Position numbers and translations under genes: made by a program. Positions 1 to 64,000 of a stretch of 64,000 nt of DNA are shown here, piece by piece. Each line of letters begins with the position of its first letter. Position 1 is the first letter of the stretch. The stretch lies in the IMG/VR virus record IMGVR_UViG_3300046474_000370, positions 37,111 through 101,110 of that record. One strand, 5' to 3'. Source of the stretch: a virus. The notes beneath the pieces are model-generated. The model made no database searches. It was not told the origin of the DNA and worked only from the letters and a program-made list of their open reading frames with translations.

Positions 1-617
1 CCCGGCGCAAGTCGTTGGAGGCGGGGTTGCTCGGCGTGCGGCGCGTGTTGCTTGGCGTGCAGGAGGAAGCGCGCGGGATCGCCAACCGCAGCGCCCTGAT
101 CGCCAGCCAATCCAGGCAGGATGTGGCCAGCCTCGAACAGGAAGCGGCTGAACACGACGGCCGCACGCTGGTGCGTGCGCCAGTTGCCGGCACGGTCACG
201 GCGCTGACGCTGGAGCCGGGCCAGGCGGTAGCGGCCGGCGCGGCGCTGGCGACCATCCTGCCGGCCGGCAGTCCGCTGGAAGCGCGCCTGATGGTGCCAT
301 CGCGCGCACGCGGCTTCGTCGAGGCGGGGCAGCAGGTGCTGCTGCGGGTCGATGCGTATCCGTACCAGCAGTTCGGCCAGGTGGCGGGCGTGGTGGTGCG
401 GGTCGATCGCGGCCCGAGCGGCGAGGGCGACGCTGCCAGCGGGCCCTTGTACCGGGTCACCGTACGCCTGAGCCGGCAGTCGGTACGCGCCTATGGGCAG
501 GAGAAGTATTTCGCAGCCGGGATGACGCTCGAGGCCGACATCCTGCAAGAACGTCGGCGCCTGATCGAGTGGCTGATCGAGCCGCTGGTCAGCGCCGCGA
601 AGGGCCGCGCCAGATAG
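1..617 (+). CDS. HlyD-family membrane fusion protein of a peptide exporter, C-terminal part
   Basis: This is the C-terminal part of a periplasmic adaptor (membrane fusion protein). It would link an inner-membrane ABC exporter to an outer-membrane channel in type I secretion. The reading frame is open at the window edge, so the N-terminal membrane anchor lies outside. The visible part starts in a helical hairpin, passes into a lipoyl/barrel-sandwich motif (VRAPVAGTVTAL, about residues 53-64) and ends in a beta-barrel region with the RVDAYPYQQFG stretch typical of bacteriocin HlyD proteins. The bacteriocin-like precursor and a C39-peptidase ABC exporter lie immediately downstream on the same strand, which supports a role in peptide export. 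The family assignment is firm; the substrate is inferred. Confidence 0.85.
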   Translation, partial: RRKSLEAGLLGVRRVLLGVQEEARGIANRSALIASQSRQDVASLEQEAAEHDGRTLVRAPVAGTVTALTLEPGQAVAAGAALATILPAGSPLEARLMVPSRARGFVEAGQQVLLRVDAYPYQQFGQVAGVVVRVDRGPSGEGDAASGPLYRVTVRLSRQSVRAYGQEKYFAAGMTLEADILQERRRLIEWLIEPLVSAAKGRAR

Positions 618-666
618 GCGCGGGGAGTTTGGAGTCTAACTTGTAAGTTTGTGAAAGGTAAGCATC

Positions 667-1089
667 ATGCATGTACTAGACAGAAGCATGGCCGCCGCGG
701 TGGCGGGCGGGGCGCCCTCGATTTCGGAGACGCTTGGCATGGCCGGAGCAATCGGTGGTGGGGTCGGCGCCGGGTTCGTGGTGGCGGCAAATGGCGGGAC
801 AGTGGCCGGGGTGGCCGCGGCGCTCGGTTCAACGGCTGCGATTACCGTCGTCAGCGCCAGTGTCGCCGGCGTGGCTGCCACCGGGATTGCCGCCTATGCC
901 CTCGGCGGGATCGCCTATGACGCTTTGCCGGCATCGGGGCAGAACTACATCGGCGGGAAGATCGTCGCCCCGTTTGTGGAGAAGGCGGGGGCGATCGGCA
1001 GCAGCATCTGGTCCGGGTTGAGCTCCCTGTTCGGCTTCGACGCCGACGGGCGGGACAAGGAACCGCCGACGCCCCACCGGACACGGTAA
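667..1089 (+). CDS. Gly/Ala-rich bacteriocin-like precursor peptide
   Basis: The 140-aa product is very rich in Gly, Ala and Val. A short N-terminus ends in a Gly-Gly pair (AAAVAGG at about residues 9-15), which could be the cleavage site of the C39 peptidase encoded downstream. Two long hydrophobic Gly/Ala stretches follow (about 24-58 and 59-85), then a second amphipathic part (about 93-122) and a polar tail. This resembles pore-forming class II/colicin V-like bacteriocins, although it is longer than most. The leader lacks a clear LSxxEL motif, so the cleavage site is tentative. A purine-rich stretch (AAAGGTAAG) lies just before the ATG. It sits between an HlyD adaptor and a C39 exporter, which is the main evidence that it is an exported peptide. 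Confidence 0.6.
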   Translation: MHVLDRSMAAAVAGGAPSISETLGMAGAIGGGVGAGFVVAANGGTVAGVAAALGSTAAITVVSASVAGVAATGIAAYALGGIAYDALPASGQNYIGGKIVAPFVEKAGAIGSSIWSGLSSLFGFDADGRDKEPPTPHRTR

Positions 1090-1100
1090 GGGGGGCGGTC

Positions 1101-1343
1101 ATGGCGAAATCGGTACGCCCGCGCAAGGGCAAGGCGTCGCGCAAGGGCGCGCTGCGGTTGATGCTGGAAGGCCTCGTGGGGGTCGCGATCGGCTTCCTGC
1201 TCGTGTTCGGACTGTTCACACTGGCGGGCTTTCAACCAAGGACCGGCTTCTGGTATTTCATGGGAGGCTTCGTGGGCCCGGCGTACCTGTACTACCTGTG
1301 GACCCACCGTTCGCCCGACAACAGTCGCTTCGACCTGGAGTAG
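1101..1343 (+). CDS. small two-helix membrane protein, possible bacteriocin immunity protein
   Basis: The 80-aa protein has a strongly basic N-terminus (about residues 1-19, many Lys/Arg) followed by two hydrophobic segments at about 22-44 and 50-66. This predicts an inner-membrane protein with a cytoplasmic N-terminus. It starts 11 bp after the bacteriocin-like gene and ends just before a terminator, so the two genes are probably cotranscribed. Small membrane proteins in this position are often self-immunity proteins; that role is inferred from context only, since I recognise no family motif. Confidence 0.5.
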   Translation: MAKSVRPRKGKASRKGALRLMLEGLVGVAIGFLLVFGLFTLAGFQPRTGFWYFMGGFVGPAYLYYLWTHRSPDNSRFDLE

Positions 1344-1349
1344 GCAGCA

Positions 1350-1371
1350 GCCCCCGCAAGGGGGCTTTTTT
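1350..1371 (+). terminator. rho-independent terminator after the bacteriocin pair
   Basis: The stem GCCCCC/GGGGGC with a GCAA-type loop is followed by six T residues. It separates the precursor/immunity genes from the exporter, so the exporter is likely made from read-through or from its own promoter. Confidence 0.85.
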
Positions 1372-1390
1372 CCATTGAAAAGGTGTTCGC

Positions 1391-3508
1391 ATGCTCGACG
1401 CTCAACTAAACTTCGGCCGGCGCAAAATGCCGGCCATCCACCAATCCGAAGTGGCCGAGTGCGGCCTGGCGTGCCTCGCGATGGTGGCCAGCCACCACGG
1501 CTGGCGGACCGACCTGGCCACGCTGCGCGGCCGCTTCGGCCTGTCGCTCAAGGGGGCGACGCTGGAGCAGCTGATGACGTTCGCGGAGCGGCTGAATCTG
1601 ACCACGCGCTTGCTGCGACTGGAGCTGGAGGAACTGCGGCAGCTGAAACTGCCGTGCATCCTGCACTGGCGGATGAACCATTTCGTGGTGCTGGCCAAGG
1701 CCGACGCCAAGGGCGTCGTGATCCATGACCCGGCGGTGGGCGTGCGCCGCCTCGGCTATGAGGAGATCAGCGAGGCCTTCACCGGGATCGCGCTCGAACT
1801 GGTGCCGGGCGTCGACTTCGTGGCGGCCGATGAACGGCGCCGGGTGTCGCTGGCGGCCTTGCTGGGCGGGGTGCGCGGCCTGTGGCAGGGGCTGGGCCTG
1901 GTGTTCGCGATGGCACTGGCGCTGGAGGCATTCGCCCTGGCCGGGCCCATGTTCCAGCAGTGGGTCACCGACGAGGCGCTGGTGAGCGGGGACCACGACA
2001 TGCTCAACGTGCTGGCCTGTGCGGCCTTGCTGGTGCTGGTGACGCAGAGCGCGATCGCGCAGGCGCGCGGCTGGACCCTGATGTACTTGTCCACCAACAT
2101 GGGGTTGCAGTGGAACGCGGCGATCTTCTCTCACCTGCTGCGCCTGCCGGTGGCCTGGTTCGAGAAGCGCCACCTGGGCGATGTGGTGTCGCGTTTCGGG
2201 GCGGCCGGCGCGATCCAGAAAAAGCTCACGACCGGATTCATCGCCGCCATCCTCGATGGGCTGATGGCGTCGGTCACGCTGGTGATGATGTTCCTGTACA
2301 GCCCGGCCCTGTCGGCGATCGTGCTGGTGTCGGTGCTGCTGTACGGGGTGCTGCGGGTGGCCGCCTACCGGCCGTTGCGCGAGGCGAGCCTGGAGGGGAT
2401 GATGCTGGGCGCGCAGGAACAGAGCTGTTTTCTGGAGACGGTCCGGGCGATTCAAGCGATCAAGTTGGCCGGGCGCGAACTCGAGCGGCGTTCGCGCTGG
2501 CTCAACCTGGCGGTCGAATCGGTGAACCGGGGTATCCGCACGCAACAGCTCGGCCTGGTGTTCGGGAACTTGCATGTGGCGCTCGGGGGCATCGTCAGCG
2601 CGCTGATTTTCCGCTTCGGTGCCGGCATGATCCTGGACGGCGGCGGGGCGTTCACCATCGGGATGTTGTTGGCGTTCATTGCCTACAGCGGGCAGTTCGG
2701 CGCGCGCATGGCGGCGCTGATCGACAACGCGATCGACTGGAAAATGCTGTCCTTGCACTGCGAGCGGCTGGCTGACATCGTGCTCGAGGAGCCTGAGCCG
2801 GAAGGCGCGGACTACCCGCAGCTGGAGGCGCTGCCGGCGCGCATCGAGCTGGTCGACGTCAGCTTTCGCTATAGCGACACCGAGCCGTGGGTGCTGCGCC
2901 ATGTGAACCTGGTGATCGAGGCCGGCGAATCGGTCGCCCTGATCGGCCCGTCGGGCGGCGGCAAGAGCACGCTGGTCAAATTGATCCTCGGGACCTTGCA
3001 GCCGACCGAGGGCGAAGTGCGCTATGGCGGGGTGCCGATCGGGCGCATCGGGCTGCGCGCCTATCGGCGGGTGCTGGCGGCGGTGATGCAGGATGACCAG
3101 CTGCTGGCCGGGGCGCTGCGCGACAATATCGCGTTCTTCGACCCGCAGCCGGACAGTGCGCGCATCGAGCAATGCGCGCGCCGCGCCGCGATCCATGACG
3201 ACATCGTGAAGATGCCGATGGGGTACAGCAGCTTGACCGGCGACATGGGATCGAGCCTGTCCGGCGGCCAGAAGCAGCGCGTGATGCTGGCCCGTGCGCT
3301 CTACAAGCAGCCGCGCCTGCTGGTGCTGGACGAGGCCACCAGCCACCTGGATGTGACACTGGAGAAGGACGTCAACCGCGCGATCGCGGCGCTGCAGATC
3401 ACCCGCGTGATCGTTGCGCACCGGGCGGAAACGATCGCCAGCGCCGGCCGGGTGGTGGCGCTGATCGGTGGCACGGTGCGGCCGGCATGGGAACCGGCGG
3501 CAGCCTGA
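1391..3508 (+). CDS. bacteriocin-processing ABC exporter with N-terminal C39 peptidase
   Basis: This 705-aa protein is a peptidase-containing ABC transporter that cuts Gly-Gly leader peptides and exports the mature product through the inner membrane. The C39 domain covers about residues 1-130: the oxyanion Gln18 and catalytic Cys24 lie in HQSEVAECGLAC, His97 in RMNHFVVL and Asp113 in IHDP. A six-helix ABC membrane domain follows (about 150-440). The nucleotide-binding domain has Walker A GPSGGGKST (about 519), signature LSGGQKQR (about 624), Walker B LLVLDEA (about 642) and an H-loop His at about 676. The length is normal for CvaB/LagD-type proteins and all key residues are present. It is the last host-like gene; phage genes start 37 bp later on the opposite strand. 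Confidence 0.95.
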   Translation: MLDAQLNFGRRKMPAIHQSEVAECGLACLAMVASHHGWRTDLATLRGRFGLSLKGATLEQLMTFAERLNLTTRLLRLELEELRQLKLPCILHWRMNHFVVLAKADAKGVVIHDPAVGVRRLGYEEISEAFTGIALELVPGVDFVAADERRRVSLAALLGGVRGLWQGLGLVFAMALALEAFALAGPMFQQWVTDEALVSGDHDMLNVLACAALLVLVTQSAIAQARGWTLMYLSTNMGLQWNAAIFSHLLRLPVAWFEKRHLGDVVSRFGAAGAIQKKLTTGFIAAILDGLMASVTLVMMFLYSPALSAIVLVSVLLYGVLRVAAYRPLREASLEGMMLGAQEQSCFLETVRAIQAIKLAGRELERRSRWLNLAVESVNRGIRTQQLGLVFGNLHVALGGIVSALIFRFGAGMILDGGGAFTIGMLLAFIAYSGQFGARMAALIDNAIDWKMLSLHCERLADIVLEEPEPEGADYPQLEALPARIELVDVSFRYSDTEPWVLRHVNLVIEAGESVALIGPSGGGKSTLVKLILGTLQPTEGEVRYGGVPIGRIGLRAYRRVLAAVMQDDQLLAGALRDNIAFFDPQPDSARIEQCARRAAIHDDIVKMPMGYSSLTGDMGSSLSGGQKQRVMLARALYKQPRLLVLDEATSHLDVTLEKDVNRAIAALQITRVIVAHRAETIASAGRVVALIGGTVRPAWEPAAA

Positions 3509-3545
3509 GAGACGCCCAATGCCTGGCCCGGCGCCAGCGCCCTAA

Positions 3546-3962
3546 CTAACGGCGTGGCAGGCGCCAGCAGGCCACCACGAACACCCCACTGAGCGAGAAC
3601 AGCGCCAGGGCGGTGGCGCCTTCGTTGAGGCGGCACCAGAACCAGTACGAGTTATGGATGCCGATCATCCATTGCAGGCGCTCCCAGCCGGTGCGGCCCA
3701 TGCCGAGCCAGCGCTGCGGCGGCTCAGGGGGGAGCGGCGGCAAGCCGACACGGGCGCGAGCCTCGGCCAGCAGGGCCTCGGCCTGATTGATCAAGGCGAG
3801 CGCCTGGCCGCTACTGAGCAGCCTGCGCAGCAGGGGGCGCGACGGGTCGGTCAGTGTGTCGACCTGGTCGCGCAGCGCGGCGGCACGATCGAGCAGGTCG
3901 TGGATCGCGTCGCATTCTGCGCAGCGGCACTGCATGCTGTGCTCACCCGGCCCCATCGCCAC
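3546..3962 (-). CDS. hypothetical phage protein with CxC...C N-terminus and C-terminal membrane segment
   Basis: The protein is up to 138 aa. It has a Cys cluster near the start (CRCAEC), a helical charged middle and one clear hydrophobic segment near the end (LALFSLSGVFVVACW). A C-terminal anchor is therefore likely. It is the last gene of the minus-strand early arm and overlaps the upstream gene by 20 bp if the first ATG is used. An ATG nine codons later (at 3935), 7 bp after the upstream stop and preceded by GGGTGAG, may be the true start. I do not recognise its function. Confidence 0.6.
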   Translation of the reverse strand: MAMGPGEHSMQCRCAECDAIHDLLDRAAALRDQVDTLTDPSRPLLRRLLSSGQALALINQAEALLAEARARVGLPPLPPEPPQRWLGMGRTGWERLQWMIGIHNSYWFWCRLNEGATALALFSLSGVFVVACWRLPRR

Positions 3963-4275
3963 GCTCCCGGATGATCCCGTGCTGGAAGTACAGCGCGGCC
4001 GCCACCGCGGCCTGGCGAAAGCTCAGGCCCGGCGGGTCTTCCTCGGTGCCGCCGAAACACGCGCAGCGGCGCCGCTGGTGGCCGAGCGAGCCGACCGCCA
4101 GCCGCAGGCGGCATTCGTAGTGCGCCACCTGCCCGTGCTCGATGGTGCCGATGTCGTTCGCCTGCACCGCTTCGCGGCACAGGATGCAGGGCGTGCCGGC
4201 CGGGGTGGCGACCTGGTGTTCGTACTCCTTGCGCAGGGCGGGCGGGCCGAAATACAAGATGCGCGGCTCACTCAT
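3943..4275 (-). CDS. phage zinc-binding protein of unknown function
   Basis: The 110-aa protein carries paired metal-ligand motifs: CILC at about residues 30-33, a His/Cys pair in HYEC (about 52-55), then HQRRRCACFGG (about 66-76). This spacing suggests a treble-clef or Zn-ribbon fold. Proteins with this pattern and the DPPGLSFRQAA stretch are common in temperate phages of proteobacteria but have no defined role. It overlaps the upstream gene by 8 bp, as expected for a translationally coupled operon. Confidence 0.7.
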   Translation of the reverse strand: MSEPRILYFGPPALRKEYEHQVATPAGTPCILCREAVQANDIGTIEHGQVAHYECRLRLAVGSLGHQRRRCACFGGTEEDPPGLSFRQAAVAAALYFQHGIIRERGDGAG

Positions 4276-4747
4276 CGGCGCGTTCCATCTGCGCCACCAG
4301 CTTGGCCATCTTGGCGTTGTCCCGCTCCTGCTGCATCAGCAGCGTGCGCCAGGCGGCACCGGCCAGCACCAGGTTCTCGCGCGTTTCCACCGATTCGCCG
4401 AACCGCCATTCGAGCGCGGCATTCGCGGCGGCGACAGCGGCGGCGGCCCATTCGGGCAGGTCGTGGGTCGAATAGCTCATGTCCAGTTCGGGCGGCGGTG
4501 CGCCCTTGAGCGCGGCGCACACCCCGGCGACCAGCGCGTTGGATCGGTCGAGCCAATCGTACGCCTGGTCCAGCTCGGGCTGCATGCGGCCGCGCTCGAA
4601 CGCCGCCCCGGCGAAGAACGCGTTCATCACATCGGCGGTAATGCAGGGGCGGTCGTCATCGGCGTAGACGGCCGCGTGGTCCGCGGCAGCGTCGATCAGG
4701 GCCGCTTCGGCCGGGGGCAGCTCAGAGCTGGCGGTGGTGTCGGTCAT
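4268..4747 (-). CDS. hypothetical phage early protein
   Basis: The 159-aa product is acidic and mostly helical, with an Ala-rich centre and no Cys-ligand pairs or membrane segments that I can recognise. It overlaps both neighbours (4 bp upstream, 8 bp downstream), so it belongs to the minus-strand early unit. No function is assigned. Confidence 0.65.
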   Translation of the reverse strand: MTDTTASSELPPAEAALIDAAADHAAVYADDDRPCITADVMNAFFAGAAFERGRMQPELDQAYDWLDRSNALVAGVCAALKGAPPPELDMSYSTHDLPEWAAAAVAAANAALEWRFGESVETRENLVLAGAAWRTLLMQQERDNAKMAKLVAQMERADE

Positions 4748-5019
4748 TGCAGTGTGCCTTTGTCCTGGTCGTCGACGAATTCGGTCTTGAGGCCGAGGCC
4801 GTGGGTGAACCGTTCCAGCACGGCGCTGACCGCCTCCTGCCTGGTCTGGCCGCTGTCCACGAGCAAATCGGCCAGGTGCCGGCAGTAGTAGCCGAACAGG
4901 CTGACCACCAGCTCGGGCTGCAGCTTTTTCTCGTGGCTCAGCTTGACGATACTGTCCAAAAACTCCTTGGATAGGACGGCCGTTTCGCGCGCCGAGCGTT
5001 TGTGGCTGGCCTCAGTCAT
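4744..5019 (-). CDS. hypothetical phage early protein
   Basis: A 91-aa helical protein with a charged N-terminus (KRSARETAVLSKEFLDSIVKL) and a C-terminal acidic patch. It overlaps both neighbouring genes by 4 bp, the ATGA arrangement of translational coupling. I recognise no domain. Confidence 0.65.
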   Translation of the reverse strand: MTEASHKRSARETAVLSKEFLDSIVKLSHEKKLQPELVVSLFGYYCRHLADLLVDSGQTRQEAVSAVLERFTHGLGLKTEFVDDQDKGTLQ

Positions 5020-5270
5020 TCGGCATTCCTTGGTGAGTCGGCGGTTACGCCGAAGTCGCTGTAGTCGAGTACAGGCTTGTCCAGCGCCGCCGTCATCCGC
5101 TCCAGCGTCCGGCGCAGTCCGTCCAGGTCGGTCGCCCCCGGCCCGACCGGGTTGACCGTGACCGACACCGGCACGTCGTCGTCGTAATGGACCTCGTGGA
5201 CGGCGAGGTATTCCTCGCCGTCGGGTTCGATGTGGCGGATCACCCGGTGGTTCCAGTGGTGGCGCGTCAT
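5016..5270 (-). CDS. hypothetical phage early protein
   Basis: An 84-aa protein with an N-terminus rich in His/Arg and aromatic residues (MTRHHWNHRVIRHIEPDGEE), beta-rich in its first half, with an acidic C-terminal helix. It overlaps the downstream gene by 4 bp. It is likely a small early phage protein; its function is unknown. Confidence 0.6.
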   Translation of the reverse strand: MTRHHWNHRVIRHIEPDGEEYLAVHEVHYDDDVPVSVTVNPVGPGATDLDGLRRTLERMTAALDKPVLDYSDFGVTADSPRNAE

Positions 5271-5297
5271 GTGTCTTTCTCCGTTAACTTGGTTGGC

Positions 5298-5753
5298 TTA
5301 CAGCCACGATTCGATGATGACCGGATCGTCGCCGGCCTGACGCGCCCGCACGGTGAGCCCGGCGGGCAACTGCACGCGCAGGCTGCCCAGCGCGGCGTCG
5401 AGCAGGACCATGTGGGTGCGTCCGCGCTCGGTGTACAGCCGGGCGACGTAGTGCTGCGGGTAGTCGGCCGGGCGCTCGTACACGGTCCAGATGCACAGGC
5501 GCCCCTGCCGCTGCTGGTCGTCGTGGCGCGCCTGCGCCAGTTCGGGGCCGAGCACTTCGTCCTTGCCGTGCTGGTGCAGGCAATGGGGCGCATGGCAGCA
5601 GCCCAGGTGGTCGACCCAGGCCGGTCCGCAGCCTTCGCACAGGACCTGCATGCCGAAGCCCTGCATGGCTTCAGCGGCGGTGAGCAGGCCGCTGAGGTCG
5701 CCGAAGTCCTCGCCGAACAGGGCCAGGCTGCATTGCTGGCAGAAGTTAGCCAT
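5298..5753 (-). CDS. Cys-rich phage protein, probable zinc binder
   Basis: The 151-aa protein begins MANFCQQCS and has further metal-ligand candidates: CEGCG (about residues 38-42) and the CCHAPHCLHQHG cluster (about 52-63). This suggests one or two zinc sites in the N-terminal half. The C-terminal half is beta-rich. The start at 5753 is chosen because it overlaps the upstream stop by 8 bp and puts the Cys motif at the N-terminus, as in related phage proteins. No function is known. Confidence 0.7.
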   Translation of the reverse strand: MANFCQQCSLALFGEDFGDLSGLLTAAEAMQGFGMQVLCEGCGPAWVDHLGCCHAPHCLHQHGKDEVLGPELAQARHDDQQRQGRLCIWTVYERPADYPQHYVARLYTERGRTHMVLLDAALGSLRVQLPAGLTVRARQAGDDPVIIESWL

Positions 5754-6069
5754 GTAGTTGCTCCTGCTGGGCCAGCTCCTGGTTGGCCAGCGCCTGCTGC
5801 AGGCGCACCAGTTCACGGTAGGCCGGCAGGCGGTCGACCGGCAGGTCGGGGCGCTGCATCAGCAAGGCGTTGCGCTGCACCAGGTGGGCGTGGTTGGCGC
5901 GCCAGTGCCGGACCTGGCGCGCGTAGGCGTCGATCTGCGTCAGCAGGAACGCGGTGTCGCAACAGCCATCGGGGGCGGCGGGGCTGCCCTGGTGCGGGGG
6001 CGCGGCGGCGTGGGCGCGCCGGATGTGCGCGATGCGGTCGGTATCCGTGCTGTCGTGCGGGGTGCCCAT
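5746..6069 (-). CDS. hypothetical phage protein, helical
   Basis: The 107-aa product has a polar N-terminus (GTPHDSTDTDRIAHIRRAHAA) and a C-terminal half rich in Leu, Arg and Gln that looks like a coiled coil. It overlaps the downstream Cys-rich gene by 8 bp. I do not recognise it. Confidence 0.6.
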   Translation of the reverse strand: MGTPHDSTDTDRIAHIRRAHAAAPPHQGSPAAPDGCCDTAFLLTQIDAYARQVRHWRANHAHLVQRNALLMQRPDLPVDRLPAYRELVRLQQALANQELAQQEQLHG

Positions 6070-6083
6070 CGGGTTTTTCTTTC

Positions 6084-6452
6084 TCAGTGGCTGGGGGTGT
6101 TGCGCGGCTTGACAATGATGCCGGTCTGGTGCGGATGCTCGACCTGGACCAGCTTGACCGGGCGCCGCAGCGCGGCGGCGATGATGCCAAGCGCCGCCTC
6201 GCGCGAGGCCGCGGCGCGCCCCTCGGCGGCGGAGGCGCTGGCGACTGCGTTGGCGGCCAGCCCGAGCGCGACGAACAGCCCCGCCACCAGCGCGAACTGG
6301 TCGGCGCCGGGCTGGCCGGCCAGTTGGTCGGCTTCGGCCAGCGCCGCCATCAGGGGCCGGGTCAGGTCGTTGATCAGCGCCTGGCAGCGCGGGGTGGCCA
6401 GGCTCTCCAGCAGGAAGTCATCCGAGATCGGGGGCGGGGTAGCGGTGCTCAT
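6084..6452 (-). CDS. hypothetical phage protein with hydrophobic Ala-rich core
   Basis: The 122-aa protein contains an Ala/Leu-rich central stretch (FALVAGLFVALGLAANAVASAS), possibly membrane-associated, followed by a basic segment with RPVKLVQVEHPHQTGIIVK. The ATG at 6452 is the start that best fits the short gap to the upstream gene. No family is recognised. Confidence 0.6.
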   Translation of the reverse strand: MSTATPPPISDDFLLESLATPRCQALINDLTRPLMAALAEADQLAGQPGADQFALVAGLFVALGLAANAVASASAAEGRAAASREAALGIIAAALRRPVKLVQVEHPHQTGIIVKPRNTPSH

Positions 6453-6457
6453 GGCGC

Positions 6458-6838
6458 TCAGTGGGTGGGCTGGGACGCCGGGACGCGCACGGCGGCGTCG
6501 GCGCGCTCGACGCCGTTTTCGTCGAGCCAGGCTTGCATCTCGGCCGCGTTCTTGAATTTCTTGGCCAGCACCGGCATGGCGAACGCCGCCTCGGCCAGCT
6601 CGCGCACCTGGGCCATCGACGCGTCCAGCGATCCGCCGGTCTTGTGGGCATGCATGCTCGCCAGGCCCTTCATCATCAAGCTGGCCGCGAAACACAGATC
6701 CTGCCAGTTTGCCTCCGAGTCGGGATGATACAGCAGGTCCACCGCGAATTCGGTGAACATGCCGGCCAGGGCCGCGAGCAAGGCGTGGTGGCGGTCATCC
6801 ATCGCGGGGACAGGGGTTGCATTCATTGCAGTGGTCAT
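6458..6838 (-). CDS. hypothetical phage early protein
   Basis: A 126-aa, mostly helical protein (LLAALAGMFTEFAVDLLYHP, then a second helix-rich region ending MQAWLDENG). Its ATG overlaps the upstream stop by 4 bp (ATGA). It contains several Met and Ala but no Cys-ligand motif. Function unknown. Confidence 0.65.
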   Translation of the reverse strand: MTTAMNATPVPAMDDRHHALLAALAGMFTEFAVDLLYHPDSEANWQDLCFAASLMMKGLASMHAHKTGGSLDASMAQVRELAEAAFAMPVLAKKFKNAAEMQAWLDENGVERADAAVRVPASQPTH

Positions 6839-7317
6839 GGTGTTGGTTGCGGTGGGTTGAGTTCTTCGAGGCTGCCGTCCGGCGTCAGCACGAGCGCCGG
6901 GCCGCTCAGGTTGAAGGCCGGCGACATCTTGCCGTCCAGTTCGCCCGCGAGGTCGCCGAAGAAGCAGACCTTGGTCGATGGCGCCACCCCGCGCAGGCAC
7001 TTGAGCACCTTGTCGCGCAGCGGTATCGAGCCCAGCCGCAGTTCCTGGAAAACCAGGGTCCGGTTCTGCCCAAGCGGCATGGTCGCCAACGCCTCCAGCG
7101 CGCCCAGCCCGACCGTGGTAAAGCGCGGTTCCTTGCCAACCATCAGGCCGCCGGCCCAGCAGCAATAGACGACCTTGTGCGCGTCGACCGTGACCTCGAA
7201 CACGTTGAAATTGAGGTAATCGTAGTCGGCGTAGGCGGGGCGTTCGGCGCGTATCCGCGCCTCCGTTTCCGGCGTGGCCAGCGGGCCCACGATCAGGCGG
7301 GTGACGATGTCGGTCAT
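6835..7317 (-). CDS. hypothetical phage protein, first gene of the left early unit
   Basis: A 160-aa alpha/beta protein that starts MTDIVTRLIVGPLATPE. It is the first gene after the intergenic region at 7318-7472, so it probably opens a separate transcription unit. The 10 genes down to 3546 follow with short gaps or overlaps. No domain is recognised. Confidence 0.65.
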   Translation of the reverse strand: MTDIVTRLIVGPLATPETEARIRAERPAYADYDYLNFNVFEVTVDAHKVVYCCWAGGLMVGKEPRFTTVGLGALEALATMPLGQNRTLVFQELRLGSIPLRDKVLKCLRGVAPSTKVCFFGDLAGELDGKMSPAFNLSGPALVLTPDGSLEELNPPQPTP

Positions 7318-7357
7318 GGCGGGGGTGGCGCGGTGGTCTCGATAGGGAAGGAACTTA

Positions 7358-7374
7358 TTGTAACTCGGTAACAA
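7358..7374. promoter_or_regulatory. 17-bp imperfect dyad, possible operator of the left early unit
   Basis: TTGTAACTCGGTAACAA is an imperfect inverted repeat (TTGT.AC...GT.ACAA). It overlaps the TACAAT-like sequence read on the minus strand, about 45 bp before the start of the 6835-7317 gene. It may be a promoter with an operator. It does not match the YRCAA-N7-TTGYG sites of the immunity region, so it would answer to a different regulator, for example the HTH protein at 7473-7736. Confidence 0.3.
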
Positions 7375-7411
7375 TGGAAAAGCTACGGCAAGGCGGCGGC
7401 GGGCGGGCAAT

Positions 7412-7443
7412 AAAAAACCCCAGCCGGCTTGCACGGGCTGGGG
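7412..7443 (-). terminator. rho-independent terminator of the right early unit
   Basis: Read on the minus strand, an eight-bp stem CCCCAGCC/GGCTGGGG is followed by six T. It lies 30 bp after the stop of the HTH gene and separates the recombination unit from the left early unit. Confidence 0.85.
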
Positions 7444-7472
7444 CGCAGCATGGCGGGCCGCGGTTTTCCGGG

Positions 7473-7736
7473 TCAGGCGGGGGCGTCCTCGGCCTGCATG
7501 TCGACGTCGAAGTACAGCCACTCGTCCAGCTGGGCCAGCGTCAGGTCGGTGCCGTGCAAGATCGCGACCAGCACGTTGCCGGTGACCGGCAGGACCCCGT
7601 GGCGGATCTTGCTGATCTGCGGCGGCGACAGGTCGAGCATGCGGCACAGCGCGGCGTCGTTCTTGAGCATGTAGCGCTTGATCAGCTGGTCCAGCAGGTG
7701 GCCGGCGTTCTGCGGCTTGCGGGCGCGTTTGGGCAT
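7473..7736 (-). CDS. small HTH DNA-binding protein
   Basis: The 87-aa protein has a basic N-terminus (MPKRARKPQ) followed by an XRE-type helix-turn-helix: NDAALCRMLDLSPPQISKIRHG at about residues 26-47, then VTGNVLVAILHGTDLTLAQLDEWL. It is likely a transcriptional regulator in the early arm, last gene before the 7.4-kb terminator. Its target is unknown; the dyad at 7358-7374 is a candidate. Confidence 0.75.
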   Translation of the reverse strand: MPKRARKPQNAGHLLDQLIKRYMLKNDAALCRMLDLSPPQISKIRHGVLPVTGNVLVAILHGTDLTLAQLDEWLYFDVDMQAEDAPA

Positions 7737-7777
7737 GGTGTGGTTCCTTTCTAGGGTGATAAGCAAGGTGTTTCTTG

Positions 7778-8170
7778 TCAGTCGAACTCGACCCCCAGCT
7801 CGCAGGCGGCCCAGGCCTCGACCTGCTGCATGAAGGTGGCGAACTCCTCGACGTTCAGGTCGGCCGAGGACATGCCCACCGTGGCGCCGCCGGGGAGTTC
7901 CAGGATGCCGATGAACTGGCGTTTGAAATGCTCGTGCCAGGCCAGCTGGCCGTACTGGCGCCCGCCGACCCAGCCCTGCGCCGCAATCCGCTCGAGCACC
8001 ACGCCGAAGTAGCGGCGGTTCTGCGCCAGGCTGCGCTTGCTCTTGTACAGGCTGACCGTGACCGCGAGGAAACGGCCCTCGGCCGCGAACGCGCGCCAGT
8101 TCTGCGTCAGGAACCCGGCCAGCGCCGTCAGGTGCCGGTCCTCGCGCAGCACGAACAGGCGCTGCATCAA
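7778..8170 (-). CDS. ninB: NinB-like recombination protein
   Basis: The 130-aa product matches the NinB/Orf family of lambdoid phages, which bind single-stranded DNA and help RecA-type or Red-type recombination. Family features seen: VTVSLYKSKRSLAQNRRYFG (about residues 38-57), the WHEHFKRQFIG stretch (about 78-88) and a conserved C-terminus with LNVEEFATFMQQVEAWAACELGV. It overlaps the upstream gene by 4 bp and sits with RecT, exonuclease and SSB genes, consistent with a phage recombination module. Confidence 0.85.
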   Translation of the reverse strand: MMQRLFVLREDRHLTALAGFLTQNWRAFAAEGRFLAVTVSLYKSKRSLAQNRRYFGVVLERIAAQGWVGGRQYGQLAWHEHFKRQFIGILELPGGATVGMSSADLNVEEFATFMQQVEAWAACELGVEFD

Positions 8171-8475
8171 TCGACCTTGAGGCGCGTCTGGTCACGCTGC
8201 TCCTGCATGCTGGCCACGGCGGTGGTCAGCAGCCGCCCGAGCGCCGCCTCGGGGTCGTGGTAGTAGCTGGCGAGCGCGCCGAGGGCGCCGGCCAGCTGGT
8301 GCGCGAAATCTTCCATCATGGCCGCGAAGGCGGCGTTCTGCATGGCCGGCGATGCCGGTTTCGCGCTGGCCGCCTCCATGCGCGCGATCTGCTCGCGCAG
8401 AAAACGGCTGACGTGGGTTTCGACGTCGTCGAGCGTGGTGGTGGCCGGGGCGGCGGGGGCGGTGGGCGCGCTCAT
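8167..8475 (-). CDS. hypothetical protein in the recombination module
   Basis: A 102-aa helical protein, rich in Ala and Thr, lying between ninB (4-bp overlap) and ssb. The N-terminal about 15 residues are an Ala/Pro/Thr linker. No motif is recognised; its place suggests an accessory role in replication or recombination. Confidence 0.6.
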   Translation of the reverse strand: MSAPTAPAAPATTTLDDVETHVSRFLREQIARMEAASAKPASPAMQNAAFAAMMEDFAHQLAGALGALASYYHDPEAALGRLLTTAVASMQEQRDQTRLKVD

Positions 8476-8499
8476 GGGCGGTTCCTTGGTAGGTATATC

Positions 8500-8943
8500 C
8501 TAGAACGGGATGTCCTCATCCTCGAACGCCACGGCGCGCGCCGCCGGCGCCGGTTGCGGGCGTGCCGGGGCCGGGCGCTGTGGTGCCGGTGCCGGGGTGG
8601 TGCCGGCCTCGCGCCCGCTGAGCATCTGCATGTTCTCGGCGACGATGTCGGTGGCGTAGCGCTCGATGCCGTCCTTGTCGGTGTACTTGCGGGTCTGCAG
8701 GCGCCCCTCGACGTAGACCGACGAGCCCTTCTTGAGGTATTCACCGACGATCTCGGCCAGGCGCCCGAAGAAGCTGATGCGGTGCCATTCGGTCAACTCC
8801 TTGGTTTCGCCGCTGTTCTTGTCCTTCGACTTGAACGAGGTGGCCACCGCGATGTTGGCGATCGCGTCGCCGCTCGGCAGGTAGCGCAGTTCCGGGTCGC
8901 GGCCCAGGTTGCCGACGATGATGACCTTGTTGACTGATGCCAT
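8500..8943 (-). CDS. ssb: single-stranded DNA-binding protein
   Basis: The 147-aa protein starts [21 protein letters not shown], the hallmark OB-fold beginning of bacterial SSB. It continues with the [14 protein letters not shown] and [21 protein letters not shown] strands, then a Gly/Ala/Pro linker and the acidic tip EDEDIPF that recruits partner proteins. It is complete and slightly shorter than the host-type SSB. In this operon it should coat ssDNA for the RecT/exonuclease pair and for phage replication. Confidence 0.95.
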
Positions 8944-8983
8944 GTGCTTCTCCTTGGTGGTGCGCGCCGGGCGGCGCGCGGGT

Positions 8984-10120
8984 CTACGATGGGTCGGGCG
9001 CGCCCACCCGTGGCGCCAGTTCGGCGGCACTGAAGCCGGCGCGCAGCAGCAGGCGGCGGCCGTTGGCGATCGCGCCGGCGCTGTCGCCGCTGCTGCCGGT
9101 CAGGCAGCGGTAGGCCATGAGCAGCGCAAGCGCGAGCGCGCGATCGAAGGCGGCCGCCGCCGGGGCCTCGTCCGGGGCCGGGGCCGCGGTCAGCACTTCG
9201 TCCGGGGCCAGGTCGGCCCAAGCCGGCGCCGGCGCGGGCGGCAGCGCCCCGAACTGGTGCTGGTAGCGGGTCAGCTCGGCCAGTTGGGTCTCGACCCGTT
9301 CGGCGGCGGCCAGCGCGGCGGCCAGCGCGCGCAGGGTGTCGGCCTTGGCCTGCGCGGCCAGTTCGGCGTATTCGGCAAAGCCGGCCGCGTCGGTCGCCTC
9401 GACCTCGGCCACCAGCGCGCGCAGCGCCGCCGGCGGCAGGCCGAACGCCTGCACGGTGACGGCGCGGATCGCCTCGATGCGCTGGCGCAGCGCGGCCACC
9501 CGTGCCAATTCGATCTGGACCAGCTTCTCCTGCTCGGCCGCCTGGCGCTCCTGTTCGGCCCTGATGGCACTGGCGAAGCGTTGTTCGCAGCCGCTGATGG
9601 CCTCGACCAGTGTGTTCTTGGTGGTGTCGATCAGCTTGCCGATCTTGTAGAACGGTTCCTTGTAGCGCTTGTGGGTGCGCTCGGTGGCCAGCCGGTGGCG
9701 GCGGAAGGTCTCTTGCTCGCGCTCGGCGATGGCGAGGCCGTCGGGGGTGGTCAGGTCAACCACCTGGGCCTGCTTGCGCAGGGGTTCCGGCAGCGCGGCC
9801 AGTTCGGCGGCATCGAACACGATCAGTTCGGCCTGCTGCTGGTCGCGGCCGAAGTCGGCCCGGTGCTGCGCGAAGACCTCGGCGACGTAGACCGCGGGGT
9901 CGATGTTCGGGACCGGGTCATGCACCGGGTCCTCGTCCAGCTCGAACGGGCGTTCGCCCACGGGCGGCGGCAGCACCAGGTCGACCGAGATCGGCGGCGC
10001 CGGCGCGTCGTCGGTGGCCTTGTCTTTCTTGGCGGCGCTCTTGCGCGCGCGCTTGGCCGGTTCGGCGGGGATGGCGGCCTCGGCTGGGGCGGCCTCGGGT
10101 CCGGGGGCAGGGCTGGTCAT
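8984..10120 (-). CDS. coiled-coil phage protein of the recombination module
   Basis: The 378-aa product has an N-terminal Ala/Pro/Lys-rich region (about residues 1-55), then a long charged helical region (about 105-300; [20 protein letters not shown] and [20 protein letters not shown]) that reads as a coiled coil, and an Ala-rich end. Proteins of this type often accompany RecT/YqaJ pairs in phages, but the function is not defined. Its ATG overlaps the upstream stop region, and it overlaps the exonuclease gene by 4 bp. Confidence 0.7.
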
Positions 10121-10788
10121 GCTGCGGCTCCTTGGTGGTAGGCGGCCATGCCGCGCTCGTTGATCTGGCGTACTTCGACCTCGACCGTGGCCAGCAGCCG
10201 TTCGCTGGCTTCGCGCATCTGCTCGATGTAGGCGGCGTCGCGCCAGATGCGCTTGACGAACAGGCGCAGGTGCGGGGGCATGCGCGGGTCGAACGAGATG
10301 AAGTCCCACCAGAGGCAGTCGTTGACCCACATGTTGGTCTGGACCTGCGCCATGTGCTCGGCCGGCATGGTTTGCTTGCGCCAGGTGTACAGGTGGTTGG
10401 TCGGGTTGTACGGGCACTTGACCTCGATCCCGCCCTTGCCGCTGGCGTCGCTCGCCAGGCCGTCGGGCGAGCTGCCGATCCAGCGGATGGTCGGGTGCTT
10501 GACGAAGCCGGCCGGGGTGACCAGCAGCCCGGTTTCCATGCCGTACTCTTCGCGGGCGACCGGCTCCCATTCCTTGCCCCACGCCAGCGGCGCGGCGTTA
10601 ATCTCGGGCATCGGTTCGCCGGTCAGGCGCTCGACCACCAGTTCCAGCCCGTAGCTGGCGGCGGTCTGGCCGCCGGTGAGCACGTCGACCATGCGGCTGC
10701 CGGTGATGTGGCCGGCGCGCTCGCGGCGCCAGGCTTCGCTGCCTTGCGGGGCGCTGGCCGGCTCCGGGATGACGAGCGGGATGTCCAT
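10117..10788 (-). CDS. YqaJ-type phage exonuclease (lambda Exo-like)
   Basis: The 223-aa protein is a PD-(D/E)xK nuclease of the YqaJ/lambda exonuclease group, which resects dsDNA 5' ends and hands ssDNA to RecT. Seen: GSEAWRRERAGHITGS (about residues 16-31, the conserved substrate-contact region), ARE-EYG near 80, SSPDGL (about 107-112, catalytic Asp) and GIEVKCPY (about 120-127, catalytic E-x-K). RecT is encoded immediately upstream. All motif residues are present. Confidence 0.9.
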   Translation of the reverse strand: MDIPLVIPEPASAPQGSEAWRRERAGHITGSRMVDVLTGGQTAASYGLELVVERLTGEPMPEINAAPLAWGKEWEPVAREEYGMETGLLVTPAGFVKHPTIRWIGSSPDGLASDASGKGGIEVKCPYNPTNHLYTWRKQTMPAEHMAQVQTNMWVNDCLWWDFISFDPRMPPHLRLFVKRIWRDAAYIEQMREASERLLATVEVEVRQINERGMAAYHQGAAA

Positions 10789-11780
10789 CAGGTCCTCCGG
10801 CTGTGCGGCGCGGGCGCCTGGTCGGCGGCGCTGGCCAGGCCGCGCAGGCGCTGGTGTTCGTCGACCCCGACCAGGCGGCGCTCGTCCTTGCTCAGGCGGC
10901 CCCATGCGGCGGCGTACTTGTCGGTGCCCTGTTTGCTGGCGATCAGTTCCAGGCTCTTGACGAGGGTGGCGCGCGCGTCCTGCGCTGCGGCACCCGGTTC
11001 CGGCTGGGCGGCGCTGTAGCTGATGGCGGTGAGCCGGGGCGCGGCCGGGGTGATGTCGTGCTCAGCACCTTCGTTCTCGTCCAGCAACGCGACGGCGGTG
11101 GCCAGGCGTTCGGTCGGCGGCACGCTCTTGAGGCCGCGCTTGCCGGTGGACTTCTTGATCATTTCCTCGTACCAGGCATTCCACGGCAGGCTCGGGTTGT
11201 TCGGGTTCTTGGCCTTGCTCAGTGCGAAGTTGCGGATTTTGGCGATGTCGTCGCCGGTCAGCACTTCGATCATTGCCACCCTGCTCGGGAGCATGATGAC
11301 CGAGTAGCAGGCGACGATCGGGCCGCGCGCCTCCTCGCTCAACTTGATGTCGAATTTGTGGCTGGGCAGCGCGAACGGACCGTTGTACTCCCATGCGTCG
11401 AGGGCGCGCACGGTGACCGACTTGGCGCCGAGGATCGCGCCGCTGTCGACGGCAATTTTGATCAGGCCGCGGGCGCTGATGTCGAGGCAGCACTGGCCGT
11501 CGCGCGGCAACAGGTAGGCCAGCTTCATCGCCGGGTTCAGGGTCAGGCCGACGGCGGCGACGTTGCGGATCGCCTTGCGGATCGAGTCGAGCGGGCACCT
11601 TTGCAGGCCGTCGGCGGCGAGGATGATGTCGCGCGCGTAGCGCGATTCGGTCACGAACTTGACCAGGTTGTCGTTCGCTTCGGCCAGCGGCGTGAATTCG
11701 GGCTCGATGTCGTTGATGATCAGTTCCCACTTCTCGGCCGGGCTGAGCGGCGCGGACTGGTTCGGCGGTAGGGTCGTCAT
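10788..11780 (-). CDS. recT: RecT-family single-strand annealing protein
   Basis: The 330-aa protein is a RecT annealase for homologous recombination. Family features: VGLTLNPAMKLAYLLPRDGQCCLDISARGLIKIA (about residues 75-110, given here by its key parts GLTLNP and RGLIKIA), and the AYSVIM-like core (ACYSVIMLP). The C-terminal 80 residues are a variable tail. It lies next to the YqaJ exonuclease, making a complete two-component recombination system. Confidence 0.93.
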   Translation of the reverse strand: MTTLPPNQSAPLSPAEKWELIINDIEPEFTPLAEANDNLVKFVTESRYARDIILAADGLQRCPLDSIRKAIRNVAAVGLTLNPAMKLAYLLPRDGQCCLDISARGLIKIAVDSGAILGAKSVTVRALDAWEYNGPFALPSHKFDIKLSEEARGPIVACYSVIMLPSRVAMIEVLTGDDIAKIRNFALSKAKNPNNPSLPWNAWYEEMIKKSTGKRGLKSVPPTERLATAVALLDENEGAEHDITPAAPRLTAISYSAAQPEPGAAAQDARATLVKSLELIASKQGTDKYAAAWGRLSKDERRLVGVDEHQRLRGLASAADQAPAPHSRRT

Positions 11781-11862
11781 GTTGGTTCCGATGAGGTTAG
11801 CGTAGAGGAGATTTCACCCCACTTGAGGCCGGCCGGGGTCGCGCTAGGTCAGACGGGCGGCG

Positions 11863-12276
11863 TTATCGGCCGCGATCGAGCAGGCGTTCCTCGCGCGCCA
11901 GCTCGGCGGCGTCGATGCGGGCGGTGTCGGCCGCGTCGGCGATCGCCACCAGCAGCTGTTCCTCGAGGTCGAGCAGGTGCTGGGCGGACAGCAGGGGGGT
12001 GAGGTCGGTGCCGGCGGCCACCGCCAGTGCCTGGCCGGCGCCGTTCCACAGCAGCGGGGTGCGGGCGGTGATGCGGTGGATGTCCAGCTCGTCGGGATCG
12101 GCCGGGTAGCCGGGGTCGCCGTTGCGCAGGGTGTGGACCGCCGGGGCTCCGCGCAGGTAGGTGAAGTCGATGTCGACGTCGAGCGTGGCGCGGCCCAGCG
12201 ACAGCGCGCCGTCGGCGTCGCTGCAGGGCATGGCCAGCGTGGCCAGGGTCGCGGTCGGTATGGTCAGGCGCATCAC
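11863..12276 (-). CDS. hypothetical first gene of the leftward early operon
   Basis: A 137-aa acidic protein with a hydrophobic N-terminus (RLTIPTATLATLAMPC) and an acidic helical C-terminus. It is the first gene after the candidate PL promoter, a position where some phages encode an antiterminator or a host-takeover protein. No arginine-rich RNA-binding motif is visible, so an N-like role is not supported. The start may be the second codon (12273). Confidence 0.55.
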   Translation of the reverse strand: MMRLTIPTATLATLAMPCSDADGALSLGRATLDVDIDFTYLRGAPAVHTLRNGDPGYPADPDELDIHRITARTPLLWNGAGQALAVAAGTDLTPLLSAQHLLDLEEQLLVAIADAADTARIDAAELAREERLLDRGR

Positions 12277-12303
12277 ACTCTCTCCCCTTTTGACAACGGA
12301 TTA

Positions 12304-12332
12304 AGTGTACGCAATAAAAATGCGTGACGCAA
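12304..12332 (-). promoter_or_regulatory. candidate leftward early promoter PL
   Basis: On the minus strand, TTGCGT (12332-12327) and TACACT (12309-12304) are separated by exactly 17 bp. The -35 box lies inside a 17-bp operator, so repressor binding would block polymerase. Transcription would run into the 11863-12276 gene and the recombination module. Confidence 0.7.
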
Positions 12333-12344
12333 CAAAAAGTTGCG
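12328..12344. promoter_or_regulatory. repressor operator at PL
   Basis: CGCAACAAAAAGTTGCG is a near-perfect inverted repeat of the form YRCAA-N7-TTGYG. The same form occurs three times between cI and cro. It overlaps the -35 of PL. Confidence 0.75.
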
Positions 12345-12385
12345 AAACCTGCTTGCGTGAGTGCTGAAATATTAACGCGGGGTCC

Positions 12386-12413
12386 AAAAAAAACCGGCGC
12401 GCGGCCGGTTTTT
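12386..12413 (-). terminator. terminator after the repressor gene
   Basis: ACCGGC/GCCGGT stem flanked by A-tract and T-tract, about 20 bp after the repressor stop. It can act on the minus strand (T8) and possibly on both strands. It insulates the repressor from the leftward early operon. Confidence 0.8.
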
Positions 12414-12430
12414 CCAGGGCAATGCGGGGC

Positions 12431-13096
12431 TCAGGCGGTGAGCACCCCGGTGAACGCGACGACGCGCCCGATGATGTGCAGTTGGTCGACGGGGGCCACT
12501 TCCTCCGGGAAATTAGGATTGTCGGCACGCATGATGATCTGGCCGTCGAAGCGCCGGAACAGGCGCCGCAGGCGCACCCCGCCGGGCCCGTCGAGCGCGT
12601 ACGGCTGGCCCGACATGATCTCGTTGCGGCGCAGGTCGACCAGGCATTGTTCGCCCAGCTGCATGGCGTCGTCCCTGGCCAACACCACGACGCACTGGAG
12701 CGGGTCGAAGCCGTGCTTGGCCATCCAATCCCGGCGATAAGCATAGCTGTCCTGCTCATCGTCATTGATGGCGGGGATTTCGTGATGGCGTTTCACGCGC
12801 GGGCTCTCCTGCTGGAATGGACTGTGATAGGGCGGGATGAACACGTATTTACTGTTCACATCATCGCCATTCACGGTATCACTATTTCCTGTAAGAAGCC
12901 ACGTCGCGGTGGTTTTTAATGCTCGGGCTACTAAAGGCAACCGGCCACGCTTGGGCGCGCTCCCACCGTCGGCGTCTTCCGTTTCCCATTTCCCAACTGT
13001 CTGGTACGTGACCCCGCCGCTCATCTCCCCGAGTTGCTCGCGGCTCAGCCCTAGTTCCAGGCGGCGTTCCCTGATTCGGCTATGGATAGTATTCAT
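12431..13096 (-). CDS. CI-like prophage repressor with degenerate S24 domain
   Basis: The 221-aa protein has an N-terminal XRE helix-turn-helix (about residues 1-65: RIRERRLELGLSREQLGE then VTYQTVGKWE) and a C-terminal LexA/S24-like dimerisation domain with the typical end NPNFPEEVAP...IIGRVVAF. It should bind the 17-bp operators and keep the prophage silent. Where active repressors have GDSM with the nucleophile Ser, this has RDDAM (Ala), and the position of the catalytic Lys appears to be Arg (LRRLFRRF). Self-cleavage is therefore unlikely. The start at 13096 is preferred over one at 13132, because the longer N-terminus would run through the operators. Confidence 0.88.
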   Translation of the reverse strand: MNTIHSRIRERRLELGLSREQLGEMSGGVTYQTVGKWETEDADGGSAPKRGRLPLVARALKTTATWLLTGNSDTVNGDDVNSKYVFIPPYHSPFQQESPRVKRHHEIPAINDDEQDSYAYRRDWMAKHGFDPLQCVVVLARDDAMQLGEQCLVDLRRNEIMSGQPYALDGPGGVRLRRLFRRFDGQIIMRADNPNFPEEVAPVDQLHIIGRVVAFTGVLTA

Positions 13097-13107
13097 GGGC
13101 GCCCACT

Positions 13108-13136
13108 GTACTACAACTATAAATTGTGTCACGCAA
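13108..13136 (-). promoter_or_regulatory. candidate repressor maintenance promoter (PRM-like)
   Basis: On the minus strand TTGCGT (13136-13131) is followed after 17 bp by TAGTAC (13113-13108), a poor -10, as is common for maintenance promoters that need activation. The predicted start is only about 5 nt before the repressor ATG, and no Shine-Dalgarno is seen. Confidence 0.5.
13112..13128. promoter_or_regulatory. operator O1 between repressor and cro
   Basis: TACAACTATAAATTGTG fits YRCAA-N7-TTGYG. It lies in the spacer of the candidate repressor promoter, so binding here would shut off repressor synthesis. Confidence 0.65.
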
Positions 13137-13148
13137 AAATAAGTTGCG
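13132..13148. promoter_or_regulatory. operator O2 between repressor and cro
   Basis: CGCAAAAATAAGTTGCG differs from the PL operator at 2 of 17 positions. Its two half-sites, each extended by one base, form the TTGCGT -35 boxes of the two divergent promoters. Confidence 0.75.
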
Positions 13149-13173
13149 TGCGCAACTAATTGTTGTGTACTAT
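13144..13173 (+). promoter_or_regulatory. candidate rightward early promoter PR
   Basis: TTGCGT (13144-13149) and TACTAT (13168-13173) are 18 bp apart. Operators O2 and O3 overlap the -35 and the spacer. The expected start site, 7 bp after the -10, falls on the A of the cro-like ATG at 13180. Confidence 0.7.
13151..13167. promoter_or_regulatory. operator O3 between repressor and cro
   Basis: CGCAACTAATTGTTGTG fits YRCAA-N7-TTGYG and fills the PR spacer. O1, O2 and O3 start 20 and 19 bp apart, about two helical turns, which would suit cooperative dimers. Confidence 0.7.
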
Positions 13174-13179
13174 TTTCCC

Positions 13180-13446
13180 ATGAACAAACCTATCCCCCTT
13201 CCCCAGCTGCGCCGCGAGCGTGCCACCCTGCTGCGTGCGATCGCGTGCTGCGGCGGCATTGCCGCGCTGGCGGCCGCGATCGAGCCGGACCTGTCGTACC
13301 AGGCGGTGCAGGGCTGGCTGGAGCGCCGCGTGCCGCTCGACCGCTGCCCGGCGATCGAGCGGGTCACGCGCGGCATGGTCCAGTGCGAGGAACTGCGCGA
13401 GGACTACCGCGACCTGAACGACCGCCCGTACCGGAGGGTGGCATGA
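13180..13446 (+). CDS. Cro/YdaS-like helix-turn-helix repressor
   Basis: The 88-aa protein is a small HTH regulator of the Cro/YdaS type: GGIAALAAAIEPDLSYQAVQGWL (about residues 25-47, written here by its parts GGIAALA and YQAVQGWL) then VPLDRCPAIERVTRGMVQCEELR, the signature of the YdaS group. It would counter the repressor at the shared operators after infection or induction. The ATG at 13180 is preferred: it follows the PR -10 by 7 bp, and no Shine-Dalgarno precedes it, pointing to a leaderless message. It overlaps the next gene by 4 bp. Confidence 0.85.
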   Translation: MNKPIPLPQLRRERATLLRAIACCGGIAALAAAIEPDLSYQAVQGWLERRVPLDRCPAIERVTRGMVQCEELREDYRDLNDRPYRRVA

Positions 13447-13862
13447 AACGCGGCGCGCCGCTGGTGCGGCGCACCCCGCTCCAGGCCAAGGCCCCGATCA
13501 AGCGCGGCTCGACGAGCGGGCGGCGCCGCAAGAAGGCGGCCAGCGCGGCCGAGAAGGCCTACATGGGGCGGGTCGCCGCGGTGGGCTGCCTGGTCTGCTC
13601 CAGCTGCTTCCAGCGCTATGGCGTGGCGGCCGAGGTGCATCACCTGAAGGCCGGCGGCGGCAGCAAGCGCGCCAGCCATTGGGACACCATGCCGCTGTGC
13701 CCGGAGCATCACCGGGGCAACACCGGCATCCACATGCTGGGTCAGGAGGGGTTCCACGCGATGTACGGCGTCTATGAGCTGGAACTGCTGCACTGGTTCC
13801 AGCGCCTGATGCGCACCGACGAGGCGCGCCGGCTGGCCACGGAGGATGACGATGGCCGGTGA
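13443..13862 (+). CDS. Ref-like HNH nuclease (RecA-dependent nuclease family)
   Basis: The 139-aa protein has a very basic N-terminus (about residues 1-38, many Lys/Arg) and an HNH-type core: CLVCSSC (about 49-55), AEVHHLKAGGGSKR (about 63-76) and CPEHHRGNTGIHMLG (about 85-99). This is the layout of phage Ref proteins, which cut DNA at RecA filaments, and of related recombination-enhancement nucleases. Ligand and catalytic His residues are present. It starts inside the stop of the cro-like gene (ATGA). Confidence 0.85.
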   Translation: MKRGAPLVRRTPLQAKAPIKRGSTSGRRRKKAASAAEKAYMGRVAAVGCLVCSSCFQRYGVAAEVHHLKAGGGSKRASHWDTMPLCPEHHRGNTGIHMLGQEGFHAMYGVYELELLHWFQRLMRTDEARRLATEDDDGR

Positions 13863-14562
13863 GTGGATCAAGTTCGCGATCGACACGCCGGAGAAGCCCG
13901 AGGTGTTCGCGATCACCACGGCGATGGGCTGGGACGACCCCGACCTCGCGGTCGGCAAGCTGCTGCGGGTGTGGCGCTGGTTCGACCAGCAGACCCTCGA
14001 CGGTAACGCCGGCAGCGTTAACCTGGCGTTACTCGACCGCATCGCCGGGGCGCCCGGCTTCGCGGCGGCGATGTGCGCGGTGGGCTGGCTGGCGCAGCGC
14101 GACGGCGGGGTGAACCTGCCGAACTTCGCCCGGCATAACGGCAAGACCGCGAAAACGCGCGCGCTGACGGCCAGCCGGGTGGCCAGCCACAAGAGTAACG
14201 CGCTGGCTAACGCGGCTGCTAACGCGAGCGCTAACGCTGGCAGCGTTAGCAGTGCGTTACCTAGAGAAGAGAAGAAAAGAAAAGAGAAAGACGGGTTTGA
14301 CGCGCGTGCCGCGCTGGCCGCGCTCGGGGTGCCGGACAAGGTCGTGCGCGACTGGCTGACGCTGCGCAAGGATAAACGCCAGCCGCTGACCGAGATCGCG
14401 CTCGACGCGGTGGTGCGGGAGGCGGCCAAGGCCCGGATGACGGTCGAGGCGGCGCTGACGTTCTGCTGCGTCCGGGGATGGGCCGGGTTCAACGCCAGCT
14501 GGTACGAGCGCGAATGCGAGCGCGACCCCGGCGTGGCGCCGGCGCTCAAGGATTGGGAATGA
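13852..14562 (+). CDS. phage replication initiator (O/DnaT-like) carrying origin-like repeats
   Basis: The protein (236 aa from this start) opens with EWIKFAIDTPEKPEVFAI and continues with VGKLLRVWRWFDQQTLDGNA, PNFARHNGKTAKTRALT, a pattern of phage replication proteins that resemble lambda O/DnaT-type initiators. A low-complexity linker of repeated Asn-Ala pairs follows (SNALANAAANASANAGS), then a Lys/Arg/Glu tract and a C-terminal helical domain (AALGVPDKVVRDWLTLRKDKRQP) that may recruit the helicase. The linker is encoded by evenly spaced TAACGC repeats, likely the phage origin. The helicase gene lies one gene downstream. An ATG two codons earlier (13846) is also possible. Confidence 0.8.
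   Translation: MAGEWIKFAIDTPEKPEVFAITTAMGWDDPDLAVGKLLRVWRWFDQQTLDGNAGSVNLALLDRIAGAPGFAAAMCAVGWLAQRDGGVNLPNFARHNGKTAKTRALTASRVASHKSNALANAAANASANAGSVSSALPREEKKRKEKDGFDARAALAALGVPDKVVRDWLTLRKDKRQPLTEIALDAVVREAAKARMTVEAALTFCCVRGWAGFNASWYERECERDPGVAPALKDWE
14004..14031. repeat. upstream copy of the origin-like repeat module
   Basis: TAACGC at 14004-14009, GCGTTA at 14015-14020 and GCGTTA at 14026-14031, with 5-bp gaps. The same TAACGC-5-GCGTTA-5-GCGTTA module ends the main repeat cluster 228 bp downstream. It lies inside the initiator gene. Confidence 0.6.
14196..14259. repeat. iteron cluster, candidate phage replication origin
   Basis: TAACGC occurs at 14196, 14208, 14220 and 14232, exactly 12 bp apart, then inverted as GCGTTA at 14243 and 14254. 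A strongly purine-rich, lower-GC stretch follows at about 14263-14291. Iterons within the initiator gene next to an asymmetric purine tract is the design of lambda ori. The function is inferred. Confidence 0.65.
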
Positions 14563-14960
14563 AGCTGGCCGAGCACGCCGAGGCGATCGTGCGCGCGCGC
14601 CTGCGCGGGCTGCGCCCGGCCGACATGGTGATCGTGTCGCTGGTCGGGCCGCTGGCGGTGAGCAATCCGGTGGTGCTGGCGCGCCCCGGCCTGGCCTACG
14701 ACTGGCGCTGGACGCGCGCGCTGGACCTGTGCCTGTACATGCGCGACGGCCAGGACTGGCCGGGCCTGCTCAAGGACATCGCGCTGCAACGCCCGGCGTA
14801 CCTGAGCCTGTGGTGCGCGAACGCCGGCTGGGGCGCCAAGGTGTACTTGATCCCGACCGCCGACGATGTGGCGCGCCCGGTGCGGCTGTGGCAGTACGAG
14901 CTGGACTTTTTGCCGTGGATGGACTTCGAGAACGAGGGGTTCAAAAAATGCAGCTGGTGA
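14559..14960 (+). CDS. hypothetical protein between initiator and helicase
   Basis: A 133-aa protein rich in Trp, Leu and Arg (GLAYDWRWTRALDLCLYMRDGQ; LWCANAGWGAKVYLI). It overlaps the initiator gene by 4 bp and the helicase gene by 13 bp, so it is translated as part of the replication unit. It might be a helicase loader-like partner by position, but no AAA or other motif is visible. Confidence 0.65.
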   Translation: MKLAEHAEAIVRARLRGLRPADMVIVSLVGPLAVSNPVVLARPGLAYDWRWTRALDLCLYMRDGQDWPGLLKDIALQRPAYLSLWCANAGWGAKVYLIPTADDVARPVRLWQYELDFLPWMDFENEGFKKCSW

Positions 14961-15916
14961 GCGACACGATCGACTTCGCGGCGTACATGGAGGAGCCCGA
15001 GGGGCACAAGATCCGCCCGGCGTCGGACTGGCTGCACGACACGGTGGCCACGTTCTACCCGCCGCACGACGCGGCGGTGTTGCCGGGGCCATTGTGGCGC
15101 AAGGCGCACGAGAAGATCAAGTTCCGCCCCGGCGAGGTGTCGCTGTGGGCCGGCGTGAACGGCCACGGCAAGAGCATGTTGCTGTCGCAGGTGGTGCTTG
15201 ACCTGTGCTACCAGGCCGAGCGCGTGATGGTGGCGTCGTTCGAGATGAAGCCGGGGCGCCAGATGCACCGGATGAGCCGGCAGGCGGCCGGGCTGCGCCT
15301 GCCGTCGCATGAATTCCTGGAGGTGTTCCACCAGTGGACCGATGAACGGCTGTGGATGTACGACCACGTCGGCGCGGTCGAGTGGCGCAAGGTGATCGCC
15401 GTGATGCGCTACGCGGTGGTGCAGTTCGGGGTGACGCAGTTCGTGATCGACAGCCTGATGAAGTGCGTGAAAGGCGAGGACGACTACAACGCGCAGAAGG
15501 ATTTCGTCAACGAGCTGTGCGCGTTCGCGCAGGCGCATGGCGTGCATGTGCATCTGGTGCATCACGTCAGGAAGGGCGAGAGCGAGGGGAAGGCGCCGGG
15601 GAAGATGGACATCAAGGGCGCCGGCGCCATCACCGACCAGGTGGACAACGTGTTCATCGTGTGGCGCAACAAGCTGGCCGAGCAGGACAGGAGCGGCGAG
15701 CCGACCTGCGTGCTGGCGTGCGAGAAGCAGCGCAACGGCGAGTACGAGGGCAAGCTCGGGCTCTGGTTCGACCTCGACTCGCAGCAGTATCTGGAAGCGC
15801 GCGACGAGCAGGCGGCGCGCTACGGCATTGCCGGCGACGGCGGCATCAAGGGCTACGCGCTGCCGGTGCGCGTGGCGCATCCAGCATCAACCAACCACCC
15901 AAGGGGGACCGCATGA
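14948..15916 (+). CDS. DnaB/Twinkle-like replicative helicase
   Basis: The 322-aa protein is a RecA-fold helicase of the DnaB/T7 gp4 group, which unwinds DNA ahead of the fork. Motifs: Walker A AGVNGHGKS (residues 68-76), ASFEMKPGRQ (motif H1a-like, about 93-102), Walker B QFVIDSL (about 164-170), and HVHLVHHVRK (about 199-208) with the DIKGAGAITDQVD stretch typical of this family. There is no DnaB N-terminal domain or primase, so it is a minimal helicase core. It directly follows the initiator module. Confidence 0.88.
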   Translation: MQLVSDTIDFAAYMEEPEGHKIRPASDWLHDTVATFYPPHDAAVLPGPLWRKAHEKIKFRPGEVSLWAGVNGHGKSMLLSQVVLDLCYQAERVMVASFEMKPGRQMHRMSRQAAGLRLPSHEFLEVFHQWTDERLWMYDHVGAVEWRKVIAVMRYAVVQFGVTQFVIDSLMKCVKGEDDYNAQKDFVNELCAFAQAHGVHVHLVHHVRKGESEGKAPGKMDIKGAGAITDQVDNVFIVWRNKLAEQDRSGEPTCVLACEKQRNGEYEGKLGLWFDLDSQQYLEARDEQAARYGIAGDGGIKGYALPVRVAHPASTNHPRGTA

Positions 15917-16524
15917 AAACCGAAATCATCGCCATCACCGACAGTTCCGGCTCGATGGACACGATCAAAAGCGCCGTGATCGGCGGCTTTAACAGCTTCG
16001 TGCAGGAGCAGCGCCAGGTGGCGGGCGAGGCGCGCATGACGCATGTGACCTTCAACGAGGAGCACAAGCTGCTGTACCAGGCGATCGCGCTGGCGCAGGT
16101 GCCGCTGCTGGACGCGGACAGCTACCAGACCAGCGGCTGCACTGCGCTGTTCGATACGCTGGGCGACACGCTGGAGACGCAGGGCAAGCGCATCGCCGAG
16201 GAAGGTTGGGCCGATCAGGTGATCGTCGAGATCATCACGGACGGGCTCGAGAACGCCAGCCGGCGCTACAAGCGCGAGCAGATCCGCAGCATGATCGAGC
16301 ACGCGCAGCGGCACGGCTGGCATTTCGTGTTCCTGGCGGCGAATCAGGACGCCTTCGCGGCGGCGGCCTCGTACGGGATTTCGGCCGCCACCACGGCCAA
16401 CTTCACCGCCTCGGCGGCCGGCGCGACCCAGGCGTACGGCACGATCGGGGCGATGACGCGCGCATTGCGCAGCGCGCCGGGCGACGAGCAGGCGCTGGCG
16501 GCTGCCGTGTTGGGGGGGCTGTGA
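15913..16524 (+). CDS. VWA-domain protein with intact metal-binding site
   Basis: The 203-aa protein is a single von Willebrand factor A domain. The metal-site motif DSSGSM (residues 10-15) is complete, with the Thr in TSGCTALFD (about 74-82) and the Asp of EIITDGLENAS (about 104-114), so it should bind Mg2+/Mn2+. It resembles TerY-like cytoplasmic VWA proteins. The last about 50 residues are Ala/Thr-rich. Its ATG overlaps the helicase stop by 4 bp, an odd partner for a replication gene. Role unknown; a chaperone or complex-assembly role is inferred from the fold. Confidence 0.85.
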   Translation: MKTEIIAITDSSGSMDTIKSAVIGGFNSFVQEQRQVAGEARMTHVTFNEEHKLLYQAIALAQVPLLDADSYQTSGCTALFDTLGDTLETQGKRIAEEGWADQVIVEIITDGLENASRRYKREQIRSMIEHAQRHGWHFVFLAANQDAFAAAASYGISAATTANFTASAAGATQAYGTIGAMTRALRSAPGDEQALAAAVLGGL

Positions 16525-16525
16525 T

Positions 16526-16792
16526 ATGGCCTGGCTGCGCGCGATCTTTAGTTTGACGAGCCCGAACCGGCAGCGGCGTGAGCGCCACCAACGCATGGAG
16601 TTGGTGCGCCAGCGGCTCGAACAGGGGCAGCGCTTCGCGCGAGTGCGCGCTGCGCGGGTGCGGGCCGCGAACCGGCCGCTGTGGCTGGCCGTGGCGGGGC
16701 CGGCGGCGCCGCAGGGCTGCATGCCGACGTCGGTGGCCGGCGCCTGCGGCTGGGTGTGCGGCGGCGCCGGCGGCGGCCGGGGGGCCGAGTGA
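16526..16792 (+). CDS. hypothetical basic protein
   Basis: An 88-aa protein with an Arg-rich N-terminal helix (about residues 12-50) and a Gly/Ala/Cys-rich end. It lies between the VWA and nuclease genes with the stop overlapping the GTG start of the next gene. No family recognised. Confidence 0.5.
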   Translation: MAWLRAIFSLTSPNRQRRERHQRMELVRQRLEQGQRFARVRAARVRAANRPLWLAVAGPAAPQGCMPTSVAGACGWVCGGAGGGRGAE

Positions 16793-17097
16793 GGCGCCAC
16801 GCCAAGGTGGATGCGAACCAGGGCTTGATCGTGGCCGCCTTGCGCGCGCTCGGCTGCTTCGTGCAGTCGCTCGCGATGGTCGGGCACGGCGTGCCTGACC
16901 TGCTGTGCGGATGCCGGGGACGCTGGTTCGTGCTGGAGATTAAGGACGGCGCCAAACCGCGCTCGGCGCAGGCGCTCACGCCGGATGAAGCGAAGTGGCA
17001 CGAGGCCGCGGCGCGCTGCGCGCCGGTGCATGTGGTGGCGACGGTCGAGCAGGCGCTGGCCGCGGTAGCAGGACAACAGGAGAACCAACATGCATGA
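16789..17097 (+). CDS. VRR-NUC-like nuclease
   Basis: The 102-aa product matches small phage VRR-NUC nucleases of the PD-(D/E)xK superfamily: VDANQGLIVAALRALGCFV (about residues 8-26), GHGVPDLLCG (about 32-41, metal-binding Asp) and WFVLEIKDG (about 46-54, catalytic E-x-K). Such proteins are structure-specific nucleases in DNA repair or packaging. The GTG start at 16789 overlaps the previous stop; it is the only start that gives a complete domain. Confidence 0.8.
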   Translation: MRRHAKVDANQGLIVAALRALGCFVQSLAMVGHGVPDLLCGCRGRWFVLEIKDGAKPRSAQALTPDEAKWHEAAARCAPVHVVATVEQALAAVAGQQENQHA

Positions 17098-17296
17098 CAC
17101 ATTGACCCAAGAGCAGCAGGCCGCCTATGCCCGCTATTACCTGATCCTGCGCGATGCGGCGACGGAAGCCGACAACCGGGTGGCCGCCGTGTTCGATGCG
17201 CAGGTCGAGGCGCTGGAACGGCAGGGCGAGGTGGACCAGAGCCCGGCCGCGTTCGACCAGCTGATGGCGGCGGTGGCCGGCGTGCTGGGCTACTGA
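17090..17296 (+). CDS. hypothetical small helical protein
   Basis: A 68-aa acidic, helical protein (QQAAYARYYLILRDAATEAD). It overlaps the nuclease gene by 8 bp and is 1 bp from the zinc-protein gene, so it is in the early rightward operon. Function unknown. Confidence 0.6.
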   Translation: MHDTLTQEQQAAYARYYLILRDAATEADNRVAAVFDAQVEALERQGEVDQSPAAFDQLMAAVAGVLGY

Positions 17297-17297
17297 C

Positions 17298-17795
17298 ATG
17301 GGCCTGGTGCAGCGATATGCCCATGCGGCCGGCTCGGGCAACCTGAAAAACGACGCGCTGCACCACGCTCCCGATGTGCTGGCGGCGGTGGCGCTGTCGT
17401 CGGACTATGGCGGAATGCTGTTCCGGGCGAAGTACCAGAACGACTTGGCGGCCTATCAGCGCCTACTGCACCACTGGACCTGGATCGTGTCGTGCAAAGC
17501 CTTGCGGCGCAGCTGGCCGGAACACATCCCGATCAACAAGGTCGCGTTGATCTCGTTGAACCGCTGGATCAGCAACGTGTGCCCGGCCTGCACCGGGCGC
17601 CGGCTGGAGACCATCTTTAACACCCCGCACCTGTCGGACAAGGCCTGCCGGTTGTGCGACGGCAGCGGCGAGGCGCCGCTGCGCGTCGACGAGCGCTGGC
17701 GCGACTATGTGCTGGACATGATCGAGGAGCTGACCGCCGACGAGTACAAGGCGGCGGCGCGCGCGGCCAAGAAGCTGGGGAGGGACGCGGGATGA
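17298..17795 (+). CDS. zinc-binding protein, candidate late antiterminator (Q-like)
   Basis: The 165-aa protein has two paired-Cys motifs, CPACTG (about residues 94-99) and CRLCDGSG (about 116-123), the DnaJ-type zinc signature found in phage Q antiterminators, in a mostly helical protein. It is the next-to-last gene of the early rightward operon, just before a strong promoter with a short terminated leader, where Q sits in lambdoid phages. The Q role is inferred from motif and position; the sequence similarity itself is not decisive. Confidence 0.65.
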   Translation: MGLVQRYAHAAGSGNLKNDALHHAPDVLAAVALSSDYGGMLFRAKYQNDLAAYQRLLHHWTWIVSCKALRRSWPEHIPINKVALISLNRWISNVCPACTGRRLETIFNTPHLSDKACRLCDGSGEAPLRVDERWRDYVLDMIEELTADEYKAAARAAKKLGRDAG

Positions 17796-18307
17796 TGAGC
17801 CGGCGCCGCTTCGATGCGATCTACGACGGCCTGAATGGCGCCGCCCAAAAGGTGTATGCGGCAGTGCCGATCGCCGAGCGCTGGACCATCACGCAGGTGA
17901 TGGGCGAGCTGCAGCGGCGTGGCCTGAGCCACGAGTACCGGACGGTGCAGGGCTGCTTGGTGCTGCTGACCGATCATGGGCTGGTGCGCGAGCCCACCAA
18001 GGGGCGGTACTGCCGCGAGGCGGTGCGCGAACTGTCGATTGTCGAACCCGATCAACCTATCAAGGAACCACCAATGCCCACTCCCGCCGCCTCGCCCGCC
18101 GCCGTGGTCCCGAGCGGCGCCGCCGCCACCCCGGTTGACAAGCTGGGGGCGCTGGCCGCCCGCGTAACGCAGATGGCCGGAATGCTCAAGGAACTGGCCG
18201 GCGAAATCAGCGACGCCGCGATCGAGGTGCAGGCGCAGATCGAGACGACCGACGAGGGCATGACCAAGCTGAAGCAGCTGCAGGCGCTGCTCAAGAGCCT
18301 GGGCTGA
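17792..18307 (+). CDS. winged-helix protein with C-terminal coiled coil
   Basis: The 171-aa protein starts with a winged-helix fold (ERWTITQVMGELQRRGLSHEYRTVQGCLVLL, about residues 28-58, key parts ITQVMGEL and RTVQGCLVLL), then a basic wing, a Pro/Ala linker (about 90-118) and a helical coiled coil (about 120-170). It may be a DNA-binding regulator of late functions. It overlaps the zinc-protein gene by 4 bp (ATGATG). Confidence 0.7.
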   Translation: MMSRRRFDAIYDGLNGAAQKVYAAVPIAERWTITQVMGELQRRGLSHEYRTVQGCLVLLTDHGLVREPTKGRYCREAVRELSIVEPDQPIKEPPMPTPAASPAAVVPSGAAATPVDKLGALAARVTQMAGMLKELAGEISDAAIEVQAQIETTDEGMTKLKQLQALLKSLG

Positions 18308-18422
18308 GCCAAACGCCCCCCCACGGACTGACCAACCCAGTGGAAGGAGATGGCGCGCCAGTCAGGCGTGTTGGGGAAGGCGCTCGCCGCCTTGCCGGTG
18401 GGCGCCGACCGTTAAATATTTC

Positions 18423-18451
18423 TTGCCACGCGTAATTACGTCGGCTATATT
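18423..18451 (+). promoter_or_regulatory. strong sigma70-type promoter, candidate late promoter
   Basis: TTGCCA (18423-18428) and TATATT (18446-18451) with a 17-bp spacer in an AT-rich pocket of otherwise GC-rich DNA. It lies just after the candidate Q gene and reads toward the late genes. Confidence 0.75.
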
Positions 18452-18457
18452 GTTGGG

Positions 18458-18619
18458 ACTGCATGGTCCATTCAGTTGTTGTGGAAGGTACGGGCTGTTT
18501 CGACCTGCATAATCCGGCGTAGCACCCCAGGAAACGTGCTGGGTACGTGCGCCCGGATTCTGGCTCACCGCGCAGATAGCGCGGGAGCCCGCCAAGCCAC
18601 CCATCGCGGTGGCTTTTTG
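18458..18619 (+). ncRNA. candidate short terminated leader RNA (6S-like late leader)
   Basis: From the predicted start about 7 bp after TATATT to the terminator gives an RNA of about 160 nt with no convincing ORF. It contains a hairpin-forming stretch (AGCACCCCAG...CTGGG) at about 18520-18550. In lambda, pR' makes a 194-nt 6S RNA of this kind unless Q lets polymerase pass. The rest of the 18308-18648 gap holds nothing else that I recognise. Confidence 0.55.
18595..18619 (+). terminator. terminator ending the late leader
   Basis: AGCCACC/GGTGGCT stem with a CATCGC-type loop followed by TTTTTGTTTTT. It stands 30 bp before the first small late gene. Confidence 0.85.
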
Positions 18620-18648
18620 TTTTTCCGATCCCATCAGAAGGGGCCGCC

Positions 18649-18819
18649 ATGCCGACCACGCATCCGAGCAAGGAGCAGGTACGCGACTGGCTGCGCCTGC
18701 GCCGTACCCTGGCTTATCCCGCACCGCCGCCATCGCCGGAACAGATCCGCCGCGAGCTGGGCTGGGACTTGATCCGGGCTGAACAAGATGCAATGGCGCG
18801 CGCACTGGCTGCTCTTTGA
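18649..18819 (+). CDS. small hypothetical protein, paralogue of the 25183-25335 gene
   Basis: A 56-aa protein with an AGAAGGGG Shine-Dalgarno-like tract before the ATG. It reads VRDWLRLRRTLAYPAPPPSP then EQIRRELGWDLI. The minus-strand gene at 25183-25335 shares VRDxLxxRR, the Pro-rich middle and the IRR(E/Q)LGW motif, so the two are paralogues. The IRRELGW part looks like a short DNA-binding helix, but no function is known. Confidence 0.65.
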   Translation: MPTTHPSKEQVRDWLRLRRTLAYPAPPPSPEQIRRELGWDLIRAEQDAMARALAAL

Positions 18820-18958
18820 GCAACGCGTGCGCGCGCTCGATGAGGCGCTGGCCGGCCTCGAGCCCGAGGCCCCGCCCTCGCTACAGGATGTGGTCGACCA
18901 GCTCGATGGGTTGCGCTGGTCGCTGGCCGTGCTCCAGTGGGAGCATGGCGATGATTGA
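18788..18958 (+). CDS. small hypothetical protein
   Basis: A 56-aa acidic, helical protein (LDEALAGLEPEAPPSLQDVV). Its start overlaps the preceding gene by 32 bp in another frame. It keeps the GC-rich codon pattern of the neighbours. No family recognised. Confidence 0.5.
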   Translation: MQWRAHWLLFEQRVRALDEALAGLEPEAPPSLQDVVDQLDGLRWSLAVLQWEHGDD

Positions 18959-18991
18959 ATGCAGGGGCGCAAGACTGTAAGACAACACCCC

Positions 18992-18997
18992 TATAAT
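18992..18997 (+). promoter_or_regulatory. perfect -10 box before the 19028 gene
   Basis: TATAAT lies 31 bp before the ATG of the 19028-19273 gene. No good -35 is seen at 16-18 bp, so it is either an activator-dependent promoter or chance. A TAGGAGAGC ribosome site precedes the gene. Confidence 0.35.
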
Positions 18998-19027
18998 CGC
19001 CCGCGTGGGCATTTATAGGAGAGCAGC

Positions 19028-19273
19028 ATGGATGACAAGATGACGGCGGTCCGCGCCAAGATGGTGTGCAATAACCTGGGCACCAGCAGCAGCGGCGCCG
19101 TGACCAAGGTGCAGCTCGGGTGCGTGTACTCGACCACCGGCGAGAATGCCAGCTTCACCAAGTACACCCCGTGGGGCGCGTGCGAAATGGGGATTGATGC
19201 GGACGCCCCGGCGGCGAGCTTCTTCCAGCCGGGGAAAAGGTATTACGTGACGTTTACGGAGGCGCCGGACTAG
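19028..19273 (+). CDS. small conserved phage protein of unknown function
   Basis: The 81-aa protein is beta-rich with the motifs VQLGCVYSTTGENASFTKYTP and FFQPGKRYYVTFTEAPD. The ending GK.YYV.FTEAP recurs in many temperate phage proteins with no known function. It has a good ribosome site (TAGGAGAGCAGC) and a perfect -10 upstream, so it may be expressed on its own. It is convergent with the minus-strand cluster that follows. Confidence 0.7.
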   Translation: MDDKMTAVRAKMVCNNLGTSSSGAVTKVQLGCVYSTTGENASFTKYTPWGACEMGIDADAPAASFFQPGKRYYVTFTEAPD

Positions 19274-19285
19274 GCCGGCGGTTGG

Positions 19286-19549
19286 TTAGATGTCGTACTG
19301 CTCGTGGACCACGAGCACGCCTTGGTCATCATGGTAGGGGTTCGACAGGATCGTGCAGGTGTTGCAGAACATGCCGCCAGGCGGCCCGTCGTAGTAGAAG
19401 CGGCTGGCGATTTCGTCGCGCAGCCGCTCGTTGGTCGGGATGACCTCGCCGGCGCCCTCCAGCGCCTTGACCGTGAAGTAGGTGTCGCGCCCGCTGTCGT
19501 CGGTCGGGAGGACGCCGATCTGCGTGAGGTTGAAACCCATCGTGGTCAT
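19286..19549 (-). CDS. hypothetical phage protein with CxxC
   Basis: An 87-aa protein, beta-rich, with the motif MFCNTCTILSNPYHDDQG near the C-terminus (a single CxxC). It is the last gene of a minus-strand cluster and overlaps the upstream gene by 4 bp. The start MTTMGFNLTQIGVLP is chosen because of this overlap. Confidence 0.65.
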   Translation of the reverse strand: MTTMGFNLTQIGVLPTDDSGRDTYFTVKALEGAGEVIPTNERLRDEIASRFYYDGPPGGMFCNTCTILSNPYHDDQGVLVVHEQYDI

Positions 19550-20151
19550 GCGTGGCCTCGTTTGGTGGGCGCGCGCCAGGCCTCGACCACGGCGCGCGCG
19601 CGCTGTTTGATGGCGCCGAGCACTTCCTCCTCGCATGGGTCAGGGCTGATCCAGCCGCTGTCGTACAGGGCGCACAGCGCGCCCATTGGCGAGTCGGCCG
19701 GCGGTTGGACGCTGCCGAAGGGCACAGGCAGTGCGCACAGCTGCGCCCGGTTCAGCAAGGCGGTGGCGAGCGTGCTGTCGGTTTCCGGGGCGAGCAGTTC
19801 CATATACAGGCCGGCGCTGCTGGCCGTGACGCGCAGGTCGAGCGGTTCGTCGTCGCCGCCGGTGCGGTCGATGTCGATCGCGTTATAGCGCAGCTCGACA
19901 CCATCGGGCATCGCGACCCAGCTGATGCCGTTGTCGACCGACAGGTGCGGGTGCGCCGTGTCCTCGGGCTCGTCGGTCAGCGCGGCGTACACGAGCAGCA
20001 GCCCTTTGATTGCGGCGAGCAGCAGGGACGGGTCGTCCAGGGCGCGCCCGTAGCGGTGAGCCAGGTCCTCGGACAGTGCGAGGCATTGGGCTAGTTCCTC
20101 CTTCATGCGCTGGCGTTGTGCAGGGGTCGGGGGGTGGTCCTTGGTGGGCAT
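19546..20151 (-). CDS. hypothetical phage protein
   Basis: The 201-aa product has a helical N-terminus (about residues 8-60), a beta-rich centre (LSVDNGISWVAMPDGVELRY) and a C-terminal helical part. It contains no metal-ligand or nucleotide motifs. Overlaps the downstream gene by 4 bp. Function unknown. Confidence 0.65.
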   Translation of the reverse strand: MPTKDHPPTPAQRQRMKEELAQCLALSEDLAHRYGRALDDPSLLLAAIKGLLLVYAALTDEPEDTAHPHLSVDNGISWVAMPDGVELRYNAIDIDRTGGDDEPLDLRVTASSAGLYMELLAPETDSTLATALLNRAQLCALPVPFGSVQPPADSPMGALCALYDSGWISPDPCEEEVLGAIKQRARAVVEAWRAPTKRGHA

Positions 20152-20152
20152 G

Positions 20153-20410
20153 TCAGTTCTCCTCGGTGGATTGGGTGCGCGGGATGGTGCGCAGCGTCGG
20201 GTGCAGGTCGTTCAGCAGCAGGTACAGAACGAACGTCTCCAGCGGCATCGGGCGGGCGCTGGGCGCCTCGCTCTCGAACTCGTTCCAGCGCTTGCGGCCG
20301 CGCCGGTAAATGGTGGCGGCGGCCTGCTCCTGGGTGTGGCCGACAGTCAGCCGCGCCCGCTTGGTTTCGGCGGGCGGCGGCGGGCGGGTGATGTCAAAGG
20401 GCGGGTGCAT
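20153..20410 (-). CDS. phage-type HTH transcriptional regulator
   Basis: An 85-aa protein with an XRE-like helix-turn-helix: LTVGHTQEQAAATIYRRGRKRWNEFES (about residues 20-47; key parts HTQEQAAATI and KRWNEFES) followed by RPMPLETFVLYLLLNDLHP. This pattern is seen in small phage regulators. It lies in the minus-strand cluster and overlaps the upstream gene by 17 bp. Confidence 0.65.
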   Translation of the reverse strand: MHPPFDITRPPPPAETKRARLTVGHTQEQAAATIYRRGRKRWNEFESEAPSARPMPLETFVLYLLLNDLHPTLRTIPRTQSTEEN

Positions 20411-21212
20411 CGGCGGGGGACTCGGTACTGGTGGCGCGCAGGGCGATCAAGAAGCCCTCGATATCGGTTTCGGCACTGGTGCAGGCACGGCGATAAGTGT
20501 CCAGCGTCTCGGGCTGAAACCGGCGCGCGCTCATCAAGTCGCGCTTGAGGCGCCGGAGCAGTCCTACAGCTTCGTTCTGCTCGGGTTCCTGCACAGCTGC
20601 TTCATAGCGAGCAACGGCGACGCGCAGCTTGGCGATGCGGGCCGGGATTGCGCCAGGTAGGTTGAGGCCTGCTAAGCCTTCCAGCACATCATTGGCGCGA
20701 TGGACGACTTGCGGCAGTACCGCTCCCGGTGGGGCGCAGCTCAGCCCCTTTTCCAAAGCTGCCGCGACCGCATTGTGGACGCGCGCGTCAATGGTGTCGT
20801 AGATGCTCTTGCGGATGATCTTGGCCTGCTTGCTGGCCCGACCAAGCGTGGACAGGCGTTCCAGGTCCTCGCGGAAGTCGGCATGGTCGCGGATGCTGTC
20901 GGTTGCCGGCGTGGTGGCCAGCACCAGGGCGTTGACGATCAGATCGGCGCGGCGCAGCGCGTCGGCACGCAGTTCGGCATCGCGTTCCGGTCCGCCGTAG
21001 CCTGCGCTCCAGTGGATGCGCGCACCCAGCGGCTCGATGGCGACGAAGGGGCAGTATTGGTGCCGCCCGCTTTCGTAGTACACCAGGCGCAGGGCGCCGC
21101 GCTGCTCGATCTCGCGGTATTCGATACCGGGCCCGGTGGGCGGGTTGGCCTGTTCCGCGGTGGTCAGCGGGCGGTAGGTGCCGTCGGGGTTCTGGATTTC
21201 TCGGGTTGTCAT
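20394..21212 (-). CDS. hypothetical phage protein
   Basis: The 272-aa protein begins MTTREIQNPDGTYRPLTTAE, has a beta-rich N-terminal third that includes a RLVYYESGRHQYCPFVAIEP stretch and a long helical C-terminal part (about residues 100-260). No domain is recognised. A start 13 codons upstream is possible but has no ribosome site. Confidence 0.6.
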   Translation of the reverse strand: MTTREIQNPDGTYRPLTTAEQANPPTGPGIEYREIEQRGALRLVYYESGRHQYCPFVAIEPLGARIHWSAGYGGPERDAELRADALRRADLIVNALVLATTPATDSIRDHADFREDLERLSTLGRASKQAKIIRKSIYDTIDARVHNAVAAALEKGLSCAPPGAVLPQVVHRANDVLEGLAGLNLPGAIPARIAKLRVAVARYEAAVQEPEQNEAVGLLRRLKRDLMSARRFQPETLDTYRRACTSAETDIEGFLIALRATSTESPADAPAL

Positions 21213-21247
21213 GGGATGCGTCCTTTGCGTGAGTGGATGGGATGCGC

Positions 21248-21748
21248 TCAAAGCTGGCCGTGTTCGGCGAACGAATGGACGTCGTTGACCGTGACCACGA
21301 AATGGTCGAGCACGCGAATGTTGAACAGGTCAAGGGCCTGCTTTAGCGTATTGGTGAGGCGCAGGTCGGCATCGCTTGGGTCGGATGTGCCGGACGGGTG
21401 GTTGTGGGCGACCATGATGGCAGCGGCATTCCATTGCAGCGCGAGTTTGGCAACCTCACGCGGGTAAACGTGGACTTCCGACAGCGTGCCACGGGCTATC
21501 TCTTGCTCATGGAGCAGGCGGTTCTTCACATCAAACAACAGCACCCAAAATACCTCGTGCTCCAGCGGCGCCAGCTTGAGGCGCAAGTAGGCCTTGACGA
21601 CCTCCGGCTTGCCCATCGTCTCGCCGGGTTCGCGGATCGCGCGGATGAGGCGCTGCGCGTCGGCCATGATCGAGTCGGCGGTGAGCGCGTGGAAGCCGGA
21701 CACGTTGTAGGGTGTAAGCGATTCGTTGACTTCGTGGTTCTTTGGCAT
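21248..21748 (-). CDS. RadC-like JAB/MPN-domain protein
   Basis: The 166-aa protein is a RadC-type JAMM domain. The metal-binding motif HNHPSGTSDPSDAD (residues 115-128) is complete (HxH...SxxD), with Glu64 in LEHEVFWVLLFD as the likely general base. Phage and mobile-element RadC proteins are widespread; a repair role has been questioned, and peptidase or nuclease activity is unproven. It is the single recognisable enzyme in this minus-strand cluster. Confidence 0.88.
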   Translation of the reverse strand: MPKNHEVNESLTPYNVSGFHALTADSIMADAQRLIRAIREPGETMGKPEVVKAYLRLKLAPLEHEVFWVLLFDVKNRLLHEQEIARGTLSEVHVYPREVAKLALQWNAAAIMVAHNHPSGTSDPSDADLRLTNTLKQALDLFNIRVLDHFVVTVNDVHSFAEHGQL

Positions 21749-21766
21749 CGTGGGACCTTCCGTGGT

Positions 21767-22144
21767 TCAGGGGTTCCAGCTGAACGAGGCCGGCAGGACT
21801 GCGACGGTCGCGGGCAGCGTGGAGCGTTTCAGTTTTTCCAGTGTGCAGCGCGCGAGCCGGCTCGGGGATGACTGACCGGCCAGCAGGACCGTGCTGGCCG
21901 TGACCGCGCCATTTGGCGCGACCAGACCCAGCCAGACAAACGTGGCGGGCTCGTCGTCGGTGGCGCTCTGGCACGCGTAAATGGTACGCGCAATCACGCG
22001 CTGGTAGTCCGGGGCGAGCGCACGCGCCTGCTCTGGCAGGTTCAGCGTGATGTGGCCTTGCAGCGGCTCGGGGGCGGTGGGCGCCAGGTTGGCGCAGGCC
22101 GGCAGCAACAGCGCCAGGGCGCCAAGGATGGTGCGCGGTTTCAT
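21767..22144 (-). CDS. putative phage-encoded lipoprotein
   Basis: The 125-aa product has a basic start and hydrophobic segment ending LLLPACAN, which fits a lipobox with Cys17 as the lipidation site. The mature part is beta-rich with two further Cys (about residues 58 and 99), perhaps a disulfide. A periplasmic lipoprotein in a prophage accessory block could act in superinfection exclusion, but that is inference. Confidence 0.6.
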   Translation of the reverse strand: MKPRTILGALALLLPACANLAPTAPEPLQGHITLNLPEQARALAPDYQRVIARTIYACQSATDDEPATFVWLGLVAPNGAVTASTVLLAGQSSPSRLARCTLEKLKRSTLPATVAVLPASFSWNP

Positions 22145-22491
22145 TCGGGGGCTCCAGTCGGTTGGATGGGGGGCTCGTCGGTGATGAGCAGTGCTGCGGC
22201 CTCCAGCGGGTCCGGATCGCGCGGGTCGAGCAGGTTGAACGCGGTGGCGGGCGGCGTGGTCTGTGCCTGGTCGCGGTCGAGGTCGCCGGCCAGCGTCGCC
22301 ATCCGGGCGATCTGACGCAGTGCTTGACGCGCGCGCCAGTTGAGGGTGGCGGGGAGCGCGTCGTCGTCCTCGGTGGGCGGTAACGTGATCGGGGGATGGG
22401 CGGGCGCGCTACGTGGCCGGTTCCCCCAGCCGTGCAGGGTCAGGGCCTCGGCAGCTGCGGTGTCGCCGGTGAAGTGCATGGATCGAGTCAT
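22141..22491 (-). CDS. hypothetical phage protein
   Basis: A 116-aa protein, polar and rich in Pro/Asp, with a basic helix NWRARQALRQIARMATLAGD in the middle. A good GAGGAAA ribosome site precedes the ATG. It overlaps the lipoprotein gene by 4 bp and opens the transcription unit left of the 22.6-kb terminator. Confidence 0.6.
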   Translation of the reverse strand: MTRSMHFTGDTAAAEALTLHGWGNRPRSAPAHPPITLPPTEDDDALPATLNWRARQALRQIARMATLAGDLDRDQAQTTPPATAFNLLDPRDPDPLEAAALLITDEPPIQPTGAPE

Positions 22492-22610
22492 GGTTTCCTC
22501 AGAGAATACCGCTCGGCGAGCGGGCTGAGGTCAGGATGTGCCGGAAACGGGGACACGGCAACCGATGAGTGCGGTGCGCGCGATGTGGGTCAAGTGGCGT
22601 GCTGGTGGGC

Positions 22611-22635
22611 AAAAAAAAGCCCGCTCGCGCGGGCT
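22611..22635 (-). terminator. rho-independent terminator in the minus-strand cluster
   Basis: On the minus strand AGCCCGC/GCGGGCT is followed by eight T. It ends the unit formed by genes 22650-25335 and shows that the block at 19.3-22.5 kb needs its own promoter. Confidence 0.88.
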
Positions 22636-22649
22636 GGTGGGGTGTGAGG

Positions 22650-23093
22650 TTATTGGAAATCAATCAGCACTTGCGTGATACGGCCATCCGCGTCGCGCTT
22701 GACATAGACCGGATAGCGGCCATCGCCTTGCCCGGTGGAGACCGCAGCGCCCAGGTCAACGGCGCCGCCGCGCTGTGCTTGGAGCGTCGTCATGCTGCAA
22801 ACATGGTAGTTGAGGCCAGCCGGCAGCGGCTGCGCGACCGGCTCCCATTCGCCAGTGGCGTTCAATGCGTTCATGGTCGTGCCGTACTCGGGAATGACCT
22901 GTTCGTAATTCGTGAAGTCTTGCGGGTAGGTCAGCACCTTGCCGGTGTGCTTGTTGCGGTATGGGCGGATGTCCTCGAATTCCCGATGGGTCCAGCGGCT
23001 GTCGATATAGCAGGGGTCGATCAGCAGCAGTTGCCCGGAATCTATCGTGATGGTGGCGATCTGTTCGAGCGCCGGTGGTGGTTGTTCTGTCAT
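22650..23093 (-). CDS. phage protein with DPCY motif (DUF4241-like)
   Basis: The 147-aa protein begins with an acidic stretch and then IDSGQLLLIDPCYID (about residues 18-32), a signature of a conserved but uncharacterised family often seen in phages. A beta-rich C-terminal half ends DGRYPVYVKRDADGRI. It is the last gene before the terminator. The family name is from memory and not checked. Confidence 0.65.
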   Translation of the reverse strand: MTEQPPPALEQIATITIDSGQLLLIDPCYIDSRWTHREFEDIRPYRNKHTGKVLTYPQDFTNYEQVIPEYGTTMNALNATGEWEPVAQPLPAGLNYHVCSMTTLQAQRGGAVDLGAAVSTGQGDGRYPVYVKRDADGRITQVLIDFQ

Positions 23094-23114
23094 GGCAGGC
23101 TCCGTGGTGGGTGG

Positions 23115-23867
23115 TCAGTCGCTGGTGTCGAGCATGTCAGGGTAGCAGGTGGTGGCCAGCCCGATGAGGTCGTCGTCGTTCATGTCGCGGAAGCCGATGC
23201 GGCCGTCGCGGATCGCTTCTTGCCGCAGGTCGCTGTCGCGCAGCATGGCCGCGTCGATCTGTTGGGCCAAGCGCGTCTCGAAGCTGTCGCGGCCGATCTG
23301 GTCGAACAGCGCGCGGGTCTGGTTGGCCAGGTCGGTCTCAATGCATTCGTCGGCGGCCCTGTCGATTGCTTCGCGCACGGCGGGGCCGTAGGGTGCGCGC
23401 TCGGGCGCAAAGACGCCCTTGCAGATCGCGCCAATGTAGCCGATGGCCTCGGGAAACGGCGGGAACTGGTCGCGCGTGCGGATAACCTCGGCGAACCATT
23501 GGCCGGCATCGTTGCACACGCACGGGCCGAAGTTCACGGCGCTGGGTGCGCCAGCCGCGCGCGCCGCGCGGGCGATGTGCGATAACACCGGGACATAGCG
23601 GATGACCTCGGCCACGGAGGCCACCCGGCGTTGCTGCGTGGTGGGGTAATGCTGGCTGGTCAGGCCTTCCATCAGGAAGGCGGCATAGGCCACATCCTCC
23701 GCCTGCAGCAGCGCCGCAAGATCGGCGATGGCGGCGTTGTGGGCAACCCTGACGGGGACCGCATCGTCGCCGAGCTGGGTGCCGATCATGGCGCCCTGGT
23801 GGTCGTAGATGCTGTCGCTGTGCTCGGCAGTGCCGGTGCGCCAGTGGAACTGGTCAAGGCGGATCAT
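23115..23867 (-). CDS. hypothetical phage protein
   Basis: The 250-aa product has a short beta-rich start (MIRLDQFHWRTGTAEHSDSI) and a long helical body with scattered Cys (VCNDAGQWF). No motif recognised. It overlaps the upstream gene by 4 bp. Confidence 0.65.
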   Translation of the reverse strand: MIRLDQFHWRTGTAEHSDSIYDHQGAMIGTQLGDDAVPVRVAHNAAIADLAALLQAEDVAYAAFLMEGLTSQHYPTTQQRRVASVAEVIRYVPVLSHIARAARAAGAPSAVNFGPCVCNDAGQWFAEVIRTRDQFPPFPEAIGYIGAICKGVFAPERAPYGPAVREAIDRAADECIETDLANQTRALFDQIGRDSFETRLAQQIDAAMLRDSDLRQEAIRDGRIGFRDMNDDDLIGLATTCYPDMLDTSD

Positions 23868-24337
23868 TGCGCGCCTCCTTCGTTGGCCTGTTCGTTCTCC
23901 AGCGAGGCGTAGGCGCGGAATTCGTCGGCATCGCTGGCCAACTCGTCGGGCGGCAGTTCACGGACCTGGCCGGTGTTGTGGGGCAAGTTGAACTCCTTGG
24001 CGATCTGCACGGCCCGGTCGAATTGCTCCTTGAGGTCGAAGTACCAGACAGGCTCGTCGGGCCCGGAGCCGCCCTCGTGCGGTGCGACGTTCGAGCCGAG
24101 CCCGAGTTGCAGGGTAAAGAAGGTATCAGGATCGAGGTTCAGCACGGTGCCACTCCAGCCGCAGGCCAGGCATTGGGCCTCGGAGTCGTCTTGCCAATGA
24201 TGGGAACCATCGTGCGATGCGTCGGCGTCGGTGCCGTCAGCGACCAGGCGCACATATACGGTAGCGGCAATGTCGAGTTCGTCGCCTTGCCCGCATTGTG
24301 GGCAAGCGAAGTTGAATTGGTTGTCGTTACGGCTCAT
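23864..24337 (-). CDS. zinc-binding phage protein
   Basis: The 157-aa protein has two CxxC pairs, CPQCGQGDEL (about residues 11-20) and CLACGW (about 54-59), that can form one zinc ribbon; the rest is acidic. The start at MSRNDNQF is chosen because of the AGGAG-like site upstream and the modest overlap with the preceding gene. Confidence 0.65.
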   Translation of the reverse strand: MSRNDNQFNFACPQCGQGDELDIAATVYVRLVADGTDADASHDGSHHWQDDSEAQCLACGWSGTVLNLDPDTFFTLQLGLGSNVAPHEGGSGPDEPVWYFDLKEQFDRAVQIAKEFNLPHNTGQVRELPPDELASDADEFRAYASLENEQANEGGAQ

Positions 24338-24527
24338 CCTGATTCTCCTCAGTTGTTGTTTCAAAGTCGGGGTGATTGGGTTTGAAGCGGCGGGCCACCA
24401 GGCGGGCCAGGACGAACAGCAGCCAGCCCGCGATGATGCAGAGCAGGATGAAGCCGGCCAGCACGAGTATGAACCCTACCGCGTAGGGGTCGTGGGTGCC
24501 GATCAGCGCGTCAAAGAGCTTGTCCAC
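24327..24527 (-). CDS. small membrane protein
   Basis: A 66-aa protein with one long hydrophobic segment (GFILVLAGFILLCIIAGWLLFVLA) followed by a basic patch and an acidic tail. The GTG start at 24527 is chosen because a GGAGG site lies about 9 bp upstream, though an ATG further upstream is in frame. It could be a holin-like or exclusion protein; no family evidence. Confidence 0.55.
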   Translation of the reverse strand: MDKLFDALIGTHDPYAVGFILVLAGFILLCIIAGWLLFVLARLVARRFKPNHPDFETTTEENQDEP

Positions 24528-24546
24528 GCGAGTTGGCCTCCTTTGA

Positions 24547-24729
24547 TTAGCTCTCGTCGTTGCGCGGGTAGGCGCGCAGATCAATGCGTTCCTCGGTGCT
24601 CAGGCCGATAACGAGGGTGTGGTCGATATCGGTGATCGGCATCCAGTCCTGCGCCTCCACGCTGAACACCCGCACGATGGCATTGTCCGGCAGCGAAGCG
24701 AGTGCGGCAATCAGATCAGTTTTGGTCAT
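24547..24729 (-). CDS. small hypothetical phage protein
   Basis: A 60-aa protein starting MTKTDLIAALASLPDNAIVRV, a pattern seen at the start of many small phage proteins (a helix then a beta-strand with DxxDH). It has no known function. Confidence 0.6.
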   Translation of the reverse strand: MTKTDLIAALASLPDNAIVRVFSVEAQDWMPITDIDHTLVIGLSTEERIDLRAYPRNDES

Positions 24730-24778
24730 GGGTCAGTCCTTGTGGAAAGCGCGACCGTGCGGCCGCGCTTGAGTGGGG

Positions 24779-25162
24779 TTAAGCTTCCGCTGCCTTGGCC
24801 GCGTCGCGCGCCGCCTTGGCCTGGTAGTGTGCAGCAACTTCGACGAGCAGGGTGTCAACGAGCACCAGTGCTTGGGAGTGCAGCGTGCGCACGCTCAGTT
24901 CAGTGCATTTGCCCTCGCGCACCAGCACAACCTTGCGGAAATCGCCGTCAAGCGGGTTCGAGGAGAACGGCTCCATCCTCATGCTGAGGAAGCCGTTATC
25001 GCGCGTGTACACCTGTGCGATGGCCTTGACCCCGGCGGCACGACCGCGCTCCGAATACTTGCCGGTTTCGATGACCAGCACGCGGTTGTCTGGCAGCTCG
25101 ATACTGGTCTTGGCCTCCCAGCCGTCGCGGCCCTTGGCCAGTTTTACCTCATGTTCAGACAT
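24779..25162 (-). CDS. hypothetical phage protein
   Basis: The 127-aa product is beta-rich in its first half (EAKTSIELPDNRVLVIETGK) and helical with an Ala/Lys tail at the end. Many small phages carry a similar protein near their early genes, but I cannot assign it. Conserved codon use supports coding. Confidence 0.6.
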   Translation of the reverse strand: MSEHEVKLAKGRDGWEAKTSIELPDNRVLVIETGKYSERGRAAGVKAIAQVYTRDNGFLSMRMEPFSSNPLDGDFRKVVLVREGKCTELSVRTLHSQALVLVDTLLVEVAAHYQAKAARDAAKAAEA

Positions 25163-25182
25163 TTGGATTCCTCTCGTGAATG

Positions 25183-25335
25183 TTAGCGGGTGGTGTCAAT
25201 GCTCTTGGGGTGCAGCATCCCCCAGCCGAGTTGCCGGCGTATCTCAGCCGGGGCCGGCGGCGGTTGCCGGGAATTCCTGCGCGCTGCGAGGTAGTCCCGT
25301 ACCGCCTGTTTCGGCGGGCGCGTGATAGTAGGCAT
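25183..25335 (-). CDS. small hypothetical protein, paralogue of the 18649-18819 gene
   Basis: A 50-aa protein with a strong ribosome site (GAGGAGG, 8 bp before the ATG). It shares VRDYLxxRR, a Pro-rich middle and IRRQLGW with the plus-strand gene at 18649-18819. Two copies on opposite strands in different units suggest duplication within the phage or separate gain. Confidence 0.6.
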   Translation of the reverse strand: MPTITRPPKQAVRDYLAARRNSRQPPPAPAEIRRQLGWGMLHPKSIDTTR

Positions 25336-25436
25336 AAACATTTCCTCCTCGAATTGTGCGCCAACCCGGCGCAGGGGTGCCCGTTCAGTATGTACCGCAG
25401 AGGGGGACACGAGCCGAGCAGGGTAGGGAGGTCGAT

Positions 25437-25997
25437 ATGAGCGAGGTCAACAATAGCTATCCGTTTGACGCAGCCGCGTTAGAGTGGGAGGGCGGGGGCG
25501 TGCGCAGTATGCGCGAGCTGGCCCGCCGGCATGGCATTCCCGAGGCCACGCTGAGGCGTTACGCCAAGGAACACGGCTGGGTGAAGGGGGCCGCCGATGC
25601 CAAGCGCGAGCTGGTCCGTGAGGCACTGGCAGGGGTCGACCTTGACGCGGGGGCGGCGCAATCGCTGACGCACGACGAAATGCGTCAGAAACGCGTCACC
25701 GAGGCGCTGCAGGATGTGGCCGACATGAACATGGGCCTGCGGGTGGCGCGGGCGTGCATTGCCAAGCTCTTGGGCATGGTCGAGGACATCGACAACCCGA
25801 ACGACGTCAAGCGCGTGGTCGAGGCCAACAAGGGCGCGGTGGAAACGATTCGCAAGATTCGCAGCCTGGACGCCGAGCCCGAGCCGGAAGCGGCGGTGAC
25901 GGTGACGGTGGGCGATGCCGATCTGGCGGACCTGCGCGCGGCGTTCAGGAAGCGGTTGGAGGAAATGGGGGCCGCAGCGGGCCCCGTGGCGGGTTAG
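25437..25997 (+). CDS. terminase small subunit-like DNA-binding protein
   Basis: The 186-aa protein has an N-terminal helix-turn-helix (GGVRSMRELARRHGIPEATLRRYAKEHGW, about residues 17-45; key parts MRELARRHGIPEAT and RRYAKEHGW) that fits small terminase subunits, then helical oligomerisation region and an acidic/Pro linker. It precedes the large terminase by 896 bp, with three minus-strand genes in between. The likely role is recognition of the packaging site. Confidence 0.75.
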   Translation: MSEVNNSYPFDAAALEWEGGGVRSMRELARRHGIPEATLRRYAKEHGWVKGAADAKRELVREALAGVDLDAGAAQSLTHDEMRQKRVTEALQDVADMNMGLRVARACIAKLLGMVEDIDNPNDVKRVVEANKGAVETIRKIRSLDAEPEPEAAVTVTVGDADLADLRAAFRKRLEEMGAAAGPVAG

Positions 25998-26194
25998 CGG
26001 CGGCGGGAGTGGGGCGGGAGGACGAACAGCAGCGCCGTACAGAACATCAAGAGCTGCACTGCCGCAGATTGCTTGCCCATGTAACAAGCCGCTGAGAACA
26101 GTATCGTGCAGAACCCAAGCAACAGGTAGCCGCAAGTGTTCCACACGATTGCCCGCCAGTCTATGCGGCCTCGTTTCGTTCGTCGTTGCATCAT
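25994..26194 (-). CDS. small two-helix membrane protein
   Basis: A 66-aa protein with a basic N-terminus and two hydrophobic segments (YLLLGFCTILFSAACYM and LLMFCTALLFVLP), ending in Arg. It overlaps the terminase small-subunit stop by 4 bp on the opposite strand. It has a holin-like topology, but the location on the minus strand argues against a lysis role. Function unknown. Confidence 0.5.
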   Translation of the reverse strand: MMQRRTKRGRIDWRAIVWNTCGYLLLGFCTILFSAACYMGKQSAAVQLLMFCTALLFVLPPHSRRR

Positions 26195-26272
26195 GGTCGA
26201 TCCCGGTGGTTGGTTGGTACTGAAATTCTAGCAGGGGCACTGCTTGTGCGCGGTGTTGTGGCGCATCAGGGC

Positions 26273-26647
26273 TCAGTCGCCTAGCTGGCCGGGATCGCGC
26301 GCGCCGGACAGCTCCCAGCCGCGCCGCAATGGCCACTGCACATGCTCAGGTTCTTCGGCGGCGGCGCGCACGCCGGCCAGCGGCAGCGCCTCCAGCATGG
26401 CCAGTGCCTCATCCGGGCTGATGTACAGGCCGTCGTCGTCGCACGGCGGGGACTGTGCTTGCCGCTCGGCCAGCCCGAGCTTGGCCGCATAGAGCCAGGC
26501 GGCGGTGGCGGCAGCAGTCCATGCCATGTGGGCGGCGTAGGCGGGGAGGTCGATACTACTGCCGAGGCGCGCGGGCGGGGCCGGCGGGATGCTGGCCGTG
26601 ATGGTGACGGCGACCGCGATGGCGGCGGCGCGTGGGGTGTCGGTCAT
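26273..26647 (-). CDS. hypothetical phage protein
   Basis: A 124-aa Ala/Pro-rich protein with a Thr/Ala-rich start, a helical Ala/Trp core and an acidic centre (CDDDGLYISPDEALAML). It sits between the terminase genes on the opposite strand. No family recognised; coding supported only by codon use and start. Confidence 0.5.
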   Translation of the reverse strand: MTDTPRAAAIAVAVTITASIPPAPPARLGSSIDLPAYAAHMAWTAAATAAWLYAAKLGLAERQAQSPPCDDDGLYISPDEALAMLEALPLAGVRAAAEEPEHVQWPLRRGWELSGARDPGQLGD

Positions 26648-26669
26648 GGTGTGCTCCAGTCGTGATGGG

Positions 26670-26786
26670 TCAGTCGAGGGTGCAGGTGCCGCGTCCAGCT
26701 GGGCGTGGCGGGCAGCGCCGCCGCAGCTGGTCGAGCAGCCAGAGTGCGCCGCCGATGACGGCAATGAATCCAGTGATGATCGGCAT
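26670..26786 (-). CDS. possible membrane micro-protein
   Basis: A 38-aa ORF (MPIITGFIAVIGGALWLLDQLRRR...) with a single N-terminal hydrophobic helix and a basic tail. It lies 22 bp upstream of the 26273-26647 gene. It could be real but is at the limit of evidence. Confidence 0.35.
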   Translation of the reverse strand: MPIITGFIAVIGGALWLLDQLRRRCPPRPAGRGTCTLD

Positions 26787-26892
26787 GATCGTGTCCTTGT
26801 GGTGATGCCCCCACGATACGCCGGTCCCCAATGCCGGGACAGCGCAAGCGCAACCGGCCAGCCTACCCGACGCCGGAGCCTGATCCAACGCA

Positions 26893-28515
26893 ATGAGCCA
26901 GCTAACCTTGCCCGACGATGTGCGCGCGGCGCTGCATGACGCGCCATTCGGGGCGATCTGTGACCTGTGGGAGCTGATCGAGCGCCGCTATGGCGACGCC
27001 GGCCGCGCCTGGCTGGGGCGGCACGACCGCTATTACCTGCTGACCCGGCTGCTGCACCGGCTCGATGCGGTGCATCCGTGGCTGTACGCGCGCTGCCGCG
27101 AGGTCGAGGAGGCCCCGGACGGCTACCTCGACCTGTGGGCGCGGGAGCACTACAAATCGACGGTGATCACGTTCGCCGGCATCATCCAGACGCTGTTGCG
27201 GGACCCCGAGACCACGGTCGGCATCTTTTCCCATACCAAGCCGGTGGCGCGCAAGTTCCTCTTGCAGATCAAGCAGGAGCTGGAGGCGAACCGCGAGCTG
27301 CAGGCGCTCTACCCGGAGGTGCTGTACGCCGACCCGCGCAACGAAGCGCCCAAGTGGAGCGAGGAAAAGGGCATCACGGTGCGGCGCCGCAGCAACCCCA
27401 AGGAAGCTTCGGTCGAGGCGCATGGGCTGGTCGACGGCCAGCCGACCGGCGCCCACTTCTTGTTGCGCGTGTATGACGACGTGGTGACGCGCGAGAGCGT
27501 GAGCACACCCGAGCAGGTGGCCAAGACCACCTCGGCATGGGAGCTGTCGGACAACCTGGGCGCGCGTGGCGAGGACGGCCAGGCGCGCAGCTGGCATGTG
27601 GGAACCCGCTACAGCTTCGCCGACACCTACCAGGCCATCATGGACCGGGGCGCGCTCAAGGTGCGGCTGTACCCAGCGACCGAGAACGGGATGCCGGACG
27701 GGACCCCGGTGCTGCTGTCGCCCGCGGCGTGGGCCGACCGCAAGCTCAAGCAGGGGCCGGCCACGATCGCCTGCCAGATGCTCCAGAACCCCGCCGCCGG
27801 CAACGAGGCGATGTTCAAGAAGGAGTGGCTGAGCTTCATCGACATCCGGCCCGCCACCCTGAACGTGTACATCATGGTGGACCCGGCGCACAGCCGCAAG
27901 AAGGGCTCGGACAACACGGCGATGGCGGTGGTCGGGGTGGACGCCGGCGGCAATCGCTACCTGCTGGACGGCTACCGCCACAAGATGGGCTTACGGGAAC
28001 GCTGGGAGGCCCTGCGCGGGCTGCGCAAGGTGTGGATGGCCCAGCCGGGCGTGCAGATGGTGCAAGTTGGCTACGAACGCTATGGGATGCAGGCCGATCT
28101 GGAGTATTTCGAGGAACAGATGCAGCGCGACAAGGAGTCCTTCGAGATCATCGAGCTGAACTGGACCTCGGATGGCGCCCAGGCCAAGGACGACCGCGTG
28201 CAGCGCCTGCAGCCCGATTTCATGAGCCACCGTTTCTATCTGGCCGCCGTGGTGCAGGGCGAGACCGCGAACCAGCGCCGCATCCGCGAGCAGGGCCAGC
28301 CGTTCCGCATCTTCAAGCCGGTCATGCGGCGTGACCACGAGGGCAACATGTATTCGCTGAACAAGGGGTTCTTGGAAGAATTCCTGACCTACCCGTTCAG
28401 CGCCAAGAAGGACCTGATCGACGCCGTGAGCCGGCTGTACGACATGGAGCCGGTGCCACCGATCCTGATCGACGAGCGGACGCTGGAGCCCGAGACCTAT
28501 GCGGACGGGGTGTGA
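26893..28515 (+). CDS. terminase large subunit
   Basis: The 540-aa protein is the packaging ATPase-nuclease. The ATPase half has a deviant Walker A AREHYKST (residues 83-90) and Walker B LRVYDD (about 191-196). The nuclease half starts with VYIMVDPAHSRKKGSDNTAM (Asp330 as first metal ligand) and has a second acidic site toward the end (AKKDLIDAVSR, about residues 508-518). It is full length. It translocates DNA through the portal and cuts concatemers; the strategy (pac or cos) cannot be told from sequence. Confidence 0.93.
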   Translation: MSQLTLPDDVRAALHDAPFGAICDLWELIERRYGDAGRAWLGRHDRYYLLTRLLHRLDAVHPWLYARCREVEEAPDGYLDLWAREHYKSTVITFAGIIQTLLRDPETTVGIFSHTKPVARKFLLQIKQELEANRELQALYPEVLYADPRNEAPKWSEEKGITVRRRSNPKEASVEAHGLVDGQPTGAHFLLRVYDDVVTRESVSTPEQVAKTTSAWELSDNLGARGEDGQARSWHVGTRYSFADTYQAIMDRGALKVRLYPATENGMPDGTPVLLSPAAWADRKLKQGPATIACQMLQNPAAGNEAMFKKEWLSFIDIRPATLNVYIMVDPAHSRKKGSDNTAMAVVGVDAGGNRYLLDGYRHKMGLRERWEALRGLRKVWMAQPGVQMVQVGYERYGMQADLEYFEEQMQRDKESFEIIELNWTSDGAQAKDDRVQRLQPDFMSHRFYLAAVVQGETANQRRIREQGQPFRIFKPVMRRDHEGNMYSLNKGFLEEFLTYPFSAKKDLIDAVSRLYDMEPVPPILIDERTLEPETYADGV

Positions 28516-28516
28516 C

Positions 28517-28819
28517 ATGGGGTGGAAGCAGGTCGTCAACGCCAAGACGCGGGCCGCCTTCGGGCTCACGCTGTACCGCATGGAGCGCATCCGCGGCAAC
28601 CAGCAGTACGGGATCACGCTGGCGGTCCATCCGGCAGAACTGGCGCAGGGGCGCGGGCGGGTCGCCCGCAAGCTGCACCAGGCCCGCCACCAGCTGCGCA
28701 GGATGGGCGAGATCACCGCCGCGCGCCTGGCCCACTACCCAACAGACGACGAGGACGAACATGCCACGTTTCCCGGTGAGAACCAGCACTACCGAGGCGA
28801 GCCACATGGCCAAGATTGA
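28517..28819 (+). CDS. hypothetical phage protein
   Basis: A 100-aa, basic, helical protein (RRMGEITAARLAH, KLHQARHQLRR). It starts 1 bp after the large terminase stop; position suggests late expression. Unknown function. Confidence 0.55.
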   Translation: MGWKQVVNAKTRAAFGLTLYRMERIRGNQQYGITLAVHPAELAQGRGRVARKLHQARHQLRRMGEITAARLAHYPTDDEDEHATFPGENQHYRGEPHGQD

Positions 28820-28952
28820 CGCCAGCCACTACGACAACAACGACGACGGCACGTTCGCGCAGCAGTCCATCATCGTCGCCGGCGCCGTCGCGGCGCTGGT
28901 GGTGGGGTTGGTGGTGCTGGGGTTCTGGATCGTGGTCGCCAGCGTCGGTTGA
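28806..28952 (+). CDS. single-pass small membrane protein
   Basis: A 48-aa protein: polar N-terminus (KIDASHYDNNDDGTFAQQS) and one long C-terminal hydrophobic helix (GAVAALVVGLVVLGFWIVVA). This is a signal-anchor or pinholin-like layout, but no lysis partner is found nearby. A GAGGCGA site precedes the ATG. Confidence 0.55.
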   Translation: MAKIDASHYDNNDDGTFAQQSIIVAGAVAALVVGLVVLGFWIVVASVG

Positions 28953-28966
28953 ACGAGGAGAAAGCG

Positions 28967-29194
28967 ATGAACAAGATGCGCATCCCGCCAGTGCCGGCCG
29001 CCACCGGCTACGACGCAGTGGCGCCGGTGGCCCCGGCACCACGCACCCGCCGCCCGCCGCCGCCGCAGCCGCGCGCCGACACGGGCGGCCCCGGCATGGT
29101 CAGCACCGGCCGTGGTGCAGTGGCGCACAAGCCGCACAACCCGGACAACCACCTGGGCGCGATGCCGACTGCCGCGCCGCGGGGCAAGAAATGA
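28967..29194 (+). CDS. Pro-rich small phage protein
   Basis: A 75-aa protein with many Pro, Ala and Arg and no clear fold. It has an excellent GAGGAG ribosome site and overlaps the next gene by 4 bp. Function unknown. Confidence 0.55.
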   Translation: MNKMRIPPVPAATGYDAVAPVAPAPRTRRPPPPQPRADTGGPGMVSTGRGAVAHKPHNPDNHLGAMPTAAPRGKK

Positions 29195-29373
29195 CGATGG
29201 ACCCGCGCACGATCCCAAGCTTCACGACCCGCCTGTGGTCGGAGGAAGTGGGGCGCGCCGAGGCCAACGAGCCGCCGATGCCCCAGCTGGCCTACCGTTT
29301 CTCGAACGGTCGCGCGTTCGCCGCCATCGCGTACGACCCGCCGGTGCCGCCGCCGGTCGAGGACACGCCGTGA
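29191..29373 (+). CDS. hypothetical small phage protein
   Basis: A 60-aa protein (FTTRLWSEEVGRAEANEPPM then AYRFSNGRAFAAIAYDPP). It overlaps both neighbours by 4 bp. No family recognised. Confidence 0.55.
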   Translation: MTMDPRTIPSFTTRLWSEEVGRAEANEPPMPQLAYRFSNGRAFAAIAYDPPVPPPVEDTP

Positions 29374-29516
29374 TCGAGCTGGCGCGCGCCGAGTACGAGA
29401 CGCTGCCGGAGGATATCCAGGCGCTCTACACCTACACCCAATGGATGTGGCTGTCTGGCGAGGAAAAGGCCCGCGTGGTGCAGGCCGAGACGGAACCGGA
29501 GCAGTACGACGGTTAG
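29370..29516 (+). CDS. hypothetical small phage protein
   Basis: A 48-aa acidic helical protein that starts with GTG inside the previous stop (IELARAEYETLPEDIQALYT). It is the last gene before the convergent minus-strand block. Confidence 0.55.
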   Translation: MIELARAEYETLPEDIQALYTYTQWMWLSGEEKARVVQAETEPEQYDG

Positions 29517-29525
29517 GAGGCGGGC

Positions 29526-29556
29526 GAAAAAAAGCCCGACGCTTGCACGCCGGGCA
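29526..29556 (-). terminator. terminator of the 29.6-35.7 kb minus-strand operon
   Basis: On the minus strand a GCCCG/CGGGC stem is followed by TTTTTTT. It lies about 80 bp after the last minus gene and separates it from the convergent late genes. Confidence 0.8.
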
Positions 29557-29635
29557 GGAGTAGTCCAAAAGCCCAGGGCAGGGCTGTTCTTTGCAGAACA
29601 GGGCCAGTATCGCCCGATCCTTGGCAGGATGCAAT

Positions 29636-29860
29636 TCATTTCGTGTGCGGGTCCGATGGTGCCCGCTTCGGCCCGTGGAACGCCAGCCGGCAGTGCGGGC
29701 AGACGTAGATCACGAGGTTATGGAACGGCTCCGCCTCGACCGCGTCGGGATGGCCCCACTGGTAGTTGTTCTTGTCGGCCATGTCCATCGGGCTGTCAGC
29801 GGTGCAGTAGCGACGCGGCAGGGCGCTGGGGACGTACACAAGGAACGGGGCGGCGCTCAT
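29636..29860 (-). CDS. small zinc-ribbon-like phage protein
   Basis: A 74-aa protein with CPHC (about residues 56-59) near the C-terminus and an upstream Cys (RRYCTADSPMDMADKNNYQWG). Last gene of the large minus-strand operon. Overlaps the upstream gene by 4 bp. Confidence 0.6.
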   Translation of the reverse strand: MSAAPFLVYVPSALPRRYCTADSPMDMADKNNYQWGHPDAVEAEPFHNLVIYVCPHCRLAFHGPKRAPSDPHTK

Positions 29861-30099
29861 GGCTGGCGGTCGCTGACGACGGTGATGTGCTTGCCCTTGT
29901 AGCTGGCCAGCTCGGGCAGGCGCGACCGAATCAGCAGGTCTTGGTACTCGCTGCGGGTCAGGAAGATCATGGTGCAGTCGGGATCGAGCGCGGCGACGGC
30001 GCGGTTGGCCGCCTCGACGCCATCGAGTTCGCGCCGGAATAGGTGGTCGAGCTGGCGGCGCGCCTCTTTCTCGTCCTTTTTCTGTCTGCGGCTGGTCAT
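29857..30099 (-). CDS. small basic phage protein
   Basis: An 80-aa protein with a strongly charged N-terminus (MTSRRQKKDEKEARRQLDHL) and a short alpha/beta remainder. 4-bp overlaps with both neighbours. Unknown. Confidence 0.6.
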   Translation of the reverse strand: MTSRRQKKDEKEARRQLDHLFRRELDGVEAANRAVAALDPDCTMIFLTRSEYQDLLIRSRLPELASYKGKHITVVSDRQP

Positions 30100-30455
30100 T
30101 TGGTGGTTCTCCCCGGTTCAATACAGTTGTCCATAATCCAGTGTACGCACAGCAGGTAGCCTTCCTCGCCGAATACCGCGCGCACCGCGCGGCGCCAGTT
30201 GGCCCGGTCCATGCGGTTGCGCACGAGCTTGAGTTCGTCGCCGATCCGCGTGAGCTGGGCCTGATGCGCCCCGATGCGCACGCCGGCCTCGTCGGCTTCG
30301 CGGGTATAGCACCCGTTGCGAAAGGCGTTCAGCGCCGCGATCTCGTCGATCAGCGCGTGGCGCCGCATCACCAGTTCGATTTCGGCCTCGCTATCGGGCA
30401 TACCGTGCAGGCGCTCCCAGAATAGCGCGTCGTCGGCGGCGGCGCGGTGGCTCAT
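30096..30455 (-). CDS. hypothetical helical phage protein
   Basis: The 119-aa product is almost wholly helical, with a coiled-coil-like centre (HQAQLTRIGDELKLVRNRMD) and a Cys-containing tail. 4-bp overlaps on both sides. Function unknown. Confidence 0.6.
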   Translation of the reverse strand: MSHRAAADDALFWERLHGMPDSEAEIELVMRRHALIDEIAALNAFRNGCYTREADEAGVRIGAHQAQLTRIGDELKLVRNRMDRANWRRAVRAVFGEEGYLLCVHWIMDNCIEPGRTTK

Positions 30456-30643
30456 GGCGCCCCCTGCTGATCGCGCATGTGCGAGACGACCAGCGGAATG
30501 CGCCGGCGCATGGCGGCCCGGTAACGCAGCACGGCGCGGGCGCGGGCGCTACGGACCCACTTGAGCAGCGCGGGCTTGCCGCGCCGCACCGCCTTGCCTG
30601 CGGCGTGCCCGCAATAACGGCCCTCGCGCTGATTACGACTCAT
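30452..30643 (-). CDS. SRNxREG-family small basic protein, copy 1
   Basis: A 63-aa, very basic protein starting MSRNQREGRYCGHAAGKAVR. It is one of four proteins in this operon with the SRN(Q/A)REG(R/W/Y)YxG opening. The remainder is Arg-rich and differs from the other copies, suggesting divergence after duplication. Long alternative starts upstream would read through the preceding gene and are rejected. Confidence 0.65.
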   Translation of the reverse strand: MSRNQREGRYCGHAAGKAVRRGKPALLKWVRSARARAVLRYRAAMRRRIPLVVSHMRDQQGAP

Positions 30644-30854
30644 CCGGGCCCACCACGTATCGCCACCGGAGCGCCTTGGCGATGTAGCGCACGCGCGGGC
30701 GGCGCACCGGCAGCGGCTCGCCCGCGCGGCGTGATGCCTCGGCCCAGGCCACACAGTTATCAGGCTGGCCGATGGCGAACAGTGGCCGTGCGCTGCGCAG
30801 GTGGCGGCCCTGACAGGTGCCGATGTAGCGCCCTTCGCGCTGGTTGCGACTCAT
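30633..30854 (-). CDS. SRNxREG-family small basic protein, copy 2
   Basis: A 73-aa protein: MSRNQREGRYIGTCQGRHLR, then VAWAEASRRAGEPLPVRRPR (about residues 36-55) and a basic end. The second part is nearly the same as in the copy at 31266-31496. Its start overlaps the next upstream gene by 4 bp and its end overlaps copy 1 by 11 bp. Confidence 0.7.
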   Translation of the reverse strand: MSRNQREGRYIGTCQGRHLRSARPLFAIGQPDNCVAWAEASRRAGEPLPVRRPRVRYIAKALRWRYVVGPDES

Positions 30855-31078
30855 GGCCCGCTCCCGTGGTCCTCGGGGTGGCAGTAGTCGCTTGGCGCCA
30901 CCTGTTCCTCGGGCAGCACCCACGACGGCGCGCCGCAGAACGCACAGCGAAACGGCGCCACCCCGGTATAGAGCAGCGCAACAGTCAGCGCGGCGACCTG
31001 CTGCTGGACCGCCGCGGGCTGGCACAGCGGCCAGCAGCAGCAGCGCGCGCCGTCCACGCCGCAGCCACACGCGCTCAT
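30851..31078 (-). CDS. Cys-rich small protein, possible zinc ribbon
   Basis: A 75-aa protein with many Cys: CGCGVDGARCCCWPLC at the start (about residues 4-19), CAFC (about 50-53) and a final YCHPEDH (about 67-73). It likely binds one or two zinc ions. It separates SRNxREG copies 2 and 3. No known family. Confidence 0.6.
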   Translation of the reverse strand: MSACGCGVDGARCCCWPLCQPAAVQQQVAALTVALLYTGVAPFRCAFCGAPSWVLPEEQVAPSDYCHPEDHGSGP

Positions 31079-31266
31079 GGTGCGCTCCCGATCAGCCGCA
31101 ACGACTGCCGCGCGGCGGCGCGCCGCAGCCGGTCGTACTCGCGCAATGTGAGGAACATGCCGTTGCCGTAGGGTTGGCGCCGATGGCGGCGCGGCGCGTC
31201 CGGGTTGGTGCCCCAACGGAACTGGCCCGCATACCAGCCCTCGCGTGCGTTGCGGCTCACGGTCAT
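31075..31266 (-). CDS. SRNxREG-family small basic protein, copy 3
   Basis: A 63-aa protein: MTVSRNAREGWYAGQFRWGT then a basic region and an Arg-rich C-terminal helix (LREYDRLRRAAARQSLRLIG). It shares the SRNAREG start with copy 4 but not the AEASRRAGEP segment. Confidence 0.7.
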   Translation of the reverse strand: MTVSRNAREGWYAGQFRWGTNPDAPRRHRRQPYGNGMFLTLREYDRLRRAAARQSLRLIGSAP

Positions 31267-31496
31267 CAGTACCCCATGTCCAATGCCTGCGCCTGATCGG
31301 CCAGCGCCTGCATGGCCGCCCGCACTGCCTTGCTCAGGTAGCGCGGGCGGCGCACCGGCAGCGGCTCGCCCGCGCGACGCGACGCCTCGGCCCAGGCCAC
31401 GCCGTAGTCGTACCGGATGCGCAGCCAGCGCGGGCCGCGCGTGTGCCTGCCCTGAAAGCGGCCGAGGTAGTAGCCCTCGCGCGCGTTACGGCTCAT
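31266..31496 (-). CDS. SRNxREG-family small basic protein, copy 4
   Basis: A 76-aa protein: MSRNAREGYYLGRFQGRHTR, then GVAWAEASRRAGEPLPVRRPR (given here as parts VAWAEASRRAG and EPLPVRRPR) and a C-terminal helix. The start lies in a 4-bp overlap with the winged-helix gene. Its DNA shares a 60-bp near-identical stretch with copy 2. Confidence 0.7.
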   Translation of the reverse strand: MSRNAREGYYLGRFQGRHTRGPRWLRIRYDYGVAWAEASRRAGEPLPVRRPRYLSKAVRAAMQALADQAQALDMGY

Positions 31497-31723
31497 GGCC
31501 ACACCCGCACGAACGCAGCGCCGCGCACGTAGGTGCGGGCCGACGCGTCGTACACCGCGTTGCCGGGCGCCAGCGCCAGGTAGTTTTGGATGTCGCGCGA
31601 CGCCTGCGGCATCGACAGCCCGAAGTAATCGACAATCGCGCTGCGGTTGACGGTGCCGTAGTGGGCCAGCAGGAATTCGATGAATTGAAAGCGTACCAGC
31701 ACGTTTGGCTTGATGTCGTTCAT
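31493..31723 (-). CDS. stand-alone winged-helix protein resembling the CapW/BrxR N-terminus
   Basis: The 76-aa protein reads RFQFIEFLLAHYGTVNRSAI, DYFGLSMPQASRDIQNYLAL, APGNAVYDASARTYV. The pattern (NR...FG(I/L)S.PQAS.D...Y..LAPGN..YD.....YV) is that of the N-terminal winged helix plus start of WYL-domain defence regulators of the CapW/BrxR kind. The WYL and C-terminal parts are absent; the gene is complete in itself with its own start and overlaps. It likely binds DNA. The family link is from memory of the motif. Confidence 0.75.
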   Translation of the reverse strand: MNDIKPNVLVRFQFIEFLLAHYGTVNRSAIVDYFGLSMPQASRDIQNYLALAPGNAVYDASARTYVRGAAFVRVWP

Positions 31724-32175
31724 GGTGCCTCCAACAGGCCAACCATGCGTTCCAGCAGGGCCTCGATCTGGCCGAACGCGAACAGCTCGTCAGGACCGCT
31801 GCGGAACGCCTTGTCGCCGTCCAGGTACAGGCCATAGCCACGGTCTGGATGCACCTGCACGCACAGCGGCCCCACGTCGAGCCAGGTCGATTGCAGGTCG
31901 TGTTCGGCCGCGTCCACCAGCACCCGGTGCCCCAGCGTGCGCAGCGCGTGGATCAGGGGCTGGGCCTTGCCCAAGGTCGCGCTTTGGCTCATGCCGCCTC
32001 CAGTGGTCAGCGGCCAGTGGTACGCGCAGGCCGGACGCGCCGGGTCGCCGCCGTTCCAGAGGAAGGACGCGTACGCCTGCCAGGCCGGGTTCGGCACCGT
32101 GCCGCTGGCCGCGTGGCGATAGCAGCCCGTGCGCAGCGGGCAAGTGGTGCTGTTGCACATGGTGATGTCAGGCAC
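31720..32175 (-). CDS. Cys-containing phage protein, possibly two-part
   Basis: The 151-aa product starts with MCNSTTCPLRTGCYRHAAS (Cys cluster, about residues 6-24) and WQAYASFLWNG, a pattern of small phage zinc proteins, and continues without a stop into a second part (about 62-151; MSQSATLGKAQPLIHAL...). Usually such a Cys protein stands alone, so this may be a fusion, or translation may also start at the internal ATG (31992). Confidence 0.6.
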   Translation of the reverse strand: MPDITMCNSTTCPLRTGCYRHAASGTVPNPAWQAYASFLWNGGDPARPACAYHWPLTTGGGMSQSATLGKAQPLIHALRTLGHRVLVDAAEHDLQSTWLDVGPLCVQVHPDRGYGLYLDGDKAFRSGPDELFAFGQIEALLERMVGLLEAP

Positions 32176-32395
32176 GGCCCACCTCGGCCCGGTGCACGAT
32201 GTCGTCGCGGCCGCACCAGATCAGGATCGTGCCGCGCACGCTGTCGCTGTTGGGGCCGGTCGGTTGCCCGTCCAGTTCCAGAAAGCGGTAGGGCACGCCG
32301 TCGCCGATGATCGCGTTGACGTTGTCGTGATGCTGGCCCACCAGCGCGGCGGCGATGGCGGCAAGCTTGCTTTTCCTGGTTGGTCGGTTGCCCAT
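32168..32395 (-). CDS. hypothetical small phage protein
   Basis: A 75-aa protein with a basic N-terminus (MGNRPTRKSKLAAIAAALVG) and a beta-rich end. Overlaps the downstream gene by 8 bp. Function unknown. Confidence 0.6.
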   Translation of the reverse strand: MGNRPTRKSKLAAIAAALVGQHHDNVNAIIGDGVPYRFLELDGQPTGPNSDSVRGTILIWCGRDDIVHRAEVGRA

Positions 32396-32412
32396 GTTGG
32401 TGGATCTTCTTT

Positions 32413-32631
32413 CTATGCTGGGGAGTCGTTGTGTGGCGCGACCTCGGTCCAGGCCGCCATGTGCAGCACCTTGCCCTGCGCATCCTTGCAGTACGAGTAC
32501 ATGCCGTCGATGTGGCCGAACCAGTAGACGGTGTCGGCGCCGGCCTCGACCGCGGGCGCGCCGGGCGGGATGTGCACGGTGTCGTCAAGCACCGTGAACA
32601 GGCTGTTGCGGGGGAGTTCGTAGAGTTTCAT
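32413..32631 (-). CDS. small conserved phage protein
   Basis: A 72-aa beta-rich protein: KLYELPRNSLFTVLDD, then FGHIDGMYSYCKDAQGKVLHMAAWTEV. The opening LPRxS.F and the DGMYSYC...H.AAWTEV part recur in small phage proteins of no known role. Overlaps the upstream gene by 4 bp. Confidence 0.65.
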   Translation of the reverse strand: MKLYELPRNSLFTVLDDTVHIPPGAPAVEAGADTVYWFGHIDGMYSYCKDAQGKVLHMAAWTEVAPHNDSPA

Positions 32632-33113
32632 GGGGCAGGGTTCCAGTCGTGGCACTTGGCGCAGTAGCGCTGTGCGATGTCGTTGTGGTTGTACGAAGTC
32701 AGGCCGCAGCGCGGGCAGGTGATCGACGGATAGCGATGCGTCACCGCGAGAAATGCCGGCGGCAGCACGACGTTCGCGGGGCTGTGCGCGAAGAACGGCG
32801 CGATCTGTTCCGGGCGATAGCCCGCCAGCCCGCAGCCGATCGGGGTGACGCGGAACACCAGCTCGGGGTGGGCCTGGGCGAAGTCGAGAAAGCGCAGCAC
32901 GTAGTAGTGGACCCACTCCAGCGGCAGAGTGCGCAGGCGCGCGTCCTTGGTCGGGATCGCGTAGCTGCGCCCCTGCAAGCCCTCGCCCTGGCCGTAGATC
33001 GCGCCGTGCCAGTGCTGGGCCGCGAGCGCGGCGCCCTTGCCGTGGCGGCCGGCCAGGTTGGACCCGAACACGAAGATGCGGTTGCTCAGGGGCGGGAACG
33101 GGACGTCGTTCAT
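32628..33113 (-). CDS. macro-like phage protein (A1S_2505-type) with C-terminal zinc ribbon
   Basis: The 161-aa protein has FVFGSNLAGRHGKGAAL (about residues 14-30), GRSYAIPTKDARLRTLPL and VTPIGCGLAGYRPEQIAPFF (about 92-111). This is the pattern of the phage non-structural family called A1S_2505, whose glycine-rich loops resemble nucleotide/ADP-ribose-binding macro domains. A zinc ribbon (CPRCG...CAKCH) is appended at the C-terminus. The start at 33113 fits a 4-bp overlap with the upstream gene. Role unknown. Confidence 0.75.
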   Translation of the reverse strand: MNDVPFPPLSNRIFVFGSNLAGRHGKGAALAAQHWHGAIYGQGEGLQGRSYAIPTKDARLRTLPLEWVHYYVLRFLDFAQAHPELVFRVTPIGCGLAGYRPEQIAPFFAHSPANVVLPPAFLAVTHRYPSITCPRCGLTSYNHNDIAQRYCAKCHDWNPAP

Positions 33114-33289
33114 CGCCGGCGCTCCTTCACCTGGTGATACATTGTGTACACCTGCCCCCGGTACAGCCAGAGGCGGACGCAAATGCGCTTGGCGCGGTCG
33201 AAGTCGTAGCCGGCAGCGCAGAACGCACTGGCGCGCCCGTTCGGTGCGTTGGCGCGCCGCGCCAGCCATGGATTGGCGGGCACAATCAT
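33110..33289 (-). CDS. small basic phage protein
   Basis: A 59-aa protein (MIVPANPWLARRANAPNGRA then CAAGYDFDRAKRICVRLWLY). Its stop and the next ATG form ATGA, and its start overlaps the upstream gene by 4 bp, so it is clearly part of the operon. Two Cys and many Arg; unknown function. Confidence 0.6.
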   Translation of the reverse strand: MIVPANPWLARRANAPNGRASAFCAAGYDFDRAKRICVRLWLYRGQVYTMYHQVKERRR

Positions 33290-33426
33290 GCATCCCGCCA
33301 GATCACCACCAGCCCGATCAGGACCAGCAGCACGCCGTGGCCGGTGTGCGGGGTGACCCCGACGACAAAGGCGCCGAAAGCGCAGACGGCGACGCTGGCG
33401 ATGGCACGGGCGGTGGGGGCGGTCAT
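33286..33426 (-). CDS. small hydrophobic membrane protein
   Basis: A 46-aa protein, nearly all hydrophobic, with two possible membrane segments (AIASVAVCAFGAFVVGV and GVLLVLIGLVVIW). 4-bp overlaps on both sides. Could be an accessory membrane peptide; no family. Confidence 0.55.
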   Translation of the reverse strand: MTAPTARAIASVAVCAFGAFVVGVTPHTGHGVLLVLIGLVVIWRDA

Positions 33427-33671
33427 CGCTTGGCCACCTGCTCCAGCCAGTGCGCCGCCGCCAGCCAGGCGTCGAACAGGTGCCAGTCGGTCTCGAGCAC
33501 GGACTTCAGCCAGGCATCGAACGCCGGGCGGCTGGGGGCCAGCACGCCGGGCGTGGCGCCGCGCGCAGCCAACGACGCCGACCAGGTCATCCAGCCGGTC
33601 GTCACCGGACCGCTGCGCGGCTGTGCCAGCCAAGCCTCGAATAGTGCGCGTTCGCTGTTGTTGTTGGCCAT
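33423..33671 (-). CDS. hypothetical phage protein
   Basis: An 82-aa Trp-rich protein with repeated (F/L)xAWL motifs: LFEAWLAQ, FDAWLKSV and FDAWLAAA, i.e. three copies of a short helix. Unknown function. Confidence 0.6.
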   Translation of the reverse strand: MANNNSERALFEAWLAQPRSGPVTTGWMTWSASLAARGATPGVLAPSRPAFDAWLKSVLETDWHLFDAWLAAAHWLEQVAKR

Positions 33672-33675
33672 AGTG

Positions 33676-33978
33676 TTACCAGCTCCCGTAGTCGGTCAGG
33701 TCGATGGTCGCCTCCAGCGGCGTGCCCTGGCAGAACGTGGCCCGCACCACGACGCCCAGCCCGGTCGGGGTGAACGCGTAGGTCAAGCCGCCGCCAATCG
33801 CGCCCAGGTACGGCTGGGCCTTGCCGTCGCGCACGGTGACGTGGGGGGCCAGTTCGGGGTCGCGCAACTGCGCCGCCGCCAGCGCCGTGGTGTGCTGGTC
33901 CAGCCAGGCGTCCAGCTTGACCGACTGGTCGTAGTCGAGGCCGAACATCACGGTCATCCGCCGCCGGATTTCGCTCAT
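33676..33978 (-). CDS. hypothetical phage protein
   Basis: A 100-aa protein with a helical first half and a beta-rich second half (TYAFTPTGLGVVVRATFCQG). It overlaps the upstream gene by 4 bp and lies 4 bp from the next. Unknown. Confidence 0.6.
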   Translation of the reverse strand: MSEIRRRMTVMFGLDYDQSVKLDAWLDQHTTALAAAQLRDPELAPHVTVRDGKAQPYLGAIGGGLTYAFTPTGLGVVVRATFCQGTPLEATIDLTDYGSW

Positions 33979-34562
33979 GGGGTCTCCTGCCGCGCACTGG
34001 CCGGAATGCCGGAATGGGCCACCAGGGCGTCGATGATGCGCGTAATGGCGTCGAACGCGGCTTCGGCTTCCGGGCCGGACGCGTAGTGCAGGTGGATCGT
34101 CGCGCCCAGCGCGCCCGGATCGGTGGCCAGCGTGCCGCTTTCGTAGCCGGTGGCGATGGCGGCACGCTGCGCGTCCGTCAGCAGCGGCGGTGCCAGCCAA
34201 GCGGCGATCACCTGGTCGAGCAGCTTGTCCTGATCAACCACCTGGCCTTGTCCGGCGGCCCAGCGGAACGCCGACAACAGATCATGCACGGACAGCAGGA
34301 AGCGCGTGTCCAGCGGATCGGGCGCTTCGTGCATCTGCGCGTAATGGTTGCCGATGAAGGCGATGGCCTCGGCCGCCGTCTGCGGATAGGTCATGCCCGC
34401 AGGGGGCCGCTTCACCAGCGACCATGTGCATCGGGTACAGCGGACTGCCGCGTCGTCCTCGACAACATCCGACTTGCAGCTCGGACAGAAGTCGCCACAG
34501 CGGCAAGGGCGCAGCTCGCCGCAGGCGCAAAAACCGTGGTGGCTGACGGCATGGGGATTCAC
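33975..34562 (-). CDS. zinc-ribbon phage protein with helical C-terminus
   Basis: The 195-aa protein begins with three metal-ligand pairs (CACGELRPCRCGDFCPSCKS, then CTRC at about residues 42-45), enough for two zinc sites. A helical part with repeated Ala/Asp follows. An internal ATG at 34393 would remove the zinc region; the longer form is preferred because its ATG overlaps the upstream stop by 4 bp. Confidence 0.6.
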   Translation of the reverse strand: MNPHAVSHHGFCACGELRPCRCGDFCPSCKSDVVEDDAAVRCTRCTWSLVKRPPAGMTYPQTAAEAIAFIGNHYAQMHEAPDPLDTRFLLSVHDLLSAFRWAAGQGQVVDQDKLLDQVIAAWLAPPLLTDAQRAAIATGYESGTLATDPGALGATIHLHYASGPEAEAAFDAITRIIDALVAHSGIPASARQETP

Positions 34563-35200
34563 AGCAAGCCCTCCTTGCGCAGCGTGACCACCAAGTCCAC
34601 GGCGTAGATCGACGCCAGGTGCGCCACGTCGGGGTTGTCGAAATAGCGCGCCGCGATGGCGTCGGCGTGCAGCCCGATGGCGTCGATCAGCGCATCGGAG
34701 GCGCGCTTGGCCGCGCGCTGGCGGGCCACATCAGATGCACCGGCGCCGATCTCGCCCTCGAACAGTGGTGTGACGGCTTCTAGAGCCAGCATCCTTGTGC
34801 TCCACTCTTTCGAGTAGCCGGCGTGACTGGCCACGGCATCGAGCAGCTTTTGCGGATGGGCGCGCGCCGCCGCCTCGGCCACGGCCAGCAGCGCCTCGGT
34901 CGCCGACTCGCTAGGCAAATCGTCTTGCAGTGGATCGTGCGCGGGGTCCAGCGCGGGGGCCGTGCGCAAGTTGACCGGCACCGGCAGGCCGAGCCGGTAA
35001 TGGATCAGAAGGGCCTTGGCGCGGTCGATCATGGCGCTGGCCATCGCCACATTGTCGCGCTCCAGCACTTCCTGCGCGTCCGACAGCAGGCTCAGCACAA
35101 CCATGCCGGGACCGGCCAGGCGCGCGATGGGGTCGCGCTCGCAGTGGGCGATCAGGGCGGCCAGGGCGGGATCGGGGGGATATTCGGTGGGATCGGTCAT
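34559..35200 (-). CDS. hypothetical helical phage protein
   Basis: The 213-aa product is acidic and helical with an Ala-rich middle. No motif is recognised. One bp separates its start from the next upstream gene's end, keeping it in the operon. Confidence 0.6.
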   Translation of the reverse strand: MTDPTEYPPDPALAALIAHCERDPIARLAGPGMVVLSLLSDAQEVLERDNVAMASAMIDRAKALLIHYRLGLPVPVNLRTAPALDPAHDPLQDDLPSESATEALLAVAEAAARAHPQKLLDAVASHAGYSKEWSTRMLALEAVTPLFEGEIGAGASDVARQRAAKRASDALIDAIGLHADAIAARYFDNPDVAHLASIYAVDLVVTLRKEGLL

Positions 35201-35201
35201 G

Positions 35202-35444
35202 TCAGTGGCACTCCGGGCCGTGGCCTTGCAGGGCCAGGTAGTTGCGCATGGCAGCGGTCAGCACCGCCTCGTCGTTGTTAAAGCGGGCGCGCAGCTTGGC
35301 CAGCATGTTGGCGCGCGTGAGCCGGTTGAATTGCATCACCGCGCTGCCCACGGCGGTCAGCTCGAACAGGTCGGCGGCATCGTCGAACGTGAGCCGCTGG
35401 CCGCCGCGCAGCATGGCCTCGATCTCGTCAAGACGGGCGCTCAT
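35202..35444 (-). CDS. hypothetical small phage protein
   Basis: An 80-aa helical protein (SARLDEIEAMLRGGQRLTFD, FNRLTRANMLAKLRARF). 4-bp overlap with the upstream gene. Unknown. Confidence 0.6.
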   Translation of the reverse strand: MSARLDEIEAMLRGGQRLTFDDAADLFELTAVGSAVMQFNRLTRANMLAKLRARFNNDEAVLTAAMRNYLALQGHGPECH

Positions 35445-35671
35445 TTGAGAATCCAGACGGCGCGCCCGACGAACGCCATTTCGGCCCACTTGGCACGGTA
35501 GTGGGCCTGTCCGCCCGGCTGGCCGTGTTCGCCCAGCGCCTGCACATAGCCTTGCGCGCCCCACGGCTTCGGTTGGGTGACGGTCATCATGCAGCCGGCG
35601 AACATCGGATTGCCGACGGACGGGGCGAGCTGCACCACGTCGCCCGGTTCCAATGGGTCTTGTTCACTCAT
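35441..35671 (-). CDS. conserved small phage protein with KOW-like beta fold
   Basis: A 76-aa beta-rich protein: LEPGDVVQLAPSVGNPMFAG then MMTVTQPKPWGAQGYVQALG and a Trp-containing end. The PGDVVQL...GCMMTV pattern recurs in phage accessory operons. It is the first gene of the 6-kb minus operon; its promoter should lie in 35672-35827, where the best candidate -10 on the minus strand is TATCAT at 35722-35717 without a clear -35. Confidence 0.65.
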   Translation of the reverse strand: MSEQDPLEPGDVVQLAPSVGNPMFAGCMMTVTQPKPWGAQGYVQALGEHGQPGGQAHYRAKWAEMAFVGRAVWILK

Positions 35672-35827
35672 GAGATTTCCACGTACAGGCTTGTTCGTTG
35701 GTAACTACGAGTTGCAATGATACACGCAGGAAAGGCGTTTGTGCGCAAAAGCAAGCCGCGCCAACCGCCCACGCAAGCCCGTGAGGGTGCCGGCCCCATA
35801 AACCGACCCCATCCACGGAGAAACGCC

Positions 35828-36148
35828 ATGCATGCCCATTCCACCGCGCCTAAACACCAGCACACGCACCTGGCCGTGCAAGAGGCCTTGACCCCGCAGG
35901 AGCGCCCGCTGCAAGTGGACGATTCGCTGGAGCAGCTGCAGCGCCAGGTCGAGTTCACCGTCGAGACCGTGCGCGCGCTGATGCGCCGACTGGCGCCGGT
36001 GAGCGTCGACACGCTGGCCGAGGGCGCGGCGCTCGAGGCCCGCCCGTGCAGCAAGGTGCGGCTGGCCGAGCAGATCGACCGTTGCACCGATGACCTGGTG
36101 GTGCTGACCGCCGAAGTACAGGTGGCGGTCAGGGCGCTGCAACTGTAG
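35828..36148 (+). CDS. hypothetical phage protein, helical
   Basis: A 106-aa protein with a His/Thr-rich start (MHAHSTAPKHQHTHLAVQEA) and a long helix (LEQLQRQVEFTVETVRALMR). The ATG at 35828 has a GGAGA site. It resumes the late + strand genes after the minus block and ends before a terminator. Confidence 0.6.
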   Translation: MHAHSTAPKHQHTHLAVQEALTPQERPLQVDDSLEQLQRQVEFTVETVRALMRRLAPVSVDTLAEGAALEARPCSKVRLAEQIDRCTDDLVVLTAEVQVAVRALQL

Positions 36149-36171
36149 GTGGCGCGCACCTGAAACCCCAA

Positions 36172-36195
36172 CCCCGCCGCGTGCGGGGTTTTTTG
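36172..36195 (+). terminator. rho-independent terminator before the portal unit
   Basis: CCCCGC/GCGGGG stem with a short loop and TTTTTT. Confidence 0.85.
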
Positions 36196-36209
36196 TTGCA
36201 AGGATACCC

Positions 36210-36566
36210 ATGAGCCAACTGCTGACCGGCCTCGATGACAGCGCGGTGTCCACCGGCGCCAATGACATGCTGCTGGCCAAGGAGATCGCCGACGCCCTGA
36301 ACAGCCACTATCCGGGCCACCTGTGGGCGGTCAACGTGGACGGCCCGAACGGGCTGGCCAACATCCGCGACCTGATGCTGTCGGGCCAGATGGGCTATGT
36401 GCTCAAGCTGGGCAACATGTTCAGCGCCTCCGATTTCCGCCGCGATGTGATCCGCGCCGGCGGCGAGATCCTGGAACGCTTCCGCATGGCGCGCGGGCGC
36501 TTCGATGAGGGCCAGTACGGCGGCCTGCAGACCAACTTTGCCGGCGACTTCGTCTTCGAGCGATGA
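36210..36566 (+). CDS. hypothetical phage protein before the portal gene
   Basis: The 118-aa protein (MLLAKEIADALNSHYPGHLW, VNVDGPNGLANIRDLMLSGQ) is a mixed alpha/beta small protein conserved next to portal genes in related phages as far as I recall. It overlaps the portal start by 4 bp. Confidence 0.65.
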   Translation: MSQLLTGLDDSAVSTGANDMLLAKEIADALNSHYPGHLWAVNVDGPNGLANIRDLMLSGQMGYVLKLGNMFSASDFRRDVIRAGGEILERFRMARGRFDEGQYGGLQTNFAGDFVFER

Positions 36567-39214
36567 GCGAGCCGGTGCAAGCGACCCAAGTGCCCTGGGG
36601 CGGTCCCGATACCGACTGGCTCGGGCTGGCGCGCGACGCCTACCAGGCCTCGTCCAGCTATTTCGACGCCAACGTGCGCAGCCAGATCGAGGCCGACTTG
36701 CGCCAGTCGCAGGGGCAGCACCCGATCGGCTCGAAGTACCTGGCCGACAAGACCCGCTCGCGCCTGTTCCGGCCCAAGACGCGCGCCATGATCCGCAAGA
36801 ACGAGGCGGCCTGCGCCGAGGCGTTCTTTACCACCAACGATGTGGTCGCGATCAAGGCCGAGAACGACAACGACCCGCAGCAGCAGGCCAGCGCGGCGGT
36901 GATCCGCGAGCTGTTGCAGTACCGCCTGACCAAGACCATCCCGTGGTATCTGACGCTGGTCGGCGCGTTCCAGGACGCCCAGACGGTCGGCATAGTGGCG
37001 TCCTACCAGTATTGGGAATACAACCAGGTCAAGGGGATCGACAAGCCGTGCGTGCGCCTGCTGCCGATCGAGAACCTGCGCTTCGACCCGGCCGCCTCAT
37101 GGACCGACCCGGTGGGCACCTCGCCGTATCTGATCGAGCTGATCCCGATGTACGTGGGCCAGGTCAAGGCGCGCATGCGCAACCCGGACCCGAAAACCGG
37201 GGCGCCGCGCTGGCACGAGCTGCCCGACTCGGTGATCCTGACCGCCACCACCACCTACGGCGACACCATCCGCATGCAGCGCGAAGGCCAGCGCACCGAT
37301 TCCAAGTACCAGCAGCAGGCCAACAGCAATTTCAACGTGGTATGGGTCCACAAGGTCATCCTTGAGGTCGACGAGGTCGATTACGTCTACTACACGCTCG
37401 GCTGCGACCACATGCTGAGCGACCCGGTGCCGCTCAGGGAGGTTTATTTCCACGGCCGCCGCCCGTACGTGGTGGGCACCTGCGTGGTCGAGACCCACAA
37501 GATTTACCCGGCCTCGCTGCCGCACCTGACCCACGATGTGCAGGCCGAGATCAACGAGGTGGCCAACCAGCGCATCGACAACGTCAAGCTGGCCCTGAAC
37601 AAGCGCTATTTTGCGCGCCGCAACAAGCAGGTCGACCTGCGCTCGGTGACCCGCAACGTGCCCGGCTCGGTGACCCTGATGCAGGACGTGGACGACGTCA
37701 AGGTGGTCGAGTTCAACGATGTGACCGGCTCCAGCTACAAGGAGCAGGAGGTGCTGAACCTCGACTTCGACGACCTGGCCGGCACCTTCTCGGGCAGTTC
37801 GGTGCAGTCGAACCGCAAGCTGAACGAGACCGTGGGCGGGATGAACCTGCTCAATACGACCGCCAACCAGGTCGCCAACTACCAGCTGCGCACCTTCGTC
37901 GAGACCTGGGTCGAGCCGGTGCTGCGCCAGCTGGTGCTGCTGGAGCAGAACTACGAGACCGACGAGGTGGTGCTGGCCCTGTGCGGGCAGGCCGCCAACC
38001 TGCAGCGCTTTGGCTTCGACGCCGTCACCGACGAGATGCTGATGGCGGAAACCACGCTGTCGGTGAACGTCGGCATGGGCCAGACCAACCCGGCCGAGCA
38101 GGGCAAGCAGTTCATCAACGGCATGACCGCGCTCAAGGAACTGCTGGGCGACGGCACGCTGGTCAAGATGGGCGTCGAGGTGGGCGAGGTGATCAAGGAG
38201 ATCTTCGGCAAGCTCGGCTACAAGGACGGCAGCCGCTTCTTCTCGCAGGACGCGAAGGACGATCCGGCGCGCCAGCAGATGCAGGCCACGATCGACCAGT
38301 TGCAGCAGGCGCTGCAGGCCAAGATGCCGCCGGAACTGCTGGCCGCCACCGTGCGCAAGCTCGATGCCGAGACCAAGTCGACCCAGGCCGAGGCGGTCAA
38401 GCGCGGCGTCGAGTCGTCGTTCAGCGCGATGCAGGGCGCCGAGGTGATCGCCGCGGTGCCGGGGGTGGCGCCGATCGCCGACGAGCTGATGCGCTCGGCC
38501 GGCTACACCGAACCGCAGCCGGCTGGCATCGACCCGAACTTCCCGCAGCCGGGCGGCGCGGCGCCGGGGCTGGGCATCGAGCCGGTGAAGAACCGCCGCA
38601 CCGGGATCGGCTTCCTGCCGGGCGACGCCAGCAGCACGGTGTACCCGCCCAATCCGACGCCGCCGCCGACGCCGGGCATCGGGGTGCGCCAGGGCATCCA
38701 GACCCAGCGCCCGGACAGCATCGCGCAGGCGGCCTTCGCTGACGGCGGGCTGGTGGGCGACGACGACGACGACGACGACAGCGCCCAGGCGGGCGCCGGC
38801 GCGCCGGGCTACGCGGCGGGCGCGAATGGCTACGGCGGGAACCGCAGCCCGGTGCATGACCTGATGGCGCAGAGCATGTTCAAGCTGGCCAACGGCGGCT
38901 TGATCCAGGGACCGGGCAGCGGCACCAGCGATTCGATCGCGGCCGCCGCCGGCGGGTTGCCGCTGGCCGTTTCCAACGGCGAGTACCGGATTCCGGCGGC
39001 GGTGGTGGCCGCGCTCGGGCACGACTTCTTCGAGGCGCTGGTGGCGCAGTTCCATGCGCCGGTCAGCACCGACGGCGCACCGCCGCCAGCGCAGCCGGGC
39101 CAGCCGCCGCTGCCGCTCGAGAACGGCGACTTCATCGTGCCGGCCGATGTGGTGCAGGCGCTTGGGCATGACTTCTTTGACAAGTTAATCGAGAGCTACG
39201 GGGGGGCGGCATGA
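36563..39214 (+). CDS. portal protein with long C-terminal extension
   Basis: The 883-aa product has portal features: an N-terminal helical region (SQIEADLRQSQGQHPIGSKY, RPKTRAMIRKNEAACAEAFF), a beta-rich wing/crown part, and the helical stem-like stretch LSVNVGMGQTNPAEQGKQF with LNETVGGMN. It forms the dodecameric ring for DNA entry and tail attachment. The C-terminal about 250 residues are unusual: a Pro/Gly linker, seven consecutive Asp (about 734-740) and two copies of an NGxxxIPAxVVxALGHDFF motif (about 803-825 and 853-873). The type looks podovirus-like. Confidence 0.8.
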   Translation: MSEPVQATQVPWGGPDTDWLGLARDAYQASSSYFDANVRSQIEADLRQSQGQHPIGSKYLADKTRSRLFRPKTRAMIRKNEAACAEAFFTTNDVVAIKAENDNDPQQQASAAVIRELLQYRLTKTIPWYLTLVGAFQDAQTVGIVASYQYWEYNQVKGIDKPCVRLLPIENLRFDPAASWTDPVGTSPYLIELIPMYVGQVKARMRNPDPKTGAPRWHELPDSVILTATTTYGDTIRMQREGQRTDSKYQQQANSNFNVVWVHKVILEVDEVDYVYYTLGCDHMLSDPVPLREVYFHGRRPYVVGTCVVETHKIYPASLPHLTHDVQAEINEVANQRIDNVKLALNKRYFARRNKQVDLRSVTRNVPGSVTLMQDVDDVKVVEFNDVTGSSYKEQEVLNLDFDDLAGTFSGSSVQSNRKLNETVGGMNLLNTTANQVANYQLRTFVETWVEPVLRQLVLLEQNYETDEVVLALCGQAANLQRFGFDAVTDEMLMAETTLSVNVGMGQTNPAEQGKQFINGMTALKELLGDGTLVKMGVEVGEVIKEIFGKLGYKDGSRFFSQDAKDDPARQQMQATIDQLQQALQAKMPPELLAATVRKLDAETKSTQAEAVKRGVESSFSAMQGAEVIAAVPGVAPIADELMRSAGYTEPQPAGIDPNFPQPGGAAPGLGIEPVKNRRTGIGFLPGDASSTVYPPNPTPPPTPGIGVRQGIQTQRPDSIAQAAFADGGLVGDDDDDDDSAQAGAGAPGYAAGANGYGGNRSPVHDLMAQSMFKLANGGLIQGPGSGTSDSIAAAAGGLPLAVSNGEYRIPAAVVAALGHDFFEALVAQFHAPVSTDGAPPPAQPGQPPLPLENGDFIVPADVVQALGHDFFDKLIESYGGAA

Positions 39215-39498
39215 GGCGGCGCTATGTCTTGATGCTGGACACGCTGGCGCAGGGCGCGGTGCTGGCCGAGCGCGACAACGACGGGCGGCCGGTGCTGTAC
39301 CTGACCGCCTACGCGGCCGAGGCCGAGGTGGCGCGCAGCATGGTCGAGCAGTACCGCCAGGTCATCGACGGCGAGCGCGAGCTGGCCGATGTGGGCGAGC
39401 CGGAAGGGGTCGCGCCGGTGCTGCTGCACGAGAACGGCGACCTGACCGACGCCGCCGGCAAGGTGATCGCCAACGCCAACCAGCCGCTGCCGTACTGA
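39211..39498 (+). CDS. small phage structural-region protein
   Basis: A 95-aa alpha/beta protein (RRRYVLMLDTLAQGAVLAER, VARSMVEQYRQVIDGERELA). Overlaps the portal gene by 4 bp. No family recognised. Confidence 0.6.
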   Translation: MRRRYVLMLDTLAQGAVLAERDNDGRPVLYLTAYAAEAEVARSMVEQYRQVIDGERELADVGEPEGVAPVLLHENGDLTDAAGKVIANANQPLPY

Positions 39499-39505
39499 GG
39501 ACACG

Positions 39506-39811
39506 ATGAATTATCAGATTGATTACTCCCGCTTCACGCCGGATGAGGTCGAGCGCCTGCGCACCGCCGCGTTCGGGGTCGAGGTCGAGCATTTCCACGA
39601 CAGCCTGATCGGCAAGTACCTGGTGGCGAAGGCGCGCGCCGAGCGGCTGGCGGCGCTCGAACTGCTGGCCGAGGTCGAGCCGACCGACGTCGACCGCATC
39701 CGCGACCTGCAAGGGGTGGTCGCGCGCTGCGACGGCTTCGGCCAGTGGCTGAGCGAGGCGGTGATCGCCGGCGAGAACGCCGAGCTGGAACTGCGGGAGA
39801 TGGGCGCATGA
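39506..39811 (+). CDS. small helical phage protein
   Basis: A 101-aa acidic helical protein (YSRFTPDEVERLRTAAFGVE). It overlaps the next gene by 4 bp. Could be a head-assembly accessory by position. Confidence 0.6.
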   Translation: MNYQIDYSRFTPDEVERLRTAAFGVEVEHFHDSLIGKYLVAKARAERLAALELLAEVEPTDVDRIRDLQGVVARCDGFGQWLSEAVIAGENAELELREMGA

Positions 39812-40089
39812 CGCTCGACCAGCTGGAAGAAACGCTGGAGGGCAGCGAGGCGCTGTTCCTGGAGCCGCGCAGCACGTTCGACCGCGCCATCGTCGGCGTC
39901 GCCACCCAGGCCAACGGCCAGCCGGTGCTGGTGTACGACCGCGTGCGCACGGTGCAGGCACTGGCCGAGGACAACGGCTGGGACGAGGACGAGGCGTGGG
40001 AGTTCTGCGAATTCAACACGTTTTGCGCCTATGTCGGTGCGGGCACCCCGCTGTTTCTGGACGCCGTCGCGCCCGACGCCGACGACTGA
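39808..40089 (+). CDS. conserved small phage protein
   Basis: A 93-aa acidic protein: TLDQLEETLEGSEALFLEPR, AIVGVATQANGQPVLVYD and EDNGWDEDEAWEFCEFNT. I recall similar proteins in Burkholderiales and Pseudomonas phages with no function. Shares a 4-bp start overlap. Confidence 0.65.
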   Translation: MTLDQLEETLEGSEALFLEPRSTFDRAIVGVATQANGQPVLVYDRVRTVQALAEDNGWDEDEAWEFCEFNTFCAYVGAGTPLFLDAVAPDADD

Positions 40090-40145
40090 CCCCGTTGTTC
40101 TGACCCTGCGCGGCTCGTCGCGCCCTACTTGAAGGAACCACCATC

Positions 40146-40550
40146 ATGGCTCTGCAACTGTCCGTTGCCGTACGCAACGCACGTCTCGACTCGATTGAAA
40201 CCACCGCCGGCACCTCGGCCAAGCTGCGCCTGTTGACCGGCAGCGCGCCGGCCGACTGCGCCGCCGCCCAATCCGGCACGCTGCTGTGCGAGATCGCGCT
40301 GCCGGCCGACTACCTGGCGAATGCCAGCGCCGGCGCCAAGGCCAAGTCCGGCACCTGGTCGGGCAGCGGCGCCGCCGCCGGCAACGCCGGCTACTTCCGC
40401 ATCGTCGACTCGGCCGGGACCACCTGCCACCTGCAAGGCACGGTGACGGCCACCGGCAGCGGCGGCGACATGACGCTCGACAACATCAACATCGCGGTGT
40501 CGCAGGTGGTGACCGTTTCCAGTTTCCAGCTGACCGACGCCAACGCTTAA
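40146..40550 (+). CDS. beta-rich phage structural protein
   Basis: The 134-aa protein is beta-rich with Gly/Ser/Ala repeats: GTLLCEIALPADYLA, AGYFRIVDSAGTTCHLQGTV, DMTLDNINIAVSQVVTVSSF. The same layout (GTLLAxI...AGWFR...G.V....G...L.......TISSF.(I/L)T) occurs at 55894-56664, so the two are homologous. A virion surface or tail-fibre-base role is likely but not proven. A GAAGGA-type site precedes the ATG. Confidence 0.7.
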   Translation: MALQLSVAVRNARLDSIETTAGTSAKLRLLTGSAPADCAAAQSGTLLCEIALPADYLANASAGAKAKSGTWSGSGAAAGNAGYFRIVDSAGTTCHLQGTVTATGSGGDMTLDNINIAVSQVVTVSSFQLTDANA

Positions 40551-40565
40551 TAAAGGAGAACGACC

Positions 40566-40865
40566 ATGAGCTACGCCGACATTTACGCCGCCGCCAACGA
40601 CTCCACGTTCCAAGGGCGCTGCCAGGTGGCCATGTGGACCGCCGCGCAGAACATCGCCGCCGAAGATCCATCCACCGTCGATCACACGGCGCGCATGGAC
40701 TGGGCCAACCGCGTGCTGCAAGAGCGCACCAACCTGACCCCGCGCCAGCTGGCGGTGCAGGTGCTGCGCAACACGACCATCGCGGCGGCACCCGCCAGTG
40801 CGCTGGACACCGACATCCAGTTCCAGGTCAACTCGGTCATCGACGCCCTGATCGCGGTGGGCTGA
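40566..40865 (+). CDS. small helical structural-region protein
   Basis: A 99-aa protein (SYADIYAAANDSTFQGRCQV, RMDWANRVLQERTNLTPRQL). Position after a beta-rich structural gene suggests a virion role. AAGGAGAA site precedes the ATG. Unknown. Confidence 0.6.
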   Translation: MSYADIYAAANDSTFQGRCQVAMWTAAQNIAAEDPSTVDHTARMDWANRVLQERTNLTPRQLAVQVLRNTTIAAAPASALDTDIQFQVNSVIDALIAVG

Positions 40866-40866
40866 C

Positions 40867-41343
40867 ATGACCGCCGCCAAGATCGCGCAGGGCACCAGAA
40901 CCCAGTTGTCGGGGGCTGCCGCCGCGCTCAACAGCCTGGCCGGTTCGACGGCCACCTACGTGGTGCTTGGCACGATCACCCACAACAGCGGCGGCAAGGT
41001 GCCGCTCGACTGCCTGGTGGAACTGGCTATCACTCCCGGCACGGTGGGCGGCAACAAGCAGGCCATCCTGTTCGCGCAGGTGTCGCTCGACGGCACCAAC
41101 TTTTCCAGCGGCCCGACTAGCGGCACCACCGCCACCGACGAGCCGAACCTGGTGCTCATCGGCACCCTGCCGCTGGCCACCAACGCCACCTTGCAACGCA
41201 AGACCTTCTCGCTGGCCGCCGCGATGCCGGGCTGGGTGCTGCCGTACGCCACCAAGCTGATCGTCAAGAACGATTCGGGCGCAGCGTTCGCCAGTTCCGG
41301 CAATGATGTGTACACGCTCGACGACAGCGGCGACCTGACCTGA
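40867..41343 (+). CDS. beta-rich phage structural protein
   Basis: The 158-aa product has an N-terminal helix and a beta-sandwich-like body (TYVVLGTITHNSGGKVPLD, FAQVSLDGTNFSSGPTSGT). No family recognised. One bp after the previous stop. Confidence 0.6.
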   Translation: MTAAKIAQGTRTQLSGAAAALNSLAGSTATYVVLGTITHNSGGKVPLDCLVELAITPGTVGGNKQAILFAQVSLDGTNFSSGPTSGTTATDEPNLVLIGTLPLATNATLQRKTFSLAAAMPGWVLPYATKLIVKNDSGAAFASSGNDVYTLDDSGDLT

Positions 41344-41350
41344 CCGGCCA

Positions 41351-43306
41351 ATGGGCGCGCTGATTCTTCCGAGCCGGTTCAACCAGCAGCCGCCAAGCGC
41401 GGCCATCGACTGGTCGCATCCGCTCGCACGCGGATTGGTGCGCGCCTACCACTTTGGCAACAAAGGGTCGGATGCGGTCAACGGCGGTGCCCCGTGGACC
41501 TTGGGCGCCAGTGGTGGTGGCACCTGGGGTATCGCGGCAGCCGGACGCGGCCTGTCGCACACGCTTACCAACGGCAGGGCGCAGGTCAATGACGGGCTGC
41601 AGAACCTGATCACGGGCGAACTGACGGTCCTGATCCTGTACACCAGCACCACAGTGGCCGCAGGCAATGACTTCCTGTTCGCCAGCGCCGGTGTCGATTA
41701 CAACTGGGGTATGTACTTCAGCAACACCGCGCAGTTCTTCGTCAAGAATACGGGCGGCGCCGGGGTATCCACCACCGCCACGACGGTGGCGGCGGGCGTG
41801 ACGCGGGCCTACGCGGCGACCTATGCCGCCGGCGCTGGATCGAACAACCTCAAGTTCTACGACAGCGGCAGACTGGCCGCCACCGCGACGCAGACCGGCA
41901 ACGTTTCGCAGCTCAACCAGCCGGTCTCCAGCCAGACCTGGAACGGCGGCAATTCGACCAACGGCACCCTGTACGTCGCCTATGTCTGGAACCGGGCGCT
42001 GTCCCCGGCGGAAGTCGCGGCCATCAGCGCCAACCCCTGGCAACTGTTCGCCGCGCCGCGTCGTTTGTTGGTGACAACGGGGGCCGCGGCGCTCACGGCC
42101 AGCGCGAACGTGACGCTCGGCGGGCTGGTTCTCAGCAATCAGGCACGGCCGCCCAACGCACCGGCACAAGGCGCGGTGGAGATCGCCGCCAGCTGCGCCG
42201 CCAGCCTGGGCGCCGCAACAGGTAGCGGCGCCGGCGAAGCCGCCATTGACGGGCAGCTGGGGGCAAGCCTGGCCGCGGCCGGCGTCGCGGCGCTGGCCTT
42301 GCCCGAGCGCTACGCGGCGCTGACGGCGGCACTGGCGGACGTCACGGCGCAAGCCGCCACGGGCGTGACGGTGGCGGCCCAACTCGCCGGCAGCTGCGCA
42401 GCAGCAACCGTCGTCGCGAGCGTCGACAGCGCCGTCACGGCCAGCGTCAGCGCCACCCTGGGCGCGGTTAGCCTCGCCGCCGACGGGGTCGTGGCCGCGT
42501 TTGCCAGCCGCACCGCAGAACTGGCGATTACGTTCGGGGCCGTGCAGGCGAGCAGCAGCGCAACCAGCACTGTCGGCGCCACGCTGGCCGCCACCCTCGG
42601 GGCTGCCCTGGCGGTCAGTTCGGCGCAGGCAGGCGACAGCGCGAGCTTGGCCGCTACGCTCGGGGCACTGGCGCGGACGGCGACCGGCAGCAACCTGGTG
42701 CAGGGAGCGACGACCGCCACCCTCGGCGCGGCCACCTTGACCGCCGACGCCACGGTTTCCGCGCCGGCGGGCCGGACTGCGCAACTGGCCGTGGTCCTCG
42801 CGCCAGTCCAGGTGAACAGTGCCGCGCAGACGGCCTCCAGTGCCAGCCTGTCCGCCAGCCTGAACAGCCTCAGCGCGACCGCCAGCGGCACCAGCCAGGT
42901 CGCGGCGGCCGCCTCCGTCACGCTGGCGGCGGCGACCAGCGCCGGCGCCAGCGGGGTAGCCGTGGGCGCCAGCCTGACGGCCACCCTCGGGGGCGCGAAC
43001 GCGGCTGTCAGCGCCGCTGTCGGCGTGACGGCGGACGCGGGCGCCACCCTTGCCAGCGCCCAGGTGACGGCAGCCGGCGGCGGCGTGGCAGCGGCCAGCC
43101 TGGCGGCGGTCTTGCTCGACAGCCTGCTGGCGGGGGAGGCCACGGCGACGATCAGTGGCCTCGCCAGCGGCGCGCTGGGCGTGCTGACGCTGGCCGGGCA
43201 CGGCCGCACCGTGGTCGTCGACCTGTCGCCCGAGCGCACGCTGACCGTCGCCGGCGAGGACCGGATGCTGCGCGTCCCTTCTGCAACCCGAATAGCGAGG
43301 CCCTGA
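41351..43306 (+). CDS. LamG-like domain protein with long Ala-rich repeat tail, probable tail fibre
   Basis: The 651-aa protein begins with a lectin/LamG-like domain (about residues 1-235; LARGLVRAYHFGNKGSDAVN, TLYVAYVWNRALSPAEVAAI). The remaining about 400 residues are Ala/Thr/Ser/Val repeats of about 25-27 residues built on (A/S)xxATLGA(x), then a short conserved end (LAGHGRTVVVDLSPERTLTV). This looks like a receptor-binding or fibre-like virion protein with a repeated stalk. It overlaps the next gene by 1 bp. Confidence 0.65.
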   Translation: MGALILPSRFNQQPPSAAIDWSHPLARGLVRAYHFGNKGSDAVNGGAPWTLGASGGGTWGIAAAGRGLSHTLTNGRAQVNDGLQNLITGELTVLILYTSTTVAAGNDFLFASAGVDYNWGMYFSNTAQFFVKNTGGAGVSTTATTVAAGVTRAYAATYAAGAGSNNLKFYDSGRLAATATQTGNVSQLNQPVSSQTWNGGNSTNGTLYVAYVWNRALSPAEVAAISANPWQLFAAPRRLLVTTGAAALTASANVTLGGLVLSNQARPPNAPAQGAVEIAASCAASLGAATGSGAGEAAIDGQLGASLAAAGVAALALPERYAALTAALADVTAQAATGVTVAAQLAGSCAAATVVASVDSAVTASVSATLGAVSLAADGVVAAFASRTAELAITFGAVQASSSATSTVGATLAATLGAALAVSSAQAGDSASLAATLGALARTATGSNLVQGATTATLGAATLTADATVSAPAGRTAQLAVVLAPVQVNSAAQTASSASLSASLNSLSATASGTSQVAAAASVTLAAATSAGASGVAVGASLTATLGGANAAVSAAVGVTADAGATLASAQVTAAGGGVAAASLAAVLLDSLLAGEATATISGLASGALGVLTLAGHGRTVVVDLSPERTLTVAGEDRMLRVPSATRIARP

Positions 43307-43614
43307 TGGCAACCGGATTCTATCTAGCGCGCGGCAAGATGACGATCGACAAGGACCCGGATGACCAGCTGTACTACGGCATCGACATGGCCGACGAACT
43401 GCGCTTGAGCGGCACCACGCTGAGCGGTGTCGAGGAACTGGTCGCCGGGGTCGAGGTGTTGGAGCCGGCCACGCTGCAGGGGACGGCCGGCGTCATCAAG
43501 CTTGGCGGGCTGGATGTGTCGGCGCGCCCGGTCAACTACTGCACGTTGCGCTTCTCAATGGCCAATGGCGAGCGCATGGACAAGACGATCTACTTCAAGC
43601 GCAAGGACAAGTAG
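43306..43614 (+). CDS. small phage structural accessory protein
   Basis: The 102-aa beta-rich protein has DKDPDDQLYYGIDMADELRL then a beta-sandwich pattern and VNYCTLRFSMANGERMDKTI. This KDPD...Y..D...(W/L) pattern is common in small phage tail/fibre accessory proteins. It starts on the last base of the fibre-like gene's stop region. Confidence 0.65.
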   Translation: MATGFYLARGKMTIDKDPDDQLYYGIDMADELRLSGTTLSGVEELVAGVEVLEPATLQGTAGVIKLGGLDVSARPVNYCTLRFSMANGERMDKTIYFKRKDK

Positions 43615-43617
43615 CGC

Positions 43618-44913
43618 ATGGCGCCCTATACCCTGCACCTGGGCGACTGCCTGGAGGTGATGCGCGCCATGCCGGACAACAGCATCGACGCGATCGTGAC
43701 CGACCCGCCGTACCACCTGACCACCGGCAAGAAGGGTGGCAGCGGGCCGGCCAGCTACAACCCGGATTCGCCGGCCGGGTGCGCGAAGATCGGCACCGGC
43801 TTCATGGGCATGACCTGGGATGGCGGCGACATCGCGTTCCGGGTCGAGCTGTGGCGCGAGGCGCTGCGCGTGCTGAAACCGGGCGGGCATGTGCTGGCAT
43901 TCTCAGGCAGCCGCACCTACCACCGGATGGCCTGCGCAATCGAGGACGCCGGGTTCGAGATCCGCGACCAGATCCTGTGGGTGTATTTGACAGGGTTCCC
44001 GAAGTCGCGCGACATCGCCAAGTACGACATGGACGGCGCGGATGCCGCCGCGTGGGCGGGCTGGGGAACCGGGCTGAAACCCACGCACGAGCCGATCTGC
44101 ATGGCGCGCAAGCCGCTGGCCAAGGGCATGACGGTGGCCGCCAACGTCCTGGCGCACGGTACGGGGGCGCTGAACATCGACGCCTGCCGGGTTGAAGTGC
44201 TCGACGACGATTACGCGCGCAATTGCTCGGGTGACCGCGGCCACGGGGGCACCCGCAGCGCCGCACAAGCGGGGGCAACGAACTTACATACCGGGGGCGG
44301 CAGCGCGGCGGCGGGGCGCTGGCCCGCCAACCTGGTCCACGACGGCAGCGACGATGTGGTGGCCCTGTTCCCGGCGCAGGCCGGCGCCGCCGCGCCAGTG
44401 CATACCCGGCGCGCCGACAAGTTCCGAAACAGCTACGGCAGCTTCGCCGGCAACATCGACGAGGCCGGCAGCACGTTTCGCGGCGACGCCGGCAGCGCGG
44501 CGCGCTTCTTCTACTGCGCCAAGGCCAGCCGCCGCGACCGCAACGAGGGTTGCGAGCAGCTGGCCGCCAAGCCGCTGCACTGGTCGAGCGGCGACCAGAA
44601 CCCCGGCAGCTTCCAGTCGGCCGGCACCGACAAGAGCAGCCAGAACTTCCACCCGACGGTCAAGCCGACCGCCCTGATGCAATGGCTGGTGCGGCTGGTG
44701 ACGCCGCCCGGCGGCGTGGTGCTTGACCTGTTCACGGGCTCGGGCAGCACCGGCAAGGCCTGCATGCGCGAGCGGTTGCGCTTCATCGGGGCCGAACTGA
44801 ACCCGGATTACCTGGCGATCGCCGAGGTGCGCATCGGGCACGCACTGGCCGCCCGCGAGGCGGCAGCGCGCGCGGCGGCGCCGGCGTCGCCGCAGATTGA
44901 CCTTTTCGCCTGA
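43618..44913 (+). CDS. DNA methyltransferase (beta-type amino-MTase) with clamp-binding tail
   Basis: The 431-aa protein is a SAM-dependent N4-cytosine/N6-adenine methyltransferase. The catalytic DPPY (residues 29-32) comes before the SAM-binding motif DLFTGSGSTGKACM (about 363-376), as in the beta group. A target-recognition region lies between (about 190-320). The last residues read QIDLFA, a match to the bacterial sliding-clamp motif. No restriction enzyme is nearby, so it is an orphan, likely protecting phage DNA. Most probable targets cannot be read from sequence. Confidence 0.9.
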   Translation: MAPYTLHLGDCLEVMRAMPDNSIDAIVTDPPYHLTTGKKGGSGPASYNPDSPAGCAKIGTGFMGMTWDGGDIAFRVELWREALRVLKPGGHVLAFSGSRTYHRMACAIEDAGFEIRDQILWVYLTGFPKSRDIAKYDMDGADAAAWAGWGTGLKPTHEPICMARKPLAKGMTVAANVLAHGTGALNIDACRVEVLDDDYARNCSGDRGHGGTRSAAQAGATNLHTGGGSAAAGRWPANLVHDGSDDVVALFPAQAGAAAPVHTRRADKFRNSYGSFAGNIDEAGSTFRGDAGSAARFFYCAKASRRDRNEGCEQLAAKPLHWSSGDQNPGSFQSAGTDKSSQNFHPTVKPTALMQWLVRLVTPPGGVVLDLFTGSGSTGKACMRERLRFIGAELNPDYLAIAEVRIGHALAAREAAARAAAPASPQIDLFA

Positions 44914-44923
44914 GACATCGCGT

Positions 44924-45106
44924 ATGGACGCTTGCACCTATGCCACCCCGAAGGCGCGCGCCGTGCTGGCGCGCGTCGGGACCTACCTCACGCGCCAACC
45001 GCGCGCCAAGCTCAAGGAGGTGGCGGCCGCCTGCTTCATCAGCGTGTCCAGCGCGTCGCGCTACCGCACCGAATGGCTGGCACGCCGCCCGCCGCCTGGG
45101 CGCTGA
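44924..45106 (+). CDS. small helix-turn-helix-like protein
   Basis: A 60-aa basic protein (KARAVLARVGTYLTRQPRAK, CFISVSSASRYRTEWLARR) whose second half reads like a helix-turn-helix with a recognition helix of Ser/Arg/Tyr. It sits between the methyltransferase and a terminator and may regulate them. Low homology evidence. Confidence 0.55.
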   Translation: MDACTYATPKARAVLARVGTYLTRQPRAKLKEVAAACFISVSSASRYRTEWLARRPPPGR

Positions 45107-45126
45107 TTGCGCCAGCAGTACCCCGA

Positions 45127-45147
45127 CCCGCCCCGGCGGGTTTTTTT
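45127..45147 (+). terminator. rho-independent terminator
   Basis: CCCGCC/GGCGGG stem, 2-nt loop region plus TTTTTTT; the very short loop may open part of the stem. Confidence 0.75.
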
Positions 45148-45172
45148 ACGCCCCGAACTTTGACAGGACAGC

Positions 45173-46138
45173 ATGGCGATCATTCATGTGGTGTCGGTTT
45201 CCGGCGGCAAGGACTCGGCCGCCACGCTGTTGCTCGCGATCGAGCGCTTCGGCGCGCATCGGGTGCGCGGCATTTTCTGCGACACCGGCAACGAGCACGA
45301 GGCGGTCTATGAATACCTCGACTACCTGGAACGCGCCACCGGCGTGACGATCGCGCGCCTGAAGGCCGATTTCTCCGCCGAGATCGCGCGCAAGCGCATG
45401 TTCATCGCGCGCGATGTGCGCACCAGGCGCAAGGACGGCCGCAAGCTGCGCTGGACCAACAAGGCCAAGCGGCGCGCGCTGGCGGTGCTGCAGCCGACCG
45501 GCAACCCGTATCTGGACATGTGCCTGTGGAAGGGGCGCTTCCCGTCACGCATGGCGCAGTTCTGCACCGAAAAGCTCAAGCGCGACCTGGCAGTCGAGTA
45601 CCAGCTCGAGCTGATGGACCAGGGCCACAAGGTGATCAGCTGGCAAGGGGTGCGCCGCGACGAATCGCAAAAGCGCCGCGAAGCGCTCAAGTTCGAGGCG
45701 GTTGGCGGCGGCCTGTATATCTACCGGCCGCTGGTCGAGTGGAGCGCGCAGGATGTGTTCGCGTACTGCGCACGCAAGGGGATCGCACCGAATCCGCTCT
45801 ACAAGCAGGGCATGGGGCGGGTCGGCTGCATGCCGTGCATTAACGCGAGCAAGGGCGAAGTGCGCGAAATCGCGGCGCGCTTTCCCGAGCACATCGAGCG
45901 CATCCACGCGTGGGAAAAGCTGGTGGCGGCCGCCTCCAAGCGCGGGTTCAGCACCTTCATGCACCTCAGTACCACGCGCGACTACCGCCACCTGAACGAC
46001 GGCCAGATTTTCGAGGCCGCGAATATTTACAAGATCGTCGAGTGGTCGAAGACCGCGCGCGGCGGCAAGCAGCTGGACCTGCTGGCCGACGTCGGCGACA
46101 TCCACGCCTGTTCCTCGGCCTACGGCCTGTGTGAGTAG
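45173..46138 (+). CDS. phage PAPS-reductase-like PP-loop ATPase
   Basis: The 321-aa protein has the PP-loop SVSGGKDSA (residues 8-16) and a partial PAPS reductase fold (FCDTGNEHEAVYEYLDYLE; ISWQGVRRDESQKR at about 158-171; PLVEWSAQDVFAYC). Cys pairs FCTEKLKRD and GCMPC (about 220-224) could bind Fe-S or zinc. Such proteins (DndC/CysH-like) are frequent in phages; sulfur transfer to DNA or tRNA has been proposed but not shown. It follows a terminator, with its own ribosome site (ACAGGACAGC). Confidence 0.88.
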   Translation: MAIIHVVSVSGGKDSAATLLLAIERFGAHRVRGIFCDTGNEHEAVYEYLDYLERATGVTIARLKADFSAEIARKRMFIARDVRTRRKDGRKLRWTNKAKRRALAVLQPTGNPYLDMCLWKGRFPSRMAQFCTEKLKRDLAVEYQLELMDQGHKVISWQGVRRDESQKRREALKFEAVGGGLYIYRPLVEWSAQDVFAYCARKGIAPNPLYKQGMGRVGCMPCINASKGEVREIAARFPEHIERIHAWEKLVAAASKRGFSTFMHLSTTRDYRHLNDGQIFEAANIYKIVEWSKTARGGKQLDLLADVGDIHACSSAYGLCE

Positions 46139-47788
46139 ATGAGCGGCCGGTTCCCCGACGACGGCGCGCCGGGCGAGCCGCTGCCGACCGGGTTTGTCCA
46201 GGTTGGGCTGAGCGGCGACCGCCAGCTGGCGCAGGCGCACTTGCGCGATGCGCGCCGCATGCTGGGCCGGCTGCGCGCCAACCACGGGATCGACGCGCGC
46301 ATCGCCGACGGCCAGCCCGGCGGCTTCTTCACCCACACCGCCACGCTGCCCGATGGCACCCGCGTGACGGTCACCAGCAACAACGGCCAGGACACGGTGC
46401 GGATCGCGGCGCCGCTGCGCGCGCCGCCGCCGGTGGCGCCGCTGCCGGTGCCGCCGGCGGTGCCGCAGCATGTGCCGCGCGCCACGCTGGCGCACCATGC
46501 GGCCGGCGTCACGCACCTGCCGCCGCTGATCCCGTCGCCGCCGCCGCAGCCGGTGCGGCCCGAGGATGTGGTGGAGGAACAAGAGCTGGGCGAGTACGTG
46601 CCCTACTTGTGGATCGGGGTGCGCACGCTGAACCCGGACCAGCGCTGCCGGGTGCATGCCTGCGTGTGGGAGCCGCCGGCGGCGGTTGGCGTCGCGCCGT
46701 TGATCCTGTCGAACCGGAACCTCCTGCTGGAGTATCTGGGCGTGCCCCCGACGGCCATCGCCGACCGCAGCATCTACCCGCTGGGGCCGTGGGAGCAATT
46801 CAGCCCGGCCGACCCGGACCAGGGCGTCGCCTACACCGACCAGCATCTGTGCATGCTGTTGCCGCACAACGGCTATCCGATGCGGATTCCCGACTACAAC
46901 CCGGCGCGCGACGAGGATATCGCGTGGGATGTGATCTTTGTCAGCGATACCGAGAACGACCTGCAACTGCTGGACCAGGCCGGGCTGCCGATGCTCGGCC
47001 GCGGCAGCGGTGACTACTATCTGAAGGTGATGGTGCTCGGGCCGGATTGCCCGGACGACCTGGACAACCCGCCGGCGCCGCAGCAGCTGGAGCTGCGCAT
47101 CATCACGGGCAAGCGCGCGCAGCGCCTCGAAGTCAGGCATCAGGTGACGATCGCGCACTTCACGCAATGCCCGTCCGGCATCTTGCCGTTCGGGTTCTTC
47201 GACGAGGACATGGATCAGGATCTCTACCCGTGCTACGGCACCAACCCGCACGCCGAGCATTGGTGGCAGGGCATGGGACGGGTGCTGGTGCCGCCGCCGC
47301 AGTACGACGTGCCGGTGGCCGAGCTGGCCATGAGCGTGACGTTTTTCAGCCAGGATGGGGTGGCCGAGCTGCCGCCGACCGGCTTCGATGCGGGCGACTG
47401 GCCCGACATGTGCCCCGACCCAGGGACCATTGACCCGCCGCCGCCGGTGTACGAGCACGTCCACCAGGAGTCCACATCGTGCGGCTACAAGCCGGCCAAC
47501 TTCATCACCGAACTGGTCGGCCTGTCGCTGATCCACGAACACCGCGAAGTCTACAAGCAGGTCAGCCACTCGGTGGTCGATTACACCCGCGTCACCTACG
47601 CCGACGGCTCGACCGCGATCATCGACTTTACCAGCAGTGCGAGTGACAACGGCTGGCAGCTGCTGTTCGAGGATGACATCACATGGGATGCCTTCGTCTG
47701 GGGTGGCGCCATCTTTGAACCTGGCCACCCGAGCTCTGAACTGAACAAACGCACCCTGGACGCGATCCGCAATGACACCTGTTCCTGA
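46139..47788 (+). CDS. large phage structural-type protein of unknown function
   Basis: The 549-aa product starts immediately after the PAPS-like stop. The N-terminal about 130 residues are low-complexity (Pro/Ala/Val-rich, about 95-145), then a beta-rich body with many Trp/Tyr and acidic residues (DYNPARDEDIAWDVIFVSDT; GDYYLKVMVLGPDCPDDLDN). A Cys-containing C-terminal part follows. It could be a virion protein (fibre or baseplate) but shows no family motif. Confidence 0.6.
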   Translation: MSGRFPDDGAPGEPLPTGFVQVGLSGDRQLAQAHLRDARRMLGRLRANHGIDARIADGQPGGFFTHTATLPDGTRVTVTSNNGQDTVRIAAPLRAPPPVAPLPVPPAVPQHVPRATLAHHAAGVTHLPPLIPSPPPQPVRPEDVVEEQELGEYVPYLWIGVRTLNPDQRCRVHACVWEPPAAVGVAPLILSNRNLLLEYLGVPPTAIADRSIYPLGPWEQFSPADPDQGVAYTDQHLCMLLPHNGYPMRIPDYNPARDEDIAWDVIFVSDTENDLQLLDQAGLPMLGRGSGDYYLKVMVLGPDCPDDLDNPPAPQQLELRIITGKRAQRLEVRHQVTIAHFTQCPSGILPFGFFDEDMDQDLYPCYGTNPHAEHWWQGMGRVLVPPPQYDVPVAELAMSVTFFSQDGVAELPPTGFDAGDWPDMCPDPGTIDPPPPVYEHVHQESTSCGYKPANFITELVGLSLIHEHREVYKQVSHSVVDYTRVTYADGSTAIIDFTSSASDNGWQLLFEDDITWDAFVWGGAIFEPGHPSSELNKRTLDAIRNDTCS

Positions 47789-47933
47789 CGACCTTGCCGC
47801 GCTGCGCCAGCTGGTGGAGGCGGCGCGCCAGTCGGCGACCGACTTGGCGGTCTGGATCAACCAGGCCCAGGTCGGGCCGTTCCTGCCGTTCGAGGACGAA
47901 TCCGGCGCGCAGGACGGCGCCGGGTCCGACTGA
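47772..47933 (+). CDS. small hypothetical phage protein
   Basis: A 53-aa acidic helical protein (TPVPDDLAALRQLVEAARQS) overlapping the preceding gene by 17 bp. It ends 12 bp before a terminator. Unknown. Confidence 0.55.
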   Translation: MTPVPDDLAALRQLVEAARQSATDLAVWINQAQVGPFLPFEDESGAQDGAGSD

Positions 47934-47945
47934 CACCGCTTGCGA

Positions 47946-47966
47946 CCCGCCCCGTGCGGGTTTTTT
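47946..47966 (+). terminator. rho-independent terminator before the capsid unit
   Basis: CCCGC/GCGGG stem with TTTTTT. A second hairpin GCCCGC/GCGGGC follows at about 47970-47988, so the head genes probably have their own supply of transcripts. Confidence 0.75.
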
Positions 47967-48010
47967 GACGCCCGCCTGTTGCGGGCGTTGTTATTTCAGG
48001 AGCTTAAACA

Positions 48011-49123
48011 ATGTCTGACAGCGCTATCCAACCGGACGTGCAGGGAGTAACCGCAGAACCGCAGGACACCCCAGCGGCGGTGGCCACGCCGCCGGCCGAG
48101 GCGGCCGAGAAGCAGGCCCCGCCGAAATCCCCGCGCGAGGTCGCGCTGGAAGAAATGGAAGCCCGCCGCCAGCAGCAGCTGGCCGCGGAGAACGGCTACA
48201 AGCTCGAGGACGTGATGAGCATGGAGGAGGAGCCGCCGGCTCCCGCCCCCGCGCCCGCCACCGCCGCGCCGGCGCCGGCGGCCGATGAGCAGCTGGCCGC
48301 GCAGATGGCGGCCGGCGCCCAGCCGGAGGTGCCGAGCAAGGTCAAGATCAAGGTCGACGGCGTCGAGGCCGAAGTGCCGTTCGATGAAGTGATCCGCCAG
48401 TACCAGAAGAACAGCAGCGCCGACCGGCGCCTGGCCGAGGCCACGCGCTTGCTGCGCGAAGCACAGGAAACCGCGGCCCAGCGCCTGCTGCAGGAGCAGC
48501 AGCGCCAGGCCGCCGCGGCACCCGCGGCGCCCGCCGCAGAACCCGAACCCACGCCCGCCGCCGATCCGAACGTGGAGGCGACCGGCAAAGAATTCCTCAA
48601 GGCCCTGTTTGAGGGTGACGAGGACTCCGCGTTGACCAAGCTCAAGGAGCTGACCCAGGCAGGACGGCAGGTGCCGCAACAGGCACCCGCGCCCACCCTC
48701 GACCTGGAGCAGATCAGCAGCGCGGTCGCGCAGCATGTGCAGCAGAAGCTCGTCGTTGAGAGTGCATTGGCACGGAACCGGCAAGACTATCCCGAGATGT
48801 ACGCAGACCCCGACATGGAAGGACTGGCACTGTCCAAGATCCAGCGCATGCGCGAAGAAACCGGCACGGATTTCTTCAGCGCGCTCGATACGGTCAGCCG
48901 CGAGTTCGCCCACAAGTTCGGCTGGTCCGCGGTGCAGCAGGGCCGTCCACCCGCCGATCCCGTCGAAACCACATCCCCCCGCGCAGCAAAGCTGGAACGG
49001 AAGGCCGCGATCGACAACATCGCGGCAGTCAACACCAAGATCACCACCGCCGAGCCGGAGCCGGAGAACGCGAGTTCGATCATCGCGCAGATGCGGGCGC
49101 AACGGCTGGGACAGCGGGCGTGA
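48011..49123 (+). CDS. putative scaffolding protein
   Basis: The 370-aa protein is highly acidic and helical with Ala/Pro/Glu-rich linkers (about residues 70-95 and 160-190), and a coiled-coil-like C-terminal half. It lies directly before the major capsid gene, where scaffold genes occur, and it has no enzymatic motif. No prohead protease is seen next to it, so the scaffold might leave intact. Assignment by position and composition. Confidence 0.7.
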   Translation: MSDSAIQPDVQGVTAEPQDTPAAVATPPAEAAEKQAPPKSPREVALEEMEARRQQQLAAENGYKLEDVMSMEEEPPAPAPAPATAAPAPAADEQLAAQMAAGAQPEVPSKVKIKVDGVEAEVPFDEVIRQYQKNSSADRRLAEATRLLREAQETAAQRLLQEQQRQAAAAPAAPAAEPEPTPAADPNVEATGKEFLKALFEGDEDSALTKLKELTQAGRQVPQQAPAPTLDLEQISSAVAQHVQQKLVVESALARNRQDYPEMYADPDMEGLALSKIQRMREETGTDFFSALDTVSREFAHKFGWSAVQQGRPPADPVETTSPRAAKLERKAAIDNIAAVNTKITTAEPEPENASSIIAQMRAQRLGQRA

Positions 49124-49154
49124 CTTCCAATCCCAACTTTAAGGAGTACGCAAA

Positions 49155-50099
49155 ATGGCCGGACAAGTATGGCTGACCAACAGCCTGGGTGGCTACATGT
49201 GGTCGCCCAACCTCTCGAAAGTGCTGCGCATGTCGGTGCAGCCGCTCACCAAGTTCCGCCAGTTCGCCGACGTGAAGGACGCGGCGGTGCAGGGCAAGGG
49301 CATGGGCGAGGCGTTCCACTGGAACGTGTACAGCGATGTCGCGACGCAGGGCACCACCCTGACCGAGGGCACCGCGATGCCGACCACCAACTTCGTCATC
49401 ACGCAGGGCACGATGACGATCACCGAGGCCGGTAACAGCGTGCCGTACACCTCCAAGCTCGATGACCTGTCGGAGCAACCCGTCAAGGAAATCATCGGCA
49501 AGGTCCTGAAGAACGACGCGAAAAAGGCGTTCGACATCATGGCCGAGGCGCAATTCCGCCTGACCCCGCTGCGCGTGGTGCCGACCGGCGGCACCTCGAC
49601 CTCGTCGGTGACGCTGACCACCAACGGCACCGCGACCGCCACCAACAACGTGGCAATGGGCAAGAACCATGTGAAGGCGATCGTCGACATCATGAAGGAG
49701 CGGAACATCCCGCCCTACATGGCCGACGATTACATTTCGCTGGCCCACCCGACCACTTTCCGCCAGCTCAAGAACGATCTGGAGGCGGTCCACCAGTACG
49801 TGGACGCCGGCTTCCAGATGATCCTGAACGGCGAGATCGGGCGCTACGAGTCGGTGCGCTTCGTCGAGCAGACCAATATCGCCAAGGCCAGCTGGACCAA
49901 CGGCCTGTCGAACTGGTCGTACTTCTTCGGTAACGACACGGTGGCCGAGGGCATCGTGATCCCCGAGGAGATGCGCGGCGCGATCCCGAGCGACTACGGT
50001 CGCCAGCGCGGCATCGCGTGGTACTACCTGGGCGGCTTCGGCATCGTCCAGACCCAGGCGGCGCAGGCGCGCATCCTGCGCTGGGACTCGGCGGCGTAA
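49155..50099 (+). CDS. major capsid protein (N4-gp56-like)
   Basis: The 314-aa protein shows features of N4-gp56-type major capsid proteins: LTKFRQFADVKDAAVQGKGM, TLTEGTAMPTTNFVITQGTM, then IPPYMADDYISLAHPTTFRQ and a conserved FVEQTNIAKASW part near the end. It should form the icosahedral shell. A strong TAAGGAG site precedes the ATG. It is followed by a 37-nt hairpin that may limit read-through or stabilise the mRNA. Confidence 0.85.
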   Translation: MAGQVWLTNSLGGYMWSPNLSKVLRMSVQPLTKFRQFADVKDAAVQGKGMGEAFHWNVYSDVATQGTTLTEGTAMPTTNFVITQGTMTITEAGNSVPYTSKLDDLSEQPVKEIIGKVLKNDAKKAFDIMAEAQFRLTPLRVVPTGGTSTSSVTLTTNGTATATNNVAMGKNHVKAIVDIMKERNIPPYMADDYISLAHPTTFRQLKNDLEAVHQYVDAGFQMILNGEIGRYESVRFVEQTNIAKASWTNGLSNWSYFFGNDTVAEGIVIPEEMRGAIPSDYGRQRGIAWYYLGGFGIVQTQAAQARILRWDSAA

Positions 50100-50156
50100 G
50101 CGCGCGGCCTGGCTTGCGTGGGCATCAACCCCCGCGCAAGTCGGGTGTTTCACTCA

Positions 50157-50193
50157 AACCGGCCGTTTCAGCATTTGCTGAAACTGGCCGGTT
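50157..50193 (+). promoter_or_regulatory. strong hairpin after the capsid gene
   Basis: AACCGGCC...GGCCGGTT with an inner TTTCAGC/GCTGAAA stem makes a 37-nt hairpin 57 bp after the capsid stop and 20 bp before the next start. There is no T-tract, so an mRNA-stabilising or attenuating role is more likely than termination. Confidence 0.6.
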
Positions 50194-50212
50194 CCTTATC
50201 AAGGAGGTCGGC

Positions 50213-50431
50213 ATGACCGTCGAAAACAGCGAATTGAACACCAGCGGGCCGTTGCGCAGCTCGAATGTCGGCCTGACCGGCGGCAGCGGCGACGGCAACC
50301 GCCTGCTGGTGACCGACCTGGCGCGCGGCTACAGCAGCATCAGCGAACGCCCGGCAATGCCCGACTGGCTGCAACTGTCGGACGCGACCGAACACGGCTT
50401 CCTGACCCGCCCGGAAGGGTGGGAACGGTGA
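50213..50431 (+). CDS. small phage protein after the capsid gene
   Basis: A 72-aa protein (TVENSELNTSGPLRSSNVGL) with an AAGGAGG ribosome site. Its stop overlaps the next GTG start. Unknown. Confidence 0.6.
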   Translation: MTVENSELNTSGPLRSSNVGLTGGSGDGNRLLVTDLARGYSSISERPAMPDWLQLSDATEHGFLTRPEGWER

Positions 50432-50703
50432 TCGGGGCCCTGCCCGACGGGGTCGACCCGGCCGACGTGATCGACCTGACCGAGGAGGTGGCCGACCTGG
50501 CCGAATCCATCGCGGAAGTGGCCGGCGCCAGTGAATTGCCGCCGGAGGCGGTGTTCTGCGCCTGCTTCGGCGTGATCTTCGACTATGTGCGTGATGCGCA
50601 TGACCTGGCCACGCTGCGCCACCTGCTGACGCAGTATGAAGCGCAGCAGGACGAGCAGCTGCGGGCCCTGATCCATCAACCCCACCAAGGAGTATTGCAA
50701 TGA
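50428..50703 (+). CDS. small acidic phage protein
   Basis: A 91-aa acidic helical protein (ADVIDLTEEVADLAESIAEV) starting with GTG in an overlap of 4 bp. Unknown function. Confidence 0.6.
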   Translation: MIGALPDGVDPADVIDLTEEVADLAESIAEVAGASELPPEAVFCACFGVIFDYVRDAHDLATLRHLLTQYEAQQDEQLRALIHQPHQGVLQ

Positions 50704-50960
50704 GCGAATCGAACTACAAGCCGGACGGCACGGGCGTGGTCATGGGCGACCGCAAGCCGATGCCGGAGCGCGGCACCGGCACCGGCATGACCGGCGTAAA
50801 CACCGTCACCGACGGCCGCGACCTGGGCGTGGACGCCATCAACCGCCTCGGCGCGCTGACCGGCACCGACTCGGACCCGATGGCCGAGTGCTATGTCGAC
50901 GACCCGACGTTCGGCGCGGCCAAGGGCGACGCCGCCGAGGACCGCGCGGAGGGCTACTGA
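50700..50960 (+). CDS. small phage protein
   Basis: An 86-aa polar, Gly/Asp-rich protein (TGVVMGDRKPMPERGTGTGM). 4-bp overlap with the previous gene and 1 bp with the next. Unknown. Confidence 0.6.
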   Translation: MSESNYKPDGTGVVMGDRKPMPERGTGTGMTGVNTVTDGRDLGVDAINRLGALTGTDSDPMAECYVDDPTFGAAKGDAAEDRAEGY

Positions 50961-51193
50961 TGTCCAAGCTTGACCGCAACCGGCCGCATGCGGCCGTCTA
51001 CTACGATGACCTGGGCCGGGCATTCGAGCAGGACGGCCAGTTCTTTACTGCCAGCGGCGCCCTGTGGGAACCGGATTCGGCCGAGGTGGCCGAGCCGGCG
51101 GCCGCGGTGAAGCCGGCGAAGGCCGCGCCCAAGGCCAAGCCGGCCGCGGCGCCCGAGGACGTCCAGCTGGCCGCGCAGATGGCGGGTGCATGA
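50960..51193 (+). CDS. small phage protein with Ala/Lys-rich tail
   Basis: A 77-aa protein (SKLDRNRPHAAVYYDDLGRA, then an Ala/Lys/Pro linker and VQLAAQMAGA). The QLAAQMA end also occurs in the scaffold-like protein (EQLAAQMAAGA at about residues 95-105), an intriguing match but low complexity. Confidence 0.6.
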   Translation: MSKLDRNRPHAAVYYDDLGRAFEQDGQFFTASGALWEPDSAEVAEPAAAVKPAKAAPKAKPAAAPEDVQLAAQMAGA

Positions 51194-52809
51194 TCTGGCG
51201 CGCCAGCGACCCCGAAGGCGACGAGGCGGGCAAGGTCAAGTTCGAGATCGTCCAGTACACGCGCGGCACCGGGCTGGACATCGGGTGCGGGCCACATAAG
51301 GCGTTCCCGCACTTCATCGGGGTCGATAGCAAGAAGGACAGCGCGTTGTTCGGCATCGAGTTCACGCCGGACAACGTGGTGGAGGACGCCAGCCGGCTGC
51401 CGCAGGTGCCGGACGGCCGGCTCGATTTCGTGTTCTCGTCGCACCTGCTGGAGCACATCGAGGACTACGCGGCGGCGCTGGCCGAGTGGTGGCGCACCAT
51501 CAAGGATGGCGGCCACCTGGTGCTGTACCTGCCGCATCGCGACCTGTACCCGAACATCGGCCAGCCCGGCGCCAACATCGACCACAAGCACGATTTCCTG
51601 CCCGAGGACATCGAGCTGGCGATGGCCGGCGTGGCCGCCGAGGCCGCGGGCCGGCGCAAGAGCGGCTGGGACCTGCTGGTCAACGAGGTGCGCGCCGAGC
51701 GCAACGAATACTCGTTCCTCCAGGTCTACCGCAAAACCAGCGAGGATTTCAGCCTGGTCCGTTCGTGCCAGTGGCCGCAACCGGAAAAAACCGCCTGCAT
51801 CAGCCGCTTCGGCGGCTTCGGCGACATGATCCAGGCCGCCAACCTGTTGCCCGAGCTGAAACGGCAGGGCTACCACATCACCTTCAACACCACCCCCAAG
51901 GGCCAGGACATCCTGCGCCACGACCCGCACATCGACGCCTGGCTGATCCAGGACGACGACCAGGTGCCGAACCACGAGCTGCCGCTGTTCTGGAGCGCGC
52001 TGGCGCGCCGCTACACCAAGTTCATCCAGCTGTCCGAGTCGATCGAGGGCACCTTGCTGGCGATGCCCGGCCGCGCCAACCACATGTGGCCGCACGCGGT
52101 GCGCGCCGCGGAGCTGAACCGCAATTACCTGGAGTGGACCAGCCAGCTGGCCGAGCTGCCGTACCAGTCGGAAGCGAAGTTCTACCCGAGCACCCACGAA
52201 ATGGCGCAGGCGGCCGGCTACCTGGGCGGGATTCGCGCCGCGCGCGCGCCCAAGGAGCTGATGATCGGCCAGGCCACTCCGCCGGTGTTCACGGTCATGT
52301 GGGTGCTGTCAGGCTCGTCGATGCACAAGTTCTATCCGTGGATGGACACGGTGATGGCGCGCGTGCTGCTCGAGATGCCGGAGGCGGTCATCATCCTGAA
52401 CGGCGACGAGGCCTGCGCGATCCTCGAATGTGGCTGGGAACTGGAGCCGCGGGTGTACCGCGAGAGCGGCAAGATGGGTATCCGCGCCGCGCTGACCTTG
52501 GCGCAGATGGTCAAGTGCGTGGTCGGGCCCGAAACCGGGGTGCTCAACGCGGTCGCGTTCGAGGACAACGCCAAGGTGGTGTTCCTGTCGCATTCGACCC
52601 ATGAGAACCTGACCAAGCACTGGCGCAACACGGTGGCGCTGGAGCCGTGGGGGCAGCACTGCTATCCGTGCCACCGGCTGCACTATGGCAAGGCGTTTTG
52701 TGACGAGCACCAGGAGACCGGCGCGGCGATGTGCCAGGTCAAGATCACGCCAGACCGGGTCTATGAGGCGATCAAGGCGGCGTACACGGCATGGAAGGAA
52801 GCGGCATGA
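51190..52809 (+). CDS. methyltransferase-glycosyltransferase-like fusion protein
   Basis: The 539-aa protein has an N-terminal SAM-methyltransferase fold (about residues 1-190): TGLDIGCGPHKAFPHFIGVD (motif I), RLDFVFSSHLLEHIEDY and GGHLVLYLPH. The C-terminal part (about 200-539) resembles heptosyltransferase/GT9-like proteins: ISRFGGFGDMIQAANLLPEL and VVGPETGVLNAVAFEDNAKV. So both methyl and sugar transfer seem to be combined. In the capsid-adaptor region it may modify phage structural or host surface molecules. Substrates unknown. Confidence 0.8.
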   Translation: MIWRASDPEGDEAGKVKFEIVQYTRGTGLDIGCGPHKAFPHFIGVDSKKDSALFGIEFTPDNVVEDASRLPQVPDGRLDFVFSSHLLEHIEDYAAALAEWWRTIKDGGHLVLYLPHRDLYPNIGQPGANIDHKHDFLPEDIELAMAGVAAEAAGRRKSGWDLLVNEVRAERNEYSFLQVYRKTSEDFSLVRSCQWPQPEKTACISRFGGFGDMIQAANLLPELKRQGYHITFNTTPKGQDILRHDPHIDAWLIQDDDQVPNHELPLFWSALARRYTKFIQLSESIEGTLLAMPGRANHMWPHAVRAAELNRNYLEWTSQLAELPYQSEAKFYPSTHEMAQAAGYLGGIRAARAPKELMIGQATPPVFTVMWVLSGSSMHKFYPWMDTVMARVLLEMPEAVIILNGDEACAILECGWELEPRVYRESGKMGIRAALTLAQMVKCVVGPETGVLNAVAFEDNAKVVFLSHSTHENLTKHWRNTVALEPWGQHCYPCHRLHYGKAFCDEHQETGAAMCQVKITPDRVYEAIKAAYTAWKEAA

Positions 52810-53261
52810 CAGTCATTGTGTGGGACGGCACCACGCTCGCGGCCGACCGGCGCGCGGGCGACGCCTGGATGAAGTGCGGCACGGTGGTCAAGATCGCCAG
52901 GGTCAATGGGCACCTGGTCGGTTGCGCCGGGGTCGCGGCCGATGCGCGCGAGGTGGTCGCCTGGTACAGCGCCGGGGCCAACCCGGCACTGTACCCGGCC
53001 GGGATACGCGGCAAGGAAAACGGCGGCGCCAAGATGCTGGTGATTACGCCCGCGGGCGTGGTGCGCATCTACGACAACTCGCCGTTCCCGATCGAGTATT
53101 GCGAGGCGCCGCACGGGATCGGGCGACGGATGGCGATCGGGAGCGGGCGCGAGGCGGCGATGGCGGCGATGCTGGCCGGCTGCGGCGCCCGCCGCGCGGT
53201 CGAGATTGCGACGCTGATCTGCGATGGTGTCGGCAATGGCATCGACACGCTGGAGCTGTGA
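52806..53261 (+). CDS. HslV/proteasome-like Ntn hydrolase
   Basis: The 151-aa protein starts MTVIVWDGTTLAADRRAGDA; removal of Met would leave Thr as N-terminal nucleophile, as in HslV and proteasome beta subunits. The following GCAGVAADAREV, MAIGSGREAAMAAMLAG and AVEIATLICDGVG motifs fit this fold, and an Asp and a Lys (KCGTVVKIA) stand near the expected catalytic places. No HslU-like ATPase is nearby. It may process virion proteins or be a self-compartmentalised protease in the infected cell. Confidence 0.8.
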   Translation: MTVIVWDGTTLAADRRAGDAWMKCGTVVKIARVNGHLVGCAGVAADAREVVAWYSAGANPALYPAGIRGKENGGAKMLVITPAGVVRIYDNSPFPIEYCEAPHGIGRRMAIGSGREAAMAAMLAGCGARRAVEIATLICDGVGNGIDTLEL

Positions 53262-53263
53262 CC

Positions 53264-53920
53264 ATGACCCTCGGCGACCTGATGACGCTGTTTCGCAACG
53301 AGGTGGACGACCTGGCCCAGCCCTACCTGTGGTCGGACGAGGAGGTGATCGAGTTCGCCAACGATGCCGAGCTGGAGGCGGCGCGGCGTGCGCGCCTGCT
53401 GGTCGATTCGAGCACGCCCGCGATTGCCCAGCTGGCGGTGACGGCCGGCCAGCCGCTGCTGGCGCTCGACCCGCGCGTGATGTTCGTGCGGCGCGCGCGC
53501 TTTGCCGGCAGCCTGCCGCTGCGGCGCATGAGCATGCAGGACATGGAAGGGTACGACCCGTACTGGCAGGATGCGGCGGCCGGCACCCCGCGCGCCTTCG
53601 TGCCCGACTACGAAACCGGCAAGCTGCTGCTGTGGCCGCCGCCGGCGGCGAATGGCACGCTGCTGCTGACGGCGGTGCGCGCGCCGCTGGTGGAGCTGGC
53701 GGAGGACGAGGACCGGCCCGAGATCGCGCCGCGCTACCACCGCAGCCTGCGCTTCTGGATGATGGCGCGCGCCTACGGCAAGCAGGATTCGCAGGCGAAT
53801 GACCCGAAGAAGGAACTGGCCAGCCTGGCGCTGTTCGAGCAGGAATTCGGCAGGAAGTCGGCCGCGATCGACGAGGAGTGGATCGTGCGCGAGCAGATGG
53901 AAGGCGACGGCACGTTCTAA
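53264..53920 (+). CDS. phage head-tail adaptor-like protein
   Basis: The 218-aa protein reads LMTLFRNEVDDLAQPYLWSD, FANDAELEAARRARLLVDSS, LDPRVMFVRRARFAG and a long C-terminal helical part (RYHRSLRFWMMARAYGKQDS). This is a common phage structural family (DUF6682-like, if memory is right) found between capsid and tail genes, probably an adaptor below the portal. The ATG at 53264 lies 2 bp after the previous stop. Confidence 0.75.
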   Translation: MTLGDLMTLFRNEVDDLAQPYLWSDEEVIEFANDAELEAARRARLLVDSSTPAIAQLAVTAGQPLLALDPRVMFVRRARFAGSLPLRRMSMQDMEGYDPYWQDAAAGTPRAFVPDYETGKLLLWPPPAANGTLLLTAVRAPLVELAEDEDRPEIAPRYHRSLRFWMMARAYGKQDSQANDPKKELASLALFEQEFGRKSAAIDEEWIVREQMEGDGTF

Positions 53921-53963
53921 GGGGCCGTAATCCTAAGCGCGGGGAGGGGCTGCGTCAAGTAGC

Positions 53964-54179
53964 TCAGGCCGGCGACAGCTTGCGCAGCGCGGCGGCCACG
54001 TCGGTGAGCGCCCTGACCAGCACGGCGCGGTCGCTCGGGTGCTCGGGCTCCTTGGCCATGTGCTCGACCATCGCATCCGCGTAGCCGATGACGGTCTCCA
54101 TGTCGGTTAGGTGGTCGAGCACGTTCCAGATCGGGAAGCGGCTCAGGTCGATGCGGGTCTCGTCGGTGGTCATGGGCAT
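53964..54179 (-). CDS. lone minus-strand moron gene
   Basis: A 71-aa acidic helical protein (SRFPIWNVLDHLTDMETVIG, ADAMVEHMAKEPEHPSDRAV). It is the only minus-strand gene between 36 and 64 kb and has a candidate promoter of its own. That is the pattern of a moron, expressed from the prophage. Its start may be the third codon (54173). Function unknown. Confidence 0.6.
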   Translation of the reverse strand: MPMTTDETRIDLSRFPIWNVLDHLTDMETVIGYADAMVEHMAKEPEHPSDRAVLVRALTDVAAALRKLSPA

Positions 54180-54293
54180 GTCTCGATGGCGTTCGGGGTG
54201 CCCGGCGCGGCTTATCCCCGGCCGCCGGGGTACAACGTCGGCGACCGGGCGGCTGGTACTGGAGGTACTGGGAGGACCGCGCCGGGCACCCCC

Positions 54294-54323
54294 AGTATCG
54301 AGCCGCCAGTTACTGAGTGTCAA
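54294..54323 (-). promoter_or_regulatory. candidate moron promoter
   Basis: On the minus strand a perfect TTGACA (54323-54318) is followed after 18 bp by GATACT (54299-54294). It points to the lone minus-strand gene, with a leader of about 110 nt. Confidence 0.6.
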
Positions 54324-54370
54324 GCATTGAGTGGCCGATTGAGAACTCTTTTTTTATATGCGAGGTGAAT

Positions 54371-54472
54371 ATGCACGCACGCCTGCGTCCGAACCGCAAC
54401 TGCGGTTGCTCGGTGGAGGACATCGTTTTCCTGATCCTGCTGTGGAATGCCTGTGTTCGCGCGCGCGCTTGA
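54371..54472 (+). CDS. possible micro-protein with hydrophobic helix
   Basis: A 33-aa ORF: basic and Cys-containing start (HARLRPNRNCGCSVEDIVFL) and a hydrophobic end. A GAGGTGA site precedes the ATG, which makes translation likely. Unknown. Confidence 0.45.
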   Translation: MHARLRPNRNCGCSVEDIVFLILLWNACVRARA

Positions 54473-54590
54473 CCGCCTGCTCGACGGTATCTGGGATGTG
54501 ACCGAGCCGCTGGCCGGGCGCTGCCCGGTGTGCGCGTTCTGGCGCGGGGTGCTCTACGGCATCGTGGTCGGTGTGCTGGTGATGCTCTGA
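54447..54590 (+). CDS. small single-pass membrane protein
   Basis: A 47-aa protein (PVFARALDRLLDGIWDVTEP, then CPVCAFWRGVLYGIVVGVLVML). A CxxC precedes a C-terminal hydrophobic helix. It overlaps both the micro-ORF and the next gene's ATG (1 bp). Could be a holin-type or virion-membrane protein; unproven. Confidence 0.5.
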   Translation: MPVFARALDRLLDGIWDVTEPLAGRCPVCAFWRGVLYGIVVGVLVML

Positions 54591-55804
54591 TGGCGGCCAA
54601 GACCGTTGCGCTGGAGCGCTTCGCCGGCATCGCCAACCTGCTCGCGCCCGAGCGCATCAGCAGCTACCCGAGCCGGGAGCGCGCCGACATCGAGCTGGTC
54701 GACGCGCGCAACGTCGTCATCGACAACGCGCACCGGCTCTCGCGCCGGGCCGGGCAGTCGCTGCGGCTGGCCGCGTCCGGCGCTCATTCGCTGTGGTCGA
54801 ACGGGGCGCTGTGCCTGTATGTGGCGGGCGGCGTGATGTACCGGCTGAACCCGGATTTCACCAGCGTGCCGGTGGCCGCCGGGCTGGCCGATGCGGCGCT
54901 GTGCTATGTGGAGGTCAACGGCCGGGTCTACCACTCGAACGGCGACACCAGCGCGGTACTGGACGAGGGCCGGGTGCGCGGCTGGGGTATCGGCCTCGAC
55001 CAGATCACCGTGAGCGCGCGCGCGATCGCCGGCAACCTGGCGGCCGGCACCTACCAGTATGCGCTGACCCTGCTGCGCGAGGATGGCCAGGAGAGCGGCG
55101 CCGGGCTGGCGCGCGCGATCGAGTTGGGCGATGGCGCCGGGCTCGCCTTCAGCTGGGCGGTGCCGGCCGACCCGGCGATCACCCACGCGGCACTGTACCT
55201 GACCCAGCCCAACGGCGAAACCTTGTTGCAGGCGGCCGTGCTGGAGGTCGGGTTGGGCGCCTATGCGTACCTGGGCGGGGCGCGCGCGTTGCCGCTGGCG
55301 ACCCAATGGCTGGACGCGCCGCCGCCGGGCCAGGCGCTGGCCTACTACCGTGGCCGGATTTACATCGCCAGCGGCGCGGTGCTGTACGCCACCGCAGCGC
55401 TGGCCTATGAACACTGCGACCTGCGCGACTTCCTGCTGTTCGACGGCAGCCCGATCGCGTTGCTGGCGGCGGTCGACAACGGCCTGTTCGTCGGCACCGA
55501 GCGCGCCGTCTATTTCCTGGCCGGCGGCACGCTGGCCACCGCCAGCCTGTCCCCGCGGCTGGCGGTGGGCGCGGTGCGCGGTTCGCTGGCCTATGGCGAC
55601 GGCGAGGCCGTCACCGGCCGCCGCGAGCTGTCCGGCCAGGCCGTGGCGCTGTTCGCCACCACCGACGGCATCGTCATGGGCATGCCGGACGGCAGCATGG
55701 TCGAACTGACCCGCGCGCGCTACCGGATGCCGGCCAGCGGGCCGGCCGGCGCGCTGTTCGAGCCGGGCGCGTTCAGCCGCTACCTGCTGGCCATGCAAGG
55801 CTGA
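54590..55804 (+). CDS. phage structural protein, beta-propeller-like (tail hub type)
   Basis: The 404-aa product is beta-rich with repeated blades (ALCLYVAGGVMYRLNPDFTS, ALCYVEVNGRVYHSNGDTSA, AYYRGRIYIASGAVLYATAA, GLFVGTERAVYFLAGG). This resembles phage tail stabilisation/hub proteins (P22 gp10-like position after adaptor). It would join the neck to fibres. The role is inferred from fold pattern and position. Confidence 0.65.
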   Translation: MAAKTVALERFAGIANLLAPERISSYPSRERADIELVDARNVVIDNAHRLSRRAGQSLRLAASGAHSLWSNGALCLYVAGGVMYRLNPDFTSVPVAAGLADAALCYVEVNGRVYHSNGDTSAVLDEGRVRGWGIGLDQITVSARAIAGNLAAGTYQYALTLLREDGQESGAGLARAIELGDGAGLAFSWAVPADPAITHAALYLTQPNGETLLQAAVLEVGLGAYAYLGGARALPLATQWLDAPPPGQALAYYRGRIYIASGAVLYATAALAYEHCDLRDFLLFDGSPIALLAAVDNGLFVGTERAVYFLAGGTLATASLSPRLAVGAVRGSLAYGDGEAVTGRRELSGQAVALFATTDGIVMGMPDGSMVELTRARYRMPASGPAGALFEPGAFSRYLLAMQG

Positions 55805-55835
55805 CCGCCGGCCGCCCCCTACTGCTTCCGCTTGC

Positions 55836-55859
55836 CCCGCCTCGTGCGGGTTTTTTTTT
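55836..55859 (+). terminator. rho-independent terminator
   Basis: CCCGC/GCGGG stem followed by nine T, 31 bp after the propeller gene. Confidence 0.85.
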
Positions 55860-55893
55860 GCCCGCCCCAGGCGGCTCATCTAGGAGAACCATC

Positions 55894-56664
55894 GTGACCC
55901 TTCGCCTTTCGACCGCCTTGCGCGACCACGTCAACCAGAATGGCAGCATCAAGTCGGCGCTGCAAAACGGCCAGATCCTGATCTACACCGGGGCCCAGCC
56001 GGCCACCGCCGATGCGGCCCCGACCGGCACCCTGCTGGCCACCATCACCGCCAGTTCCGCCAGCCGCACCGCCGAGGTACTGGCGACCGGGACCATCACG
56101 CTGTCGGGCAGTTCGGGCACGGTCAGCGCGGTCTCGGTCAACGGGGTGTCGGTGATCGACACCGGCGTCCCCTTCAACAGCACGCTGACCCAGACCGCGG
56201 CCGACCTGGCCGCCGAGATCAACAACGCCGCCTCGTCGCCCGACTACACCGCCACCTCGAGCGGCGCGGTGGTCACGGTCAAGGCCAAGCGCGGCACCGG
56301 CAGCTCGGTCAACGACTTCGTGGTGGCGGTGACGGCGACCGGCATGACGGCCTCGGTGGCGGCGCTGGCCGGGGGCGTGAACGCCAGCAACGGCCTGAAG
56401 TTCGGCACCTCCAGCAGCGGTGTGCTGAGCAAGCTGGCGTCGCAGGTGTGGTCGGGGGTGGCGGGCGCGACCGGCACGGCCGGCTGGTTCCGTTTCACCG
56501 GCTCGGTGGCCGATTCCGGCGTGCTCGACTCGGCCGCCACCGAAATCCGTTTGGACGGGGCGATCTCGACCTCCGGCGCGCAGCTGAACATGTCGTCGAC
56601 CGCGATCACGTCGGGAGCGACGCAGACCATCAGCTCGTTCCCGATCACGCTGCCGACCTCCTGA
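55894..56664 (+). CDS. beta-rich structural protein, homologue of the 40146 gene
   Basis: The 256-aa protein starts at GTG with a TAGGAG site (an in-frame ATG does not fit). Its first and last thirds match the 40146-40550 protein: GTLLATITASSASR, ATGTAGWFRFTGSVADSG and an end AITSGATQTISSFPI. The middle third (about 65-170; a TVSAVSVNGVSVIDTGVPFN type Ig/beta domain) is an insertion absent in the shorter copy. Likely a virion surface protein. Confidence 0.7.
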   Translation: MTLRLSTALRDHVNQNGSIKSALQNGQILIYTGAQPATADAAPTGTLLATITASSASRTAEVLATGTITLSGSSGTVSAVSVNGVSVIDTGVPFNSTLTQTAADLAAEINNAASSPDYTATSSGAVVTVKAKRGTGSSVNDFVVAVTATGMTASVAALAGGVNASNGLKFGTSSSGVLSKLASQVWSGVAGATGTAGWFRFTGSVADSGVLDSAATEIRLDGAISTSGAQLNMSSTAITSGATQTISSFPITLPTS

Positions 56665-56712
56665 GCCCGCGCATTGCGCCGCCGCGCGTCCCCTTCTGAC
56701 AAGGAACTGGCC

Positions 56713-57759
56713 ATGCTGCTATTCATTGATGGATTCGACCATTACGCAACCGCCGACCTGGGCAAGAAGGGGTGGACGGCGACGGGCACCGACCCGACCA
56801 ACCTGGTGGTCAGTGCCAGCGCCGGGCGCCGTGGCGGCGGCGCGCTCGCGCTGGGCGGCGGGGGGAATATCAACGATGTAATGGGCGGCCGCGGCATCGC
56901 CCAGCTGGCCACGGTGGTGATCGGCTTCGCGCATCAGGCCTCGGCCGCCGGCACCACCCTGTGCGCACTGCACGATGCGACCAGCAGCACGCGCCAGGTC
57001 ACGCTCAAGCACAACACGGATGGCACGATCACGGCCTACCGGGGCTCGTCGGTGCTCGGCACCGCGCTGGGGACGTCGACGCTGACGATGACGGCCGGCG
57101 GCTTCAACTTTGTCGAGTGCAAGGCCACGATCCACCCGAGCGCCGGCAGCGTCGAGGTGCGCGTGAACGGGGTCACGTTCATGTCGCTGACCGGGCAGAA
57201 CACGCGCAGTTCGAGCAACAGCTACGCCAACGCGATCCGCCTCGGCTGGGACACCAACCCGCCAGCCGGGACCACGGCCGTGTTTGACGACCTGTACGTG
57301 TGCGACACCAGCGGCAGCGTCAACTATGATTTCCTCGGTGACTGCCGGGTCGATACGGTGTACCCCGTCGCCGATGGTTTCTACGGGGCGTTCACGCCAT
57401 CGACCGGCACCAGCCACTATGCGCTGGTGGACGAGGCGCCGCCGAACACCACCGATTATGTCGATGGCGCCGCCGTGGGCGACCGCGACAGCTACGACTG
57501 CGGCGCGCTGTCCGCGCTGCTGAGCGAGACCGTGTTCGGGGTCCAGGTCAACGCCGCCGCCCTCAAGGATGACAGCGGCACCCGCAGCCTGGCCACGATG
57601 GCGCGTTCTGGCAGCACCAACAGCGACGGCAGCACGGTCGCGCTGGCCACCAGCCAGGGCATCCTGTCGCAGGTGTTCGAGTCCGACCCGGCCAGCGCCG
57701 GCGCGTGGACCGAAAGCGCCGTCAATAGCGCCGAGTTCGGCGTCAAAGTGGCGGCCTGA
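56713..57759 (+). CDS. LamG/concanavalin-like phage structural protein
   Basis: The 348-aa protein has a lectin-like jelly-roll pattern in its first 210 residues (LFIDGFDHYATADLGKKGWT; VRVNGVTFMSLTGQNTRSS; AVFDDLYVCDTSGSVNYDFL) followed by a beta-rich C-terminal part. Similar proteins are found among fibre and tail genes in phages. Probably a receptor-contact or fibre component. Confidence 0.65.
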   Translation: MLLFIDGFDHYATADLGKKGWTATGTDPTNLVVSASAGRRGGGALALGGGGNINDVMGGRGIAQLATVVIGFAHQASAAGTTLCALHDATSSTRQVTLKHNTDGTITAYRGSSVLGTALGTSTLTMTAGGFNFVECKATIHPSAGSVEVRVNGVTFMSLTGQNTRSSSNSYANAIRLGWDTNPPAGTTAVFDDLYVCDTSGSVNYDFLGDCRVDTVYPVADGFYGAFTPSTGTSHYALVDEAPPNTTDYVDGAAVGDRDSYDCGALSALLSETVFGVQVNAAALKDDSGTRSLATMARSGSTNSDGSTVALATSQGILSQVFESDPASAGAWTESAVNSAEFGVKVAA

Positions 57760-57761
57760 CC

Positions 57762-59303
57762 ATGACCGTCGCGCGCGTCAGCCAACTGGCAGTCGAGGTC
57801 CTGCGCAGCGGCATCGCCCCGCTGACGGGCGACATCACCCTGTCTGCACTGACGCTCAGTGGCGCGGCCGGGGTCGGCGCGGCCGGCGACGCCACGCTGG
57901 AACTGCTGACGCTCGATGCCAACAGCGGCGCCGTGGCGCAAGGCAGTGCCACCCTGCCCGGGCTGACGCTGGCGGGTGCGGCACACCTGGCCTACCCGAT
58001 GAGCGGCGCGGTCGATCTCGGCGCCGGCGCCGGCACCATGTTCGCGCTGACCGGGGCCATGACCACCAGCGCCGACAGCAACGGCGATTCGTTCTTCCCC
58101 GAGCTGGTGGTCGAGGGCGGGCTCGACCCGGCGCTGGCGTGGCCGGAGCTGGCCCTGAGCGCCGACGCCGTGGCCGGCACGGTCGCCAGCGGGCGCGCGC
58201 TGCTGACGGCGCCGCTGCTCGAGGGCGGCATCGACGCCGGCGTGCGGCTCCCCGCGTTCACGCTGGCCGCCAGCGGCGAGGCGGCGGCGCTGATCACCGG
58301 CCAGGTGCAGCTGGCGCCGCTGAAGCTGGCCGGGTCGCTGGCGCCGGCCCTGGCACTGCCGCTGCCGGGCGTGGCCGGGACGCTGCTGGCCGGCACCGTG
58401 GCGGCGGCCAGCTGCACCTTGCCGGACTGGACGGTGGCGGCCGATTGGGACCCGGCCGGCGCGCTCGACATGCCGGCCTGGACGCTGGCGGCGGCGGCGC
58501 TGGCCGGCAGCGTGGCCGATGGCCACGCGACGTTCGGGCGGCTGGCCGTCGACGCCCGCCATTACCAGGACACGGTGGCCGCCGGCGCGGTGCTGTTCGG
58601 GGTGCTGACGGCGGACGGCACGGCCGGCGCCGACAACCTGATTGCGGCCCAGGTCAGCCTGCCGCGCCTGACGCTGGCCGGACTGGCGCTGTCCGGCGCG
58701 CGCGGCAGCGCGACCCTGACGCTGCCGCTGGTGACGCTCCACGCGGCCGGCCACAGCCAGACCATCGGCCAGGCCGCGATCGAGCTGCCGGTGCTGCTGG
58801 TGGACGCCGTCGGCGGGGCCCGCCGCGACAGCACGGCCGTCACCACGATCGCACTCAACACCCAGCTGGCGGCGGTGACCCGGTTCGATGCGTTGCCGGC
58901 CAACAGCTTCGCGCGCTTTGGCGGGGTGACGCTGGCCGCCACCGCCGACGGCATCGTCGCGCTGATGGGCGACACCGACCTCGGCCAGCCGATCGCGGCC
59001 ACGCTGGTGGCCGGCGTCAGCGACTATGGCAGCGACAGCATCAAGCGCATCATCGCCGGTTACGTCGGCTACCGCGCCAGCGGCAGCGTCGAGCTGACCC
59101 TGATCGCCGATGGCCACGACGAGTATGTGTACCCGCTGGCGCCGCGCCGCGCCGACGGCGCGCTGCACCCGGCGCGGGTCAAGTTCGGGCGCGGCGCCGA
59201 AGGCCGCTATTGGCAGTGGAAGCTGGCCAACCTGGACGGCGCCGATTTCAGCGTCGACAGCCTTGGCCTGGATGTCGAGACGTTGTCGCGCAAGGTGCGC
59301 TGA
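57762..59303 (+). CDS. repeat-rich virion protein with conserved C-terminal domain
   Basis: The 513-aa product has repeated units of about 22-27 residues with the form (S)ATLxLPxLTLAGxA (e.g. ITLSALTLSGAAGVGAAGDA; ATLELLTLDANSGAVAQGSA; ATLPGLTLAGAAHL). They run to about residue 360. The C-terminal about 140 residues are non-repetitive (ADGIVALMGDTDLGQPIAAT; DEYVYPLAPRRADGALHPAR; WQWKLANLDGADF). The repeats may form a beta-solenoid or fibrous stalk, the end part a cap. Analogous to the tail of the 41351 protein. Confidence 0.65.
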   Translation: MTVARVSQLAVEVLRSGIAPLTGDITLSALTLSGAAGVGAAGDATLELLTLDANSGAVAQGSATLPGLTLAGAAHLAYPMSGAVDLGAGAGTMFALTGAMTTSADSNGDSFFPELVVEGGLDPALAWPELALSADAVAGTVASGRALLTAPLLEGGIDAGVRLPAFTLAASGEAAALITGQVQLAPLKLAGSLAPALALPLPGVAGTLLAGTVAAASCTLPDWTVAADWDPAGALDMPAWTLAAAALAGSVADGHATFGRLAVDARHYQDTVAAGAVLFGVLTADGTAGADNLIAAQVSLPRLTLAGLALSGARGSATLTLPLVTLHAAGHSQTIGQAAIELPVLLVDAVGGARRDSTAVTTIALNTQLAAVTRFDALPANSFARFGGVTLAATADGIVALMGDTDLGQPIAATLVAGVSDYGSDSIKRIIAGYVGYRASGSVELTLIADGHDEYVYPLAPRRADGALHPARVKFGRGAEGRYWQWKLANLDGADFSVDSLGLDVETLSRKVR

Positions 59304-59336
59304 TGCGCGCCCAACCACCCAAAGCAGGGGGCCCGG

Positions 59337-61664
59337 ATGTCTGAATGCTCTGCCACCACGATCGTCACCGACCTGGCCGACCTGGCCCCGGTCTCGGTGA
59401 CACCGTTGCCGCCGCTGCCGGCGCCGCCGCTGCTGGCGCCGCTCGGGCCGTTCGAGGGCGCGCCGCCGATGCCGGAGCTGGCGCCGCTCGATCCGCTGGA
59501 GCCGCCCGAGCAATTCGAGCTGGTCCCGCTGGCGACGCTGCCGTATATGGATTCGGCCGCGTCCGGCGTGGTGCGCGAGGTGCTGGCGCAGACCGGCGAG
59601 CTGGCCGCCAGCGCGCAGGCGCAGGCGATCGCCAACATCGAGGCGCTGGCCGCCTACCAGCCGACGTTTGCCCCGCTGGAGCCACCGCAGGTGCCGACCG
59701 CGCCCGCGGTCACGCTGCCGGCGCTGGGCAGCGCGCCGACCGCGGGCGACCTGACGCCGCAGTTCGCCAGCGCCCCGGTCGCGCCGCAGCTGGGCGCCCC
59801 GCAGGTGCTGGAGCTGGCCGACCCGCCCGTGTTCGATGTGACCGACGTGGCGATCATGGATATCCCGCTGCCGGACCCGTTCGATGCGCTGATGCCGGAC
59901 GAGCCGCAGTTCGCGCCGATCGGGGTGGCGGTCGAGCCGAACGTGGAACTGCCGCCCGTGCCGAGCCTGCTGGCACTGGCGCTGCCCGAACCGCCGCAGG
60001 TGGCGCTGCCGCTGTTTGACGCCGAACTGGGCAGCGGCCCGGCGGTGCCGGAGGCGCGCTTCGTGTATGCCGAGGTGGAATACGCCAGCAGCTTGCTGGG
60101 GGCGCTGCAAGCCCGCTTGAGCCCGCTCGTGGCGGACATGGCGGCGACCGGCATCGACCAGTCGGTCGAGCAGGCGATCTGGGACCGCGCGGCCGACCGC
60201 GAGGCCTTGCTGACCCACCGCGCCACCGGCGAGGCGCTGCGCCTGATGACCGCGCGCGGCTTTCGGATGCCGGAGGCGGCGCTGGTGCGCATCGTCCAGC
60301 AGGCGCTGCAGGGCGGGTTGCACCGCACCGCCGGGCTGCGCCGCGACATCGCGGTCGAGCAGGCGCGCCTGCGCCAGCAGAATTTCCGCTTTGCGCTGGA
60401 AACCGCGACCACGCTGGAGAGCCGCCTGCTGGACCAGGCCAACGCGGCGCAGGCACGCGCGCTGGCCGCCGCCAAGGCCAGTGTCCAGACCGAGATCGCG
60501 ATCTTCAATGCACGGGTCCAGCTGTTCAGCGCCGATGTGCAGGCGTTCGCGGTCAAGGCCAGCGGGTTCCGCGCGCGGCTGGAGGCAGCGCTCGGGGTGA
60601 TCGCCGTCTACCGTTCCCAGCTGGAAGCGCAGCGCACGGTCGGCGAGATCAACGGGCAGAAGGTGGCCATCTACAAGGCCCAGATCGAGGCGGTCCATTT
60701 CATCGTCGACACCTACCGCGCGCGGGTGGACGCGGCCAAGGCGCAGATCGAGGCCAACCAGGCGTTCGTGGATGCCTACCGCGGCCGGATCGACGCCTTC
60801 AAGGCTCAAATCGAGGCCAAGAGCAGCGAATACGACAGCTACGCCGCGCGCGTCAAGGGCCAGGTCGCCAAGGCCGAGCTGTTCGAGCAGCAGGTGCGCA
60901 GCTACCAGTCGCGGGTGGAGGCGTTCGCGGCCCAGGTCAAGGCCAATGTCAGCGTGCAGACGCTGCGCTTCAAGCAGGCCAGCGAATTCCCGCTCGAATT
61001 GTACAAGACGCAGATGCAAGCCTACCAGATCGGGACCGCGGCCAGCGTCGACCAGCTGCGCGCGGTGGCAGGGGTGTTCAGCGCGCGGGTCAAGGCGTTC
61101 GGCGCCGAGGAAGGCGCCAAGGCCGGGCACCTGGACGCGCAGGCCAGGATCGCCGCCGCCAACGCCCAGGCGGCGCTGGCGCAAGCCGAGGTGCTGCTCG
61201 ACACCGGGCGCGCCAACCTGCAAGTGGTGCAGGGTGCGGTCGAGACCGCGCAGGGCAACCTGCGCAGCGCCGGCCAGCTGGCCGGCCAGCTGGCGGCGGC
61301 CGCCATCGCGGCGCAGAGCGTGCATGCGTCGATCGCCGAAAGCGGCTCGCAGTCGGTCGCCAATTCGGCCTCGCGTTCGAGCAGCGACAGCAAAGCGACG
61401 GCCACCAGCAGCAGCACCGGCAGCTCGGCCTCGACCAACGTGGCGCACAGCGCCACCAGCGGCACCTCGACCAGCAATTCGCTCAGCAACACCGAAGGGC
61501 GCAGCTATAACCGCGGGGTCAGCAGCAGCTATTCGGTGCGCATGTCGAGCAACAATTCGACCGCCGTCTCGGCGCATAACTCCTACCTCGGCAGCGTGTC
61601 GATCGGCAGCAGCGCCAGCATGGTGCGCAGCTGCACCGATTCGACCGTGATCTCCGATTCCTGA
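59337..61664 (+). CDS. long coiled-coil virion protein with Ser-rich tail, copy A
   Basis: The 775-aa protein has a Pro-rich N-terminus (about residues 1-240, PPLP/APP repeats), a large helical region (about 240-655) and a Ser/Asn/Thr-rich tail (about 655-775; NSLSNTEGRSYNRG). The helical part has near-regular 21-residue repeats (YxxxIEAxKAQIEA type), so a long coiled coil. It shares its whole layout with the next gene. A virion internal (ejection) or fibre role is possible; the sequence alone does not decide. Confidence 0.7.
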   Translation: MSECSATTIVTDLADLAPVSVTPLPPLPAPPLLAPLGPFEGAPPMPELAPLDPLEPPEQFELVPLATLPYMDSAASGVVREVLAQTGELAASAQAQAIANIEALAAYQPTFAPLEPPQVPTAPAVTLPALGSAPTAGDLTPQFASAPVAPQLGAPQVLELADPPVFDVTDVAIMDIPLPDPFDALMPDEPQFAPIGVAVEPNVELPPVPSLLALALPEPPQVALPLFDAELGSGPAVPEARFVYAEVEYASSLLGALQARLSPLVADMAATGIDQSVEQAIWDRAADREALLTHRATGEALRLMTARGFRMPEAALVRIVQQALQGGLHRTAGLRRDIAVEQARLRQQNFRFALETATTLESRLLDQANAAQARALAAAKASVQTEIAIFNARVQLFSADVQAFAVKASGFRARLEAALGVIAVYRSQLEAQRTVGEINGQKVAIYKAQIEAVHFIVDTYRARVDAAKAQIEANQAFVDAYRGRIDAFKAQIEAKSSEYDSYAARVKGQVAKAELFEQQVRSYQSRVEAFAAQVKANVSVQTLRFKQASEFPLELYKTQMQAYQIGTAASVDQLRAVAGVFSARVKAFGAEEGAKAGHLDAQARIAAANAQAALAQAEVLLDTGRANLQVVQGAVETAQGNLRSAGQLAGQLAAAAIAAQSVHASIAESGSQSVANSASRSSSDSKATATSSSTGSSASTNVAHSATSGTSTSNSLSNTEGRSYNRGVSSSYSVRMSSNNSTAVSAHNSYLGSVSIGSSASMVRSCTDSTVISDS

Positions 61665-61674
61665 AGGGCGACCA

Positions 61675-63858
61675 ATGGCCAACAACAGCGGGAACCTGGG
61701 GGCAGCGCCGTCGTTCGGCAGCCCCGACGCGCCGCCCACGCCGGGGCAGATCGGCAGCGCGACGGCGCTGGTCGGGGATGTGCTGGCCGAGTCGCGCGGG
61801 CTGGCGGCGCAGTCGGCCGGGCGCGGGCTGGCCGCGATCGCGGCGCTGGGCGACTTCGACGTCGCGATCCCGGCGCTGGATTTCCCGGCCCTCGTGATCC
61901 CGGCGCTCGATGCCGCCGCACCCGGCACCGCGCCGGCCGACCCCGGCGACTTGGGCATCACGCTGCCGGCGTTGCCGGCGGCGCCGGCGCAGGGGCCGTT
62001 CGGCGTGATCGGGGCCGGCGAGGCGCCCGAGGCCAACCTGGTGCCGCCGCTGCTGCTCGACATCGCGTTGCCCGATCCGCTGGCGATGCTGGTCCCGGCG
62101 GCGCCGGAGCTGCCGCTGGTCGGCGCGCCGGTCGAGCCCGATTATCAGCTGCCGGCGCCGCCGCAGTTTGTCGCGCTGAACCTGCCGGATGCGCCGGTGT
62201 TCGCGATCGCGCCCTTCGACGCCCAGGCGCCGCAGGCGCCGGACGCGCCCGACCCGCAGTTCGCGTGGGCCGAGGTGGCCTACCACAGCGACGCGCTGGC
62301 CACGCTCAACACGCGCCTGCTGGACCTGGTGAACGGGACGGCCAGCGGCCTGCCGGCCGAGATCGAGAATGCGATCTGGCAAAAGGGCTGCGACAGCGCG
62401 GCCATGCTGAGCTATGTGGCGGTCGACAGCGCGTTGCAGGACAGCGCGGCGCGCGGCTTTGCGATCCCCGGCGGCCAGCTGGTACGGGTGGTGCAGCAGG
62501 CGCTCGAGGCGGCGCTGGCCAAGGATGCCGAGGCCTCGCGTACGGTGATGGTGGAGGCGGCGCGGCTGGAGCAGCAGAACTTCCAGTTCGCGTTCGGCCA
62601 GGCCTTGCAGCTGGAGTCGCGCCTGATCGAGCTGTTCAACCAGGTGCAGGAGCGCGCGCTCGACGCCGCCCGGTTCCGCTCGGCGGCGCTGATCGACCTG
62701 TTCAATGCCCGGCTCAACCTGTACCAGGCCGACGTGCAGGCGTTCGCGGCCAAGGTGGAGGTGTTCAAGACGCGCTTGCAGGCGGCGCTCGCGCAGCTCG
62801 ACCTGTACAAGGCGCAGCTGGAGGCGGTCCATTTGCGCGGCGAGCTGAACGTGCAGATCGTGGGCCAGTACAGCGCCCAGGTGGAGGCGGTGAAAGCGAG
62901 CACCGACATCTTCAAGGCGCGCGTCGAGGCGGTCAAACTGAGTGTCGAGACCAACCGCAACCGAACTGAGCTGTACCGGGCCCAGGTCGAGGCCTATGCC
63001 GCGCTGGCCAAGGCCAATGGCGCGCAGGTGCAGGGCTATCTGGCGCGCTTGCAGGCCGAGCATTCCAAGGCCCAGCTGTTCGGCAGCCAGGTGGCGGCCT
63101 ACACCGCACGGGTCGAGGCGTACCGGGTGCTGACCGATGCCAAGCTGAGTGACGTCACGTTCCAGGTGCGCCAGTTGCAGGAGTTCCCGATGGAACTGTA
63201 CCGGGCACAGATCAGCGGCTACCAGGCGCAGGTCGGGGCCGAGGCGGCGCGCCTGGCCGCCACCGCCGAAGTGTTCCAGCTGCGCGTGGAGGGCTACGCC
63301 GCGGTCGAGCGCGCGAATGCCCAATACGGCGCGGCGCAGGCCGACGCCGCCGCCACCACCACCCGCCTGTATGCGTCGCAGGCGCAAATCGCGCTGCAGG
63401 ACGGCATGAACAAGATGAAGCTGGCGCAGCTCCAGTCGGAGACGGCGCAGTCGGCGCTGCGCGCGGCCGGCCAGCTGACTACCCAGCTGGCGGCGGCGGC
63501 GATGAGCGCGCGCAACGTGTCGGCGTCGCTGACCGGCTCGGTCAGCAATTCGGCCGGCACCTCGGCCTCGGTCAACCAGTCGGTGTCGAACAGCGTCAGC
63601 ACCAGTTCGAGCACGAGCGTGTCCACCAACCACAGCGCCACCACCGGCATCAACAACAGCGCCAGTGTGGCGATCAACCATTCGCAGTCCAGCTCGAACA
63701 ACCAGACCTGGTCCGACACGACCGACCAGTCGGTCAGCAACTCGACCTCGACCTCGGCCAGCAACGAAACCTCGCGCGGGGTGCGCAACAGCCGCGACAC
63801 CTCGGTGCGCCACAGCGACAACGCCACGATCTCGACGCTGTACCAGCACCGCAAGTAA
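61675..63858 (+). CDS. long coiled-coil virion protein with Ser-rich tail, copy B
   Basis: The 727-aa protein is a paralogue of the preceding gene: Pro/Ala-rich N-terminus (about 1-200), the motif RGFAIPGGQLVRVVQQALEA corresponding to RGFRMPEAALVRIVQQALQG in copy A, the same helical repeats with EFPMELYRAQISGYQAQVGA (EFPLELYKTQMQAYQIGTAA in A), and a Ser/Asn/Thr-rich tail (about 620-727). It begins 10 bp after copy A. The pair may form a hetero-oligomeric rod. Confidence 0.7.
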   Translation: MANNSGNLGAAPSFGSPDAPPTPGQIGSATALVGDVLAESRGLAAQSAGRGLAAIAALGDFDVAIPALDFPALVIPALDAAAPGTAPADPGDLGITLPALPAAPAQGPFGVIGAGEAPEANLVPPLLLDIALPDPLAMLVPAAPELPLVGAPVEPDYQLPAPPQFVALNLPDAPVFAIAPFDAQAPQAPDAPDPQFAWAEVAYHSDALATLNTRLLDLVNGTASGLPAEIENAIWQKGCDSAAMLSYVAVDSALQDSAARGFAIPGGQLVRVVQQALEAALAKDAEASRTVMVEAARLEQQNFQFAFGQALQLESRLIELFNQVQERALDAARFRSAALIDLFNARLNLYQADVQAFAAKVEVFKTRLQAALAQLDLYKAQLEAVHLRGELNVQIVGQYSAQVEAVKASTDIFKARVEAVKLSVETNRNRTELYRAQVEAYAALAKANGAQVQGYLARLQAEHSKAQLFGSQVAAYTARVEAYRVLTDAKLSDVTFQVRQLQEFPMELYRAQISGYQAQVGAEAARLAATAEVFQLRVEGYAAVERANAQYGAAQADAAATTTRLYASQAQIALQDGMNKMKLAQLQSETAQSALRAAGQLTTQLAAAAMSARNVSASLTGSVSNSAGTSASVNQSVSNSVSTSSSTSVSTNHSATTGINNSASVAINHSQSSSNNQTWSDTTDQSVSNSTSTSASNETSRGVRNSRDTSVRHSDNATISTLYQHRK

Positions 63859-63927
63859 TGCGCGGGCGCGCCCGCGCCGCCCCATCCCACTTTGCCCCGC
63901 CTGTCATTGCCCTGGAGCGCCTAATCC

Positions 63928-64000
63928 ATGTCCAAAATCGACGATCTCGCCAACCTGCCGGGCCAGCCCGCCCCCGACAACAGCCCGCGTGCCGCCCGTG
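63928..64000 (+). CDS. start of a further phage gene (cut by window end)
   Basis: Opens MSKIDDLANLPGQPAPDNSP; 24 codons are visible without a stop. The ATG follows the coiled-coil copy B stop by 69 bp. Identity cannot be told. Confidence 0.5.
   Translation, partial: MSKIDDLANLPGQPAPDNSPRAAR

Follow-up and report, generated by a model that had tools for sequence, protein, structure and literature searches.

A stretch of 64,000 nucleotides of viral DNA was analysed (referred to as the window), which comprises positions 37111-101110 of the 101-kb viral record IMGVR_UViG_3300046474_000370. A gene on its minus strand (31493-31723) codes for a protein of 76 amino acids which, judged by sequence comparison and predicted fold, consists of the winged helix of CapW/BrxR regulators and is part of a separate, widespread phage family of such winged helices rather than a one-off truncation. 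CapW/BrxR couples bacterial immunity to single-stranded DNA (ssDNA), and the phage family has kept the DNA-binding domain without the sensor. This raises the question of whether phages act on promoters to silence the immune operons of their hosts or have domesticated the domain for circuits of their own.

The phage record encodes terminase, portal, replicative helicase, RecT and RecE-type genes. The winged-helix gene is about the twelfth of some 19 genes of a putative operon, 4 kb from its leader, and this operon is flanked by the terminase gene (26893-28515, plus strand) and the portal gene (36563-39214, plus strand). The features are as follows:

31493..31723, minus strand: stand-alone CapW/BrxR-type winged-helix gene, 76 aa, ATG start (from ORF, homology and predicted fold)
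31728..31732, minus strand: GGAGG ribosome-binding site of the winged-helix gene (from sequence)
31643..31645, minus strand: codon 27, Arg, equivalent to CapW Arg32 (from alignment and the CapW mutants of PMC9122588)
31571..31612, minus strand: recognition helix, codons 38-51, MPQASRDIQNYLAL (from AlphaFold helix and alignment)
31523..31558, minus strand: two-stranded wing, codons 56-67 (from AlphaFold model)
31720..32175, minus strand: upstream gene, 151 aa, possibly two fused genes, overlapping the winged-helix gene by 4 bp
31266..31496, minus strand: downstream gene, 76 aa, MSRNAREGYYLG..., overlapping the winged-helix gene by 4 bp
29636..35671, minus strand: putative operon of about 19 small, mostly overlapping genes including the winged-helix gene (from gene spacing)
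29534..29555, minus strand: terminator-like hairpin with T run at the operon end

An earlier interpretation of this DNA, made from its letters alone (the sequence-only reading), had described a 76-aa protein with an NR...YD-type motif which ends directly after the winged helix and lacks a WYL domain. Both the ORF and the motif are present, and the ORF indeed stops at residue 76, hence also excluding the WCX domain and the linker helices of the domain-swapped dimer. No match to the Pfam WYL model is obtained with the 76-aa protein, while full-length controls do match, and no WYL-like sequence is found 3' of the gene, where unrelated small ORFs follow.

The search of all PDB chains with phmmer yielded five matches up to E=10, each of them a CapW or BrxR (3e-12, 5e-8, 1e-7, 4e-6 and 4e-6), with CapW from P. 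aeruginosa as the best one. The same five lead, at 2.6e-10 or better, if a profile calculated from nine phage relatives is compared with the PDB; the remaining profile matches are antibody light chains with E values of 0.6 or worse. The AlphaFold2 model of the 76-aa protein is a confident winged helix (pLDDT 94.6) composed of helices 6-22, 27-34 and 38-51 as well as strands 56-59 and 64-67; loci from viral contigs and genomes served as input for this prediction. When this model was submitted to Foldseek, the 15 top-ranking PDB chains were all CapW/BrxR (E 1e-6 to 2e-4) with rmsd values of 0.7 Å to 1.3 Å and one exception at 2.2 Å, the next family in the ranking being IclR with an E value of 1e-2. 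Thus, the specific relation to CapW/BrxR which the sequence-only reading had claimed, proposing a profile comparison and a structure prediction as checks, is borne out by phmmer, profile and superposition (at about 1 Å) alike. Membership of a general DeoR/HTH family is rejected since the phmmer and significant profile matches in the PDB are confined to CapW/BrxR, which also rank ahead in Foldseek. Searches of Pfam, NCBIfam and PHROGs with the 76-aa protein gave no significant match. This silence is uninformative because even the full-length relatives match the Pfam WYL model only, and no Pfam model covers their winged helix. Small "hypothetical" proteins which are missed by these three collections can now be given a fold and a probable activity.

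In scans of viral contigs, many phages turned out to encode stand-alone relatives (about 73-90 aa), and full-length matches were limited to three (L011, L021, L025). The family includes gp088 of Stenotrophomonas phage Sonora as a named member, and one phage carries two divergent copies. The gene occurs almost only in phages, including the isolated phages Sonora, Arash and fHe-Yen9-02. The phage homologues (45 non-redundant ones, each about 75 aa long) group into a single clade separate from the full-length proteins. In the tree which comprises them together with 36 full-length proteins, a single change separates the two groups (support 100/99); as this tree is unrooted and based on the 61 winged-helix columns alone, the direction, domain loss versus domain gain, is not readable from it. 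The tree of a smaller set shows the split too. Accordingly, "phage-borne" stands from the earlier description of a phage-borne truncated copy, while its truncation as a recent capture of a host gene is rejected, the phage clade lying apart from all sampled full-length proteins. The C-terminus is constant: among 42 phage proteins, 37 stop exactly five residues past the conserved Phe71, one stops at four and four at 9-15 residues. For five of six phage pairs tested, dN/dS amounts to about 0.1-0.3; the remaining pair (L005/L010) is too similar to judge. Since homologues of the same length and with the same end occur in many phages under mostly purifying selection, the gene is conserved, and a chance ORF, a frameshift or a decayed copy is rejected. 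Clustering of the neighbours revealed no conserved partner gene, the winged-helix gene alone being conserved across the 45 loci. In the open-access literature we found no paper describing the stand-alone phage version.

In bacteria, nearly all homologues are full length, as observed in a sample of about 700 genomes. Taking into account the best 14-18 candidates per genome, 49 of 52 matches in 300 genomes of one order and 84 of 87 matches in 399 genomes of the phylum (Pseudomonadota sample) belong to open frames of 269 aa or more. The best-scoring match of the 300-genome sample, under the same selection of candidates, is a stand-alone copy amid phage-like genes.

Mutation of Arg32, Ser42, Gln45 or Ser47 in S. 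maltophilia CapW abolishes DNA binding (PMC9122588). All four DNA-contact residues have their equivalents in the window copy, namely R27, S37, Q40 and S42, of which Q40 and S42 are situated in the recognition helix and S37 just before it. Position 27 is Arg in 44 of 45 phage and in all 36 full-length proteins; D44, like R27, is retained by the phage proteins, and positions 37, 40 and 42 are variable in phage copies other than that of the window. Three further positions elsewhere in the fold, at which the full-length proteins hardly vary, are exchanged across the phage clade. At position 18, all 36 full-length proteins have Arg and 44 of 45 phage proteins have Leu; at position 22, Glu or Asp prevails in the former versus Tyr in 44 of 45 of the latter, and position 29, Asp in 33 of 36 full-length proteins, is mostly Ala in the phage proteins. 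The natural reading of these sequence differences is that the phage proteins would have lost contacts with the absent linker, WYL and WCX parts and retained the DNA face; replacement of R18, E/D22 and D29 is what one would expect in that case. Position 38, the specificity position, is Met in the window protein versus Val or Ile in most full-length proteins. The mean entropy of the recognition helix amounts to 2.03 bits in phage versus 1.14 bits in full-length proteins, compared to 1.44 versus 1.25 bits for positions outside of this helix (descriptive values, uncorrected for phylogeny).

The only recurring signal upstream of the full-length genes is AGATGGGTATA together with overlapping words; palindromes in these regions are mostly not common to several genes. 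With at most one mismatch, five of seven matches of AGATGGGTATA lie within 130 bp upstream of a regulator gene, and the word recurs within 130 bp upstream of the regulator start at, for example, L047, L046, L031 and L057. We consider it a candidate half-site, deduced from sequence, for part of the CapW/BrxR family. In the phage it is not enriched, as the window contains two occurrences with at most two mismatches versus 2.06 expected. The difference at position 38 makes another operator likely, so that this negative result is a weak one. The inverted repeats which the sequence-only reading had proposed to look for at the operon did not emerge: the operon leader contains none above chance (149 of 200 shuffles were as good). 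A repeated AT-rich palindrome is likewise absent from the 101-kb record, in which only GC-rich matches typical of coding bias were found. Its suggestion that the protein regulates its own operon thus gains no backing from leader palindromes or from CapW-type half-sites in the phage genome. Nor does the gene have a Cro/CI-type placement at a divergent control region with operators, as it is located mid-operon.

Full-length CapW/BrxR represses until ssDNA binds it (PMC13373217); PDB entry 9c5g represents R. leguminosarum CapW with ssDNA. It is defence operons that the full-length proteins keep repressed until their WYL/WCX part engages ssDNA. The phage protein, which consists of the winged helix alone, would be a small DNA-binding protein, may be produced from the long operon of small accessory genes and would stay on its DNA site whether or not DNA damage or infection occurs, because the WYL/WCX part is missing. 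DNA binding, blindness to ssDNA and repression are in this respect inferred by us. As leading explanation, tentatively and at a probability we put just short of even, we propose that the protein regulates transcription constitutively, probably as a repressor, by way of a phage-specific operator, and that it targets phage promoters or those of co-resident elements. The diversity of the recognition helix, the two divergent copies in one phage and a clade which does not track host proteins suggest such targets, and the higher variability of the recognition helix in phages would suit an operator of its own for each phage. Against a phage operator speaks that none was found in leader or record and that the gene is not located beside its own promoter. 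Affinity for a palindrome could also be low because the dimer-holding linker helices and the WYL/WCX part are missing, unless dimerisation is achieved in another way.

We favour own or co-resident promoters over host CapW/BrxR operators as targets. The latter would make the protein an anti-defence super-repressor whose sensorless winged helix keeps CBASS, BREX or similar systems off after ssDNA has released host CapW during infection, which we regard as rather unlikely. The CapW DNA-contact residues of the window copy, the fact that just the ssDNA sensor is missing, the near restriction of the gene to phages, an accessory-gene context without conserved partners and a CapW-type half-site not above chance in the phage itself are consistent with it. 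Among the best 14-18 candidates per genome, full-length relatives are present in 64 of the 399 Pseudomonadota genomes (about 16%), and one relative adjoins a DISARM/HmaA-like helicase gene. Mobile elements provide a precedent with their AmrZ homologues, which repress CRISPR-Cas (Borges et al. 2020, as cited in PMC10013973). However, the phage proteins are not nested within the host proteins in the tree, the recognition helices differ among phages and from those of the hosts, and Met is found at position 38, the probable counterpart of the base-reading Arg38 in Acinetobacter BrxR. Moreover, in the one sampled genome with a stand-alone copy (G208) the scored candidates included no full-length relative, and a host operator could not be assigned to the phage protein. 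The anti-defence proposal of the sequence-only reading, binding of the same operators to keep host defence repressed, is hence only partly supported: retained contact residues and the absent WYL domain speak for it, Met38, the diversified recognition helix and the lack of a linked host operator against it, and repression of host defence is no more than a possibility. PHROGs assigned none of the neighbouring small phage genes to defence. Slightly more doubtful still is a widespread family of sensor-free phage super-repressors which silence host immune operons after ssDNA release of the host repressor. If true, phages would counter immunity at the level of transcription, with CBASS, BREX, DISARM and other CapW-controlled systems affected simultaneously.

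That the protein binds DNA in a role which is non-regulatory or mixed, such as partition, replication or DNA architecture, appears improbable to us. Such a role is suggested by a copy in IMGVR 3300046648_000324 (L082:8193-12300) which is flanked by a ParA-like gene and a small gene resembling those of ribbon-helix-helix proteins, by a ParB-like gene about 5 kb away in Yersinia phage fHe-Yen9-02 and by a possible ssDNA-annealing protein gene just upstream in L006/L010, some of these labels deriving from sequence reading and not from a family search. Such neighbours, however, are not common to the phages, and the winged-helix gene alone is conserved across the 45 loci. Very improbable, finally, is that the phage protein poisons host full-length CapW/BrxR, be it by formation of mixed dimers or in another way. 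Both have the same winged-helix fold, and one domain could in principle compete for half-sites, but the published dimers are held together by linker, WYL and WCX (PMC9122588, PMC9122589), all of which are absent here.

Compared to CapW (7tb5, 7tb6, 9c5g), the phage winged helix shows 43% (P. aeruginosa) and 34% (S. maltophilia) identity over 70-73 columns and superimposes with an rmsd of 0.7 Å, with equivalents of Arg32, Ser42, Gln45 and Ser47 present. In contrast to CapW it lacks linker helices, WYL and WCX, so that neither ssDNA sensing is expected nor a known dimer interface available; R18, E/D22 and D29 are replaced and no defence operon adjoins the gene. The winged-helix fold of BrxR (7qfz, 7t8k, 7t8l) is matched with rmsd values of 0.8 Å to 1.3 Å. 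The same domains and residues set the phage protein apart from BrxR, as does the missing adjoining defence operon, and in addition Met probably takes the place of the base-reading Arg38 in Acinetobacter BrxR. Two longer phage relatives, gp136c of Salmonella phage Arash (109 aa) and gp285 of Yersinia phage fHe-Yen9-02, resemble the window protein in having a winged helix with weak similarity to CapW (E 0.011) and no room for WYL; they differ by an extra tail of about 35 residues which may, according to a weak alignment, represent the first CapW linker helix. Arash gp136c (L137:2980-3309) is annotated as "WYL domain-containing protein" in spite of consisting of winged helix and short tail, the name probably being a transfer error. 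The mobile-element AmrZ homologues, as far as described in the citing source, likewise are mobile-element homologues of a host DNA-binding immunity regulator. They belong, however, to an unrelated family, and their repression of CRISPR-Cas was experimentally tested while the phage protein is known from sequence and model.

We would like to add some minor observations. In IMGVR 3300046648_000324, possibly a phage-plasmid, a second winged-helix copy is present, followed by an XRE-like gene. In the window, the four small genes which follow the CapW-like gene (30452-31496, minus strand; individually 31266-31496, 31075-31266, 30633-30854 and 30452-30643) start with MSRN/TVSRN-x-REG-x-Y-x-G and resemble tandem paralogues; the three scanned gave no PHROG match. 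An ABC exporter of 705 aa with an N-terminal C39 peptidase domain (bacteriocin-exporter type; 1391-3508, plus strand) constitutes unusual phage cargo. Genes resembling those of a DNA methyltransferase (43618-44913) and a phosphoadenosine-phosphosulfate reductase (45173-46138) are found on the plus strand. Two adjacent long proteins of 775 and 727 aa (59337-61664 and 61675-63858, plus strand) resemble tandem paralogues and share similar Ser/Asn-rich C-terminal repeats.

What the first reader, a model, noticed from the sequence alone, without database searches (positions are those of the whole stretch)
59337..63858. Two neighbouring paralogous coiled-coil proteins with Ser/Asn-rich tails
Copies A and B have the same plan: Pro-rich start, a helical region with 21-residue repeats, and a Ser/Asn/Thr-rich tail of about 110-120 residues. 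Matching motifs (RGFxxP...VRxVQQAL, EFPxELYxxQ) show common origin. The tails look like low-complexity or beta-solenoid segments, odd for ejection proteins. Two in tandem suggests a heteromeric rod or an evolving fibre.
Basis: seen in the sequence. Interest (0 to 1): 0.6.

Follow-up and report, generated by a model that had tools for sequence, protein, structure and literature searches.

The report
Paired length-matched phage rod proteins
Two neighbouring genes of a short-tailed-phage-like virus encode sister rod proteins in which a proline-rich strand appears to lie along a long helix; in relatives both parts grow in matched steps, which makes rod length readable from sequence.

Summary
A (59337-61664, 775 aa) and B (61675-63858, 727 aa) are paralogues (39% over 675 aa, E 3e-125). 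Both match phrog_10969, a family of unknown function carried by F116-like Pseudomonas podophages, usually as one copy. A and B form separate, fully supported clades, and the pair is kept in all six phages of this subgroup, so the duplication is old.

Main new result: in 141 distinct relatives the main helical segment is nearly fixed (223, 230 or 231 aa). In six giant forms (1,090-2,143 aa) it grows in whole 35-aa steps while the N-terminal proline-rich strand grows in 19-aa steps. Step numbers are equal in five (8/8, 8/8, 12/12, 16/16, 26/26) and 20/18 in one. Two unrelated lineages repeat this with 22-23 and 42 aa. Simplest reading: the strand lies antiparallel along the helix, giving a rod of about 35 nm here, up to about 170 nm in giants.

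A short relative, KPP25 gp04, is in solved structures with a homologue of the gene upstream of A, so a tail rod or fibre is favoured; a needle or ejected tube is not excluded. The Ser/Asn tails are a family feature; no beta-solenoid was predicted. A:B pairing is untested.

The parts
59337..61664 (+). Gene A, phrog_10969 family rod protein, 775 aa
59337..59546 (+). A: Pro-rich N-terminal head specific to the A clade (aa 1-70)
   Evidence: alignment A1
59547..59657 (+). A: N-terminal amphipathic helix (aa 71-107), predicted to sit at the rod tip
   Evidence: alignment, with the helix of B; position inferred
59658..60056 (+). A: Pro-rich extended strand (aa 108-240)
   Evidence: no indels against L006 at 64% identity
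60057..60371 (+). A: conserved core (aa 241-345, VEQAIW...RGFxxP), the part shared with KPP25 gp04 (PDB 26la_X)
60372..60983 (+). A: main part of the rod helix (aa 346-549); the core-to-end gap is 231 aa in A and B
60984..61331 (+). A: EFPxELY kink and end helix (aa 550-665)
61332..61661 (+). A: Ser/Asn/Thr-rich tail (aa 666-775)
61675..63858 (+). Gene B, paralogue of A, 727 aa
61747..61851 (+). B: N-terminal helix (aa 25-59)
   Evidence: AlphaFold2 model
61852..62256 (+). B: Pro-rich extended strand (aa 60-194)
62257..62568 (+). B: conserved core (aa 195-298)
62569..63180 (+). B: main part of the rod helix (aa 299-502; the predicted helix runs 266-502, about 35 nm if straight)
63181..63528 (+). 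B: EFPMELY kink and end helix (aa 503-618)
63529..63855 (+). B: Ser/Asn-rich tail (aa 619-727), Ser alternating with period 2
57762..59303 (+). Neighbouring virion structural gene; its C-terminus matches KPP25 gp06, which shares PDB entries 26la and 44nx with the KPP25 relative of A/B
54530..55804 (+). Head closure Hc3 homologue (context)
52685..53920 (+). SU10-type adaptor homologue (context)

Best explanation
A and B are two anciently duplicated structural proteins of an F116-like phage, each building a thin rod attached to the tail. In each chain the N-terminal proline-rich segment runs as an extended strand along the rod towards a conserved core domain, the chain turns round in the core, and a long heptad-repeat helix runs back antiparallel to the strand to the tip. 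There an EFPxELY kink, a second helix and a flexible Ser/Asn-rich tail follow. Rod length is set jointly by strand and helix, so relatives can lengthen the rod only by adding matched units to both. Shown by sequence: paralogy, conservation of the pair, the fixed rod length, the matched growth. Inferred: strand-helix packing, antiparallel course, oligomeric coiled coil, attachment by the core, exposed tip. Not known: oligomeric state, whether A pairs with B, what the tail binds.
For: Core-to-end helical gap in 141 distinct relatives: 223 aa (48), 230 (47), 231 (26), 395 (6), 265 (1) and the giants 511-1141; the six low outliers (109-206) rest on weak or displaced end-anchor placement. Giants: gap = 231+35k and strand (motif to core) = 68+19j, with (j,k) = (8,8) L027/L036, (8,8) L100, (12,12) L023, (16,16) L024, (26,26) L025, (20,18) L026. 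A permutation of k among the six fits as well in only 2 of 720 orders. Two other lineages: L161 against L162, +22 strand and +42 helix; Y11 against 8P, about +92 strand (repeat 23) and +165 helix (repeat 42). At 1.5 A per helical residue this gives 2.7-2.9 A per strand residue, nearly extended (own arithmetic). The core of A/B matches KPP25 gp04 in PDB 26la/44nx, entries that also hold KPP25 gp06, homologue of the gene next to A. Model of B: helix 25-59, no helix 60-205, helix 266-502, kink, helix 506-611, tail unstructured. The largest rods, about 170 nm if straight, could not lie straight in a head of the size reported for a similar 61-kb podophage (71 nm; PMC9144972). A and B clades 100/100; pair in 6 of 6 phages.
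Against: No coordinates show the strand against the helix; the models are weak (B: mean pLDDT 60.2, pTM 0.25; L100: 45.3, 0.25). L026 breaks the equality (20/18); its units are up to 90% identical over 210 bases, so a collapsed assembly is possible but unproven. The giants fall in one part of the tree, so their step numbers are not fully independent. The gene sits directly before the ejected-protein genes, where a needle or an ejected protein would also be expected. Titles and coordinates of 26la/44nx could not be read, so the place of gp04 in the tail is inferred from shared entries. No mass spectrometry of F116-like virions was found. The 223-aa clade shows a 7-aa helix difference whose strand counterpart could not be tested.
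Confidence: 0.55

Rival explanations
1. Tail needle or plug: the proteins form a central trimeric coiled coil that closes the tail and pierces the outer membrane, as P22 gp26 and SU10 gp18 do.
For: Gene position: after adaptor, Hc3 and tail genes and directly before the ejected-protein genes; SU10 numbers its genes nozzle gp17, needle gp18 (PMC9509320), and P22 has gene 26 before its ejection genes (own knowledge). Long helix predicted.
Against: Rods of 77-172 nm in giants are very long for a needle. In the PDB the KPP25 relative occurs as 3 chains in 2 entries against one gp06 chain per entry, which hints at more copies than one trimer per tail, though symmetry is unknown. No needle family was matched in Pfam, PHROGs or NCBIfam.
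Confidence: 0.2
2. Internal or ejected rod: the proteins are packed in the head or tail lumen and form a channel or scaffold across the cell envelope with the next two gene products.
For: Immediate neighbours downstream are a 924-aa glucosaminidase protein and a 7,099-aa DarB-like protein; DarB-like proteins are virion-associated in JC1 (PMC9144972). A 35-nm rod is of the order of the cell envelope.
Against: The KPP25 relative is modelled in the same entries as a tail protein while KPP25 gp02, gp03 and gp05 gave no PDB match, so it is an ordered part of the particle. Giant rods exceed the head diameter if straight.
Confidence: 0.2
3. The matched growth is accidental: general gene-length drift or assembly error in repetitive genes.
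For: L026 does not match exactly (20/18) and has near-identical units.
Against: Exact multiples in five giants from several separate metagenomes; L027 and L036, 96% identical and from different metagenomes, have the same counts; in all but L026 units have diverged at DNA level (mean identity 0.47-0.61 at the unit lags) with exact repeats of at most about 30 bases, so collapse is unlikely; two other lineages show the same ratio with other unit lengths.
Confidence: 0.05

Closest known systems
phrog_10969 (Pseudomonas phage F116 p57, phage 8P gp21)
   Same: Profile match over most of A and B (E 3.9e-101 and 3.1e-88), same gene position, same plan, Ser-rich end
   Different: F116-like phages carry one copy with a tail of about 25 aa; here two paralogues with tails of 110 and 109 aa; function unknown in the library
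KPP25 gp04 (PDB 26la_X, 44nx)
   Same: Conserved core (E 1.4e-10 with profile A1, 9e-14 with A3), same gene neighbourhood (gp06, Hc3, adaptor)
   Different: 318 aa; most of the Pro-rich strand and rod helix and the Ser-rich tail are missing
P22 gp26 / SU10 gp18 tail needles
   Same: Gene position before ejection genes, helical rod (needle comparison from own knowledge and PMC9509320)
   Different: No sequence match; long Pro-rich strand with matched repeats; rods up to about 170 nm in relatives
SU10 gp12 / DEV gp53 long tail fibres
   Same: Coiled-coil part of a tail fibre in podophages whose adaptor (SU10) is related (PMC9509320, PMC10925440)
   Different: No sequence match found; DEV gp53 carries an esterase-like domain and SU10 fibres a separate distal protein, whereas A/B end in a Ser/Asn-rich segment

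Membership tests
phrog_10969 | Significant match over most of the profile | tested here: met
   A 102-686 to profile 38-628 of 632, E 3.9e-101; B 116-640 to 105-629, E 3.1e-88
phrog_10969 | Gene between Hc3/tail genes and giant ejected-protein genes | tested here: met
   Same order in F116, 8P, Y11, L016 and in the window's genome across the contig junction
KPP25 gp04-type tail protein | Homologous core domain | tested here: met
   E 1.4e-10, 9.3e-14
KPP25 gp04-type tail protein | Same place in the virion | not testable with these tools
   Coordinates and titles of 26la/44nx not available
P22 gp26-type tail needle | Sequence or profile similarity to needle families | tested here: not met
   No such match in Pfam, PHROGs or NCBIfam
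P22 gp26-type tail needle | Single trimer on the tail axis | not testable with these tools
   Needs a virion map
Podophage ejection protein | Packed in the head and released into the cell | not testable with these tools
   No virion or infection data for these phages
Beta-solenoid tail tip | Predicted regular beta coils | tested here: not met
   AlphaFold2 leaves B 612-727 unstructured, pLDDT below 50; a monomer model may miss a trimeric beta fold
A:B heteromer | Direct A-B assembly | not tested
   Only monomer prediction was available; A and B trees agree in branching order, which shows co-inheritance only

The most novel reading that the evidence does not exclude
The family is a two-part length ruler: an extended Pro-rich strand and an antiparallel helix that can grow only together, giving tail rods from a few nm (KPP25) to about 170 nm in otherwise short-tailed phages, with A and B as the two chains of one heteromeric rod.
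Probability: 0.25. Interest if true: 0.8.

Novelty: new variant of a known kind. Interest (0 to 1): 0.6.

Why it matters
phrog_10969 has no assigned function. The matched growth of two separate parts of one chain gives a concrete fold prediction, lets rod length be read from sequence, and points to podophages with appendages far longer than their heads. The A/B clade shows the other way of elaborating the rod, by gene duplication. The short KPP25 form is already solved, so the prediction can be tested at once.

Tried and rejected
Foldseek of the B model against the PDB gave nothing (best E 3.0); against BFVD it gave family members only (A0A6J5LPL9 E 2.5e-14, F116 Q5QF55 E 0.037). The L100 model is too weak to use. 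Pfam and NCBIfam hits (Filament, SMC, Rad50, serine-rich protein) are far below their cut-offs and reflect composition. The 1523-aa antisense ORF 57492-62063 was rejected as a gene: its codon-position GC is 0.88/0.56/0.75 with the peak at position 1, the mirror of the coding strand. A bacterial host was sought: the first genome scan found nothing, the second only distant single-copy relatives in Curvibacter and Comamonas. Low gap values (109-206, six members) were set aside: five have weak end-anchor scores and in L033 pairwise alignment shows an 11-aa deletion after the rod. No paper on entries 26la, 26fb, 26gp, 44nx was found. Two alignments were too diverse for collection scans.

Full report
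Observation. A (59337-61664) and B (61675-63858) are adjacent same-strand genes with coding-type GC3 of 0.92 and 0.94 and purifying selection against their counterparts in contig L006 (omega 0.31 and 0.30). They are paralogues, 39% identical over 675 aa, E 3e-125. The 21-residue repeat holds for A only as a weak top period; B gives 42 and 35, and the giants give 35 and 70. All are multiples of seven, as expected of a coiled coil.

Surroundings. The window is part of a 101,110-base virus record whose two ends share 126 identical bases, so the genome is probably circular or circularly permuted, about 101 kb. Upstream of A lie the major head protein, an SU10-type adaptor, Hc3 and virion structural genes. 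Across the contig junction B is followed by a 924-aa protein with a glucosaminidase domain and a 7,099-aa DarB-like ORF with methyltransferase and helicase regions. The order matches F116, 8P and Y11.

Family. Both proteins match phrog_10969. Among annotated phages relatives are mainly F116-like Pseudomonas podophages, annotated as hypothetical, structural protein or LigA. IMG/VR scans gave many more. Loci carrying two copies are rare: L006, L016, L018 and L019 (F116 appears twice only because its record is frameshifted), and L017 has B at the other end of its contig. With the window that is six phages. In the tree the A sequences (6) and B sequences (5) each form a clade with 100/100 support, next to the giant single-copy clade. 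The duplication therefore predates these phages and both copies have been kept.

Matched growth. Two anchors, the core (VEQAIW...RGFxxP) and the end region (after EFPxELY), delimit the rod helix. In 141 distinct complete members the gap is 223, 230 or 231 aa in 121; the rest are 265 (1), 395 (6), the giants (7), and six low values that rest on weak or displaced end-anchor placement. Giants have 231+35k. The Pro-rich strand between the motif DIPLPDPL and the core is 68 aa in A, B and close relatives and 68+19j in giants. The pairs (j,k) are 8/8 (L027, L036), 8/8 (L100), 12/12 (L023), 16/16 (L024), 26/26 (L025) and 20/18 (L026). Pro residues in the giants' strand have a 9.5-residue period, two per unit. 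Elsewhere in the tree, L161 has +22 strand and +42 helix against L162, and Y11 about +92 and +165 against 8P (the Y11 strand figure counts four 23-aa repeats and leaves out a further short insertion next to the core). The ratio of helix to strand residues is 1.8-1.9 in all three lineages. Since an alpha helix rises 1.5 A per residue, the strand would rise 2.7-2.9 A per residue, close to polyproline or beta geometry. Because strand and helix meet in the core, a strand lying along the helix must be antiparallel to it. This is inference from lengths, not from coordinates.

Structure evidence. The AlphaFold2 model of B (59 sequences) has low confidence overall (pLDDT 60.2, pTM 0.25) but the same plan: helix 25-59, no regular structure 60-205, helices 206-219 and 228-259, one helix 266-502, a kink at EFPMELY, helix 506-611, unstructured tail. 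The strand next to the core (about 161-205) and the following helix to about residue 400 have pLDDT of about 64-84. By sequence profile the core matches PDB chain 26la_X, identified as KPP25 gp04 by exact match of its letters. KPP25 gp06, homologue of the window's 57762-59303 product, is in the same entries, and the Hc3 and adaptor homologues are in 26fb. KPP25 gp02, gp03 and gp05 gave no PDB match. So a minimal relative is an ordered part of a solved phage assembly, most likely the tail.

Function. I favour a tail-attached rod or fibre with the core towards the virion. Straight rods would be about 35 nm for A and B and 77-172 nm for giants, which argues against an internal place in heads of about 70 nm (PMC9144972). 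A tail needle is the main rival because of the gene position (SU10: PMC9509320). The tails evolve faster than the helix (omega 0.46 in A and 0.30 in B against 0.13 and 0.23) but keep their length; Ser alternates with period two in B (z 4.0) and several other tails, weakly in A (z 0.8). Exposed low-complexity tips that touch cell-surface polymers would fit, but this is speculation.

Heteromer. A and B have equal rod lengths and congruent trees, which would be needed for side-by-side assembly, but most of the family has the same rod length, so this proves nothing. It needs a complex prediction or biochemistry.

Noticed in passing
G000 contig 2848-24144 (+), outside the window (L110 from 2848): A 7,099-aa ORF, GC3 0.91, DarB-like with DNA methyltransferase and SNF2-type helicase regions; an unusually large phage protein.
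   Followed up: partly
G000 contig 17-142 and 100985-101110 (window 63875-64000): The contig's last 126 bases are identical to positions 17-142, so the record is probably a complete circular or permuted genome although its ends are not joined.
   Followed up: yes
L023, L024, L025, L026, L027, L036, L100: Giant single-copy relatives of 1,090-2,143 aa; the step numbers are all even, and the strongest periods in most are 38 (or 57/76) and 70 residues, suggesting a double unit as the copying step.
   Followed up: partly
window 51064-52806 (+): A 581-aa gene with a methyltransferase domain between the major head protein and the adaptor gene.
   Followed up: no
window 56674-57759 (+): phrog_2448 protein (E 3.8e-50) of unknown function in the tail gene block.
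   Followed up: no
L007 13473-15366 (NC_006552.1, F116 p57): The F116 reference record looks frameshifted in this gene: the annotated protein stops resembling its relatives after about residue 280 and the homology continues in an overlapping ORF; close relatives in other records are intact.
   Followed up: partly
window 57492-62063 (-): A 1523-aa antisense ORF, a shadow of the high GC3 of the coding strand.
   Followed up: yes
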